Below, in pieces: positions 1 to 64,000 of a stretch of DNA of 64,000 nt. This DNA is from Fragilaria crotonensis (lineage: Eukaryota > Bacillariophyta > Fragilariophyceae > Fragilariales > Fragilariaceae). The notes under the pieces were generated by a model. The model was not told where the DNA came from and made no database searches. It worked only from the letters and a program-made list of their open reading frames with translations. Every line of letters starts with the position of its first letter. The stretch's first letter is position 1. The position numbers and the translations under genes are program-made. The stretch is taken from assembly GCA_022925895.1 (NCBI GenBank), contig JAKSYS010000055.1:62001-126000 (forward strand). The letters are read 5' to 3'.

Positions 1-50
1 GTACGTATGAGCTTCAAGAACAATGCACGAGCTGGTCACTAAACTAACAG

Positions 51-194
51 CTTCTCAAGAGGCTGCTCAACGAACGCAAACGAGAAATGCTCATTCAGAA
101 AAAAGATTTAAAAGCAGAAACAGAAGTGGGTTGCCAGACGCCATGGGAAAACTATCAGATTAATGCCCTTGACACCTACTGGTCATTCGAATAG
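51..194 (+). CDS. 3'-terminal exon of an unidentified gene (partial)
   Basis: Positions 51-194 read as 47 codons and a stop. The peptide is lysine- and glutamate-rich and ends in TPWENYQINALDTYWSFE. Positions 1-50 look like an intron: they begin GTACGT and end CTAACAG, with a CTAAC branch-like sequence just before the acceptor. If so, the window starts exactly at a donor. The stop at 192-194 lies beyond the DBR1 stop on the other strand (176-178), so the two coding regions overlap tail to tail by 19 bp. The composition and clean frame look coding, but I do not recognise the family. The alternative is chance open sequence. Confidence 0.45.
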   Translation, partial: LLKRLLNERKREMLIQKKDLKAETEVGCQTPWENYQINALDTYWSFE

Positions 195-1879
195 ACTCCT
201 TCGATCCGGGCTTTCTTGGATGCCGATTCATCCGGAGATGCTTTACCATTCAATTTAATCTGTTGCTCAGACGATGGAGGAGGTGCGGGATTCTCGTCAA
301 GACTTGTAGAGTCATGGTCCTCATCATCCTCGAGATCGATCTCATTTTCGTCGACCACTTTTTGCTCTTGATGATATGGTACGGTAATTATATGCTGAAG
401 ATCCAGCTTCTGCAGTAGACGATCGGTTTGCGGATTTCCCATTCGTAACAACGGTGGCCGGATGGCCTCACCAGGCGTAAATGGAGATACAGTAGTGGTA
501 AAGTCATTGGGAATCTCGAGTGAACCCTCGAACCGTGTACGGATCCACTCCATCTCCTCGTTAGAAACCGTAACAAGCTCATCAGGGATGTAGACGCGCC
601 TTCTTTCAGATAACGTTAGGTGGTGAGTCTTTTTCAAAACGGCAAGCCATTCGACATCATATTCTAACTTTGGCGTGGGACTGGATCCAGTTACATGGAC
701 AATGGATAAATATTGACGCCGAGGTAGACATTTGTCAAGCGACAGAAAACGCGTCATTTGATCCGTCAAGTCTTCCACGTTGTCGCAGGCTTTGTTCGAT
801 TCGAGGCTTCTAAACTGCGTCATCAGTTCGCCAGTAGAATCCTCAGCGTTGGTCTCTTCACACGGTGGCGCATGTGTCGGTCCAACTTGAGATGGCACTA
901 ACGACGTTATTGTGTCATTTGTTGGAGTTTTGCCATGATGCACTTGCGCTGCGAATTTGACGTGCAAATGTGCCGCAAACCACCACTTGGGTTTGAGTTT
1001 CTGAAGGACTTCCCACCCGGCAAACTGCCAAGGTCGTTGCGTTGTATTTCCTCTCGGAAAAAGGGTTTCTGACGGAGCAGTGCTTGGGTATTCCCATGCT
1101 GCTCAATTCCTGAGGCCAATCGTGTGATAACATAATGTCCATTTCGTTCAAACATTTCATTCGAAAAACATCGAGATTCCGGACGTGGTAGACGGAGCGA
1201 ATGGAGGATTTATCATAGGGTGGGCGTTCGAAACGTCCCAACAGGTAGTCATGCGATTTGTAGATCCCACTTAGTCCTCCAATTCTGACTCCACCCACTC
1301 GCACCACACCAGCTGCCCCAAGATAATAAATGTTTGGTGCGACCCAACCTCCATAATGCAGTTCAGAAAGAGGCTGGGAGGCTTCATGATTGCCCCCAAT
1401 GAAAATGGTAAGGACAGGTGCTTGTGCTATACCAGCATAATATTTCCAAAAGGATCCAATGGTGCGATACTTTGGTGGGACAGCGAGAGAATGAAAGTCC
1501 GCAGTGTTCCGAAGTGATTGAAAATCGCCACAGCATAAAAGCACGTCAACCTTGTTTCCTGTGAGCTCTTCGTGCTTTGCAACTCGTTCGTATATAGCAT
1601 CAAGTTCCCCATGACAACATCCTTGAATTGCGAATGATATTGAATCTGAAGTCTTTTCCCCCAATTCCTCGATCGGATCCTTCCAATCGGCCGAGTAATT
1701 CTTGATGTTGGTGTTGTTGGGTCCGTTGCCATTGTGGCTGCCTCCTCCTCTTCCTCGGCCACCTCCTCTACCTTGACGTCCTCGAGAATGATGACTGTTA
1801 TTTCTCCTCCAAACCTACCCCCGTCGTGTCCTCGTCGTCCCCGACCCCTTCCCTGGTGGAACGGCACAAAGTCGGCCAT
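176..1879 (-). CDS. DBR1: Lariat debranching enzyme (DBR1), frame-interrupted as sequenced
   Basis: DBR1 hydrolyses the 2'-5' bond of intron lariats in the nucleus. Metallophosphoesterase motifs appear in order: GCCHGELD, CCGDFQSLRN, GGNHEAS, LSHDWP, KPFFREEIQRNDLG, then WWFAAHLHVKFAAQVHH. The C-terminus is acidic and ends in a basic stretch with SKKARIE. The ATG at 1879 gives a glycine/arginine-rich (RGG) extension of about 50 residues before the catalytic domain, which is unusual for this enzyme. Three frame changes occur, near 1808, 1086 and 1030. Each is explained by one missing base (for instance CC to C, GGGG to GGG) and each resumes exactly in homologous sequence. All metal ligands are kept, so this is probably a working gene with sequence errors rather than a pseudogene. 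Identification is very secure; the exact start is less so. Confidence 0.92.
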
Positions 1880-2056
1880 TGTTTGTGCGTTACACAAAGG
1901 GGGGACTCTTGTCAGCAAACTCGTACTAGCACTGTACGCAGTTTACTGTATGGTGCACGCTGAGTGCTATGGCTGGATGCATATTCATGGTACACGAGGT
2001 AGCCCCACGTCGGTCTTGGTATTCAATGTTTTAGTTCTGGCGTAGAAAGTATACTA

Positions 2057-2071
2057 AGTCTACGGTGGTGC
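2057..2071 (+). repeat. Possible left terminal inverted repeat
   Basis: AGTCTACGGTGGTGC matches the inverted right edge (5337-5354) apart from a two-base gap and one mismatch. It lies 17 bp beyond the transposase stop. Confidence 0.4.
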
Positions 2072-2087
2072 AACTGGATCAAGGATT

Positions 2088-5000
2088 CTAATCCGGATTC
2101 ATCACAAACTTGGAATCGAAGTCCATTACACATCGATGGGTTTTGAAGTTCACAACCAGTTTCTCCAATGCAACAGGACCGTACTTTGAACAGTCTTGCT
2201 GTACTTTAGCACTGCATTGACCACTGTCAACAGCATGGTAAGCAAGAAGGTATTGTCGGGCTCGTCTTGCAAACTTCCGAATTCGTTGGATTGAAATGAC
2301 TTGCGCCGACAAACAATGTCTAACACCTGCCATGAAGTTTTCTTTCCCTTTCTTTTCTTTCAATGTCAGATTGCGATAAGCACCTTTACTGCATGCCCAC
2401 ATGTACTCCACACCTTTGCCAGCAATTTTGGCATGGCATTTGGGAGTCGACATGACTTCCACGCCAAGTTTCGATCCCACGTGTTCCATCATGCCTTCTT
2501 CGTTCAAGAAATCTGGACACATTGCCATTAGATGACGCAAACTGAAGCAGAAATCGACGTTGCCAAGCTCATCCTTCCTACCGGTAAGTGTGTAGCTTGA
2601 TAGCTTGGTTGTATCGATGAACCCTCGTTCCCACAAAACTTGAAGCAAACCCTTTGCCTTTCCTACCCAACCTTCCTTGATTTTAGGAACTTCGCGATCG
2701 ATCGGAATGTTGTTGCTGATACAAACGGCGACCAGTTCCTTTTTGTTTTTTCCCTTTGTGTTGATTCCTTTGCCATGTAAATCCAGGATTAACTCTGATT
2801 TGTTTCGTTGTGCAATGGATGGAGTACCATCGATTTGGTCATGGCAATTCAGAAGGCAATCATTTGTTTCCATCCAGAAAGGCCCAGCGTCTGTTTCGTC
2901 AAATGTCAAATGCTGAATTTGTCCAGGTTCCAGGATTCGTGGATAGGGGCCAAGGAAGCCGGATTCCCGTTCGATTACTGTCGGGTGCATGGCTGGACAT
3001 TTGCCTCCGAAGGATTTGTTCATTCTGGATGCGTTAAGACCGTCAGGGCGCTGCTTTGCATGCCCTGACGAGTGGTCGAAGAGAAAAACAAAATGATAGT
3101 TTGGATGCATAATTTTTAGACAGTCAACCACGTCTTCGAACTGTAAGACCATGTGGTTGTAGTCCCAATACCCTTCTTTGTTTTCTCCGTAGTCAAAGTA
3201 TGTTAGGAATGGCAACTTGCGTGTCGAAAGAAGGGCTTGAGGGAAGAGCCATGGACTTCCATAGCTGCTTCCTCGTCTGCATATCGTGACCCTTGGCGTA
3301 TCTCATTTACGGAATGTAGCAGTTGTTGATCTAATTCATGGATTAAGTCGTACTCCCTGCAGATGAATGATGAAATCATCACCCCTGCGCCCTCGTCCTT
3401 TGGGAGGAGAGGACGCTCGCCTTTTGGACCCGTCCACATCTTGGAGAGAAACGAAAATTGCTTGAAGATAGCCTCATCTTGGCCGATGAACATTACTGTT
3501 CGCTTGTTTGTGTCCCTTCTCACACTCAACTGTGCTCCGAATGGCCCTACTTGATCGCCAACATTTTCAAAAGGAACAGCATCAATGTGATATTCCAACA
3601 TCTCGATGTTAGTGACAGGATCAAGATATGCATAGCCGCAATTTCTCGTAACTAAATCTTGTTCCTCTAGTATCTTAGAAGCTACAAGAGTGAGCTGAAC
3701 CCAACGATGAGCCTGCACTTCGTGAGCAATGTAACGTTTTGTGAAGATAGGCCGATACGCAAGCGTTTCTGGCTTCTCGTGACCGTCTACAAAATAATGC
3801 TTGCTCCGGTTTCTATATCGGAAACCCGTTGCATGCATCCATCGCACCACAGTGGCAATCGATACCTTCGATAAACCATAACTCTGAAGGTAGTCCTTTG
3901 TTTGCTGTGACAGCTCCGCAGCTGGTGACGGTTGCAATAATTCCTCTTCTGAATTTTCGGCTTCTTTGATGCCTCGCTCTATTCTTGCCATCATTGTTGG
4001 AATCAAGGTTTCTAGTACATACGTATGCATTCGCTCCACTGATAGTTCCTTCAGAATGCTAACTCCGTGCTTTTTGAAAGCATCCATTGCATCTGGATTC
4101 TCAATAAAGAACGGAGGCAACCGACTTTTTGGTGCAGGTGACTTACAAAAGGTGCCTTTTGGACTGTAGGCCAATCGTCTGTGCCAGCTCGCCAGTGGCC
4201 GCCAATGCGTACGATTCAATTCCAATGTCGTTCATCATGGCAATAGAATACTCAATGCATTGTTGCCAAGTCCACCTTGATTTGTCAGTCACCTCGTCAA
4301 CAAATTTTCGCAATGCACAGGCAAGGTACATGCTCCTATGCCGAATCAGAAACACGTCTTGTTCTGAGCACAAATCATCGTGATCGCTTCCATCAACTAA
4401 CAATGCCCTCCAATCAGCAGCAACACGATTAACCTTCTCCAGCTTTTCTATTCGATCGAGCACAATTTTCTTCACATCGCAGTGCAGGCCATACAATGAA
4501 CTCGGTGCAAATAACTTTCTGGAATCTCCAGATTCCCAGTATGTCGACAAACAAAGTGCCGCTGCTGGTGGTGGTTGTGCTCCCTCCTCAGTGGTTGTCA
4601 TCACCGACAAGAAGATACCAGAACTGCTTGATTGCTCTTCTATCTGACTTTCACTTCCTTGTTCAACACATGCACCGAATTTGCGCCTCTTGTAGTTTGT
4701 CACTCCAATGGCTTTGTCAGAAAAATATTGCGATGACGTGAAGTCAACATGTTGACGTGTTCTCGGAGGTAACGCCTTCGATGTATTTTGCTCTTTCCAA
4801 GCTACAGAATTGGACACAGTTGGGTAGGATTCGGGGCATACTTTTGCAGTTACCTGGAAGAAATCATACTTCAGCTGCTTTCCTTCTGCGTCCCTTGTCG
4901 TTTTGAAGTCGTGACGAAAGAGTTTCAGTTGTTCGTCATCGCAGACGCCGACAAAAATGTTGCCTTCAGAGGACTTGTCGTGATACTCCTTGCCTACAAC

Positions 5001-5189
5001 CCGTAGCAGTTCCGACTTTGTCACCTTCACATCTTCTCCAAGTTGGCATCTTGTATTGATTTCGTCCACCAATGTGTCGGCTTGCCACCAAACGTCATGT
5101 AGTCGTGCGTCACGGAAGACTGCATTGAAACTACTTCCCACGAACTGATGGCGCATCTTTCTGCGGAACTTCGGCGTGTTTTCACTCAT
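2088..5189 (-). CDS. DDE superfamily transposase with SAP-like insert
   Basis: The ATG at 5189 (MSENTPKF) is preferred to an upstream TTG. An N-terminal region of about 350 residues is followed by a variable stretch and then an RNase-H-fold catalytic core. The putative acidic triad is D in FIGQDEAIFKQF (about 3490), D in FLFDHSSGHAKQ (about 3080) and E in GVEYMWACSKGAYR (about 2405). The order and surrounding motifs (VDGHEKPETLAYR, GENKEGYWDYN, TPKCHAKIAG) fit a DDE family common in diatoms and fungi. Between the second D and the E, about 2720-2810, is a SAP-like motif (KSELILDLHGKGINTKGKN). The frame changes near 3220 (one base lost) and near 4146. The latter coincides with GTAAGT and could be an indel or a small intron. 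It was probably mobile until recently. Confidence 0.75.
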
Positions 5190-5336
5190 AATGACCAAAG
5201 AGAAGATGTTTATAAAAGAAGTTCCTTGGAAGGTCAAGCATTCATTGAGATATGCAACATCATGGTCTGTGGATCTTCAAGTAAGTCAATCAGCGTGTTG
5301 TTCTATTTTAGTTATGAGCGCACTAAAAAAATAGTG

Positions 5337-5354
5337 GTACCACCTACGTAGACT
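5337..5354 (-). repeat. Possible right terminal inverted repeat
   Basis: The complement reads AGTCTACGTAGGTGGTAC, the partner of 2057-2071. It lies about 150 bp upstream of the transposase ATG. Confidence 0.4.
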
Positions 5355-6624
5355 CTACCTCGCGAGCTTTCCTCGTGAATCAAGCCATAGGTACAGTGCT
5401 CCGTTATTAGGCGTCAGAGCTCAGAGCTTTACAAGTACCAGTACTCGGGTACGAGTACTCCGGACACTACAGACCATTCGGGCTGTGAAGAAGTGGACCG
5501 ATTTTTGGTTATGAGTACAATTTTATATAAAAATGCCGTTTTATTTAACCTTCCTTCACCGCCTGTCGAGGAATGTACTTCTATGGTGCGTAATAAATGA
5601 ATAGATTGTTTTGGAAAAGACGTTAAATTCCCTCCAAATCCGCCACTGGTGCAACAGGTTGACGATGTACGCATTCTACGGTGCTTCGATTGATGACAAT
5701 GAGTCAAGAATTACTTCGTTTCTACATTAACAATGGCGATAGTTACTTGCCCTCCAAGGCGGATGGAACAATTCAATCCATTAATAGCTACCGGTAGTCA
5801 TCAGTCGTTTGTAGGGTTGTTGGCAGTCGGAAAATTGAACCAGTAGTTGAGGTTCTGACACCCTCGGACGACACGGATTCCAGTATTTCAGAAGTGGAGC
5901 ACCGCACCAAGATATGGAAAGCACAGCTAAACAACAAGCATGCTGGGGAACATGGCGTACCGAAGGTTGATCATTCGGAGTTGTCTCTGCTACTCTTGAT
6001 TGTAGTGAGCTTGTCTTCGGGAAACTGGTGAAATCATCGTTGGCAATCTTGGTGATAACGGAGCGAATCGTTCGTTAAAGGGGACAGCATCACAGGCAGT
6101 TACTTCTCCTTAGCCCTGGTACTGTTTGCAGCTATTAGCATTAACTTGGGGAATTGCTTGATGTCAAATACTAGTGAAAGCCCCATTGAATGTGCATCTG
6201 GGTCACCGGCAACAATGAATGCTTCATACTACTACTACAAGTACCACTCTTGTGCTGCTTCGCATCAATTATTTTTACCAAATCGAGTCGAGTCTGGACT
6301 CAGTCCAGACTGAGTCCGGACTGAACCAATAAAATAACCCGAGTTATTTTACTACTTCCCTTTAATAACTGCAGTTATTTTTACTACTTCGCCCGGTATA
6401 CCGATTACCTCTGGTAGTGCAGTAATGTACTTCGTACCGCGAGTAACAATAACTCAAGGTGCATGACTCTGACTCTGAGGCGTACGCATACTCTGATCTC
6501 GCGGAGCTCGTACGAGTACATGGAGTGTCTGGTATGTACAGTACCAGTACAACTGTACTTGGTGTACTTGATGTAAAGCATGGACGACTAGTACAAGTAG
6601 TACGTAGTAGTACTTAGCAGAGAC
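5355..6624. other. Non-coding, GTAC-rich; palindromes at 6291-6322
   Basis: No convincing gene is seen. Words such as GTACTCCAGTACT and CTTGTACCTGGTAC recur. At 6291-6311 a 21-nt inverted repeat (AGTCTGGACTCAGTCCAGACT) is followed at 6313 by the palindrome AGTCCGGACT, which recurs at 11066 and 11089. Confidence 0.5.
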
Positions 6625-6880
6625 GGAATTTCAAACCCAGCCCACCCAAACCCACGGCCCACCCAAACCCATTGGGTTAAGGGTGGGTTTAGGTGAGCTC
6701 AGGATTTCATGGGTGGGTCTGGGTGGGCCGGCAAATCATAGCAAAAAATGACAGTAGATGTTTGCTACCGGTAGTAGTAGAACCATGTACTCCAGTACTC
6801 CCTACTGGGTTTGGGTGGGTTTGGGTAGGTCTTGGTAGATCGTATGGGTTCTGGGTGGGTTTGGGCTGGTACTTCCGTGA
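6625..6880. repeat. G-rich TGGGTTTGGGTGGG dyad
   Basis: C-rich CCCACCCAAACCCA units on the left (6635-6675) face G-rich TGGGTTTGGGTGGG units on the right (6680-6870). The strand can therefore fold back on itself or form G-quadruplex-type structures. An open frame crosses it on both strands, but only because the repeat lacks stops. Confidence 0.6.
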
Positions 6881-7079
6881 ACGTAGCTTTACGTGGGTAC
6901 CCATGGGTTTGATGTTTTCAGAAATTCCCGTCTCTGGTACTTAGTACCTGGTACTTGTACTCCCAATACAAGGAACAATTAGATGTACTTCGGGTAGACT
7001 GGTACCAGGTACTTGCACTCTTATCCTTGGTGCTATCCTTGGGTTACAATGTTACAATGTTACAATCAGGGATGCGCAA

Positions 7080-7450
7080 CAAAAAAACGATCGTGTTACA
7101 ATGCATATATATATTGCAATATAATGTTACCAATATATTGTATTGGTCGGTCCAACCATACCAATGCATTGTATTGTATTGTTACCTCTTGACAATACAA
7201 ATCTATTGTACAATATATTGTACCTGGTACACCACTTTCATACGGTCTGATGCATTAAATCCGACTGAAGGGGGAAGAATTGTAAAAAGGACAATATATT
7301 GCTATATATTGTTACCAATATATTGTATTGGCTAGTTCAACAATATCAAGAATATGTTGTATTGCCGTAAATTGCAATATATTGTATTGGTGGTAACGTA
7401 TATTGCAATACACTTATTGTTCATATTCAAAACCACCAATACGATAACAA
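7080..7450. repeat. AT-rich array of palindrome CAATATATTG
   Basis: Five exact copies of the self-complementary decamer CAATATATTG lie at 7131, 7211, 7292, 7316 and 7375, several extended to CCAATATATTGTATTGG. Diverged TATTGTATTGT pieces fill the spaces. The spacing is irregular, so this is not a simple tandem repeat. Confidence 0.7.
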
Positions 7451-8066
7451 TACTATTGTGCGCACCCTGTTTACAAGTACTTTGGAGTGCTTGAGTACTT
7501 GAGTACTCTTAATTCCACTTCACATAATGCAGCACTGCGTGTTGCGTGTACCACATGTACCAAGTACTTAGTGCCTTCATTGCTTCCCATTTCCAAGCTT
7601 TCCTGGTTGTGTACATTCTTGCGTCTTTATCATACAAGGATAAATGGACTGGTAAATTGACCACTTGTAGTGTGAGTCAAGTGCACCAAGAGAAACATTT
7701 GCCTTTTCAATTGCAACAGCACTCACCAGCAATAAAAATGTTTCCTCCAGTCTGCAAATGAGTCCTCTGTTCTGTATTGATTGCATCCACAGTTGTTGGT
7801 AACCCTAACAAGCAAGATCTGAATACACTGAAGTGGAGGCCTTTGTTCAAGATTCATGCATGGCAATATTGTTTGACCTGCTTGTAATGCATAACACCCA
7901 CTTGAATATGACACTTTTCATATCCTTGTGAATGCATATCATAAGGGGCCTTTACTCAAGGTTCTTGCATCACAGTATGGTTTCTCCTACTGGCTGGATG
8001 TTTTCACAGGTTAGTAGATTATTTTGTGTGTGCATGCAAGGAATAAGAATACATTCTTGGTGGACA

Positions 8067-8262
8067 CGTACTCTCTACAAACTCTGCAAAGTTGATTGAT
8101 TGCATCAAAACAAGAACCAAAGTAGCCACCACACAATCTAGTACCTAGTACTATTGTGAGATTATTCATGAGCTGCAACAGAGGTCGTAACACTGTCACT
8201 GCATGGAGAAGTATCTGGAGCATAGACAAGATGAAACCGTGGGTTCTTGTCAATTCATATCT
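8067..8262 (+). repeat. Direct duplication, copy 1
   Basis: About 195 bp beginning CGTACTCTCTACAAACTCTG, repeated 242 bp downstream with scattered substitutions and small indels. No coding potential is seen. Confidence 0.75.
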
Positions 8263-8308
8263 ATCTCTATATCTCCATGACACCATGCTACTGCATCCTT
8301 GTTGGAAA

Positions 8309-8505
8309 CGTATTCTCTACAAACTCTGCAAAGTTGATTGATTGCATCAAAACAAGCAAGAACTAAAGTACCCACACAATTGACCTAGTACTATTGTGAG
8401 ATAATTCATGAGCTGCAACAGAAGTAACACTGTCACTGCATGGAGAAGTATCTGGAACATAGTAGTAGACAAGATGACACCATGGGTTCTTGTTAATCCA
8501 GCCAC
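8309..8505 (+). repeat. Direct duplication, copy 2
   Basis: This repeats 8067-8262, including the inner CTAGTACTATTGTGAGAT and GCATGGAGAAGTATCTGGA segments. The divergence is modest, so the duplication is not very old. Confidence 0.75.
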
Positions 8506-8887
8506 TGCCTACTGTGCATGGTGGTCAACTATCTATGGTCAATGATGCGCCAATCCGAATAGCGTGCGCTATTCCGATTAGTTTAGCCTTAATGCCAATG
8601 TGTTTCATCGGCTCACAACTTCTATTATAATCCTATTATACTTCAATTGTATTCTTACCGGCTGTCCTGACAATTGTATGCAGGGTGAAGATGAGGCAAG
8701 AGGATATCATACTTTGCCACAACACTAACGAGAACAGTACACACACGTTCATTCATATCGGTATTGCAATGCACTGTGCCTTCTTGTTTCTGCGTTTGTT
8801 CCTCTCCATCACGTCAGCCCTGAACTAACCCGAATCCCATGCGGGTTGTTGTTTGTGGAGCCACTGTATTAGGGAGGGCCTCACAGT

Positions 8888-10063
8888 TTGTGTGCAACAA
8901 GCAAACCAGGGGATCCGACCTCATCTTGTTTCATTCAGGGAAACCTTGGAGACAGCTGCTATTTCAAGATCCTACCTTGCAAGGCTGTGATGGCCCAGAT
9001 CAAAGTGGTACATAGGAGGAGGTCCACCACAACTGTGAATTGCCCAACCCTCATCATGCGGCAAGCTACAGCAGGCAACAGGTTTGCTGCTCTTGCATCT
9101 CAAGAAAAGGTCATCCTCCGCATGAACCCCAATCTATTCCTCATCCACCCAGCAATATTCAACTTGGAAGATGGAGCCCCAAGACTGGTCAGGTCCAGGG
9201 AAATGGCAATTGATATTATTGATGCAGCCATGAAGAGGATGATGGAAGTAGATGCAAAGAAGCTTTATACGCAGCAAATGTTGAGTTGCTCTTGGGAATA
9301 CTTTGGGCATCGGACAACAGGCAGGGGACTGCTGACCAATGTTCAATGACCAATGTTGAAGAGTACCCAAACCTCAATCACGCCTGTCCGGCCAATTAAG
9401 AAGAAATTGATGAATGACTGCCAACCCACAGTTGATGCGGAGAGGGAAGGGCAAAATGATGAACCAGAGGAAGGCACTGTCATGCCCTGGGCAGTCTTGT
9501 CACAAATGAACCGTATGCACGAGAGTCGAGAAACAAGGTTTGAAGAAGGATCAAGCCAATCCTATCCATATTCAAGGCTTGAGACCCATCAATCAGACAA
9601 GGTTCTTAACTGCACTGTGGTGAACTTCCAGCAGGGTTGGTGCAGAACTAGTCATGTTCAAATTCATGATGACTGTGATCATGATCAAGACACCTCCAAA
9701 AGCAGTTGGGCTTTTGAAGGCATCAAGATGAGGATTGAGCAGGAGATTCTGTGATGGGTGCTGCCACCAATTCCTATCGGCAGTGTTTCTGTCATTCTTG
9801 GAGACATATTTGGCAAACTGGGAGGATTACAGTTAAGTTTCCGCCCAAAGATAGTAGGGTTCTTCCACCATCATCCCACAAATGTCCATGACCAAAGACC
9901 CAGCTATGTACAGCCTTTCAATATGCTGGAGCCACTAACCTGCAAAGGATCAATAGCCACCGCAAAAGGGATAGAAGCAATACATTTTGGAAGCACAATG
10001 ATGGAACTCTTTGGGTCTAAATTTGTGTATAGCGTCATCACCACACTTCTTCAGAATTTTTGA
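8888..10063 (+). pseudogene. Decayed coding stretch, family not recognised
   Basis: Three successive open frames (8888-9349, 9353-9754, 9758-10063) lie on the + strand with short gaps and frame changes. The first holds plausible protein sequence (GNRFAALASQEKVILRMNP, MAIDIIDAAMKRMMEVDAKK). I cannot name a family. It may be the remains of a transposon gene. The weak alternative is chance open frames in DNA of moderate GC content. Confidence 0.3.
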
Positions 10064-11479
10064 CATGATCACCACAGTGGCTGACAGGACCATTGTAAAA
10101 TACACAATTGTGGCAAAACTAATTGGCTAGTTGCTCCCAACCAGCACCCAATGCCTAAGAAGAGGGAGGATGTTGGAGTCCTGTAACAAATACAGGCCTC
10201 TCATAATTTTTCCAAACAAGTGAAATTGGGCAAGCCCTCATTGTATCAAGGTAGAAGTGTGTTAATTATTTAACAGGATCATGGCAATTTGCAGACCCTA
10301 GCTAAGCCTATCTGATGCAAAGGCTCCAACTTGCAAAGACTGATTCGAGACCCTTGTGCATCTATGTGATTTCTCTGATTTTTAGAGGTTGCTGGAGACA
10401 AATGGGGCAAGACTGGCACCCCAACTGTGCCATAAGCATCCAGCTGAGCAAGTGGAACAAGGGTTAGGTTTAAATGGATTATGGCAGGAGGTTATCTTGC
10501 TTCTGTTTTGTGGCTTCTTTGAGGAGCCCACCTTTTCCTTGTGTGAATTTGATTTGATGCCTCAAGTAGAATTTCCCAGAAAGCTAAGGCTACTACTATC
10601 TTTGTTAAATAAACATGCCTTATGACAGGGCAACTACTCGTAGTTACTACTACACTAGCAGTTACAGTGTGTCCATTCTTTGCTCATAGTACAGCAGTAC
10701 TAGTAGTCTACTCGGATACTAGAGTACTATCATAAGGGGCCTAAGTCTGAGGGTATCGTAGCTTGTGTGCTCTGAGTACTGGAAAACTGTGCCTGGAAGT
10801 AGCTATTGTATGTATGACTACTGGTAGAGTGTACTAGTAGTGCTACTACTCTACTCTGGAGAATTGTGACATTAAACTACTATGCATACGTATTCACATG
10901 CACATCTTATGTGTACGCTGTACGCACCACAGGCAGTTGTAACGTCGTAACCACACGCAATTATACTTTAGGTACAGTAAAACAGTATTGGGCGTACTGG
11001 CGTAGAGTACAAAGGAGTAGGAAGACCGGAACACAACTCGCTTGCAGTGAACAGTTATTTGAATCAGTCCGGACTGTCGTGGAAACTCAGTCCGGACTGG
11101 TATCAAACCTTGGAAAAATTGTAATAATAATGCTTAATTATTTCCAGCAATACCATGGGCATGGGTCTTTTCGAACGGGATCGGCTGTCCAACGGGATGC
11201 GTCAGCATTTCATCAGGTACTGTAGTACTGTACCTTCAAGAGTTTACTGTATGTATCCAGCGATTTCATATCTTACCCATTACACGTACTCCGAGTACCC
11301 ATTATTAGTAGGCTAAAATTCTGGTCTTGTGACGAAGAAGTGTTCAGGCATGCTCAGGGACAGTCTGACAGGCTGTGGAATACATATGGCAGATGACAGA
11401 TGGCAGATGGCTAATGATATAAACAGTTCTACGTCTATGATACAACAGTTTCTAATTTAAGACGGCAAAAGGGGCTCCG
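10064..11479. other. Non-coding, no gene seen
   Basis: GTAC- and AGTACT-rich sequence with two copies of the palindrome AGTCCGGACT (11066 and 11089, each within a CAGTCCGGACTG-like context). Open frames here are short and unlike known proteins. Confidence 0.5.
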
Positions 11480-11749
11480 AGTGCCACTCGGCACCGTGGA
11501 GCTGGAACTTTTCGGGGAAATGCTCGTCACGGGCTGTGCAGTCTTTCGTAGAATTGGGTGTGGTAGAGAGGTCGACGACATGTGCAGAAGGGTATCATAC
11601 ATGGGTCCATCAAGTTCGAAGTCAAACGTCGAATATCAAAACATGTGCGACATGGCTATTATGAACGGGGCCTTCGTTCGTAGGAGAGTCGTATGTCGCA
11701 TTCGATGCATCGCATAGTATCGGAAAGAGTTCCAACGTCTTGCTTCTAC

Positions 11750-11811
11750 TTGAACCTCGAACCTTGAACCTTGAACCTTGAACCTTGAACCTTGAACCTT
11801 GAACCTTGACC
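11750..11811 (+). repeat. Heptamer microsatellite (TTGAACC)n
   Basis: About eight tandem TTGAACC units, the second slightly changed. It lies in the upstream part of block 1 and is absent from the matching places in blocks 2 and 3. Confidence 0.9.
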
Positions 11812-12471
11812 TCCTCCGAATACTTGATGATTTTGGTGAAAGAGGAGTAACAACAACCAACTACTGAGCGGTATCATATTTGTTTTGCTACTCGCGACGT
11901 ACGATTGTACGTGTAATCTGAAAATGCGAATGCCGCCTATGACATAGTGTATGTATGATAAATCCGTTTTTATGGCTCTGGCGATTCGAGCGTTTGATTA
12001 ATTCTATTGTACTCCAGTACAAGTACAAGTACCAATTTACAATCTCGCACTACAATCTTTCGTTCCCTTATTGAACCGACCCGCGATGTTCTGAATTCAT
12101 TTGGAGTTGGGATTAGGGTTCGCATTGAATTTCGAATGGATTTCTCTGAAAGAGATTGTCGTCCACGATTCCAGTACTATACCTGGTAGAAAAGCGTTCT
12201 GGAGCAGGTGCGCGTACAAGTAGGAGAGGAGGGAGGAGGCTGGAGATATTCTGTCATTTTGTCGCGCTATTTGTCCTCAGCCTGCTGTGACAGGGTGGCC
12301 GTGTCCACCACGGTTTTAATACTAAAACATGCACAAGTGCTTGCGTTTTGAAACGAACATTGCACGTGTTTGTTTTCATTTTGTTAACTTCTCCCACACC
12401 ATCCTACTCCACAACAACGAAATCGCTTTCACCACAGCACGTTGATGACCATCTGCTCGCCTGTCTAATAC

Positions 12472-13818
12472 ATGATGAGCGATTGCCATGACCCTAATCG
12501 TGCTCTTCTGATCCAACGGATCCTAGTTGCACAGCAAGCTCAGAGAGGTTTACGCAATGCCCACAGACAAGGCCCAGGAGCGAACGCATTGCTCGGACAA
12601 TTTATCGGTGCTAAGGTGCATCACCAGTATTCATGGAATCGCCCCACAATGATCAGATTGGCTAGTGTTATCTATCCCGCTCCTGACTATGGAATGCTTC
12701 AATCCATGGTGAGGATGAACAACGAGCGAACTCAAGCGGGTCGTGAGAGACTTGTGCTCCTTGAAATGGCCAATCAGGTACACTCCGCTCGATCAATGGC
12801 GGATCATGTGAGCCAACGAGAAAGGCTTCTACAAACTAACGACAGAGCACCAACGAAAAGCGATCAGTCCAACTTGATCTCGCGACTCAGTCAGGATGAT
12901 GCCGCAGTGCGAGAATTGAAATTTGGGCGAATTTCGGTTCAGCGAATGGGTCATGTTCAACTTAACAAACGTACTTTGAAACACAGCGCTACGGCTCATA
13001 AAGAGAAGCGTGCAAAGCCCAAGCGAGACACCAAATGGCTCGCATCCTACGAAGAAATTCTACGATACAAGGACGAACACGGCGATTGCATTGTTCCGCG
13101 CGGTTTCCTTCCAAATCCACGCCTGGCATCGTGGGTCGCGGAACAGCGTAAACAATACAAGCTGCTTCACGACAACAAGAATTCTTCCATCACTCCAAGG
13201 CGCATCGAGCTCCTCGACAAGATCGGATTCGCCTGGAATGCTCAGGAAGCGGCTTGGGAAAGGCACATCACTGATTTGAAGGCATTCAGAGCAGAGAACG
13301 GTGATTGCTTGGTGCCGCTCAACCACCCAAAATACCCAAAGCTTGGTCTTTGGGTCAAGGAACAGAGGCGCCACTATACTCTGATGAAGCAAGCAAAGCC
13401 TTCACACATGACCGATGCGCGCGTCAGAGCCCTTGATGCCGTCGGCTTCTGCTGGGACACTCACGAAGCAGTCTGGGGCGAGCGTCTCCGTGAGTTATGC
13501 GAGTACAAAGCCCAGTTCGGTGACTGCATCGTTCCAACCAACTTCCCTACCAATCCGAAGCTTGGTACTTGGGTCCATCACCAACGACGACAATACAAGA
13601 AACACAAGGAGGGAACGTCATGTCATATCACGGAGTGGCGAGTTCGAGCTCTCGAAGAGGTCGGCTTCGTGTGGAATCCTCGTGGGAGGGTTCGTCGAAT
13701 GTCTGAAGTCTCCTCATCTGACAGCGACACGGAATCTGAGTCCGATGGCGGTGATGACGAGGCTATTGGACGTCCCCAGAAGCGTCGCCGATGGCATGGG
13801 AAATGGTATGGGAAGTAA
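12472..13818 (+). CDS. HA (helicase-associated) domain protein, paralog 1
   Basis: 448 residues. After a variable N-terminal half there are three HA repeats of about 70 residues, roughly 188-258, 259-330 and 331-402. Each has the pattern W-x-n-(E/D)-L-x2-(Y/F)-(K/R)-x4-GDC-(I/L)-VP, a basic RRQYK-like helix and a closing VGFxW. An acidic serine-rich tail (SSDSDTESESDGGDDE) and a basic KRRR stretch suggest a nuclear protein. HA domains are presumed nucleic-acid binding; no helicase motor is present, so no helicase activity is implied. The start MMSDCHD is conserved in the paralogs (reduced to MSDCHD in paralog 3). Proteins of this type are numerous in diatoms. The specific role is unknown. Confidence 0.85.
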   Translation: MMSDCHDPNRALLIQRILVAQQAQRGLRNAHRQGPGANALLGQFIGAKVHHQYSWNRPTMIRLASVIYPAPDYGMLQSMVRMNNERTQAGRERLVLLEMANQVHSARSMADHVSQRERLLQTNDRAPTKSDQSNLISRLSQDDAAVRELKFGRISVQRMGHVQLNKRTLKHSATAHKEKRAKPKRDTKWLASYEEILRYKDEHGDCIVPRGFLPNPRLASWVAEQRKQYKLLHDNKNSSITPRRIELLDKIGFAWNAQEAAWERHITDLKAFRAENGDCLVPLNHPKYPKLGLWVKEQRRHYTLMKQAKPSHMTDARVRALDAVGFCWDTHEAVWGERLRELCEYKAQFGDCIVPTNFPTNPKLGTWVHHQRRQYKKHKEGTSCHITEWRVRALEEVGFVWNPRGRVRRMSEVSSSDSDTESESDGGDDEAIGRPQKRRRWHGKWYGK

Positions 13819-14374
13819 ACCACCTTGAACTGATCACAGCTGATAACTCCCGGAAACATGAAATACACACATCGTAATGTTTTTCGCAATATCAGCGACT
13901 TTAAATAGGGTATTTTTAAACTCATTTGTATGTAGTACTTATGAGCTTCAAGATCAATTCTGAGATCGCTGACCGTCTCATGTTCGAAGTGCATGCTTGG
14001 ACAACTTTGGGGACTGATTTAAAAGTGACCACGCACTTCCTTCGGACTGACCCTTTCGCAAAATGTGAAAAAGAAAAACACGATTTTGCCAAGACTGACA
14101 AGAAGGGAAGAACTCCTTCACTCATCCAATCAAGCAAATTCAATGTTCAATGATTGACCTGATTCCACATTTGGAACATGTCTTCAAGCATGCATTTCAA
14201 GAGCACGAATGTCATATATTTAGTCGAATTCGAATGGATCGAGTCAACTCGCAATCGAGTGTTTCACTTCTGATCCGATATCACCTACTCAGAGTATTAT
14301 AGTCACTTCGAATCCTCTGGACGGGCAGAGGGGTTTGGTCAAGTCGAATGCACCAGGCGGAGTTGCATCACAGA

Positions 14375-14872
14375 TCACAGCTTTGACAATGACTTCCCAC
14401 GCCATCGTAACAGTACCAACATCTCATTATCGTTGATTGGATTTGAAGTAATGCAAGGTCGAACGAGGAATATCAATTCCGCAGAAAGTTCACGAATGCT
14501 CATCTTTTTATGCTTGGGAATGGCCTTGATGGCCTCGCGAACCTCTTCGGCATTCCACTTTTTCTTGCGACCGCACTTGTTCTTCTGTGGCGACGAGCGG
14601 AAAGCACGAACACTTGGATCTTCAATGTTTTGGATTGCGCGTGCCCAAACTCGTCGGATCGTTTGCGGATTAACTTGATACGATTCGGCCACCGCCGACA
14701 GGACTCCGCGTCGTAACTTTTTCGGATTACCCTCTTGGACGGACAACACCAAGGTCGACACTATTCGTTTCCTATCATCCGATGTGAGTTCTCGTTTTCG
14801 TTTCTCCTTCTGTTCGGGAGCTGGTCTATCAGTGCTAGTGGTAACTGGTTGATCGGGCGACTTTGAGTCCAT
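14375..14872 (-). pseudogene. Mariner-like transposase N-terminal HTH part, copy 1
   Basis: From the ATG at 14872 the protein has a charged leader, then a helix-turn-helix region of the DUF7769 type (ELTSDDRKRIVSTLVLSVQEG, VAESYQVNPQTIRRVWARAI), a GRKKKW linker and a second HTH (MSIRELSAEL). Compared with copy 2 one base is lost near 14475, so the closing EIPRSTLHYLKSN segment goes out of frame. The DDE catalytic domain is absent from both copies, so this is a truncated Tc1/mariner fragment, or conceivably a kept DNA-binding protein. Confidence 0.7.
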
Positions 14873-15920
14873 GGCGAGTCAAGGGTGCAAAAAGGTGTAT
14901 CTTTGAGAAATGCGATTGCAGCACGAAACACATCGAGTAAAATGGCGAGCATTCCACGCTTGTCGTGTTGTGTCACCATTATCACCGAAATGTGTATGCT
15001 TGTCAATACAAACAGAAGGAACTTTATAAAGGAAAACTTCTTAAAATATAAGAGAAGTCTTTTGATGTGTCTGAGTCACACCCGGACAAATCTTATCGAA
15101 GAGATTTCTCTTATACAGATTTCCTTTACGATTGTTCCTAAATCCCAGTCGCCATACGTGGGGCAGCTGGGGCTATTCCGTGCAGACGACGTGTGCAAAG
15201 GGATGCTGGGTTCAATCAAGTTCGAAGTCAAACGTCGACGATGACAACAACTGTGACATGTCTATAGCGAAATTGATCAACACTGCATGACTCCATAAAA
15301 GAGACTTATGTCTTATTCGACGCATGCATAGATCGGAGTTATCTCAAAGTCTTGCTTCTCATGAACTCCGTTTACCACGACCGAGCGGTACTTGTATCTG
15401 GTACTCGAGAACCAAAACTTTGCTGCCTCTTGGTGTTGCCCGCCAGTCTGCGAAACGTGTGTACACCCTGTTCCGCTCTTGCGATCGAGCTAAGATAAAA
15501 TAGCACTCCGAGTACCATGTTTCGTTTACTAGTCGACCCCAACCGCGATGTCCTGAATTCATATGGTGTTCGGGATTATAAACTTTGGGTTCGCATTGCA
15601 TTTCGAATTTATTTCTCAATTCGAGCTTATAAACCACGATTCCAGTAGATAAGCGTTATGGAGTAGGTACAGGAGAGGCTGTGGTTATTCTTTTTCTGTC
15701 GGTCAATTTGTCCTCAGCCAGCTGCGACAGGGTGGCTATGTCCCCCCCAGGTTTTAATACTAAAACGTGCCAGAGAGTGCCAGTGTTTTGAAACGCACAT
15801 TGCACATTGCAAGTGTTTGTCTTCTTTTCTTGTGAATTTCTCCCATACCATCCTACTCCACAACAACAAAATCGCTTTCGCCACAGCACGTTAATGACCA
15901 ACTGCTCGCCTGCCTACAAC

Positions 15921-17255
15921 ATGATGAGCGATTGCCATGACCGTAATCGTGCTCTTCTTATCCAGCAGATCCTGGTTGCACAGCCAGCTCAGAGAGGTTT
16001 ACAGAATGCTCACAGACATGGTGCAGGATCGAACGCATTGCTCGGACAATTTTTCGGTGCTAAGCTGCATCACCAGTATTCATGGAATCGCCCCACAATG
16101 ATGCGGTTTGCTAGTGTTATAAATCCCGCTCCTCACTTTGGAATGCTTCAATCCATGGTGAGGATGAACAACGAGCGAACCCATGCAGAGCGCGAGCGAC
16201 GTTTGCTCCTTGAAATTGCGAATCAGGAACATTCCGCTCGATCGATGGCGGATCACGTGAGCCAACAAGAAAGGCTTCTACAAACTAACGACAGAGCACC
16301 AACGAAAAGCGATCACACCAACTTCACCTCGCGACTCCATCAGGATACTGCCGCAGTGCGAGAATTGGAAGTCGCACGAAGTACATTTCCGCGAATGGTC
16401 CATGGTGAAATTGACAACGGTACTTCCATGAACAACACTACGGCTCATCAAGAGAAGCATGCAAAGCCCAAGCGAGACACCAAATGGCTCGCATCCTACG
16501 AAGAAATTCTACGATACAAGGACGAACACGGCGATTGCATTGTTCCGCGCGGTTTCCCTCAAAATCCACGCCTGGCATCGTGGGTCTTGGAACAGCGAAA
16601 ACAATACAAGCTGCTTCAAGACGGCAAGAATTCTTCCATCACTCCAAGGCGCATCGAGCTCCTCGACGAGATCGGATTCGCCTGGAATGCTCAGGAAGCG
16701 GCTTGGGAAAGGCACATCACTGATTTGAAGGCATTCAGAGCAGAGAACGGTGATTGCTTGGTGCCGCTCAACCACCCAAAATACCCAAAGCTTGGTCTTT
16801 GGGTCAAGGAACAGAGACGCCACTATACTCTGATGAAGCAAGCAAAGCCTTCACACATGACCGATGCGCGCGTTAGAGCCCTTGATGCCGTCGGCTTCTG
16901 CTGGGACACTCACGAAGCAGTCTGGGGCGAGCGTCTCCGTGAGTTATGCGAGTACAAAGCCCAGTTCGGTGACTGCATCGTTCCAACCAACTTCGCTCCC
17001 AATCCGAAGCTTGGTACTTGGGTCCATCACCAACGACGACAATACAAGAGACACAAGGAGGGACGGTCGTGTCATATCACGGAGTGGCGAGTTCGAGCTC
17101 TCGAAGAGGTCGGCTTCGTGTGGAATCCTCGTGGGAGGGTTCGTCGTCTGTCTGAAGTCTCTGTGTCTGACAGCGACACGGAATCTGAGTCCGATGGTGG
17201 TGATGACGAGGTTGTTGTCCGGCCCAAGAAGCGTCGCCGATCGCATGAGAAGTAA
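15921..17255 (+). CDS. HA (helicase-associated) domain protein, paralog 2
   Basis: 444 residues from the conserved MMSDCHD start. The frame is open for 114 nt further upstream, but that stretch aligns with the untranslated leader of paralogs 1 and 3, so I do not use it. It has three HA repeats, an acidic tail and a KKRRRSHEK basic end. Repeats and tail are nearly identical in DNA to paralog 3. The N-terminal half differs at many amino acids (for example SNALLGQFFGAKLHH against ANALLGQFIGAKVHH in paralog 1). Presumed nuclear and nucleic-acid binding; function unknown. Confidence 0.85.
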   Translation: MMSDCHDRNRALLIQQILVAQPAQRGLQNAHRHGAGSNALLGQFFGAKLHHQYSWNRPTMMRFASVINPAPHFGMLQSMVRMNNERTHAERERRLLLEIANQEHSARSMADHVSQQERLLQTNDRAPTKSDHTNFTSRLHQDTAAVRELEVARSTFPRMVHGEIDNGTSMNNTTAHQEKHAKPKRDTKWLASYEEILRYKDEHGDCIVPRGFPQNPRLASWVLEQRKQYKLLQDGKNSSITPRRIELLDEIGFAWNAQEAAWERHITDLKAFRAENGDCLVPLNHPKYPKLGLWVKEQRRHYTLMKQAKPSHMTDARVRALDAVGFCWDTHEAVWGERLRELCEYKAQFGDCIVPTNFAPNPKLGTWVHHQRRQYKRHKEGRSCHITEWRVRALEEVGFVWNPRGRVRRLSEVSVSDSDTESESDGGDDEVVVRPKKRRRSHEK

Positions 17256-17858
17256 AACGTAAACCACCTTGAACTGATCACAGCACACACATGGTAATGT
17301 TTTTCGCAATATCAGCGACTTTAAATAGGGTATTTTAAAACTCATTTGTATGTAGTACTTATGAGCTTCAAGAACGATGCTGAGATCGCTGACCGTCTCA
17401 TGTTCGAAGTGCATGCTTTGGACAACTTTGGGGACTGATTTAAAAGTGACCACGCACTTCCTTCGGACTGACCCTTTCGCAGAATGTGAAAAACAAAAAC
17501 ACGATTTTGCCAAGACTGACAAGAAGGGAAGAACTCCTTCACTCATCCAATCAAGCCAATTCAATATTCAGTGATTGACCTGACTCCACATTTGGAGCAT
17601 GTCTTCAAGCATGCGTTTCAAGAGCACGAATGTGAAATGTTGTGGAGTCGAATTCGAATGGATCGAGTCAACTCGCAATCGAGTGTCTCACAAGATGCAG
17701 CAATACCACTTCTGATCCGGTATCACCTACTCCGAGAATAGTAGTTCTTCGGATCCTCTGGACGGGCAGAGGGGTGTGGTCAAATCAAATGAACCAGGCG
17801 GAAGTGCATCACAGCTGTTGAGAATCACTTCCCACGCCATCGCAACAGCACCAACATC

Positions 17859-18209
17859 TCATAATCGTAGATTGGATTTCAAGTAATGCAAGGTCGAACG
17901 AGGAATTTCCAACTCCGCAGCAAGTTCCCGGATGCTCATTTTTGTATGCTTGGGAATGGCCTTGATGGCCTCGCGAACCTCTTCGGCATTCCACTTTTTC
18001 TTGCGACCGCACTTGTTCTTCTGTGGCGACGATCGGAAAGCACGAACACTTGGATCTTCAAAGTTTTGGATTGCGCGTGCCCAAACTCGTCGGATCGTTT
18101 GCGGATTAACTTGATACGATTCGGCCACCGCCGACAGGACTCCGCGTCGTAACTTTTTCGGATTACCCTCTTGGACGGACAACACCAAGGTCGACACTAT
18201 TCGTTTCCT
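17859..18209 (-). pseudogene. Mariner-like HTH fragment, copy 2, C-terminal piece
   Basis: The sequence matches copy 1 from SDDRKRIVSTLVL through MSIRELAAELEIPRSTLHYL and ends KSNLRL. The N-terminal codons are cut off by LINE-1, which entered at 18226 in the opposite orientation. Those codons survive at 27497-27595. Confidence 0.75.
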
Positions 18210-18225
18210 ATCATCCGATGTGAGT
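18210..18225 (+). repeat. LINE-1 target-site duplication, left
   Basis: ATCATCCGATGTGAGT, repeated without mismatch at 27497-27512. The unduplicated site survives in block 1 near 14775. Confidence 0.95.
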
Positions 18226-18321
18226 ACACAATTTCTCATTTAGTTTTTTCGCATATACGTTCTGCCCGTCGACCGTTATTGCGTACGCTTAATAGGAAGT
18301 TGTTGCGTGAAAAAATCCACC

Positions 18322-21300
18322 ATGACCATGCCAAACGGAGCGGCCTCTGACCTCCCGCTAGCTTATCCTGATGGTTGGGATTCTAAGCTGTCTCCATATG
18401 GTTTCCATTGTGACAAGTGGATCGATCAACCAATGACAAACGGACCGGATTGGTTTTCTTCGGAGGAAAGAGCTCGACGAGAGGCGAACGCATACGCTTA
18501 TCGTCAGACAGGTACCAAAGAGAATTGGAGTCGTTACATCTCTCTTGGTTATTTTGTTTTTGAGGATTGTTTCGAATGCGATAAGATTTGGGCGGAAATG
18601 GAGAGGGACCCTCTCCAAGTTCATCGTTCGATCTGGTATAATTTCCGTTCTTATGTCGACCAAGAAATGGATGTTCCTTCCCAGTTGAATATGTGGGCAA
18701 TGAACGTTTCTCGAGCATACCTTTCGCATTATGATCCCTCCACCCTTCATAATACGGATACGTTGGCCTACTCATGGAAGACGATGCCCTTCATGGTGAC
18801 ACCTATGGACGTCGATGACCAAGCTGATTGGATCCCAGTGACGAATCGTCGACGCTCTAAAGCCCCTAAATCTCTACCTCCAGAAGAGCTTCCAAAGCTG
18901 ATAATCCCGATCTCGAGGTCGTCCAGGTTCTTCCGCGGAAAATAGAGGAACTCGCACGTTGTTCGACAAAACAAGTTTCCTTCCAGTAAAAACTCGTGCC
19001 CAACCCAAATCGTGGTCTCAAGGATTGCCACCAGTTACAACAGTGTTGGAAGATGACGAAGAAAGTGACGGAGAACAGCAGCCACCAATCGACGATCCAG
19101 AAGTTACTGTTTTCTCTCGAGGAACTTCGAAAGAACAGTCTAAGGTTGTCCCACATAAAATGTTGCAATGAATGATGGAACTCACAGAGTGACAGTTAAG
19201 TGGAGTCCCTCGGAGAATCCTCATACCTATGAGAGCGATAAGAAGAAACTCAATGACAGCATCCATGAGCTACTTTGCACTATGATTCCACCAGAAATTG
19301 GAATCTTTTACCGTTGGGAAAGCGAAGATCTTGTAATGTCAAACCCAGCTCAAAACATGACATCCTCTGAGCTTCGCGACTTCATATCTCCAGCAATCAC
19401 ATTTCTTCATGCGCAACACAGAATCGTCTTCGGCATGAGGATTGGTTTTGTCACCACACCAAATCAGTGGCTGCGCTCAGATGCAATGAAAACGCTTTTT
19501 AAATCAAAGCAGATCGAAGTATCAGTTTCAAACTCAAAAAGCACGAGCGGGAAGATGGTTACAGCAGGATACGTGTTGTTCAAGGCCCCGAACACTACTC
19601 AACTTTCCTGGTATACGCAATTCTTGCGCAGCGTTCTCCCAGACACAGCGCCGTATTTCGACGTAGTCCGATTTAAAAAGACCCCAATGGATCAATTGAT
19701 TCCCCACCCGGATTCAATGCGGAGAAAAGCACGTAACACCCCTTTGCCAAGCGTTGCTTCCTGTTCTAACTGGTCGCGGTAGTGCGTTATTCTTACCCCG
19801 TTACGCCTTGGGCACCATGACAGACGAAAAAATCAAAAGCCACTTTCAATTTCATGAAAAATGGGCCCGATCGCTCAAGGCAATCACTATGTCTCCACAA
19901 GTTAACCATTTGGATCAACAGAGAACTGAATATAACGAAGATGGTACCACAGTTGAGCGATCTACTCGGGAATGGATGTCCACCATTCTGGCACCCGATA
20001 AGGCATCTCCCGCATTGTGCGATGTCGTGAACGGACTTCCAGATCACAAAGCATATCTTCTTGTTCCAAGTCATTATCACGCATTCGTTCAACAGGCATG
20101 GAGGAATTACAAATCTCGCTTGTATCCCCCTAACCATCGAGAAGCACGATTTCGAGACACGTTGCCGGGACTACCCGATGTTATCCACATTCAAGCGGAA
20201 ATCAAGTCCCAAGTATCATTTCTTGAACAACTTTCCGGGGCGTCAGTCTGGCAACAAGATGGCTTACCAGCAGATCATCAGGAAGTTACCACGGGCAGTT
20301 TACACAACGAGGATCAACCTCCTAATGACCACCAATCACTGGCGCGTCGTTCTGCATGGCCGACCCCAGCCGAAGGAATTCGTCAATCAACAAGTCGCAA
20401 CCGAAAAGAAAGTTCCAAAAGCCGGTCTCACCAACACCATAACGACGCTTTCCAGAGCACAGGAGGCGGCACTTCCTTAGGTTCTGACGATGATCGCAGC
20501 ACCGCATCCACCCGTTCGCTTACTAATGGTTCGAGATTTTCTACACCGGATACTAGATTCCAAGATCTAGAGATCGATGCAACAAAAGTTACTGGAGTTA
20601 GAAATGTCAGGAAGAAATCTTCTGATCGTCTCCTTTCTATGGAGCATCAATTTAGTCGCATCGAAGACCTGGACAGGAAAGTAGCTGCTGTTAACGATAA
20701 ATTGGACCGCGCGGCTGTACAGATGGATGAATCACATACGACGCAACAACACATCCTGAACGATATGGAAGGGATTAAGACCCAAACGGCAGCGCAATTC
20801 GAGGAAATAAATCAACGTTTATTGTCTAACATGGAGAGTCAACACAAGATGTCGACTACAATGTTAGATTTACGAGAACATTTTGAGAAGATGTCAAATT
20901 TTTTGGAGAATTTGGCTACAAAAATGGAGGTCGATCGGAAGAATGCTGTTGATACAACGATGCAGGTGAACTATGCTCGTGCAGCTTCCTCGGCTACTCG
21001 CGATTTAAAGTTCCACGACTCACAATCAACGAGCAGTGCTAGTACAGGTTCATCCAAGTCCAAAGCTTCAGTGCAATCCAATGCATCATCATCAGTGTAT
21101 TGTTCCCCAGAAGAAAAAACAGCGATCCCAACGTAAAGAGGATATCAAACTACAGCACACGTGTGATGACGCTGAGAATTTCTTCAAAGAGTCGAACGAT
21201 CGTCATAGCCCGAGCTATATGGATGTTTGTACAAACTTAGACGACGCCTTCAGCCATCAGCAGGATTCTCAACGCTCCTCAGAAGTCGAGCAAACGCTTC

Positions 21301-21410
21301 CTACGTCAAGTGTTAGGCCGACGAGTCTATCGAATACTCTACCATCTACGGCTCCTCTAGATCCACAATACAAAATTTCTACGGATCTAGATGGGGCGGA
21401 GTGTTTATGA
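18322..21410 (+). CDS. LINE-1 ORF1 protein (frame-interrupted)
   Basis: The start is the ATG at 18322 (CCACCATGACC). About 1,000 residues if the frames are read through. The N-terminal third has no recognised domain. The middle has a segment conserved with LINE-2 (NDGTHRVTVKW, YTQFLR, PDTAPYFD). Near 20620-20960 is a long coiled coil (EHQFSRIEDLDRKVAAVNDK onward), which suggests multimerisation as in other LINE ORF1 proteins. No zinc knuckle or RRM is seen. The stop TGA at 21408-21410 overlaps the ORF2 ATG. Frame changes occur near 18900, 18945, 19165, 19700 and 21110. Function is inferred by analogy: RNA binding and RNP formation. Confidence 0.75.
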
Positions 21411-24400
21411 GTATTCCAGTTGGAAGCCTAGTGTCCTTCGACGAGTCCAACACACTTGCAACTGCAGTCGATTCTATGTCCGCATTGGCTCAGGCACAAG
21501 CACAATGGAAAAACTTGTTTAGTAGCAGTTCTACATATTCCAACGACAAGCAGTACACTATTCCGGATCGTGAACCCAGCTTACTAACGCGGAAGAATCA
21601 AAGGGAGAACGTGCCATGGGGAGACATCCTAGCGGAAAAACCGGTCAATACAACACGTGTATACGTTCAAAACGTGAATGGGCTTTCATTCGATAGCCGT
21701 GGAGGGCAACTTAACGACGTTTGCAAAGTTATACAAGAAACTCAGGCGGACATTTTCTGCGGTCAAGAACATAATCTCGACGTCACACAAATGAATGTTA
21801 GGAGTGTATTATATGACACTATTCGGCAGTACTGGGAACGGACTAAATTCATCGCAGGTACGACGCCAATCCCTTTTTCGACGTCGTATAAACCAGGAGG
21901 CACATTCTTATTGACAACTGGATGCCTTGCTGGTCGCATCGTTAACCAAGTGCAAGATAGATGGGGAAGATGGGTCATTCAAGAATTCTCAGGCAGGTCC
22001 GGAATCAAAGTTGTTATTGTGTCAGCATATCAACCAGTCGATAAGAGAGGACATGTAGGGACGCTAACAGTGTCAAGTCAGCATCGAAGTCTCCTCTTGC
22101 AATCTCAAGATCCTGTTACCAATCCCCGATCTGCTTTCCGGCGAGATCTATTGCTAGCATTGCGGTCTTATCAACGAGCGGGTTCCGATATCTTGCTGGT
22201 CGGTGATTTTAACGAAGCATTCGGCACAGATGCTGATGGTCTGAGCTTTATCGCAGGCGAATTACAGCTGATTAATTTGAGCTCCTCTCGTCATTCATCC
22301 CATGTTCCAGCGACATACTCCAGAGGATCGAAGTGTCTAGATTATGCCCTAGGGAGCCCTCGTCTTGGAGCAGCATTAATTGCGATGGGATACGAAGCAT
22401 TTAACGTCAGGTTATCATCCGATCACCGAGGATTTTTTCATCGATTTTGATACGGATAAATTGTTCGGAAGTCCAACTCCCAATCTCGCGTCTCCTAACA
22501 GACGAATGCTCAAAGCAAACAATATACATCAGGTTACCGCATATATCGACACTATGTATGAATTTTTGTTGGCCCATAATGCATTTCAAAGAGGTAGGAG
22601 ATTAACGTATCCCGGCAATCGGCACCAATTTGCAGAGCGATTGGACCGAGATGTTTTAGCGGCCGGTTTGGCGGCAGAAGCAAAAATCCCCCTCAGTTCG
22701 GCGTGCCGGCATGGTCTCTGGAATTGTCACGAGCAAGGCAACGAGTGCAATATTTGAGGAAATGTTTATCAGCTTTTCGAACCCATCTGGATCACGCAGG
22801 GATTATCCAGGAGTATATTATGATGTTTCCGGAAGACGAAGTCCCAACACATCAACGCCACTGTTCTCGGTTACTTCGGTCGGCAAATAGCAATATCCGT
22901 CTTCTGGTTAAACAAAGTTTTAATACTCGCGGAGCAGAACGTCAGCAGCGAATCCAAGAATTGGAAACATCAACACGCGCTTCCGACAGAGAAACTGCCC
23001 AACGATTGCGTCGATTGCAAAAAGCCGAAGATATCAAAGCCGTGACAAATAAGCTGCGGAACGTCAGAGGGAAAAATCATAGTAGTGGGGTAGTTCGGTT
23101 AGAAATTCCGTTACATTCTGGAGATGATCCGAAAGCTTGTACTCAATGGCAACAAATCGAAGTTCCCACGGAGATTGTTCGTCTTCTTCAAGAACGGAAC
23201 AGACTTCATTTCGGACAAGCGCACGGGACTCCATTCACAGTCTCCCCATTGGCCGATTTGCTGGGGTATACTGGTTTCGGGGGAGGCCCAGCAACAACTT
23301 TTAAGGGGCACGTTCGACACTACAGGTTACGAAGAGAACGTTCAATTGCTTCTCAATCACCTTCGGTATGCTCACAAGGCGGTTGAAGAAAACATCCGAC
23401 CAACTATCGATGACGGCGATTTCTGCGCCAAACTGCGTTTATGGTCTGAATCTACTACAACATCTCCTTCAGGCATGCATCTTGGACATTATAAAACGCT
23501 TATCGCACGGCATTCCTATTCGTCGGATGTATCAGATGAAGAGTTGGAACCAGAGTTTATAGAGAGACGTGACGAACTGAATTTTCGACAACAGGCAATA
23601 CGCCAATTGCGGCTAGATCTCCTGAATTATGCGTTGGAGAGAGGTTATTCATTTCAGCGATGGCAAAAAGTGATCAACACCATCCTTTTCAAGGATTCAG
23701 ATAACGTGCGCTTGCATCGCACCAGGGTTATCCATATCTATGAGGCGGATTTCAATTTGTTCCTCGGAATTAAGTGGAGAGCAGCTATGCACCAGGCGGA
23801 AGATTTACGAATTCTGAATGAAGGACAATTTGGGTCTCGACCGTATCGAAATGCAACGGAGCCGTGTTTATAGAAGAGCTACAACTTGAAATCTCAAGGG
23901 CTACTCGCAAACCTTTGGTCCTCACGAATTACGATGCAACTGCATGTTACGATCGGATCATTCCTAATCTAGGGATGACGGTTAGTCAAAAATATGGAGT
24001 TCCTGCACCAGTCACTGTGAGTAACGCTTCGACCTTGGAAAAGACAGAATTTCATGTGAGGACCGATCTTGGAATATCCCCGACCAGCTATCATCACGAA
24101 GAGTCTTTTCCAATCTACGGTACAGGCCAGGGAAGTGCTAATTCCCCCGCAATCTGGTGTTTTCTTTCCAGTACGTTGTTCGATTGCTACGATACTCAAG
24201 CATCGGAAGCGATGTATTGGGATACATGTGGCAGTGTAACCGCGCGATTGGGTATGATTGGTTTCGTAGACGATTGTAACGGACAAACTAATGCATTTCG
24301 AAGTGACGGATCTAGCGAGACCGTTAAACAAGTGGTCTCGCAAGCTCAAGATAACGCTCAATGTTGGACCGATTTATTGCACGCAAGTGGTGGCGCTCTC

Positions 24401-27367
24401 GAATTATCCAAGTGTTCGAGTCATATTCTCCAATGGCAATTTTCCATAACTGGTGCTCCTGTCTTAGTACCATCTCATGTCTCAAACGACGTCTGTATCG
24501 AAGTTCGAGATCATTTATCGAACTCGGCGCAACATTTACAGTTGCTCTCAGCATACACAGCGCACAAGACACTGGGACATTATAAGGATCCGGCTGGAAC
24601 CCAGCGAGAACAATATCGACAATTGAAAAAGAAAAGCGATTCCATCACAGCTTTCCTATGGGTTACACCGCTCAATCGATCAGAGGCATGGACGTATTAT
24701 TTTGCATACTACCTCCCAGCCGTGTGTTACCCTCTCGCAAGTTCTTCCCTCACGCCTCAATGTCTTGATCGAGTGCAAAGGAAGGCCATGTCCATCATCG
24801 TTCCCAGATGCGGATTTAATCGTCATACCAAGCGAGCCATTCTTTATGGCCCTTTAGCTCTGGGAGGAGCGAGCTTTCGGTCATTGGTGGTCCAACAAGG
24901 CATCTCCCAGGCGATGATGTTTATTCGCCAGTGGAGGAATAATTCCATCGCAGGAAAGTTACTTCGGATCGCTGTTTCGTGGTTTCAGGCGCAAGTCGGC
25001 GTATCATTCCCTATCCTGGAGCACGTTCAAGAACCCTACCGCATTTAGAATCGAAATGGATTCGGTCCCTCCGGGATTTTCTGGCGTCCATTAACGCTAA
25101 ACTCCGCCTAGATACTCCGTATTTGCCGGAGCTCCAGCGTCTACACGACGTTTGCATCATGGATGTTATTCAATCTTCAGGGAAGTTTACTCTACCGAGA
25201 TCTGCAAGTTGAATTATTGCCGACTGTATTTGAATGTTGTTACAATATCGGACATAACCTGTGTGAGTGGCAAGCGGTTGGATTCTAACAAGCTATCGGG
25301 AAACCACTCTCGGCTCAGTAGTTATACTCATGGCACCTCAATTTATCAAGAACGACCGTCGGAGTCCACGTGGGCACTTTGGAAGAAAGCTAACAGGCTA
25401 TGGAGTACAAGCACTGACGACCTTATCCAACCCTTGGGTGATTGGGTTCTACCACTTCATAAACTCCGGCAGCGGCACCCCGCATATTGGTGGTCAGGTC
25501 GATTGTGGGTCTTGATACAAGATCAGTATATCAAATGCAATTTGGTTTCGGACCGAACCTTCCAAGAAACTGCAGTTTCGTGCGATTGGGCCGAGCTCCC
25601 AACTCTCGCAGTTCCGATGTTCGCAGTGCAATCTACGCCTGGGAGCTGGACAATTACCCAACAGAGTTATGTTTTAGAAGTGAATGATCCGCCGATGTCA
25701 GGAACGTTTACACAATATGTTGCGGCACTCCCGGAATGGGAGTCAGAATTACTGCGTCACACTGAGATGTTTGAGGACCCCTTCACAGTAGCAATGGCTC
25801 TTGAACACGGCGTTCGTGCAGTAAGTGATGGTTCAGATTGGAACCAAGAGCAAGGAGCTTTTGGTTGGACGATGAGTACCGATAGAGGCGAACGATGCGC
25901 ACAAGGCATGGGCCCTGCAAGAAGTTCTGCTCCGAACGCCTATCGTTCTGAAAGTTATGGATTATTGTCCCTCTTGTGTTTCCTTCGCAGGTTGGCTGAG
26001 TTTACAGGTAAACACGATCAATGGTATGGAGTTGTGGCCACGGACAGTCAGAGTCTGATCGACACTGTACTTCAGCGGAATATCAAACAAGAGCACTCCG
26101 GCGTTGATAGTACTTTTATCGGCGGCGCACAGCGTCAGATCAAGACCCATCCGCTCGACCCAACTCTCCCAGATTGGGACGTTATTCGTGGAATTCAGGT
26201 TCTTCTTCAACAAATGCCAGAGTTAAAATTGAAGCATGTTAAAGGCCACCAAGATCGTGATATCCCATATCGGCATCTATCCTTGTTGGCCCAGTTGAAC
26301 GTTGATGCTGACGCGCAAGCATCACAATATCAAAGAGATTTGGGTTCGTACCGGCCAGACGTGCTCCTTACCGAATGGGCAGGGGTTCACTTGGAGTTTC
26401 CATCGGGCACAGTCACAGCCCATTATGAAGCAGCGTTACGATATCAGGCAACTGCGCCCGCGTTACAGGCTCATATGCAGGAGCGACACTCCTGGTCACC
26501 ACAAACCATGGCAGCGATTAACTGGAAAGCTCATGGCTCAGCGCTCCGACGCCATCTGAAGAAACGCACATTTCTGGTAAAACTGGTTCACGGTATTCTT
26601 CCGACGAATCTTCACCTCCATCGATCAGATCAACGACGCAATCGTTGCCCAAGTTGTCAAAGCGTAGCCGAAAGCTGGCAGCATATCCCGTGTTGTCCAT
26701 CCGACGCTCACACGTCGTGGCGAAATTCGTTCCTCAAGACAATGGAAGTGACATGCACCAGGCTCGGGACGATGCCACATTTGCAGGTACTCCTGCTTCG
26801 AGCAATTCGAGAGTGGTTGCATCCACACAGTGAAACTGTGTTTACCGTTCAATTCCGCGGAGGAGATTCTCCAGCACTTCGGCGTGTCATTTTCCAACAA
26901 AACGCAATAGGCTGGGAGCACATTTTGTTGGGACGATTTAGTAGCGAATGGAGTCGTCTTCAAGATGAATATTATGCTCGACGGGCACAGTCCACGGAAA
27001 CGAAGCGGCAAACAGGTCAGAGATGGCAAATTGCAATCATTAGTTCCATATGGAAACAATGGTTCCTTATCTGGGCGATTCGAATAAAGCCCTACACGGA
27101 GCGGACTCACGACTGCAGGCACAAGCAGAGCGAAGAGAAATTGAGCGACAGCTGTCCGACGTGTACGATCTTCGACCTCAAATGGAGCCTAGCGTTCGAC
27201 AATTGTTGCACCGAGATCTCACCGAGCATTTATCTAAAACAGTGGCATACAACAAAAACTGGTTATCGGTTTATGGTCCGATAGTTAAACAGAGTATCAA
27301 ACGTGCGAAGGCAAAGGCCATACAAGGAGTTAAAGCGATCACACATTATTTCGAGAAGCTCAAGTAA
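21407..27367 (+). CDS. LINE-1 ORF2: endonuclease, reverse transcriptase, RNase H
   Basis: The ATG at 21407 overlaps the ORF1 stop as ATGA. An apurinic-like endonuclease spans about 21640-22440, with QNVNGLS, GQEHNLD, SAYQPVD, GDFNEAFG, LDYALGSP and SDHRGF, so all catalytic motifs are present. The reverse transcriptase spans about 23440-24900: motif A NYDATACYDR (23924), B GTGQGSANSPAIW (24118), C GFVDDCNG (24261). The RNase H at about 25820-26320 has SDGS, ESYG, TDSQS and VDADAQA (D-E-D-D). A C-terminal CCHC knuckle (CPSCQSVAESWQHIPCCP) is at about 26645. Frame changes lie near 22440, 22690, 23300, 23865, 25030, 25200 and 27050. The last residues match LINE-2, so the stop at 27365 is real. 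Confidence 0.9.
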
Positions 27368-27423
27368 GTAATTTGGAGGGACGTATACTATGCTGGCCGC
27401 TACTGGTACACGGTAGTGTCTAG

Positions 27424-27496
27424 CCGTGTGGGTCGAGTGTTTTTAATCTGAACACAGCGGCAGCACGTTAAATTAGATTTGGGGTTTTTTTTTTTT
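27424..27496 (+). other. LINE-1 3' stem-loop and poly-T tail
   Basis: CCGTGTG (27424) can pair with CACAGCGG (27453-27460) with one bulged base. It is followed by GCACGTTAAATTAGAT and then GGGGT12 ending the element. The same arrangement occurs in LINE-2, where the loop sequence differs while the pairing is kept. It is probably the part of the RNA recognised by the reverse transcriptase. Confidence 0.65.
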
Positions 27497-27512
27497 ATCA
27501 TCCGATGTGAGT
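27497..27512 (+). repeat. LINE-1 target-site duplication, right
   Basis: ATCATCCGATGTGAGT, identical to 18210-18225. It directly follows the T12 tail. Confidence 0.95.
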
Positions 27513-27595
27513 TCTCGTTTTCGTTTCTCCTTCTGTTCGGGAGCTGGTCTATCAGTGCTAGTGGTAACTGGTTGATCGGGCGACTTTGAGTCCAT
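27497..27595 (-). pseudogene. Mariner-like HTH fragment, copy 2, N-terminal piece
   Basis: It carries the ATG at 27595 and the leader MDSKSPDQPVTTSTDRPAPE as in copy 1 (14872), up to the LINE-1 junction. Together with 17859-18209 it was one reading frame before the insertion. Block 2 continues rightwards to about 27690. Confidence 0.8.
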
Positions 27596-27689
27596 GGCGA
27601 GTCAAGGGTGCAAAAAGGTGTATCTTTGAGAAATGCGATTGCAGCACGAAACAATCGAGTCTAACGGCGAGCATTCCATGCTATCATCA

Positions 27690-29139
27690 TGTACTCCAGA
27701 ATGAAAAATCCGCGTTTTGAATTTCATGATTAAATGTGTTGTATACATACACGTATACTTGAACTACGTTCTACATAAAGGCAGGAATCTGCATCCTGGA
27801 TGTTTCTTACGGCTGGTACACGCGTCATTTGATTTCTGTCAAGTCATCGTAGGATATACAGTAGTACTAACATTCAAACTAAGTAGATAGCTAAAAAAGG
27901 CGGGAGGAGGAACAATGGAATTTTGCTCGTCAACAAAGTTCCGACACCACCGTCAGCAACACTTCATCACTCATCCCTTCCTCGGGACCATGGTCTATAC
28001 AATGTGTGGGGCCTTGGTTTGACACCAGCAGTTTAAGGTGTCTTTATTGTATTTAAATGGATGGACAGCTGTGGCTGCAATTCCGAAGCTCCTGTTTAAG
28101 AACCGCTTCAAGGAAGTGCTTTGTGCATCTTTGGCCCCGCTTGATTCGTTCCAGCTCCAGCGCCTCGGTCACTTGTCCACTGAAAGCTGTGAGCGTTCGT
28201 GATTTCCTGAGAGCGACGCAGTATTTTGTAATGGGCTGTCCCAGCTGAGGGAATGGTTGAGAAGTAAGGTGACCTGACCTTCGTTTGCTGAATGATCGGC
28301 CCTTCGTGAATAAGGCGTTGGACGTCTATCATTCACTGCAAACGCTGCCTACTTGGACAATTTCCTGGATTCCATCAGTCAAATGCTGGGGCATGGGTTC
28401 GTTTCTCCGCCTGCCGCAAGCAAGAATTGAAGTTGCACGGTGAAATGGTGAGGCATTCCTCATGACAATGACCAATAGAGAATTGCTTTGCATTTGAGTG
28501 GTGGGTTTCAATGGCGCGGTTGATTATATTGAAGGAAGTGCGTGAAGACGGCAGCAACAAGAGGCAACTGCTGCTGTAGCCGCCGATTCTTTGTAGTCGC
28601 CTCTCGCTGGTGCTGCAATTCTAGTTGATGACGCCATTGTTTTTGAGAGTGGCAAACGTTGATGATCGGGCGCCATGGTAGTGACAACCTCATCTCAATG
28701 TTGCTGTTTCCGGGAAAGTGAGTGCATGGATCAAGCATTGTTTGCGTATGTACTAATTCCATGTCGCACCTTGCCAAGAGAAGACGGAGTAGGTGCGGAC
28801 CGAGCCAATGTTGTCGTTCGGTGTATCTCAATTGTGAAAACTTGAGGGGTACTCACTTCGGTTTTGGAAAAAGATCGAAGACGGAGACTAACCCAATAAT
28901 TAGGTTCTATTTTATTTTATTCAATTGTGAAAACTTGCCGTCGCCATCGGAGGAGTAATCGCCCATTTGTCACATTCCACGAGGAGTCTATTCTTCTGTG
29001 TCATAGTAGAAGTCACTCTAGTCTCTAGCATGTACTCAGAGTAAGGATTAATATGCATATCTTTGACAATTCATCTCGGTGGCTTGGTTGCTCCTCATCT
29101 CCTCATGCATGATATGGACTGTCGTGTTGCTGTCAGCAT
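27690..29139. other. Intergenic, no gene recognised
   Basis: Short open frames on both strands show no family resemblance. A poly-Q-like segment on the - strand (28508-28831) is compositionally biased. No tRNA or repeat array is evident. Confidence 0.5.
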
Positions 29140-29276
29140 TATCACGTGAAATGTGTATGCTTGTCAATACGAACAGAAGGAACTTCATAAAGGAAAACTT
29201 CTTAAAAACAACAGAAATCTTCCGGTGTGTCTGAGTCACACCTGGACAATCTTTTCCAACGAGATGTTTCTCCATC

Positions 29277-29997
29277 CTACTATATTATAAATTAATTGTG
29301 TGCGTGTGTGCGTGCGTGCGTCTGTTACGGAGTATGACCATTCTGGGGTACTGGATCAAATGTTGCACTGTTACGTGGATTACATGTACTACAGGTCTAC
29401 AGTACATAAACGGACGGTAATTTATGTTGAAACGACAGTGTGTTACGCTACTGAACTACAATACTGTACGAATTCAAAGTTACTGGATGGAATACTCATT
29501 GAATTTGCTGTGAACAGGTTGCTTGACAAATGCTACTGTAAAATATACCATGCGATGAACTGCAATACTGGGGCATGATAAGTACAGTACCAGGTACTTG
29601 TACCTGGTACTGTACTTCATGAAGTTTCCTACGTTGGTACCATGGTACTGCATACTGTAGGGAAAAAAAGTAGTGGTACGGAGTACGAGTACGACCAGGT
29701 TGGGGGTACTGTACGTCCAGTTTCCTGTAGTAGACACTCCGATCAAATGTGAGGCACCCACTCTAGTAGTATATTATAAATTAATTGTGTGTGTGCGTGC
29801 GTCTGTTACGGAGTATGACCACTCTGGGGTACTGGACCAAATGAATACTGTCTGAATTTTTTCACTGTGCGCAATACGCAGTACAGTAAAAAGTAGTGGT
29901 ACGGAGTACGACCAGGTTGGGGGTACTGTACGTCCAGTTTCCTGTAGTAGACACTCCGATCAAATGTGAGGTACCCACTAGTATAATAATATATAAG
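29277..29997 (+). repeat. Interleaved direct repeats with GTAC-rich core
   Basis: Unit A (TATTATAAATTAATTGTGTG then CTGTTACGGAGTATGACC) occurs at 29281 and 29772. Unit B (AGTAGTGGTACGGAGTACGA through GACACTCCGATCAAATGTGA) occurs at about 29669 and 29891. The order A, B, A, B indicates duplication of a composite of about 230-490 bp. Confidence 0.75.
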
Positions 29998-30898
29998 GGA
30001 AAAGTTAAGAGATTTCACTTATTCAGGAAGTCCCCCAGCCGCCACTCGCCGACTCGTTGGGCAGCTGCTGGAGCTATTCCGTGGAAATGCTCGTCACAGG
30101 CTGATCAGTCTTTCGGAGAATTTCGTATGCTAAGATGAGGCAGACGACGTGTGCAAAGGGATGCTGGGTTCAATCAAGTTAGAAGTCAAACGTCGACGAT
30201 GAAAACCACTGTGACATGTCTATAGCTACATCGATCAACAAAGCATGACTCCATAGAAAAACTCTTATGTCCTATTCGAGGCATCGCATAGATCGGAGTT
30301 TTCTCAAAGTCTTGCTTCTACTTGAACGACTCGAATACCACGACCGAGCGGTACTTGCATCTGGTACTCGAGTACCAAATATGCTGCCTCGTAGTGTTGC
30401 CCTCCAGCCCGCCAGTCTGCGAAACGTACGTAAATCCACTTTCGCTCTATACGTAGCGATTGAGGATTGCGGAAAAAGAAAATAGCACTCCGACTACCAT
30501 GCTTCGCTTACTTATCGACCCCAACCGCGATGTTCTGAATTCATATGGAGTTCGGGGTTGTAAACTTTGGGTTCGCATTGCATTTCGAATTGATGTCTCA
30601 ATTCAAGTTCGTAAACCACGATTCCAGTAGACAAGCGTCCTGGAGTAGGTACAGGGAGAGGCTGCGGTTGTTCTTTTTCTGTCGGTCAATTTGTCCTGAG
30701 CCAGCTGCGACAGGGTGGCTGTGTCCCCCCAGGTATTAATACTAAAACATGCCAGAGAGTGCCAGTGTTTTGAAACGAACGTTGCATGTGTTTGTTTCCT
30801 TTTCTTGTGAACTTCTCCCATACCATCCTACTCCACAACAACACAATCGCTTTCGCCACAGCACGTTGATGACCAACTGCTCGCCTGCCTAATACATT

Positions 30899-32230
30899 AT
30901 GAGCGATTGCCATGACCCTAATCGTGCTCTTCTGATCCAACGGATCCTGGTTGCACAGCAAGCTCAGAGAGGTTTACACAATGCCCACAGCCAAGGTCCA
31001 GGAGCGAACACATTGCTCGGCCAATTTTTCGGTGCTAAGGTGCAGGACCACTATCCATGGACTCGCCCCGCAATGATGAGGTTTGCTACTGTTATTCATC
31101 CCGCTCCTCAATTTGGAATGCTTCAATCCATGGTGAGAATGAACAACGAGCGCACTCACGCGGAGCTCGAGAGACGTTTGCTCTTTGAAATTGCGAAGAA
31201 TGAACATTCCGCTCGATCGATGGCGGATCACGTGAGCCAACAAGAATGGCTTCTACAAACGAACGACAGAGCACCAACGAAAAGCGACCACACCAACTTC
31301 ATCTCGCGACTCCATCAGGACGCTGCCGCCGTGCGAGAAAGGGAATTCGCTGGAAGTAGGGTTCAGCGAATGGTCCATGGTGAAATTGACAACGGTACTT
31401 CCACGAACAACACTACGGCTCATAAAGAAAAGCGTACAAAGCCCAAGCGAGACACCAAATGGCTCGCATCCTACGAAGAAATTCTACGATACAAGGACGA
31501 ACACGGCGATTGCATTGTTCCGCGCGGTTTCCCTCCAAATCCACGCCTGGCATCGTGGGTCGCGGAACAGCGTAAACAATACAAGCTGCTTCACGACAAC
31601 AAGAATTCTTCCATCACTCCAAGGCGCATCGAGCTCCTCAACAAGATCGGATTCGCCTGGAATGCTCAGGAGGCGGCTTGGGAAAGGCACATCACTGATT
31701 TGAAGGCATTCAGAGCAGAGAACGGTGATTGCTTGGTGCCGCTCAACCACCCAAAGTTCCCAAAGCTTGGTCTTTGGGTCAAGGAACAGAGACGCCACTA
31801 TACTCTGATGAAGCAAGCAAAGCCTTCACACATGACCGATGCGCGCGTCAGAGCCCTTGATGCCGTCGGCTTCTGCTGGGACACTCACGAAGCAGTCTGG
31901 GGCGAGCGTCTCCGTGAGTTATGCGAATACAAAGCCCAGTTCGGTGACTGTATCGTTCCAACCAACTTCGCTCCCAATCCGAAGCTTGGTACTTGGGTCC
32001 ATCACCAACGACGACAATACAAGAGACACAAGGAGGGACGGTCGTGTCATATCACGGAGTGGCGAGTTCGAGCTCTCGAAGAGGTCGGCTTCGTGTGGAA
32101 TCCTCGTGGGAGGGTTCGTCGTCTGTCTGAAGTCTCTGTGTCTGACAGCGACACGGAATCTGAGTCCGATGGTGGTGATGACGAGGTTGTTGTCCGGCCC
32201 AAGAAGCGTCGCCGATCGCATGAGAAGTAA
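30899..32230 (+). CDS. HA (helicase-associated) domain protein, paralog 3
   Basis: 443 residues. The start is MSDCHD at 30899; the preceding ATG found in paralogs 1 and 2 is ATT here, so translation loses one methionine. It has three HA repeats (each with GDC-I/L-VP and a closing W), then SVSDSDTESESDGGDDE and KKRRRSHEK. The tail is identical to paralog 2. The first repeat is closer to paralog 1 (AEQRKQYKLLHDNKN), giving a mosaic pattern. It is intact and likely nuclear; function unknown. Confidence 0.85.
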   Translation: MSDCHDPNRALLIQRILVAQQAQRGLHNAHSQGPGANTLLGQFFGAKVQDHYPWTRPAMMRFATVIHPAPQFGMLQSMVRMNNERTHAELERRLLFEIAKNEHSARSMADHVSQQEWLLQTNDRAPTKSDHTNFISRLHQDAAAVREREFAGSRVQRMVHGEIDNGTSTNNTTAHKEKRTKPKRDTKWLASYEEILRYKDEHGDCIVPRGFPPNPRLASWVAEQRKQYKLLHDNKNSSITPRRIELLNKIGFAWNAQEAAWERHITDLKAFRAENGDCLVPLNHPKFPKLGLWVKEQRRHYTLMKQAKPSHMTDARVRALDAVGFCWDTHEAVWGERLRELCEYKAQFGDCIVPTNFAPNPKLGTWVHHQRRQYKRHKEGRSCHITEWRVRALEEVGFVWNPRGRVRRLSEVSVSDSDTESESDGGDDEVVVRPKKRRRSHEK

Positions 32231-32793
32231 AAAGTAAACCACCTTGAACTCGACACAGCTGATAAACTCCGGAAACATGAAAGCGAATGAATTTCCTTTC
32301 AAGTAAGCGATATCAGCGACTTTAAACAGGGTATTTTAAAACTCATGAGTAAGATGCACGTGTGAGCTTCAACAACGAGATCACTGACCGTCTCATGTTC
32401 GAAGTGCATCCTTTGGACAACTTTGGACTGATTTAGAAGTGACCACGCACTTCCTTCGTACTTACCCTTCTCGGATTGTGCTACTTGTAATGTAAGCGCA
32501 TCCACGTGAAACGTGAAAAAGAATAACGCGATTTTGCCGAAGACTGACAAAGCATGCAGAGCTCCTCCACTCATCGAATCAGGCCAATTCAATGTTCAAT
32601 GATTGACTTGGTTCCACATCTGCAACATGTCTTCTCATGCATGCATTTCAAGAGCACGAATCCGTAAATGATGTGGAGTCGAATTCGAATCGATGGACTG
32701 TCAAGTCGCTATCAAGTGCCTCACAACATGCAGCAATAATTAAATAAAAAATTATGAAGGGGAAATAGGTATTCCACCTTTTAATTTTGCAAC

Positions 32794-32875
32794 AACTTTG
32801 AAACACCTGTTTTCTTTCTTTTTACACCTGTTTTCCACAGGTGTATTAACAAAGATAACAGGTGTTTGCAAAGTT
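32794..32875. repeat. Hairpin with four ACAGGTGT octamers
   Basis: The octamer occurs as ACACCTGT at 32803 and 32824, and as ACAGGTGT at 32837 and 32858. Arms 32794-32813 and 32856-32875 (AACTTTGAAACACCTGTT against its complement) form an imperfect stem. It lies just outside the piggyBac remnant and may mark an end of it or a small foldback element. Confidence 0.6.
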
Positions 32876-32929
32876 AACAGGTACTACAGTAGTACAATTG
32901 CAATTTCCCCTAAATTTAAACTAATCTAA

Positions 32930-34720
32930 AGCTTAGGCCCTCTTGGCAATATCTATTATGCCTGTGGATAGCAGCGCAAGTTGAATAGTAGCTTTCGGCA
33001 ATTTGGGGTTGTTTGATTGACACAGTGACCTTCTCTGAAGGTGCATTTGGCTGTTGGTTGACCTGCTGCCAGCGGCAGCAAGAATATGGAGTTCCTTCAG
33101 CAAGTGATCCTGCCTTCGCAATGAAGTACCTCCGCTCGCAATCCCTCCACACAAACGCTGCCATAGTAGGATCCTGACTGTCGGCAGGCAGGTTCTGAAA
33201 CCAGTGCAACGAAGTCGCCACGTTGATTGAGTTCAACATTTTGTCAGATAGGCTTTTGCTGGGAAACCTTTCATGGCTGTCTTGACCACGCCAATGATCT
33301 GAGGCCATTTCTGAAAACTCCATTGCCGCGCCGACAGAACCAACACAAAGTACGAGTCAGTGCAAACAACCCTGTTGGAACCAAACCAGGGGATGACAAC
33401 GTGTTTCAATACATTTGTCCCTTGCAGGAGACTTGTTTCAATTGGTGGATCATCCTTGCCAACAAGATCAATCCCCTTCACCAACTTAAGATGCAACATT
33501 TCTCCGCTTTGACCACACGCAACATTCTGAATTTCACACCCATTTTTGGGCTTATGGTCAATTGCTACTTATTGAGGGATGTCACTGCATATTTGTCACA
33601 ACTTACAATATGTCTATGGTACGACGTGTATATGCACCGTGCTGTTTGGTACAGTGTTCACAATACAGTACCGCCCGGTGCAAATGCACTCAGACATACC
33701 TGTTACTAAGTCAGGTATGTAGCTAGATAGTCTAATCAGTGGAGTACCCCACATGTACTCCACTCACTGTAAGGGTATAGCGGTGCCAAGCAAGGTTTAT
33801 CAAGGAGCAAGAAAGGCCACGACATTGTTCAACTCACCCGCCGTACTATTTTGTGCTGTTTATACGAATGCAGAACAGCCATTGCCAAGAGAATTGCTTA
33901 CCATTCTCCGGTATTCATACATACGCTTCATTGTGGACAATCATCATGGTCCTCCCGTTCTCATTCCTACACCCCCAAGCGTGAGCGCTAGCTGCTTGGA
34001 AGGAGATTGAAAGGGAGGCCTTGATTGGTCCAATGGCCCCCTGTCCATCACACCAATGGCTCATGGACTCATCAACACAGATGCAGTCTGAGGGACTGAA
34101 GTGATTTGCGCAGTGGTCATGGAAGTTGGTGATGAAGTCATCAACCAACCTTCATCAGTATTGTTCTGATGATTCCGTGTCTCCACGAGGAGAAGGTTGG
34201 TGACTCCACCTCACTGCCCGAAATAGGTCGTTAAAACTGTGCTTTGCCATTCCAGTAAGACCAAATTGAGGTGCAGGTTGATACTTTGACAGGTAGTGCC
34301 GCTGTTGACAACAAACAAGCTTGCTCTGGAGGTAAACTCAAACTTTGTCATTAGCAAGATGACACCAAACAAGAATTTCAACATTTCACTGCTGTTTGTC
34401 TTGTTAACTTCCAATTCTGTGAAATCGGCATTGGTCAGATTAACCACTTCAATAAGCTGCTTTGGGGGAAACATCAGAAAAAAATCCAGTGGCAGCATCA
34501 AATCATTTGATCGCAGCAGTATTTGCACCCGGAACCAAGACGTCTCCAACCATATTTCGAACACTCCAAAGGCAAAAGGAACGCACGATACCATTCAATA
34601 GTGGATCTATTTTGGATGCTTTGAACCATTGAGTGCCATGAGATTCTGTAACAGGCTGACCATCTCTTACAAACCTCGTCGGCTGCTGCACTTCTTGAGC
34701 TGGTTTTGGCACTTCATCGA
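32930..34720 (-). pseudogene. PiggyBac-like transposase remnant (DDE_Tnp_1_7 type)
   Basis: Fragments in several frames follow the order of stramenopile piggyBac-like transposases. They include DFFLMFPPKQLIEVVNLTN (about 34480), ILLMTKFEFTSRASLF, NHFSPSDCICVDESMSHW (first D, about 34080), AIDHKPKNGCEIQNVACG (33530), HVVIPWFGSNRVVCTDSYF (second D, 33380), AFVWRDCERRYFIAKAGSLA (33150) and YYSTCAAIHRHNR (32970). About 450 bp of unrelated GTAC-containing sequence (roughly 33590-34050) separates the first D region from the rest and looks like a later insertion. At least one nonsense codon and several frame changes are present, so it is dead. Confidence 0.8.
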
Positions 34721-35679
34721 GCGCAGCAACTGCTGGAGGTCCTCCTGCAGGCTCCTATGTCCGGCGCTCAGTCTCCTCACTCTCATCGGAACTGCTGTTA
34801 AGCATTGCAAGCATCTCGTCTTCATTGCTGACTCCCTCATTTGGGGGCTCTCCATCACCAGTTGTTGCCTTGCTTGGTTCGTACGTTTCATTCACGAGTG
34901 CATCCACGATTCGATTGATCTCTTCTGTTGTTCAATCTTCCTCGGTCACCTTGACCACTCTCGAATTCAACTGTCGCCTCTTAATTGTCCCACCACCAAG
35001 CTCATAATCTGCCGTGATTAGAGTTACAGCACGCTTGTTGCTGGCCGGTTGGACTGAATTGACTGAAATGACAGTCCCGGTAACGAGAATCTTCTTTTTG
35101 GCGTTGCTTCCATATCACCGGTGGCACTCAGAAATGAAGAAACATGGCGCAGGGTTTTGCCTGCACTCTTAGTACTCCAAGGGGAAAACGGCGGTCATAT
35201 CTGGGCATTTTTACGTTAGTTGCTGATGATCTGAAGGAGGTGGATTGCCTTCAAGTTCATGGGCAACAGCAGCAGAGACTGAAAAAATAAAAATTCATCG
35301 ATGAAATTTTTTGGCTGAAGATTTTTTTATAACACAATAACAAACAAAATTGAGCATTCCCCTATTTGAACCATGCAGCCTTTCATTTTTTTGCAAGGAG
35401 ATTGGCAAAGCTTGGGGGAAAACGGACCTTGTCAAAGATAAGGAGAAGCATATCCGAGTCCGAGGTTGGCAAATACGGGTTAAATTTACCCCGTAGGGAG
35501 GATAGACACCAGGAGTCTGTCTGCGCATTCAGAAATGCAATATGTGCGTTTTAATGTCATTGATTTTCAATTTTCAGTCATGAAGGAAATTTTGTTGCAC
35601 TTCATAGCTAAAGTCCCGTTTAAGAAACCCGCTGGATTCGACGATCAAACACAATCATACAATTAGTCCATGGACAACA
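34721..35679. other. No gene recognised
   Basis: The stretch may hold the decayed N-terminal region of the piggyBac gene up to about 34890 (a glutamine- and leucine-rich frame on the - strand). Nothing convincing follows. Confidence 0.4.
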
Positions 35680-36159
35680 ATGCTGCTGAGGGTATTCCAC
35701 CAGTGCTACCTTGAGAGCTCTGTGCATTGTCCCACCGTGAGTGATTTTGGAGTTCTCCTAGAGAAGCAGGGTGCTTGCCTGAGGCAAACGTTGACAACAA
35801 GCCAAGAGATTGAAATGATAGACCAACAGTTTTGCAATCTGAAGCTTGCCTATCGTGAGGAAAATGGGATCAAAGATTCATTGGATGCTTTTCGGGGTGT
35901 ACCATCGATGAAAGAATGCTGGAGTCCAATGAGCGAGCCTTATGATTTGTTGCGTACATTCTGCAGAGGGACTGCAACACCAGTCATGCCTGGAACGAGC
36001 TCAGTTGAAGCAGATTTTTCAGCCGCAGATTTTTCAGCCATTAACAGCTGGATTAAGGATAAGAATTTGCCAAGGAGTGCGGGGATGAGTGAATTCTCCC
36101 TTGAAAGCATCTTGCACTGCAAACAAGCAAAGGATTCATTAGGCAGATGTTTGGAATAA
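35680..36159 (+). pseudogene. Transposase-like C-terminal fragment
   Basis: The 159-residue frame ends with PVMPGTSSVEADFSAADFSA, a short spacer, then MSEFSLESILHCKQAKDSLG. A GTSSVEADFS...FSLEGI-x2-KQ ending recurs at the C-terminus of transposon-encoded proteins in stramenopiles, as I recall it, possibly hAT-related. The segment DFSAADFS looks like a short internal duplication. No catalytic part is visible upstream, so it is probably a fragment. The assignment rests on this tail alone. Confidence 0.4.
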
Positions 36160-39100
36160 GCTGCTGAACACATAAGACTCCTATCATTAGTATTTAAAGT
36201 GTACTTTGGTCCTTTATCTCTTCAGTGTGCAGTCCCACACCAGCACCTCCCACCACGTCCCATGTCATCTCTTAGCATGTACAGTCGGGTTAGGGTTTAC
36301 TCTTCCTGGTACAAATGCTACATAGGCTGCAAATACCCTCAAATAAATAAGCCCTCATTTCACAAGATCCCCCTCATTTAGCTACTATTTGAGTGCAGAT
36401 GAGGACATGTACTCAAATATGGAAACCTGCTCGCCACTGTGCAGCTGGAGCTTTTCCCGGGAAATGCTCTTTGCGGGCTGATCAGTCTTTCGGAGAATTT
36501 GGTGTGCCCATGAGGTGGGGTCCATACAAAAATATGTCCATCCAACTTTCCAACAAGTTTCCAAATAAACAATTAATTCTAGGTTCCATTTTCGTTACTC
36601 CGATGTGGTCTCCATACAAAAAATGAACATCAAAGTTTCGAACTGAAAAGTTCCCCCTAGAAAGTCGATGATGAGTACATGTACTGTGATGGGGTAGATG
36701 GTACTCCATACTGCAGAACTACATGCTACATGGTAGTCCTTTTTTCACACTCTCAATTCCACCCAGTGAACAATTATTATTGCATGAGCAAAGGATCGGA
36801 TACAGTGAACTCTGAAAGCAACCTTCTTGCTCAGAGAAGACACGACGATGACCGCCACCAGTAACAGGGCAAAGCAAGCTAGAATGTTATCGTATCATGG
36901 CACTAAGCCCTGCCCTCCGATTGAATATGATGGAAACTCGTACCCGTGATGTAGTAGTACTCCAGTACACCGTAGGACGAGCCTGGGCAAGAGAAGGAAA
37001 TACTACGAGCGAGTGATATGGTATGCTGGATTATCATTTATAACTAGGTGTTGGCTCTTTCACAGTCATGCAGGCAAATTGATTTCTACTGATTAAATCC
37101 TGCCCTCCTCCATGTACGGCACCGACGTTCGTCACTCGCAGCAGCTTGGCCAAAGACGTATCCGTTGATGTCAACTGTGCACGATGAGGAGGGCCGCAAA
37201 CTCTTTGTCCGCTCGAGGTCGTGAGCTAGTTTTTAATCAAGAGCACAATTGCATTGCAGAATCTGCTGCAGAGTGTAGTCCCACAAAAGACGAGACAATT
37301 GTCAAGCAACATATCTCGACAGTAATAAGAAAGGATCGTTGATTCTTGTATCAAGGAAGGAGGGCACCAGGCCTTGCAATCCTTCAGCACTTGTTCTGCC
37401 ATTGCAGCTCCTTGCTTCCACTCCTCCTTCAAAGCACATCAAATGCCATATTCGGTAGCGCTGTTGGAGCAGGCATGGTGCACAACAACTAGAAGACCGC
37501 AAGTGCTGGCACATGCAACAAAGTGTCTTCATGAAAAAATGAAAGATGTGCTCGAGTGCAAAATGCATGGACGAAATGGAACTTGTGAACAGGTTACGAA
37601 ACTTGGATTTGCAAACTTGGCTAAATTTTTTTGTTAACTTGGATGTCCAAGTCAATGAAAGACGAGTCCCACTTAACCAAAAATCCATGTTGAATCACGA
37701 GTCAATTAGTTTGACCACTTGGAAACTTGGATCGAAATATTTTTGTATGCTGGACACCACCTGAGGCAGAGGATGAGTTCCAAGTGCCAAGGGGTTTGTG
37801 CAGTACTTGGAGTGCATATGCATACAAAAGTCTCAGAGAATCAGATAGCATGTATGCATATTGTAATAGTCTACCACCTATGACATATGATATGGCCGTA
37901 AAGAGATAGTAATCCCAACTACTCTACTACTAGTAGACTCTATAGCTGGTTGCATCATGATGATGATTTTAGTAGGATGCGTAGACCCTCGTATAGATTT
38001 ATATGACATTTAATGATTCTTCGTACTGGTCATACTAAACTTCTCGTTCTTAACTTTTTTGGCAAGCATGGCGCGTGAGACCCTCGTATGGCATTTCAAC
38101 GATGAGCGCAGCTGCGTGTTCACCGATGTTGCCATAATTTTGTGAATTTCATTGCTGCCGTATTTCCATGAAAGGTTTTCATTCATGGACTTGAACACAA
38201 GTCTATAACCTCTCATGAAAGTACGGCAGCTCAAGAAACAACGGAGATCTTGAGAGATCTTTGAGCGCCATCGTGAGACGAACGAAGCATGTAATTTGCC
38301 GTGATAATTTTAGGTCGACAGGGTTAATGCTATTCTTTTGTACTAGGGTCTACGTGGGCTACTATAAGTTTTCCTTCATTGCAACCAGCCGTAGAGTACC
38401 GGTATTTTATTGAATGGGTTCTCATCAGGTGTCTTTTAGTGATGTCCACGTAGCTTGTTGGTAACTTTGGCGAGGCATGCGTTCTCTCAACCGACACATC
38501 GTACTCCTATCATGTGAAATCACGGTCATACTGCACTATGACACATGAGATTATGGATTCCTTTCTGCAATACTCAGAGTGGTCATGTGTCGTAGAAGGT
38601 AGAAGCTGATGCATGTATGAATAGTATGAATATATATATTTGATTTTTGATTGGTACCAGGTAGATTGTACTGAGTACTACTATTGCCAACCTGCCAGGA
38701 GCGTTGTCCAGTAATTTCGAATTGCCATTCATCATTTTTGTCGTTTGCTTGATGGGCAGACCTTTTTACAGGTACTGTAGTATGCATTCAGGAATCAGAT
38801 GGAACAACACGCAAATATCCGTGAAACGTGAAATGCACCACCTGGAACGAGTACTCCAGAGTGGAGTTACTAGTAGTACTATATAACTTCCCAAAACATG
38901 GCCGCAGTTAGCCACTGCTTTTTAACGAACTGCATTATGAAGTTCGGTAGTTCTTGTCACTCACCACGTAACTCCTGCTCCGATACAATACAATGCTTAG
39001 ATAAACCTTTTTTAGGCAGTAGCAACCGAGCCGGCCGGATCGCCTAAGAGATCCGAGCGTTAAACATGACAAATGTCATACTAATGGATACGATCACATT

Positions 39101-39713
39101 ACTTCTGATAGCTGTTCTCATTATTTAAAGAGATGTATCTGCCCAATACGCCAATATCGGAACCTGCGAAACCATGGTCCGAACCTCGGCCTTAAGCGTT
39201 TTTGCTTCGATTTTTTGGTTCTCTCGCATAACTTGTATTTGTACTTTGTGCGGGGTACATGTACCGTTCTACCTGAAACGTACTTCTTGGAACCTGTGCA
39301 ATGCAGATGAAACAGCAAAGCGTCCCTTCCGAGGTCGTAAAAGTCTTTAAGAAATTATGATCTATGCACAGTGTTGCCTAGAGTGGACCAACAAGAATAG
39401 AACATACGACAAAGGCACAACTTTTGCCAAGAAGTTTCCTCGAAGGAGCATACACCGTACACACACCATATGACTGTAAAAAACAAGAAAGAAGTGCCCT
39501 ATTGCGAGGTGGCATGGAAAGATCATCAGGGATTGGCCCTTCTAGCAGCAAGCTACTGGCATTGGTCAGAAGCGCGGTGTTGACAGAACAAAAAGTAAGG
39601 AAATCATATCGTCCAAACAGCTGGCCTGACACTCGAAGAATATAATCCGTCGACAACACAATGAATGTGTTAGCCACGGAGACACGAATCTCCGAAGTAC
39701 CAACGGTTCATCG
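36160..39713. other. Long non-coding stretch; block fragment near 36430
   Basis: At 36430-36512 a piece (GGAAATGCTC, GGCTGATCAGTCTTTCGGAG) matches the upstream parts of the HA blocks (11510, 30090). The - strand frame at 37302-37688 has no recognisable family. Near 39050-39660 short segments match the DNA upstream of HSF gene 2 (TTAACAAATGTCATACTA-like, CGAACCTCGG, AAGTTTCCTCGAA), so the HSF duplications carried their upstream DNA. Confidence 0.5.
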
Positions 39714-40731
39714 ATGCCTGGAAATGGTTCGTCGTTGAAGAGTTCCGCGTTGAAGCGTCGGAAAGATGTTGCGTCCGATGCTTCAAATTCTGCTGCGGTT
39801 CATGTAGTCAAGAAGCGCCGAGTGTATGAGGACCATTCCTACACTGACTTCTCCAAGTTAACGCCAGATCTCGAGTACAGCAAGAAAACAAAACTTGCGG
39901 ATATGACTTTTGTCGAGAGAATTCATCATGTTTTATCGAAGAAGGAGTTCCAGTCTTGCATCGCATGGAAGTCGCATGGACGTGCATTCTGCATCCTCGT
40001 CCCCAAGACTTTTGAGAAACAGGTCTGCGCTGAGTACTTTGCCATGCCTCCCCGTTACTCGACCTTTCTCCGCCAGTTGAACAACCACAGATTCAAGCAT
40101 ATTTCTCAGGGCCCCGACCGCAATTGCTACTACAACGAGGTGAGTGATTGTGCGATGTTACAGCGCTACCGGTGGAAACGCAACCGGATACGCCTTGCTA
40201 ACAATTTGTTGTTCATGCCCGTTGGTAAACAAGTGTTTTCTCCGAGGTATGCCCTGGTTGTGCAAGTACATGCCAAAGCCCAAGAATGCTCGCCTTCTCA
40301 TCCCCGATCCGGAGAACGAGCCAGACTTCTATACTCTGAGCAAGGTTTCCCCTCTTCCTGATCAGGCGCAGGACGAGAGTGCGTCCCCCTCAGTTCCTAA
40401 GAAGCATTCCTCATCAACCAAATGGGGTCAGTCCCGACCTTCACCTACTAAAGATGCCACCAGGTTTGCATGTGCTGAGGCCGCTTCTGACGTTGCTGGG
40501 CAGCCAAAGACAGCTTTGCAACACCCCACTATCTCCACCGCTGCCCTAGGAGCGCCATTCAACACAGCCATCTTGCCGCCACCCAATATTAGCTTGACCT
40601 CCACTCCTCTTTCAGATCAACTGCTGCTTATGCAGACTTCCGCTCACAAGGAAGAGCAAGATCGATTTTACAAAATGCCCCACAACGCAATGCACTACAG
40701 GGTGGCTTCTCCCGAAACAATGGGCGCTTAA
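39714..40731 (+). CDS. Heat shock transcription factor, HSF gene 1
   Basis: It encodes an HSF-type winged-helix DNA-binding domain: FVERIHHVLSKKEFQSCIAW, FCILVPKTFEKQVCAEYF, STFLRQLNNHRFKHISQGPD, then YYNE joined by splicing to CFLRGMPWLCKYMPKPKN. The intron is 40140-40233 (94 nt, GTGAGT...AACAAG, phase 0). Reading into the intron leaves the frame, so splicing is required. A basic KRRK and KKRR region precedes the domain. No clear heptad oligomerisation region is seen. Near the end, one A fewer than in gene 2 shifts the last 20 or so codons; the other frame gives GGFSRNNGRLSSGF, matching gene 2, so the true C-terminus probably lies slightly further on. HSFs are the largest transcription-factor family in diatoms; this one is presumably nuclear. 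Confidence 0.88.
40140..40233 (+). other. Intron of HSF gene 1
   Basis: 94 nt, beginning GTGAGTG and ending GTAAACAAG. The position and most of the sequence are shared with gene 2. It lies inside the DNA-binding domain just before FLRG. Confidence 0.85.
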
Positions 40732-41170
40732 GTAGTGGATTTTCCTTTCTGAAAACTGCATCGAACTGCAGTCTTTGCAAAACCGGTAGTCAATGAATAT
40801 CCCGAGTTCGCTCGTAATCCTAAGTGAGCCTTTCTGAAAGTAACACATTCAAACCAAGTGCATCATTCTGAACCCCTGAATGTGAACAAAAGCGATGATT
40901 TCTAATTGGTCAGCAATGCAAATAGTTAGGCTCGCTGCGCACACTTGTTGTTGGCCTCGGTTACTGCTTCAAATCTTGTTGACGCATCCTCCATGCGACA
41001 TTTCTCAGCAGGGTCATACCTAAGCGCGTGTTTCCGGCACTGCTTCCTTACGATCGAGTCACTTGCATGTTATTGCAAGACCAAGTCTTTGCATAATAGC
41101 GCATTGCCACTCCCAGTGATCATGGTGGAGCCTGGAATGCCCTAGTAAAAACAGGGCAAATGGTGCTCTT

Positions 41171-41864
41171 GTGTCTCGGTCGTCTGACATTCAGGAGAAA
41201 CTCTCCGAGCAAATACAGACTTGGGCAGACGACTCTTTCATCGATTACTCAATATTGAACATCAGGACTGGGGCAAAATTTCTTGTCAAGCGTTTGTCCT
41301 TTGTGAGGAGGAAGGAGGACTGTTTGAAAAGTATTGTTGCAATGCATGCTTTGCTCAAACCAGTCTTCCAGTTTCCATTATGGAGTACCTGTGCCACCTA
41401 AAAGGACTGTAAGCAAGCCAGATAACCTTCAGTTCTTCTTGGACCAACAAGCCAAGGACAGGTCCATTGTTGTCTTTGATTGGTTCAACAACTTGAGCAG
41501 TGCTAGTCACAGTGATGTATCCAAGGGCCTCATTGAATCCTATGGTGAGATTTCTTATCAAGATGTCTGTATCCATGCCCTCAGCCACCTAATAGCTGCA
41601 TGCATGAGGATACCCATCATGAGGCTCAAGTTACCTTCAATGATGTATCATTATCTCATGAATTCCTTGACTGCTGCAGCACAAGAGCAACTCAGGACCA
41701 GAGGCAATGGTACTAGTGTTCTACCTTTCATGTTCGCCTTGGAACATTGTGGGTTTTACACCAATGCATGGACAGTACACTTTGGTACTATATTGCAACA
41801 TTTTGATACACTCCTGTTCTCAATCAATTTTTTTGATGTGGACATTGTTGTACATTCCCATTAA
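41171..41864 (+). pseudogene. Possible decayed coding region, unidentified
   Basis: Overlapping frames (41171-41401, 41334-41864) give protein-like text such as IVVFDWFNNLSSASHSDVSK and DVCIHALSHLIAACMRIPIM, with a frame change near 41350. I do not recognise a family. Confidence 0.3.
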
Positions 41865-41869
41865 AACAA

Positions 41870-42596
41870 TATGACTTCATTCCAAAGTTTTGAAACAAGG
41901 CGCATGTAGTAGAGTCTGGTCAATAATACAATAATTACATTGGTACCCTAAGATGATGCTCCTGCCTGCATACGTTTTACATCAGTACCACAAAAAATGA
42001 TGCTCCCATCTGCTCACATTTCATATGATTACCCCAAGATGATGGTCCCACCTGCACATTTTGAAGATATTTGTGACCATTTGTTGTTATGAATGCTACC
42101 ATGGTACATCATTGCATGGCTCATTGTGCATATTTCGTTTAATTAAATGAGCAAAAGTTGTGTTTCCACAATAAATGCATGTGCTTGCTCAACACAACGC
42201 TTTCCTAATCAACCGACTCCTTATGGAGATTGCCTGATGTCCAATCACGCCTTCTAATGGAGAGCACGTTCACGTCGGTCCGATCACCTCCTCTCATGGA
42301 GAGGTAGAGTGGCTTCATGTCAATCACGAAGAAATGGAGAGTATGTTCACGTTTGTCCGATCACCACCAATCATCCATATCACTGAGCCTTCAAATTTGC
42401 TGTTCACAACTAGTTGCTATAGATCCAAATACCATAAGGATTTGCTAAATGAAACTACAATTACGTAGAAGAAGGAAGGGTGATGCATACTAGTCAATAG
42501 TGGATATTGTTAACGTATATATCTTAAATAGCCTTGTGCTATGTACTAAATAAATTTTGAATCCAAGTTAGCTAGGCACCAGAAGTTGTTTACAGG
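41870..42596. other. Non-coding; short imperfect repeats
   Basis: At 41940-42060 a motif of the type AAGATGATG-CTCCCATCTGC recurs three times. At 42240-42370 GGAGAG...GTTCACGT...GTCCGATCACC recurs twice. No gene is seen. Confidence 0.5.
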
Positions 42597-42880
42597 TTGC
42601 TACATCAAAAGAAAACATGTTAAAACATATTTAGCTAATAGAAAGAATGCACGTTTGTTTGCAAACTGGGATTAGCTTTTCACTCACAATACAGATAGAG
42701 AGCACACATTTACCAGACACTCAGTATTTAGTAGGATTTGAAACACCGCAGACTCTGAGTCGTTTAAGTTATATACGTTCAGATATAGACGCACACTATC
42801 ATATTGTTCCTGCTGAAAATTGAGAACCAATACTAGTAATCAAAAGTCCAAAAAGTTTGTAAAATCAACGGGAATCATCG
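42597..42880 (+). repeat. 284-bp tandem duplication, copy 1 (uninterrupted)
   Basis: It begins TTGCTACATCAAAAG and ends GGGAATCATCG. It is almost identical to the next copy and keeps the unoccupied LINE-2 target (CACTATCATATTGTTCCTGC near 42795). Confidence 0.95.
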
Positions 42881-43095
42881 TTGCTACATCAAAAGAAAAC
42901 ATGTTAAAACATATTTAGCTAATAGAAAGAATGCACGTTTGTTTGCAAACTGGGATTAGCTTTTCACTCACAATGCAGATAGAGAGCACACATTTACCAG
43001 ACACTCAGTATTTAGTAGGATTTGAAACACCGCAGACTCTGAGTCGTTTAAGTTATATACGTTCAGATATAGACGCACACTATCATATTGTTCCT
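42881..43095 (+). repeat. 284-bp tandem duplication, copy 2 (split by LINE-2)
   Basis: It matches copy 1 from its start to the TSD. The remaining part lies at 52205-52268 beyond the LINE. Only a couple of differences separate the copies (one substitution, one 3-bp gap). Confidence 0.95.
43082..43095 (+). repeat. LINE-2 target-site duplication, left
   Basis: ATCATATTGTTCCT, identical to 52191-52204. Confidence 0.95.
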
Positions 43096-43196
43096 ACACA
43101 ATTTCCTAGTTTGGAGTTTTTACATCGAGTTCTGTCCTTCGACCGTCCATCAGTAGAAACAGTAGGAAGTTGTTGCGTACCTCCGCACCGTTCACC

Positions 43197-46067
43197 ATGA
43201 CTGAAGGAACGGCCCCGTTGCCGTTCTTTGCGTCTGATAACCCCCCTGATGTTACCGCATCTGTGTTCAACTTTACCATCGTTGCCTATGTTCAAACTCC
43301 TGCTTTGATTGAGCGCGAGAATGATTCGAAAGCAGCGATTGAAAATCGAAAAGTCGATGATGATAGTTACCGACGCTCGGTTTCACCGACCAGTTGGCAC
43401 CGGTTCACTACCTTAGGATTTCAAGCAACGCATGGCAAAGACTTCGATATGATTTGGAGAGACCGTAACTCCAATCCCTTTGTTTTCATCGACTCGTATG
43501 GTATAACTACAAGGCTTACGTTGATCGTGAATGCAATGTTAACCCTAAGTTACACGCATGGGCAACCAACGTCTCGCATCCATTTTTACTCGAACATTCA
43601 CCAGAATCGTTGGAAATGGACACAGAACGGTTTAGTTGGCCACGCATTCTTGCTCATTTTGCTAAACACTTAGACAAAGGTCTGTGGAAAGCAGTAAAGG
43701 GAACGAATAAACGTAACGAAAAAATGTCGACAGATCTATCTCCAACCAAACATTTCGACAATGAGGAATTGGACAACCACGGGAAAAGCGCACGATTCAA
43801 CATTCCTGTTCCCGAGATAACTGAAGACAACAATTCGGATCAGTTGAGACCAGAAATCGAGGAGGTCGCTACGTTGATGACAAACATGACAAACCAGGAT
43901 GTCGGAGTGGATTCGGACTCTGAGTCTGATGCTAAGCAATCGGCGTTTACGCTGAGCAACGAGGTTAGGACAAATGACGGCACGCATCGCATTTCGATTA
44001 AATGGAAATTATCCCCGAAGGAGTTCACGGAGCTGGTCGATAACAAAACTCGTCTCCACTCAGAAATCTTTTCGGTTTTGGGCGTTGTATTTCAGGAGAC
44101 TGACGGGTATTTCTACCAATGGGATAGTGATGAATTGATCTATCCAAAAAGAGCCCACGAGTTGACTGTTTCGGATTTGAAAGACTACTTAGAGCCTCAA
44201 ATCACGACAGCTCAGTCTCTGCACTTGGTCGTTTTTGCAGTACGCTTCGCTTTCGCCGAGAATCCTATTTCGTGGAGGAATTCCACTCACGTCCAATCCG
44301 CTATGAAACTGAACAATCTTCAGATTCATGAATCCAATGTCAACACTACCGCAGGAATTCCAGTGGTGGCTGGGTATATTCTACTGAAACATCCGACGAT
44401 GACTTTAAGGCATAAGTATACACAATTCCTCAGGTCTCGAATCGTGGATACGTTGCCTTACTTCGACATTCGCCTCCATCGGAAGACACCAACAGACAAG
44501 TCGATCGCCCATTTGGTGGTATACTGCGGGAAAAACAGGTGACAGATCTATGCCAAGAGCTCTCGACAATCTTGAACGGACAAAACACGGCTGTGTTCCT
44601 CCTCGATACACATTTGCAAATATGACAAACGATCAAATCGACAACCATTTCAAGATGCATGAAACGTACATCCGGGCATTACAACCAATCTCATTGGCAC
44701 CGCTTGTGACAACGTTAGATTTGAAACGGGTGGAGTACTTTCCAGATGGCACGACAATCGAAAGGTCGACTCGCGATTGGGTTTTGTCCTCAGACGAGAG
44801 GACGGGGACACACATGCACAATGCGATGTGGTAAATGGAGTAAAGAACGTCAGAACTGCATATGTCATGGCTCCTGCGGCTTATGTGTCAGAAATTCGAG
44901 CGATGGTGGCGAAATACAAGGAACGTCTACGACCGATTGCTCGCCGAGAAGCAAAGTATCGAGAAGGGATTCCAGACTTACCAGATGTCATTCACATTAC
45001 ATCTACTGTTCAAACTAACCTAGACTTTATGGCAAAAATGTCCTCCAGCGATATTTGGAGTAAAGCTCCGCCATCGGTCAAAGCCTTGTCTTCTGCTGTC
45101 GCATCAGCTGCAGCAAACCGTACAGCTCCGTCGGACGCATCGGCCAACAGTGACAATACCGCTCAGTGGCCGTCGTTGGTAAAACGACCAGGACTTGACG
45201 TCTCTAATCCGATCAAGTCAGTACCTAAGTCGGGTGCCAATCTACCGCGTAAGGGGAAACCAAAAACTCAACTGGACATGCATGGTAAATCATCCCATAT
45301 CAGTCTCACGTCGGAAGAAGTTGATGACCGAGCCGACACAGCCTCTACCCATTCTCTGACCAATACGTTGAGATCGTCAACGACCATGCGGATGATGGAG
45401 TTGGAAAACCAGATGCGCGAATGTCGAGAACTCCTACGTTCGAACAGGGAAGCAGCTCGAGACTCGTCGGACAGATTGGCGGCAAACGAACAAAGTCTTC
45501 GAGAAACTATGGAGACCATAACGGAAATGACACATACAGTGGCTGGATTACAAACGCAGTTCGCGGGTTTCAACATCACGATGGAGAGCATGCGACTCAT
45601 GTTGCACACACTGATGCATCAGTCAAGCGGCAACAATGTTCCAGTCGAAAGTAACTTTTCATATTCAGCTTTTCCGTCGTTTCCAATGCCGCATCATCAG
45701 TTGACGACAATTTCTGAATCCACTCGCACAACTGAGTTACAAGGCACGGGGGACAGCACATCCGTGGCATCAGAGGACTCAATGTATCGCAGATCTCCCG
45801 AGAAGAAGAAAACGAGGAAATACGATGAGCAGAATATCTCGAATTCAGCAAGTCCCCCAGTCGACCTTGAAGATGTTCAAATGTGCCTTTTCGAGGAAGG
45901 ACCCCCAGCAGATGAAACTCAGGACACTGTTATTGCCAATGCTTTATCGGGCCAATCTAATGACGACCTCGTTCGACAATCCACGTCACAAACTCACAAA
46001 CAAAATTCAAGCCCCGGACGCTCAATACACAAATCCAAGTGATCCGGCTGGGCGAGAGGACACGTAA
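43197..46067 (+). CDS. LINE-2 ORF1 protein (frame-interrupted)
   Basis: The ATG at 43197 lies in TTCACCATGACT, homologous to the LINE-1 start. The conserved middle segment reads NDGTHRISIKW and YTQFLRSRIVDTLPYFDI. A coiled coil lies at about 45380-45640. Basic and acidic low-complexity regions follow. One frame stops at 46042, but alignment of the ends (DAQYTNPSDPAGREDT with DPQYKISTDLDGAECL in LINE-1) shows the true stop is TAA at 46065-46067, overlapping the ORF2 ATG. Frame changes lie near 43640, 44530, 44595, 44790 and 45850, mostly single-base losses. Confidence 0.75.
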
Positions 46068-49000
46068 TGAGCCAATACAAGCGAGTGTCGATGGCATCTG
46101 AGACGGAAACTGAGTTACCGTCAAACGATGCACAGTCAGTCGATTCCGGAACTTCGATTCCTATCGACAATGAAACGTCAATTCCCATAAGTATATTGAT
46201 AGCGCGAAGTTACAATGGCGACAGCTATTTTCCAAGCCGATTACGGACAATGATTCGAGACCAACGACACTGACAACTCTGAACATGCGTTCTAACGTCC
46301 CTTGGGGAGATGACTTGGGACCCAAAGACTCGAGTATCATAAGACTCTATTCAATTAATGTCAATGGCATTTCTATCGACCGGAGAGGAGGCACGTTTGA
46401 TGACATTTGCCGGTCAATCAAAGAGGTCCAGGCGGACATCTTCTGTGGGCAGGAACATAACTTAGACACTACGCAATTTCGAATTCGGAGCGCCTTGTTT
46501 GAATCAGCAAAACAACATTGGAAGCGACATCGAATATCTCTCGGAACGACACCAATAACGGTGGAAAATTCTTATAAACCGGGGGGGACAATGATTTTGA
46601 CGGTAGACAGCTTGATGGGACGTATTGTTCGTCAGGACCGTGACCCATGGGGACGATGGGTAGTTCAGGAATTCACAGGCAAAGGAACACGCAAGATTGC
46701 TGTTTTTTCAGCCTATCAACCCGTGGACAAGGCGATTAGCCCAGGTACCATTACAGTGGCGGCTCAACATGCGAGCCTCCTCAGACTGACACAAGATCAA
46801 GTTCTGAACCCGCGAACAGCGTTCCGAGGGATCTGCTGAAAGCGTTACAGACATACGCATCGGTCGGCACGATGTTGCTGGTAGTAGGAGATTTCAACGA
46901 AGTTTTGGGGCTGACCCAGATGGTATGAGCAAGATCGCAGGGCAATTGGGTCTCATCGATGTCTTCGCAAGGCGAAATTCTTCTACACCCCCAGTCACTT
47001 ATGCACGTGGTACGAAACGTCTGGACTATGCACTTGCTAGTCCCGCTGTGAGTGATGCTGTGATTTCCGCTGGATACGAAGCATTCAATGCACATATAGT
47101 GTCTGATCACAGAGGCTTCTATCTCGATTTTGACTCCAATGTCCTATTCGGTTCCGACACTCAAAAATTGGTATCAGCAGAAAAGAGGGACCTGTCGTCG
47201 AATAATACACAACAAGTGACGGAGTACATCCGGGAGAAATATCGGATTCTGTTCCATCATCACAACGCCTTCGTTAGGAGCGCACAATTGACACAACCTG
47301 GCAATCGTCATGCTTTTGCAGAACGACTGGACCAAGATGTTTTGACGGCAAGCTTGGCAGCAGCAGCAAAAGTGAAAAAGTTTGGAGAACCCGCATGGTC
47401 GGTGGAACTTGCCGAAGCTCGCAAACAAGTTGTTGTACTGAAGAAGCATTTGTCAGCTCTTCGCACACACTACGACCATTCCAGTGTCTTAGCGCGCGAG
47501 ATGGCTCAATTATCAACACCAGTGCCGTTGCCCCCTACACCGCGTGAGTGTTCTGCGGAAATTCGCAAGGTTGAATCATCCATCAAGGCAATCATAGCTG
47601 AGAGCTATGAACGTCGAGATCAAGAACGCCAACGAAAAATTGCAGTACTCGAAGCGACTGGGAAGCAAGCGGACAAAGAATCAGCAACTCGGTTGAGACA
47701 TATGAAAAAGGCCGAAGATATCAAGCAGTTATTTCGCAAGATTAGTGGCGTACGGAAGAACAAATTAAGACAAGGAGTAACGAGAATTGAAATCCCCTTG
47801 CATCCAGACGACAATCCCAAGATGTGTACTGAATGGCGACAGATAGATGTGCCAACTGAGATTGTTCGGCTATTACAGGAACGCAACCGGGCTCATTTCG
47901 GACAAGCAAAGGGAACACCCTTCACTGTTGCACCACTTCTTGACGACTTAGGCTTTTGTGGGGATCGACCCTCGAGTACGAGGATTTTGGACGGCACATA
48001 TCAACTCCGGACGAACGATGACGATGACGTGAGTAAAAATGTGAGACTCTTGTTGCAGCACATGACACAGGTTCACGAAATGGCAGCGTCCCCCTCGTTT
48101 CCAACCATCTCAATGGACGACTTCATGAGTAAATTGCGCGTCTGGTCGGAATCCACCACCACGTCTCCGTCAGGATTACACCTCGGACACTATAAGGCCT
48201 TGATTGCACGACATTCATACTCATCAGACCTCCCAGATGATGAATTGACCCCAGAGTTCCGAAGAAACCGAGACGAGCTTGACATGATGCAAAACGACCT
48301 GCGGACTTTGCACTTGAATCTGTTGAATTATGCGCTTGAGCGAGGCTATTCGTATAAACGTTGGCAAACAATTGCCAATACAATCCTCTTCAAAGATCCG
48401 GATAACGTTCGGTTACATCGTACTCGAGTGATTCACATTTATGAAGCGGACTTTAATCTCGCCTTGGGAATCAAGTGGAGGATTCAGATGTATCAAGCCG
48501 AGGCCCTGGCAGCATTAAATGATGGGCAGTATGGGTCTCGACCACGACGAAATGCAACGGATCCAGTGTTCATCGAGGAACTCCAGTGTGAGATCTCTCG
48601 CCACTCGACGGTCAGTGGTCTTGATCAATTATGATGCGCTTGCATGTTTCGACCGAATGATTCAAAATGCAGCAATGATTGTTAGTCGGAAGTTCGGCGT
48701 TCCGCTTCCAGTAACTCAGGCCAATGCAGTAACCTTGAGAGAGCGGAGTTCAGGGTCCGTACAGAATTAGGCCTCGCTCCAAATGGTTACGTACATTCGG
48801 ATAGCAAGCCCATCTATGGCACGGGACAGGGCAGTGCCAACTCCCCAGCGATCTGGTGTTTTCTGTCGAGTTGTCTCATGGATGCCTATGACACGACTGC
48901 AACACCTGCGGTATATTATTCACCGGATGAAAGCACGTCAGCGTCTTTGGGATTAGTAGCTTTTGTGGACGATTGCAATGGGCAGGCGAACAATTTTTTA

Positions 49001-52000
49001 GCACCAGGATCTGATGAGACGCTTCGGGATATCTTGGTACGCACGCAGAAGAATGCACAATTGTGGAATGACTTACTCCACTCGAGTGGTGGCGCACTGG
49101 AATTATCCAAGTGCTCGTGCCAAGTACTCCATTGGTGGTTTACACAGCAAGGAGCACCATTTTTGGCCCCAAAACAATCTGCTCACCAAGAAGTGTTGCG
49201 TGTCATAGATCGCGCCACCGGCACGACCCATCAACTACCTTTACTGTCACCGTATGAGGCACATAAGACATTAGGGCACTATAAAGCACCAGCTGGGAAT
49301 CAAACCGAACAATTTCGAAAACTCAAATCAAAGAGCGACGAGATAACGACCTTCCTGTGGACATGCCCCCTTACGCGACTCGAAACATGGACTTTTTATT
49401 ATGCCTGCTACCTCCCAAGTGTTGGTTATCCACTAGCGTGCTCATCCCTTACACGACAACGACTGGATCAGGTACAACGGAAAGCGATGGCGATCATTGT
49501 CCCACGTTGCGGTTTCAATCGGCATACCAAGGGCGAGATCCTCTACGGTCCTTTGGAGTTGGGTGGGGCGAACTTCCGTCATCTCTATGTTGAACAAGGC
49601 ATTGGGCAAGTGTCCCTCTTTATGAGGAATTGGAGATTGAAATCGACAGCGGGGAAACTCCTTCGCATTGCAGTCGGATGGTTCCAACACCAAGTCGGTA
49701 CCTCATATTCAATTCTGGAACGAGTCGACACGGTCCTCCCCCATCTAGAATCCAAGTGGCTGGCCTCGCTACGCGACTTCTTAGCTTCCATACAATCAAA
49801 CCTCCAACTTGACAATCCGTGCATTCCTAAGATCCAACGTTACCATGACACACATATTATGGACGCTATATTGACTTCTGCGTGGTTCTCAGCATCGGAG
49901 ATTCGACGCCTCAATTATTGCCGCCTTTACCTTCAGGCCCAAACAATTTCCGATCTCACAGAGGTTTCGGGGCGTTATCTGGATCGAGCGAAGTATGAAG
50001 GTCGCTTCTCGCATAATAGTAGCTGCACGCACGGCATGTGGATCCACCAGCAATGCCCGTCGCCTGCGGAGTGGAAATTGTGGCAGCGAGCGAATTTGTT
50101 GTGGAGTGATGAATCTGGGAAGTTACATCAGGCATTGGGTCCATGGTTAGACACCATTGATAATCATCGTCAAACTCACTCAGCCTATCAACTGAACACG
50201 CGTTTGTGGCTGCGAGAACATCAAGATTACAGACTGTGTAAATTGTCGAACAGGACCGAGGAGGGACAGTACGGTTATTGGAGGACTGGAACACTGTGCG
50301 AATGGCAACAGATTCCTCTCGAGGCGTTTCCTGTGGAGGTTTGTCAAGTTGCCGAGGAAGAATGGACTGTAGTTGAGAGAAGCGTCGTTCGTGTTCCTCA
50401 TCATCTGGTACATGCTGCAACGTTTGAACAATACGTTGAAGATCTTGAGCCGTGGGAGTATGACTTATTATCTCGCACGAACCTACCGACGGATCCCTTT
50501 TCGGTCGGACTCGCCTTATCTCAGGGAGTCCGTGGTGTCAGTGACGGGTCGGTTTGGCTTAAGCAAATGGGTGCGTTCGGATGGACGTTGAGCACAGATT
50601 TGGGAGAGCGATCGGCTGAAGGGATGGGCCCAGCCCCAGGAGCAAATCCTAATTCGTATCGGTCTGAAGCGTATGGAATGTTGGCCATGTTGTGTTTTTT
50701 GAAACGCCTCGCAGAGTTTACGTACCAACATGAACCGTGGTGCGGCACACTCGCGACCGATAGTTTGAGTCTGGTGGAGACGGTTCTTGGCATTAAACGG
50801 AAACCATCTGTGATGGAGGCCGCGGTATCGGAACCGGAACCCGTGCAGCTTCCATTGGATCCTCTGAGCCCAGAATGGGACTTGATCGTTAATATCCGTC
50901 GGTTGCTTTGCGAAATGCCGGGGCTAAGCCTGGAACATGTACGAGGTCATCAAGATCGTCGCGGCACCTATCAGCGATTGAGTCTCTTGGCACAACTCAA
51001 TGTGGATGCCGACGACCTGGCCAACACTTTCCAGCGTGAGTATGGCGCGATTCGACCGCTTGCCTTGTTGACAGAGGAGGCTGGCGTTCACTTGATTACA
51101 CCGAAGGGAACCGTCACCACGAAATATAAAACAGCCATTCGACATCAAGCGACCTATGGTCCATTATTAGCTCATCTTCAAGCACGAAATGGATGGAACG
51201 CTAGTACGACAGAACGGATCAATTGGAAAGCGCACGCTGCATGCCTCCACAAGCGCATCAAGCGACGAGATCACTACATCAAGTTAGTTCAAGAAATACT
51301 ACCGACTAATCACCGGCAGCATAGACGGGATCCTAGCCGCAGAGGGTGTCCGGTGTGTCCGTGTGGTGATGAGGATTGGGACCATATTCTGCGATGCGCG
51401 CATTCGAGTCGAGCGGCGTGGCGAGCGAACTTACTCACGGTCATTGGAAAGACTTGTGCCAAATGGGAAACTCGTCCCGGTCTACGAAGTATCCTCCTGG
51501 ATGGTATCAAGGGTTGGTTTGAGTGCGATGATCCAGAGTCGTATCAATTAGAAACGGCGATCTACGACGACGAATACGAACGCCTCATTACACAACAAAA
51601 CAAGATTGGTTGGAGACACATATTTCTTGGCAGATTCAGTTGTGAGTGGGTCGATTTGCAGGACGCCCATTATGCCACAAGACCAAATTATAACTCGAAG
51701 AAAAGCAAAAAAGGTTCCAAGTGGCAGGTTGCTATGATTGGGCGATTGTGGGACAATTGGTATCTGCTATGGGAAAGCAGAAACAATGATTTGCATGGAG
51801 CAGATGCCAGGCTGAGCGCGCTTGCGGACAGGAGGAATGCATTACAAACATTGAGGGAATTGTATGCGTTACGCAACATGTATGAACCGACTGTTCAGGA
51901 GTTATTGATGGAGGATGTTCGAGATCACGAAGCCAAGTCAACGTGGCATATAAAGACCTGGTTGCAGATAAATGAACCGATTCTGAGATTAAGCGTGAAG

Positions 52001-52063
52001 AGGGCGACTAAATTAGCGACTTCGGGGATGCGATCGTTAAAGTCATATTGGGCACAACGATAG
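46067..52063 (+). CDS. LINE-2 ORF2: endonuclease, reverse transcriptase, RNase H
   Basis: It starts at the ATG inside TAATGA (46065-46070). The endonuclease (about 46300-47120) has SINVNGISIDR, GQEHNLD, SAYQPVD, GDFNEV, LDYALASP and SDHRGFY. RT motifs are INYDALACFDR (48621), GTGQGSANSPAIW (48818) and AFVDDCNGQ (48959). RNase H has SDGSVW, EAYG, TDSLS and VDADDLA (50535-51015). The C-terminal knuckle is CPVCPCGDEDWDHILRCAH (about 51345). Frame changes near 46260, 46830, 46910 and 48765 each fit one missing base (AA to A, GGGGG to GGGG, GG to G); near 48595 a GC pair is missing. The last 1,061 codons are uninterrupted. It is close to intact. Confidence 0.92.
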
Positions 52064-52119
52064 GACATGAGAAACTACCAAGTTTGTGGGGTCCAGCCTA
52101 CTCCCAGGCTACGGTCTCA

Positions 52120-52190
52120 CCGTGTGGGTCGAGCGTCTATATAACCCGGACACAGCGGCAGCACGTTAAATTAGATATGGTGTTTTTTTT
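52120..52190 (+). other. LINE-2 3' stem-loop and poly-T tail
   Basis: CCGTGTGGGTC (52120) faces GGACACAGCGG (52148-52158). Compared with LINE-1 the stem is kept and lengthened although the loop differs. GCACGTTAAATTAGAT follows, then TGGTGT8. Confidence 0.65.
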
Positions 52191-52204
52191 ATCATATTGT
52201 TCCT
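52191..52204 (+). repeat. LINE-2 target-site duplication, right
   Basis: ATCATATTGTTCCT directly after the T8 tail. The host repeat then resumes with GCTGAAAATTGAG. Confidence 0.95.
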
Positions 52205-52269
52205 GCTGAAAATTGAGAACCAATACTAATCAAAAGTCCAAAAAGTTTGTAAAATCAACGGGAATCATC

Positions 52270-55103
52270 ATCAGCCTATGAAAAGGCATTCATATAACAA
52301 CATTATCAGCACGTTTGAAATCATGGTGCAATCCCATTACAAGAACCCACCACAAGAACACAAATTGAGCGATAGATTACAACAAGACAAGAATGAAAGT
52401 TGGGAGACAGCAAACGTAGAGCATGCATGAATGAGAGTGTGGTGGTGGCACCAGACAAGTTAATGAGATGAACCGGGAAACGAGAACAATACTAGGGAAC
52501 CCAGACAAACAAAAGCAACCGGACATAATGGATGAGGTCAGCTGAGTGTACTACCCAAGAGTTTCCTTGACAGCACAGGAAACCAAAAATCCAGCATTAG
52601 AGGTGCTCAAGCAGGAACCCTCCACTCTGCAAAGGTAGAAACCCAAAATCCACCGCATTGCCACTGCCCATTAGAGGTGGTCAAGCAGATAGGCATTTGC
52701 TAGTGAAGCCATCCATGAGCCGTTTGACTCCTAGTAAGATTACACTCCTAACGTCATAACAACTGCGTTTAAGCCCATTATACCGCATGCAGAGACCTAG
52801 CAGTACTAGAGTCTACCTACAGACAAGTAGTGTCAAATTCAGCCAACGAAGTTACCATAACATTCACCACCACGCACACTATCCTTCTTATCGCCGGATG
52901 CTGGTACCATCTACCGGTAGAAATGGCTTTGGATCACTAAATCTACCCATGTTTCGACTCGCCATATCTTGCTCATAAATCGTCAAATTCCGTTAAGGTT
53001 AACTGCTAATGTATGTGTCACAACCTCAGCTACAACTTGAACAAATCATGTTTGTACTGGACAAGGAATTGATTGACATGATGGTGCGCTTGCGGCTATC
53101 TTTGCCGTTTTGTGATCCCAAGCAGCAATTAAATTTTTGAGTAATAATTTTATATACAAATGTTGCATTTTTTCTACCCATGTCTTGATGCGCACAAGCC
53201 AGATCCAAAAATTGTACTGCTACAGGATTCGCAACACACGCTCTTGGTATGTGGGTTCAAATTCGAGACTGCGAATTCAAAAACGTTAAAGAGTTTACCT
53301 ATACTTTTCGCAAGCATTGAAAAATATTCGATGCGTTTATTTGCATCTAAAAAATGAGGTGCCCGGCTCGATGGGTGGAAATTGCGACGAAGGCAAAAAA
53401 ATTGAAGCCAAACTTACAGTCAAGATATCGCTTCACTTTGCTACTGTATGAATTTATCCATTTTTCATGTTTCATGCGTATAATGGAATTGAAGGTGGAC
53501 CGAAACTCAAAATTGGCTGAAAATCGGTTGTGTAGTAGAAGTGAATTTTCTAGCAGTGAATGATCATAAGAGATCCTGATGATTCCAATCCATTTTTTAG
53601 GTGGTATGCACAACAAGCCGAGGCGTCATCTGGGAATGTGGCGAGTGGCGACGTGGAATGTAGCCTTCCCTGTTCAGAGCTAGGCTGGCAAAAACCACTT
53701 TTCCAAAAGAGAAGTGGTTTTTGTCTTTTTGACAAAAAACCCCAAAAACCACTGGTTTTTGGGTGGTTTTTGCTCTACACGAGGAATGTAGTACTCCAGT
53801 AATACGGTAATACAGTACTACTGAGCACTGAGCACTGAGCACTGAACAACTGAACGCACAACTTTATGGCACGGTTATGACACACACAATGCAGCGACAC
53901 AACGATGAATCTCATCCATAATCCGTAATCCACACTCCTTACAACTATCATCCTCCTTTAACGTGGCAGCCACCCAAAGGTTAAACACTGTTGGCGGTAG
54001 GGTATCCATTGGTGCAGCATACAATGTCATCAAAGTTGTGGGGTTGCAGGCAGGATAGGAAGGTCCAGCAAATGACGGTTTTAAACTTGAGCTTAAATAG
54101 CTAAATTAATCTATGACCGGACCTGTCCGTTTGTGACGAGCGAACATGCACTTCGCAGCATCAAAAAAGGTACGAGGTCTTAAAAAAAATAGCAAAAACC
54201 ACTTAAGAGCTCAAAAACCACTTTTCCAGGTGTCCACTGAAGATGTGGTTTTTGAACAAAAAAACCCAAAAACCACTCCCGGCCCGGCCAGCGCAGGTTC
54301 AGAGTGGGAACCTGTACGTCGGACCTCCCGTCTGCACTGCCCCTGCAAGCTGTGGTACTCGGTCATAAAGGCTGGATTAAACAACGAGATTCAATGAATT
54401 CGACATGCTCTGGTACTCTCATGTACTGTCATAGTGAACTATTGAAAAATTTAACAGGGATAACACCTACCAAAGAAAAACCCCGAAAACAACTTGGAAA
54501 TGTGACGTCACATTCTGAAGATCAATTGCCACTCACGTAGAGTTTTTAATTCACCTGCACCAAGTTTACTGGATACGAAACCTGCCGTTGGATGTCATCC
54601 GGTGCTACGGAAGACGTAGTATTCCTACCTCCTCCCTATGATCTTTCCGACATGTGAACATCTGTTATTTCGGAGAATTTGTAACCGGAGAGAGTGACCC
54701 GTAAAGAGGTCATAAACGTCGTCGTCGCTGTATTGCCCCACGATCCGATGTGCTCGACAAGCCCAAAAACCGTAACGGGCGCACTTAACAAATGTCATAC
54801 TACAAGTCGAAGTTCCGTGTTCGTTATCAGAACATTCCTGGTAGTGCCGCATTCTAAGGATGAAAACAGCAATAGCCTACATAAATGCCCGATACAAACA
54901 TGGGAAGAAGGGTACCTGGTACACGGGAGTTTCTACCAGGTAACTCCGTTCCGAACCTCGGCATGTTCCTTGTTGCGTTACATATGTTCTTTCGAGTGTT
55001 TTGATTCTCCTAGTAAAGAACATTGCCCGCAGCGTAAAATGACTCAATTGAAATTGTTTAAGTAATGAATAATTGAAACAACTTTCTACAGCCCCGACGA
55101 CTA
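52270..55103. other. Non-coding; foldback repeats at 53685-54280
   Basis: No gene is recognised. Two clusters of AAAACCAC and its complement GTGGTTTT (53690-53775 and 54193-54275) can each form hairpins. An imperfect GAGCACT triplet repeat lies at 53823-53845. Segments near 54780 and 54950 resemble DNA upstream of HSF gene 1. Confidence 0.5.
53688..54276. repeat. Paired AAAACCAC/GTGGTTTT hairpin clusters
   Basis: The left cluster reads CAAAAACCACTTTTCC, GAAGTGGTTTTTGTC, CCAAAAACCACTGG, GGGTGGTTTTTGC. The right cluster has AGCAAAAACCACTT, CAAAAACCACTTTTCCAGG, GATGTGGTTTTTGAAC, CCCAAAAACCACTCC. The two lie about 420 bp apart and share longer words such as AAAAACCACTTTTCCA, so they may be ends of a foldback-type element. 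Confidence 0.55.
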
Positions 55104-56040
55104 ACAATCAAAACGCCGAAGGAGGAATGCTCCTGGCACAAAGAATCTCGGCATCGGTCTGGAGAAGTTTCCTCGAACGACTTGTTCACCGTACACTCCC
55201 GTAAGTGGCCATACACAAACAAAAATGAGTTGGCACTGTTCCTAGTTGTTGCAACGACGCAAGCAAGCATGAAGAAGATTCTTCATGACGGCCTTCAGAA
55301 CCTTGGAAAGGTCATCAAGAATGGAAGCTTCTAGCAATGCGCGGATAGTCTTGTTCTGAAGCACCTGATCGATACAGTAGCTCGAAATAATGAGAAAATA
55401 TCGTCCGAAGAGTCATACTGCCCCATCCATGGACCAACAATCAAAACGCCAAAGGACGAATGCATTTGGCGCAAAGAATCTGCAGCTTTGGAGAAGTTTC
55501 CGCGACAGAGCTGTACACCGTACACTCTGTATGTTGCCTTTCAAAAACAAAGGTGAGTTGGCGCTCTTTTGTGTCGTTGCAACGACGAAGCAAGCGAAGA
55601 AGATTCTTCCTAATGGCCTTCAGAACCATTGAAAGGTCATCATTAATGGACGCTTCTATAAATGCGCTAATGGTCCTGGTCAGCAGCATCGGGTTGATAG
55701 CTCGAAATAACGAGAAAATATCGTCCGAAGAGTCATACTGCCCCATCCATGAACCAACAATCAAAACGCCAAAGGACGAATGCATTTGGCGCAAAGAATC
55801 TGTAGCTTTGGAGAAGTTTCCTCGACAGAGCTGTACACCGTACACTCTGTATGTTGCCTTTCAAAAACAAAAGGGAGTCGGCGCTCTTTTGCGTCGTTGC
55901 AACGACGAAGCAAGCAAGAAGAAGATTCTTCCTAACGGCCTTCAGAAACCATTGAAAGGTCATCAAGAATGGACGCTTATAGCAATGCGCTGCTGGTCCT
56001 GGTCAGCAGCACCGGATCGATAGCTCAAAATAATGAGAAA
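55104..56040 (+). repeat. Three tandem units of about 320-333 bp upstream of HSF gene 2
   Basis: Units begin with ACAATCAAAACGCC at 55104, 55437 and 55757. Each contains a TGGAGAAGTTTCC region, AGCTGTACACCGTACACTC (in two units) and a GTCGTTGCAACGACG palindrome-like segment. A partial start of a fourth unit leads into the HSF ATG. Units 2 and 3 are closest. Open frames across it are a by-product of the repeat. Confidence 0.85.
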
Positions 56041-56096
56041 ATAACGACCGAAGAACCGACCTGACTCTCGAAGAACAGAAGTCCGTCGAAAACACA

Positions 56097-57342
56097 ATGA
56101 ATGTGTTTGCCAAGGAGTTCTCAAAGGCATCCTCAGAAGCCAATTCAGCCATGAATGGACATGGTTCGTCTTTGAAGAGTTCTGCGTTGAAGCGTCGGAA
56201 AGATGGCGCGTCCGATGCTTCAAATTCTGCTGCGGTTCCAGTCGTCAAGAAGCGCCGAACTCATGAGGACCATTCCTACACTGACTTCTCCAAGTTATCG
56301 CGAGATCTCGAGTACAGCGAGAAAACAAAACTTGAGGATATGACTTTTGTCGAGAGGATTCATCATGTTTTATCGAAGGATGAGCTCCAGTCTTGCATCT
56401 CATGGAAGTCGCATGGACGTGCATTCTGCATCCTCGTCCCCAAGACTTTTGAGAAACAGGTCTGCGCTGAGTACTTTGCCATGCCTCCCCGTTACTCGAC
56501 CTTTCTCCGCCAGTTGACCAGCCACGGATTCAAGCAAATTTCTCAGGGCCCCGACCGCAACTGCTACTACCACGAGGTGAGTGATTGTGCGATGTTACAG
56601 CGTTACCGTGGAAACGCAACCGGATACGCCTTGCTAACAATTTGTTGTTCATGCCCGTCGGTAAACAAGTGTTTTCTCCGAGGTATGCCCTGGTTGTGCA
56701 AGCACATGCCAAAGCCCAAGAATGCTCGCCTTCTCATCCCCGATCCGGAGAACGAGCCAGACTTCTATGCTTTGAGCAAGGTTTCCCCTCTTCCTGATCA
56801 GGAGCAGGACGAGTGTGTCCCCTCAGTTCCCAAGAAGCATTCCTCATCGACCCAAATGGATCAGTCGCCGCCCTCGTCCAATGTTGATCCCACCAAGTTT
56901 GCATTTGCCGAGGCCGCTTCTGACGTTGCTGGGCATCCAATGCGGCTTTGCAACTCCCCATTATTTCCACCGCTGCCCTAGGAGCGCCTTTCAACACTGC
57001 CAACTTGCCGCCACCCAATTTTAACTTGACCTTCAACACTGCCAACACCGCCACCCAATTTTGACTTGACCTTCAACACTGCCAACCGCCACCCAATTTT
57101 AACTTGACTAACACTGCCAACTTGCCGCCACCCATTTTGACTTGACCTTCAACACTGCCAACTTGCCGCCACCCAATTTTAACTTGACCTTCACTCCCCA
57201 TCTAGATCAACTCCGGCTCATGCAAGCATCGGCATTCCAGGAAGAGCAAGATAGACTTTACAAAAATGCCCTGCAACGCAATGCACGGCAGGGTGGCTCC
57301 TCCCGAAACAATGGACGCTTCGGGAGTGGATTTCCATTCTGA
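56097..57342 (+). CDS. Heat shock transcription factor, HSF gene 2
   Basis: Paralog of gene 1. The ATG at 56097 gives an N-terminus MNVFAKEFSKASSEAN absent from gene 1, whose matching ATG (39661) is out of frame. The DNA-binding domain is intact: FVERIHHVLSKDELQSCISW, STFLRQLTSHGFKQISQGPD, YYHE joined to CFLRGMPWLCKHMPKPKN. The intron 56577-56669 is 93 nt with no stop, so retention would insert 31 residues within the domain without breaking the frame. Near 56950 a missing base sends the frame to an early stop. The other frame continues through a five-unit proline/asparagine repeat to GGSSRNNGRFGSGFPF and the stop at 57342, as in gene 1, so I extend the gene to there. Presumed nuclear. Confidence 0.82.
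56577..56669 (+). other. Intron of HSF gene 2 (93 nt, in-frame)
   Basis: GTGAGTG to GTAAACAAG, the same position as in gene 1. Divisible by three and stop-free in the coding frame. Confidence 0.8.
56990..57189 (+). repeat. Coding minisatellite, five units of 37-42 bp
   Basis: Units start at 56990, 57032, 57072, 57109 and 57148, with lengths 42, 40, 37, 39 and 42. The full unit encodes FNTANLPPPNFNLT. HSF gene 1 has a single diverged unit here (40560-40601). The shorter inner units are not all multiples of three. Confidence 0.9.
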
Positions 57343-58060
57343 AAACTGCACACGAACTCCAGTCTTTGCCTTCTACACAATTGAATCAACCCCACCCAAG
57401 AATGCATACGAAACCAAACATGAATGCAGGAGGGGTTAACGCGATGTATCGGTACAACAATGCACAAAGTAGTGTATTTCCTTTCTGAAACCTGCAAACG
57501 ACCTGACGTCTTTGTAATCCGGTTAGAACGTGTATCAAACTCATCAAGCAACTTACGACGCCAACACGACTGCACCAGAGTATATAATGAGAATCATCGA
57601 AACAGCAATGAACAAATCAGTTTTATTAGACTCACTGAATTTTAGGAGCATGATTGAAAGGCACTCGTAGTCTTCAGTAAGCACCACAGCTCGTTCAAAC
57701 ATAGCTCGACGTGTAATGAGAGAGAGGACCTGATGCGTAGTGATTCAGTAAGTCTATTCTCGATCAACAGCAATTGAGGTGTGACGGTGATCAAAAGAAA
57801 GTCCAACTATGGTGGTTGGCCAAAGTTAGAATACTACAAGAGTATCTACTGTCTACTGTCAACTGACCGTAATCACGACTGACCAAGGTTCAAACGTAAA
57901 CCGTATCAAACGGAATATAGCTCACAATATTTGATCGAGTACAATTCGTATCCCGTTTAGTATATTTACCACCATTGTCAGATCTTTCAAAAGAAGACTT
58001 GACAAGGACTTGACGACCCAGACGCATCCTCATCTACAAAGAAGAAGGTGCTCATCGTTG
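57343..58060. other. Intergenic; may contain the 5' LTR of the copia element
   Basis: A second partial copy of the HSF 3' region (TTTCCTTTCTGAAACCTGC) occurs at 57477. The 5' LTR of the following element should end near 58062, but its partner lies outside the window, so I cannot place its start. Confidence 0.45.
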
Positions 58061-61000
58061 TCATTTCGCTGGTTATGAGCCCAAGTGTTTCCTTTGCAAC
58101 AAAGCAGAAAAACTAACCTTCCATCGTTCCTTCCATCGTGAAGCAAGTCACCATGACAACTGAACTCGTAGCTCCAAAGCGCGGGGGGGGAACCATTCGG
58201 TGTACGGACTGTACATCGGTGGTTCGGGTCTTGATCAAGACTACAAGTCTGAGGATCGTAACCTGTACTCGTATGCGGCCCAACGTCGTAACGCGAAGAC
58301 GATTTCTTCCATCGAGCGTGATCTAGTGAGCGCGCGCGATTCTACGGCTACTCAGAAGTTTGATGGGAAGCTTGAAGCAGTTGTTCCTTCGACTACTGAG
58401 ATTGGTAAAGAAAGATTTCTTACCCTCTTGCAGCGTCGTGTTGAAGAACACGGTCAAGAAACGTTCTACTACATGAAGGATGGGCGTGGAACGGTCGTGA
58501 ATCTTTTCGACCATGTGCACAATTTCACGCTTGATGCCGTCATTGCTGAGTTCGACCAGCGAAACGCATCTGACAATGTGACTCATGCTGCATTTGACTC
58601 GTACGAAAAAGATGAGATCATGATGTCCAGGTTGGTTGTTGAGTCTTTGATGACCACGGATTTCTTCTCCAAGATATTCACTCGCTACGGTCATCGCATG
58701 GATTTCAAACGTGTTTCAGGGGCGTGTCTTTTGATTATGGCACTTGAGACCTGCAATGCGTCGGCTAGTCTTGATGTCGATGAAGCCACCGCTGCGTTTG
58801 CTGCGCTGACTCTCGACGCCTTTCCGGGTGAGAATATTGCTGATATGATGCACGAAGCACTTCGTCTTATCAAAATCATGCAAACCGCCTTCTCGATTCC
58901 CAACAACACGGGATCTCGTTTGCTTCAAAAGGTCACCAAGACGTCCTGCGAAGAATTCAATCGCAAGATCTTCACCCTCCTTGATAGTGTCAAGGGGATG
59001 GAACACAAGTACAAGATGCTTAGTCCAGAAATGCTCGTGAAGGATCCTGACTATCCTACGTATGGTCCCATTGGCTTGATCTCCACTCTTCACGAGATTT
59101 ACGGCCGTCTCATTACGGACCGCGACTGGCCAGCTCTGGCGACCAAGCTTCCGCAAAGCAACAATGCTGCTACGTCCTCTCGTCCCTCCAGCAGTAATGG
59201 TACTGCAATCAAGTGCTTTCGTTGTCAGGGACCGCACCTTATCAAGGATTGTCCCAAGAAATCCAAAGGGACTACTGACAAGAACGATGCCAGTGAACCT
59301 GCTTCTAAGAAAGCAAAGACCGACCTTCCCGCCTGGCGATATGCGGAGCCGAAGAACCTTACTCAGCCCTTAGTTGATGACGACGGTCGCAAGTGGAAAT
59401 TCTGTACCAAATGCGTATGCAAGAAATCTGGTAAGACTGGGATGTACCTTTTGTCCCACTTCGACCATGAACATCAAGACAACTATGTTCGCCCATCCAA
59501 CGAGGGTAATATGGCTGCAGTTCTTGTCCCTCTTGGTATCCCTGCCGCTACAACCGCTGAACCTGATCCGGATGACATCGATGCTGATCCGATTGAGTTT
59601 CAGGGCGCATGGTGTGCCTCTGTCTCGTCTACTGATGCTGTGCTTGCGTTCTCCAATGGCCTGCCTTCGGTCGAAAGGGAGATTGATATGGCCGCACTGG
59701 AATCAACCGAAGAGCACGGAGCTGGCGCTGTGGCTTTGGCTGTCGTTTCTCACGGGACCACTGATGTTCGCGAGATCTGGTCTCCCGAATGGGCTTCTGC
59801 ACTCGAAAGGGAGATTTCTTTGATGTCCGCGGTGTTTGACGATGTTGGCGATTTTGCCGTTTGTGCTGCTGTCGCTTCTGAGGTTGACGCTGATGACGAT
59901 TGGGAGCCTGACAGGCCTTTGGGAACTTTTGCGTTCATCATTGCGTCTTTCTCTCGCTACATTTTGATGGCTGTGATGTGCGTCGTGATTATCCCAGCTC
60001 AACGGGTGTATGAGTTTTTCCCCCTTGCTGTTTTCGGTCCTTGGGAATGGATTTCTCGTCGTTCCAATCCAATGGATGCGCTGCCAACGACGTTTCAGTT
60101 CCACCATCCATCAGTGACCACACCTGCAAATATTGCTTGGCCCCACCTGCTTCAAAGCACGTTCCAGCCTTGGACACCAGTCTGGATGCAGCACTTTATG
60201 GTTGTCATGTTTTGGATTGCAATGATGGCATGGGAGAGCGTGACGTACCTACTTCATGATATCGGGAGTGACGCTTCCAAGCACGTCGTTCGCCGTGAGC
60301 GTCGTCGCATTGCAAAGAACAACTGGCGTCATCGCCATGATCGTGGTCGTCGCCTTCCTGCTCTAGTGTTTCTGCCAATCCTCTGGATGGCAATGACAAA
60401 TGTTATCATGATTCCGTCAAGATTCAAGTCTTCATTACCAACTGCGACAACTCGCAATCTGAAAAGCCAAATCTTTCATTTTGGACAACATTCGTATCAT
60501 CGAGTTTTGTCCCTGAATGAACTTATGGTTCTCGATCTGGGAACTTGGATTCAGTTCAACAAATTGAAGGCAGCGTACCTACTGCAAAAGTTTGCTTCGA
60601 AGCCATTGAATGAATGCCAGTCAACATTATCCATCTTCGAGCGGAATGCAAATTGTTCTGTGGGAAATTGTCACAATTGTCGAGTGAATGATTTGGGAAT
60701 GGGAGAAGTCATCAACGAACTTCCATATTCGCCCATGTTACCATCAACAAACATTAACAATCATGTTTCCACGTTGCGGTCGCCACTAGATCAAGACGCG
60801 ACTCTTCTCACCAAAGTGCCAACTCCATGGACTCATGAGACAGAATTGGCATCTCTATTGGTTTCGAACGAATACCCAGTCGCAGCAAATGGTCCGACAA
60901 TCATTGAGGATGAAGACGCCGAAGGATACGGATTGTTGGGTTACTTTGATGAGCCCTGCGTCTTCATGAATTTCATTACCGCTCCAGTGGAAAAGAAGCC

Positions 61001-64000
61001 CGTTATCTTCGATACTGGGGCTTCCCTTGCCATAACGTACGACAAATTGGACTTTGACGGACCTTTGACCATTCCAAAAGGTGATCTTCGTCTCGGAGGC
61101 ATGGCAAATGGTCTCAAGATTGAAGGCGTTGGGCCTGTCACGTGGACCTTTGCAAATAGCGAAGGTGGTAATGTGTGCGTCAAAGGAATGGCATACTACG
61201 TACCCAAGGCCAAGGCTCGCTTGCTAAGCCCTCAGAGACTGTTTGACGCTTCCACCGGGATGCGAGGGCGTTATGAGGGAGATCATCAATCGTTTCGACT
61301 TCATTTGGATGGTTGTCCACCGTTGATTGTTGAGTATGATGATCGCAACTCTTTGCCGATTGGATACGCTACATTCGGCGCGGCACTTGCACCTCACAAA
61401 GTTGAGCCCCAAATGAACCTATCGCTTATGGACGAGCATAATCAGAATTTGACGGGTGGCCAAAAGCTCCTGCTTCAGTGGCACAATCGCTTCGGTCATC
61501 TCAATTTTCCAGCTATCCAGCGTATTCTTCGGGCAGTGCCGTTCTTGTCTGCTAAATTTGAGGCAGCTTCCAAATGTGAACTTCACACAATGAAATGTTC
61601 GATCTGTGAATTCGCCAAAGGTCATCGTCGTGCGAAGAAAAGTACTACACATGTTCCCAACGATCAGCGAACTGGTGCATTGAAAGTGGATAATCTAAAA
61701 CCAGGGATACAAGTGTCAGTGGATCATTTCGAATCCAGACTTTTGGGACGTACCTTTGATTCCTATGGTAAAGCATCATCGGCTACTTACAAAGGCGGTT
61801 GTATCTTTGTCGATCATTGTTCTGGGTTTCTTCATGTGGAGCATCAATTGGGTTTTTCTGCCGTCGAATCTGTTCGGGCGAAGCAAGCATACGAACAAAT
61901 GGCACTTCATTATGGAGTGGTGGTTGAATCCTATCTGACGGATAGTGGGGCTTTCAAAGCCAATGCCTTCGTCCAACATATTCGTGAACATGAACAACGG
62001 ATTCGTTACTGTGGCGCCAATGCCCATCATAAAAATGGCGTTGCTGAGCGGGCTGTTCAATCCGTGTCAAACATGGCCCGCGCCTTGATTTTGCACGCCT
62101 CAGCACACTGGAAAGACGGCATTGACTCGTCGCTCTGGCCAATGGCCGTGACATATGCCACGTATCTCTACAATCATTTACCGAATGCTCATGGCCTGTG
62201 TCCTGCAGATATCTTCACCGGCAGTACTGTTCCGCGTCATCGCCTTAAAGACATTCATGTCTGGGGATGTCCCGTGTATGTTCTCGATCCGCACCTACAG
62301 GCAGGTCAAAAACTTCCTCGCTGGCAGCCTCGTTCCCGACGTGGTGTTTTTATGGGGTTTAGTCACCTTCACTCCAGCGAAGTGCCCTTGGTCCTCAATT
62401 TGGATACGGGTAGTATTACTCCGCAATATCATGTCGTTTTCGACGATCAATTTTCTACGGTGTCATCGGTCGAAAGGGAGAATGATCCGCCTGATAATTG
62501 GGCAGACCTGTGTTTGGACAATACGACCTATATTCCCACCGACGTCATCGAACCCACGGTCAGTTCGGAACAAGTTCCTAGCTCTTTGGCGTTCGAGTGG
62601 CTCTCTCCGGCTGAACAAGAATGGGCGACGCGTGCCATGACTCGTCAGGATGCTATCCGCGGTACCATGGTTACGTCTACTGACGGATTGCCCGCTACTG
62701 CTACTGTTCCTCCTTCTACGCTTGCACCAGCGCCATCACCGCGTGCGCCCGTGCGTGTTCCTTCGCCTCCAACCTACGCGCAGATCACAGCGACTGGGTT
62801 GCCTTTGCCGCATGCACCTGCGCCATCGGTTCCTGTTTTGCTTCCTGCGCATGCATCCCCTATTCCACCGCCAGCTCCATCATTTGTGCCGTCACCATCA
62901 CGTCTTCCTCACGTTCCTACCGTCTCTGAAGCATCCGGTCTACGCCGATCATCTCGGACGACAAAGGGAGTCTTTCAGAAGACTCGTTATATTGACGAAG
63001 CGTTTCTCTCGTCTATGAGCACGTCCCTTGATGTTGACGGCCATGCTGCTCAACTTGCCTATCTGGCAGAGTTATTTACTTGCTCTGACACTGGAATTGT
63101 GAACATCACTGATCCTCGTGTCTATGCGGCCAAAACTCCAGGTACCGATTCGGATATGCCTACATTCCAACAAGCCATGAACGGATCAGAGGCGAGTGAG
63201 TACATCAATGCTATGAGGCTTGAAATTCAGACTCTTGTCGGCCAACGTACCTGGGAAGCGGTCACTCGCCCTAAAGACAAACCTATTCTGAAGGGTACAT
63301 GGGCATTCAAGTTGAAGCGTTTACCAGACGGAACGCCTTATCGATACAAGGCTCGTTTCTGTGCTCGTGGTGACATGCAAACTGAAGGAGTTGATTTCTT
63401 TGAAACCTACGCACCAGTGGTTCAATGGTCGACCATCCGACTGTTGCTTTCGACGGTGCTGACTGAAGGATGGACTACGCGTCAAGTTGATTACACGAAC
63501 GCCTTCGCACAAGCAGAGCTGAAGGAAGAGGTATATGTTGAATATCCTCGCTTGTTTGGTCCCAAGTCAGGAACAGACAAGGTACTGCACTTACTCAAGA
63601 GTCTCTACGGACTTCGTCAGGCACCGAGAACATTCTTCGAGAAGCTCAAGGCAGGTTTAGAAGAACGTGATTGGAGACAAAGTGAGATTGATCCATGTCT
63701 TTTCATGAAGTCTGGAATGATGTGCGTCGTCTACGTTGACGACACGATCTTTGCGTCGGCAAACGTTGACGATCTCGAGCATGAAATAACATCGTTGGGT
63801 ATTAGCACTGATGTACAGCGACACACGTTTGCTTTGCGAAATGAAGGCGAAGTCAGTGCATTCTTGGGTATTCAAATCAAGAAAACCGGAAGCAAGGAAT
63901 TCTTGTTGACACAAACTGGACTGATCGACAAAGTGTTGGCAGTCACGAAGCTGACTGATTGTAACGGTTGCGATACCCCAGCCACGGTTGATCCCTTGCA
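58061..64000 (+). mobile_element. Ty1/copia LTR retrotransposon (diatom CoDi-like), runs off the right edge
   Basis: Gag, protease, integrase, then reverse transcriptase is the Ty1/copia order. A sequence resembling a copia primer-binding site (TGGTTATGAGC) lies at about 58070. The coding part is open over nearly all its visible length, with perhaps one break, so the insertion looks young. The 3' part and the 3' LTR are outside the window. Confidence 0.85.
58153..64000 (+). CDS. Copia Gag-Pol polyprotein region (partial at the 3' side)
   Basis: Parts in order: Gag with a CCHC knuckle (CFRCQGPHLIKDC, about 59214) and a second Cys/His cluster (CTKCVCKKSG, 59403); a stretch with three hydrophobic segments (about 59930-60420) of unknown role; aspartic protease (FDTGAS, 61008); integrase with an HHCC zinc-binding region (WHNRFGHLNF, 61480) and a catalytic core (SVDHFESR, YLTDSGAF); a proline-rich linker (62690-62960); and reverse transcriptase (WAFKLKRLPDGTP 63301, VDYTNAF, YVDDT 63732). 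RNase H would follow beyond the edge. Protease-before-integrase-before-RT order identifies Ty1/copia. Treated as a fossil element; as sequenced it looks largely whole. Confidence 0.85.

What the first reader, a model, noticed from the sequence alone, without database searches (positions are those of the whole stretch)
18226..27496. LINE family whose sense strand ends in poly-T, not poly-A
Seen: both LINEs end in a T run (GGGG + T12 at 27485-27496; GGTG + T8 at 52183-52190) directly before a perfect target-site duplication, with both ORFs on the same strand, so the RNA 3' tail would be poly-U. Known: most LINEs end in poly-A or short A-containing repeats. Inference: 3' uridylation, an encoded U tract, or a primer-slippage mechanism specific to this clade.
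Basis: partly seen in the sequence, partly recalled or inferred. Interest (0 to 1): 0.85.

Follow-up and report, generated by a model that had tools for sequence, protein, structure and literature searches.

The report
LINE family ending in poly-T tracts
A family of self-copying DNA elements in a small eukaryotic genome ends in a run of T on its coding strand instead of the usual run of A, together with a shared folded RNA tail that a short parasitic element has borrowed, so its copying enzyme probably starts on a U-ending stretch of RNA.

Summary
Both LINEs in the window end in a T run (T12 at 27485-27496, T8 at 52183-52190) directly before a perfect target-site duplication, on the strand that encodes endonuclease and reverse transcriptase. 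Both insertions have an unfilled paralogue of the target in the same window, without the T run, so the T run came with the element. In the genome (62 Mb) the rule is general: 20 of 20 copies chosen by protein match end in T6-T18, and 58 of 62 distinct 3' junctions read have T5 or more, none an A run. Just before the T run lies a conserved RNA domain with covariation on the sense strand. A 0.2-kb SINE-like repeat carries the same domain and a T tail. Fifteen of 15 accepted target-site duplications have T at their start (consensus YTRT). Best reading: a stringent-type LINE whose reverse transcriptase binds the folded 3' end and starts in an inherited U tract, priming from an A-ended nick. Uridylation of the RNA is not excluded; pol III transcription of the LINE is unlikely. 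Poly-T SINEs are known in plants and a poly-U-using LINE had been proposed; ten searches of open papers showed me no LINE with a pure poly-T end.

The parts
18226..27496 (+). LINE-A, full-length copy (starts ACACAATTTCTC, ends GGGG+T12); ORF2 split over several frames
18210..18225 (+). 5' target-site duplication of LINE-A (a further T at 18209 may belong to it)
27497..27512 (+). 3' target-site duplication of LINE-A
27485..27496 (+). terminal T12 tract of LINE-A
27425..27467 (+). conserved 3' RNA domain of LINE-A (15-pair structure with covariation)
14774..14789 (+). empty paralogue of the LINE-A target site, no T run
21671..22426 (+). endonuclease domain of LINE-A (Pfam Exo_endo_phos, E 2.2e-12)
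23888..24415 (+). reverse transcriptase domain of LINE-A (Pfam RVT_1, E 1.6e-4, below the curated cut-off; motif FVDD)
25821..26320 (+). probable RNase H region, approximate bounds (DGS, E, TDS, H, D residues; motif recalled, no Pfam match)
43096..52190 (+). LINE-B, full-length copy (starts ACACAATTTCCT, ends GGTG+T8); ORF2 split over several frames
43082..43095 (+). 5' target-site duplication of LINE-B (a further T at 43081 may belong to it)
52191..52204 (+). 3' target-site duplication of LINE-B
52183..52190 (+). terminal T8 tract of LINE-B
52121..52165 (+). conserved 3' RNA domain of LINE-B
42798..42811 (+). empty tandem paralogue of the LINE-B target site, no T run

Best explanation
This is a stringent-type LINE family with a U-tract start site. 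Shown from sequence: the copies read carry a 3'-terminal RNA domain (a five-pair outer stem, a four-pair inner stem and a six-pair hairpin of variable sequence, then about GTTAAATTAGATNTGGG) followed, with few exceptions, by T5-T18 and then target DNA; a SINE-like repeat carries the same end; 5'-truncated copies keep the T end; target duplications of about 12-19 bp (T not counted) are preceded by T. Inferred: ORF2 protein binds the folded 3' end of its RNA, its endonuclease nicks the bottom strand at 5'-ACA|G-3' (or 5'-AC|AG-3'; the two cannot be told apart), and the terminal A of the primer pairs with the U tract, so that cDNA synthesis begins inside an inherited U tract. Slippage there, and homopolymer slippage after insertion, set the tract length. 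The transcript is probably made by RNA polymerase II; how its 3' end is formed is not known.
For: T run not from the target: empty sites. Generality: 20 of 20 loci picked by ORF2 match end in T6-T18 (6 of the 20 had also been read in the blastn set); 58 of 62 distinct junctions T>=5, longest A run there 3; pattern core+N6+T6 166 hits against 0 reversed controls, the same with A6 1 hit (up to 2 mismatches). RNA domain: 46 sequences, 15 pairs, 94.3% of cells paired against 86.1% shuffled, 61 cells with both sides changed against 18.3 (0 of 500 shuffles as high), slid controls 7-17; GU cells 126 against AC cells 22, which favours the sense strand as the folded one. SINE-like partner with the same end. 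Priming polarity: truncated copies L016, L036, L069 and L055 keep the T end (distance from duplication to T end 144-1919 bp, full copies up to 9352). Target: 15 of 15 accepted duplications preceded by T, consensus C/T-T-G/A-T. No 3' transduction among L001-L030: the four pairs of loci with shared 3' flank share nearly the whole 1.5 kb, that is, duplicated loci.
Against: No RNA data: that the RNA ends in U was not seen. Duplicated loci differ in T length (T14/T8, T8/T7, T11/T8), so length variety does not by itself show slippage during integration. The T at the start of the duplication may reflect the cutting preference of the endonuclease and not pairing with U. Of the 5 dropped duplication candidates two (L046, L048) are not preceded by T. 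By minimum energy LINE-B and the SINE do not fold better than shuffles (z +0.46 and -0.90) and the antisense of LINE-A folds as well as the sense (z -3.96 against -2.88). Two weaker measures are only marginal (pairs with a change on both sides 8 against 6.0, 29 of 500 shuffles as high; further pair types 25 against 22.1, 17 of 500), and the structure tested was derived from part of the same sequences. Some copies have other tails: (TTTTG)n in L022, TTATATA in L027 and L028, TTTA in L059/L066, and one A6 pattern hit.
Confidence: 0.6

Rival explanations
1. The U tail is added to the RNA after transcription by a terminal uridylyl transferase, and the reverse transcriptase primes on that tail, as L1 primes on poly-A.
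For: Near-identical copies end in T6 to T15, as expected for an untemplated tail; uridylation of LINE-1 mRNA is real in human cells, where it lowers retrotransposition (PMC11014359, passages).
Against: Tract lengths are modest and the junction after the G-rich stretch is regular; homopolymer slippage after insertion also explains the length variety. No RNA data.
Confidence: 0.2
2. The T run is made by the reverse transcriptase itself: repeated slippage or untemplated addition of A at the start of first-strand synthesis on a short U stretch.
For: Tails such as (TTTTG)4 in L022 and T9-G-T5-G in L024 look like repeated copying of a short unit; the eel LINE UnaL2 ends in TGTAA repeats that are linked to template slippage (PMC3747384, passage).
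Against: Does not explain why the unit is nearly always pure T in copies down to 44% protein identity to LINE-B unless the RNA end is also U; overlaps with the best explanation.
Confidence: 0.15
3. The LINE is transcribed by RNA polymerase III and the T run is its terminator.
For: T runs end pol III transcripts; the SINE-like partner L063 has a box B motif and no internal run longer than T3 before its T5 tail, so for the SINE this is plausible.
Against: The nine full-length LINE copies examined have 3-12 internal T>=5 runs and 1-3 internal T>=6 runs; in 6 of 9 the first T>=5 lies 19-22 bases from the 5' end; no box B in the first 500 bases of any of the 9.
Confidence: 0.04
4. The T run was in the target DNA, or is a chance microsatellite.
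For: T-rich targets are common in other LINEs (recalled).
Against: Empty sites of both window insertions lack it; the 5' copy of the duplication has only one to three T before it in 15 of 15 accepted insertions.
Confidence: 0.01

Closest known systems
Stringent-type LINE/SINE pairs (eel UnaL2, zebrafish ZfL2, silkworm SART1)
   Same: Folded 3' end next to a short terminal repeat, shared by LINE and partner SINE; recognition of the 3' stem-loop by ORF2 protein is shown experimentally for ZfL2 (PMC4176376, passages).
   Different: Terminal unit here is pure T; UnaL2 ends in TGTAA repeats and SART1 in poly-A (PMC3747384, passages).
Plant p-SINEs and Au-like SINEs that end in poly-T
   Same: T-ending short retroposons. 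[quoted passage not shown] Legume SINEs that end in Tn have duplications that start with T (PMC13295347, passages).
   Different: The partner LINE later reported in legumes is RTE-clade and ends in (GTT)n, with a T stretch about 10 nt upstream of the duplication (PMC13295347, passages); here the LINE itself ends in T, and 0 of 15 sites have TTT at -17 to -5.
LINEs with RNase H (I factor; some plant and oomycete L1)
   Same: EN-RT order, probable RNase H and a C-terminal CX2CX8HX3C motif in ORF2; RNase H in I factor and in oomycete L1 per PMC2881922 and PMC5348765 (passages).
   Different: I element ends in TAA repeats and nearly all flowering-plant L1 in poly-A (PMC3747384); clade membership not tested.

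Membership tests
LINE (non-LTR retrotransposon) | endonuclease plus reverse transcriptase in one ORF | tested here: met
   Exo_endo_phos E 2.2e-12 and RVT_1 E 1.6e-4 in LINE-A pieces; in L032 both in one 2010-aa frame, RVT_1 below its curated cut-off; RVT_1 in 8 of 14 and Exo_endo_phos in 4 of 14 aligned members, many of which lack the N-terminal part
LINE (non-LTR retrotransposon) | variable-length target-site duplications and 5' truncation with a constant 3' end | tested here: met
   15 accepted duplications; distance from duplication to T end 144-9352 bp, same 3' end
Stringent-type LINE | conserved folded 3' end | tested here: met
   covariation with shuffled and slid controls; not visible by folding energy of LINE-B or the SINE alone
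Stringent-type LINE | partner SINE with the same 3' end | tested here: met
   13 places where head and tail-side body are both matched; sequence read in L053, L055, L059, L063, L066
Stringent-type LINE | 3' end required for retrotransposition | not testable with these tools
   needs an assay
RTE clade / Au-like SINE machinery | T stretch about 10 nt upstream of the duplication (Tn-TA signature) | tested here: not met
   TTT at -17 to -5 in 0 of 15 sites; 17% of random 13-mers of the window have it
RTE clade / Au-like SINE machinery | first base of the duplication agrees with the 3' repeat (T with T-rich end) | tested here: met
   T in 15 of 15 accepted sites
RTE clade / Au-like SINE machinery | short ORF2 of about 1000 aa without RNase H (recalled) | tested here: not met
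   intact ORF2 of 1949-2071 aa in L032, L037, L044, L047; RNase H by motif only
L1-type poly-A LINE | poly-A end | tested here: not met
   0 of 62 distinct junctions with A>=5; 1 A6 pattern hit against 166 T6
RNase H-bearing LINE | RNase H domain | tested here: inconclusive
   invariant D1503, E1544, D1575, H1639, D1660 (motif recalled) but no Pfam RNase H match and no PDB match
tRNA-derived SINE | tRNA-like head with boxes A and B | tested here: inconclusive
   box B GGTTCAAGTC present, box A only with a mismatch (consensus recalled); no ARAGORN match in L063, no Rfam match in L053 or L063

The most novel reading that the evidence does not exclude
The LINE has a U-ended messenger: its mature RNA ends in oligo-U, made by end formation or uridylation at the U tract, and its reverse transcriptase uses that U tail with A-ended nicks as L1 uses poly-A with T-ended nicks. 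It would be the kind of poly-U-using LINE that Ohshima proposed for poly-T SINEs, found in another eukaryotic lineage, and would turn a mark that lowers human L1 retrotransposition (uridylation) into the substrate.
Probability: 0.25. Interest if true: 0.85.

Novelty: new variant of a known kind. Interest (0 to 1): 0.62.

Why it matters
LINEs are usually thought of as ending in poly-A or short A-containing repeats, and models assume so. A large LINE family with a near-constant T end, a covarying RNA domain and a T-ended SINE-like partner in one small genome gives a natural system to ask which of three things sets the start of reverse transcription: the RNA fold, the terminal repeat or the nick. 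It also gives a concrete example of the kind of partner that was proposed but not identified for poly-T SINEs in 2013. Practically, annotation that looks for poly-A tails would orient or bound these elements wrongly.

Tried and rejected
Target-site origin of the T run: rejected by empty sites. Pol III transcription of the LINE: made unlikely by internal T runs and lack of box B. RTE-type Tn-TA target signature: not found. 3' transduction as a sign of read-through: none among L001-L030; shared flanks are duplicated loci. Relatives elsewhere: IMG/VR by one protein and by alignment gave none confirmed; two DNA-pattern hits there lack the rest of the domain and were taken as chance; one 30% identical stretch (query residues 429-530) in a contig labelled as a bacterial metagenome assembly lies about 250 bases from the contig end and was not read further. 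PDB searches gave no match. Clade placement of the RT was not attempted, for want of reference sequences.

Rows and choices behind the counts. Duplication search: 71 of 72 loci examined (L001 is LINE-A itself; several loci show the same insertion twice); null was six shuffled flanks per locus; 20 gave a score above it; 15 accepted, 5 dropped: L019 (same locus as L016), L038 (long duplication, see noticed), L046 (10 bp, preceded by C, inside conserved ORF2 sequence, taken as chance), L048 (3 mismatches, preceded by A) and L050 (offset, 1 mismatch, preceded by T). For LINE-B the upstream search was limited to start at 43001, because the first try matched the empty paralogue. Most of the other loci hold too little upstream sequence to find a 5' end. 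Junctions: L001-L030 were found with a query that included the T run; L031-L050 by protein match (20 of 20 T>=6; 6 of them also in the first set); L051-L070 are 20 of the 259 hits of the core pattern without T (18 of 20 T>=5). The 62 'distinct' flanks still hold near-duplicates (L023/L026). Covariation alignment A2: 46 of 50 distinct sequences; left out were L001 and L034 (represented by the window copies) and L029 and L055 (extra bases in the loop).

Full report
Check of the observation. LINE-A is 9271 bp (18226-27496) and LINE-B 9095 bp (43096-52190); both start ACACAATTTC and end in a G-rich stretch followed by T12 or T8, then a perfect duplication of 16 or 14 bp. The window itself answers this: each duplication occurs a third time in an unfilled paralogue of the target, at 14774 for LINE-A (100 bp on each side identical) and at 42798 for LINE-B, and there is no T run in either.

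Generality. A blastn search with the last 197 bases found 107 candidates in the 62.1-Mb assembly, of which 40 were scored. Six copies of the LINE-A subfamily, 99-100% alike, end in T6, T8, T10, T12, T12 and T15 and then in unrelated DNA. A protein search with 1125 aa of LINE-B's ORF2 gave 48 pieces down to 42% identity (a capped list: 41 of 1200 candidates scored), with open frames up to 2116 aa. A search with the 3' core pattern gave 259 hits against 45 for the reversed pattern; with six T after it 166 against 0; with six A after it 1 against 0. Over all 72 loci read, with 62 distinct 3' flanks, 58 of 62 have T5 or more; the exceptions are L022 with (TTTTG)4, L027 and L028 with TTATATA, and L059=L066 with TTTA.

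RNA domain. Upstream of the T run lies a domain with an outer stem CGTGY/RYACG, an inner stem GTCG/CGGC and a hairpin whose stem changes by compensation (GTGTT/AACAC, GCGTT/AACGC, GTATC/GATAC, TTGTC/GACAA). On 46 distinct sequences the 15 pairs form in 94.3% of cells (86.1% after shuffling), with 61 cells changed on both sides (18.3 after shuffling, 0 of 500 as high; slid versions 7-17); two coarser measures are marginal (29 and 17 of 500 shuffles as high). G-U cells number 126 and A-C cells 22, which favours the sense RNA as the folded strand. By energy alone the picture is mixed: LINE-A folds as predicted (z -2.9), its antisense also folds well (z -4.0), LINE-B (z +0.5) and the SINE L063 (z -0.9) do not stand out.

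SINE-like partner. Among 20 loci fetched by the core pattern, L053 and L063 are short repeats of 205 and 215 bp with their own duplications (one mismatch in L053), a box B motif, the LINE 3' domain and a T5 end; L055 is a truncated copy (T7), L059 and L066 are a duplicated relative with a T3 end. Its tail-side body matches 22 places and its head 20 places; 13 places have both beyond the part that the two queries share. Neither ARAGORN (L063) nor Rfam (L053, L063) sees a tRNA in it, so a tRNA origin is a guess. No run longer than T3 lies inside L063 before the T5 end, which would suit pol III; the nine full-length LINE copies examined have 3-12 internal T>=5 runs and no box B in their first 500 bases.

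Target sites. Of 71 loci examined 20 gave a candidate duplication and 15 were accepted (dropped rows are listed under Tried and rejected). All 15 have T just before the first non-T base of the duplication (window T content 26%), C in 10 and T in 4 of 15 before that, G or A in 13 of 15 after it, and T in 11 of 15 at the next place. The junction consensus is thus YTRT, bottom strand AYAR. If the T belongs to the duplication, the primer ends in A, which can pair with the U tail; if not, the endonuclease cuts between pyrimidine and A. The DNA cannot tell these apart. The T stretch about 10 nt upstream that marks RTE-type insertions is absent (0 of 15).

Protein. Copies with long open frames have an ORF1 of 564-778 aa (L044, L032, L035, L047; no Pfam match above the curated cut-off in the two scanned, L044 and L032) and ORF2 of 1949-2071 aa (L032, L037, L044, L047), with an endonuclease (best E 2.2e-12, in LINE-A), a reverse transcriptase that Pfam sees weakly (8 of 14 members, best E 4.3e-6), a zf-RVT match in 3 of 14, and an invariant set of residues that looks like RNase H. 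In L032 and L037 the ORFs overlap by ATGA. There is no PDB match; a structure prediction did not finish.

Mechanism. Shown: near-constant T end, conserved RNA domain with covariation, a partner with the same end, truncation polarity, T-starting target sites. Inferred: ORF2 protein reads the folded end, nicks at 5'-ACA|G-3' or 5'-AC|AG-3', and starts cDNA inside the U tract. Duplicated loci with almost the whole 1.5-kb flank in common differ in T length in three of four pairs (T14/T8, T8/T7, T11/T8; T8/T8 in the fourth), so part of the length variety arose after insertion or in assembly. Whether the RNA ends at the U tract or runs on is open.

What is known. Passages of Ohshima 2013 (PMC3747384) state that almost all flowering-plant L1 LINEs end in poly-A and RTE LINEs in (TTG)n or (TTGATG)n, and that p-SINEs and Au-like SINEs end in poly-T and might be mobilised by unidentified LINEs that recognise poly-U. 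Passages of PMC13295347 report, citing their reference 29, that legume SINEs end in Tn while their RTE LINE partner ends in (GTT)n, and that the first base of the duplication agrees with the 3' repeat. A general review lists poly-A, short repeats or neither as LINE 3' ends (PMC2881922, passages). The paper cited there as reference 29 was not seen (an identifier that I guessed was not held). In ten searches of the library (several listings capped) I saw no paper describing a LINE that ends in pure poly-T; these cover open-licence PMC text only, and Repbase was not searched, so an unpublished or database-only example is quite possible.

Verdict. I rate it a new variant of a known kind (stringent LINE/SINE pair), interest 0.62.

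Noticed in passing
window 12232-14789, 15182-18225, 30140-32738: Three tandem units of about 2.5-3.4 kb, stretches 78-98% alike, each with a gene for a protein with helicase-associated (HA) domains (three matched stretches each); LINE-A is inserted at the end of the second unit.
   Followed up: partly
window 42596-43095 and 52191-52270: LINE-B sits in the second copy of a 284-bp tandem repeat whose first copy is the empty site; could be a true tandem repeat or two haplotypes placed in a row by the assembler.
   Followed up: partly
L038 (G000:C103), sense positions 981-1275 and the 3' flank: The 3' flank of this LINE (295 bp, 99.7% identical, up to the end of the fetched stretch) is repeated upstream of the element and begins at the insertion junction: an unusually long target duplication or another duplicated target.
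   Followed up: partly
L022, L024, L051, L009: Some T tails hold spaced G: (TTTTG)4 in L022, T9-G-T5-G in L024, T7-G-T4-G in L051, T10-G-T6 in L009; may record template slippage or mixed tailing.
   Followed up: no
L027 and L028: Two copies of one subfamily end in TTATATA instead of a T run: a tail switch within the family.
   Followed up: no
L056, L057, L058 (G000:C53:76817-79381): Three copies of a further repeat with the same 3' domain lie in a row within 2.6 kb, with a doubled tail GG-T8-AA-T8/9 in two of them.
   Followed up: no
G000:C383:147570, C20:43234, C152:56790, C195:21371, C665:23385: Places that match the SINE head (78-81%) but not the tail-side part of its body: possible related short repeats with another 3' end.
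   Followed up: no
window 179-1814 (-): Gene for an RNA lariat debranching enzyme (DBR1 domain E 1.5e-27, metallophosphatase domain), in two overlapping frames.
   Followed up: no
window 56037-56978 (+): Gene with an HSF-type DNA-binding domain (E 6.3e-13).
   Followed up: no
L032 and L037, ORF1/ORF2 junction: Stop of ORF1 and start of ORF2 overlap as ATGA, which suggests coupled re-initiation of translation.
   Followed up: no
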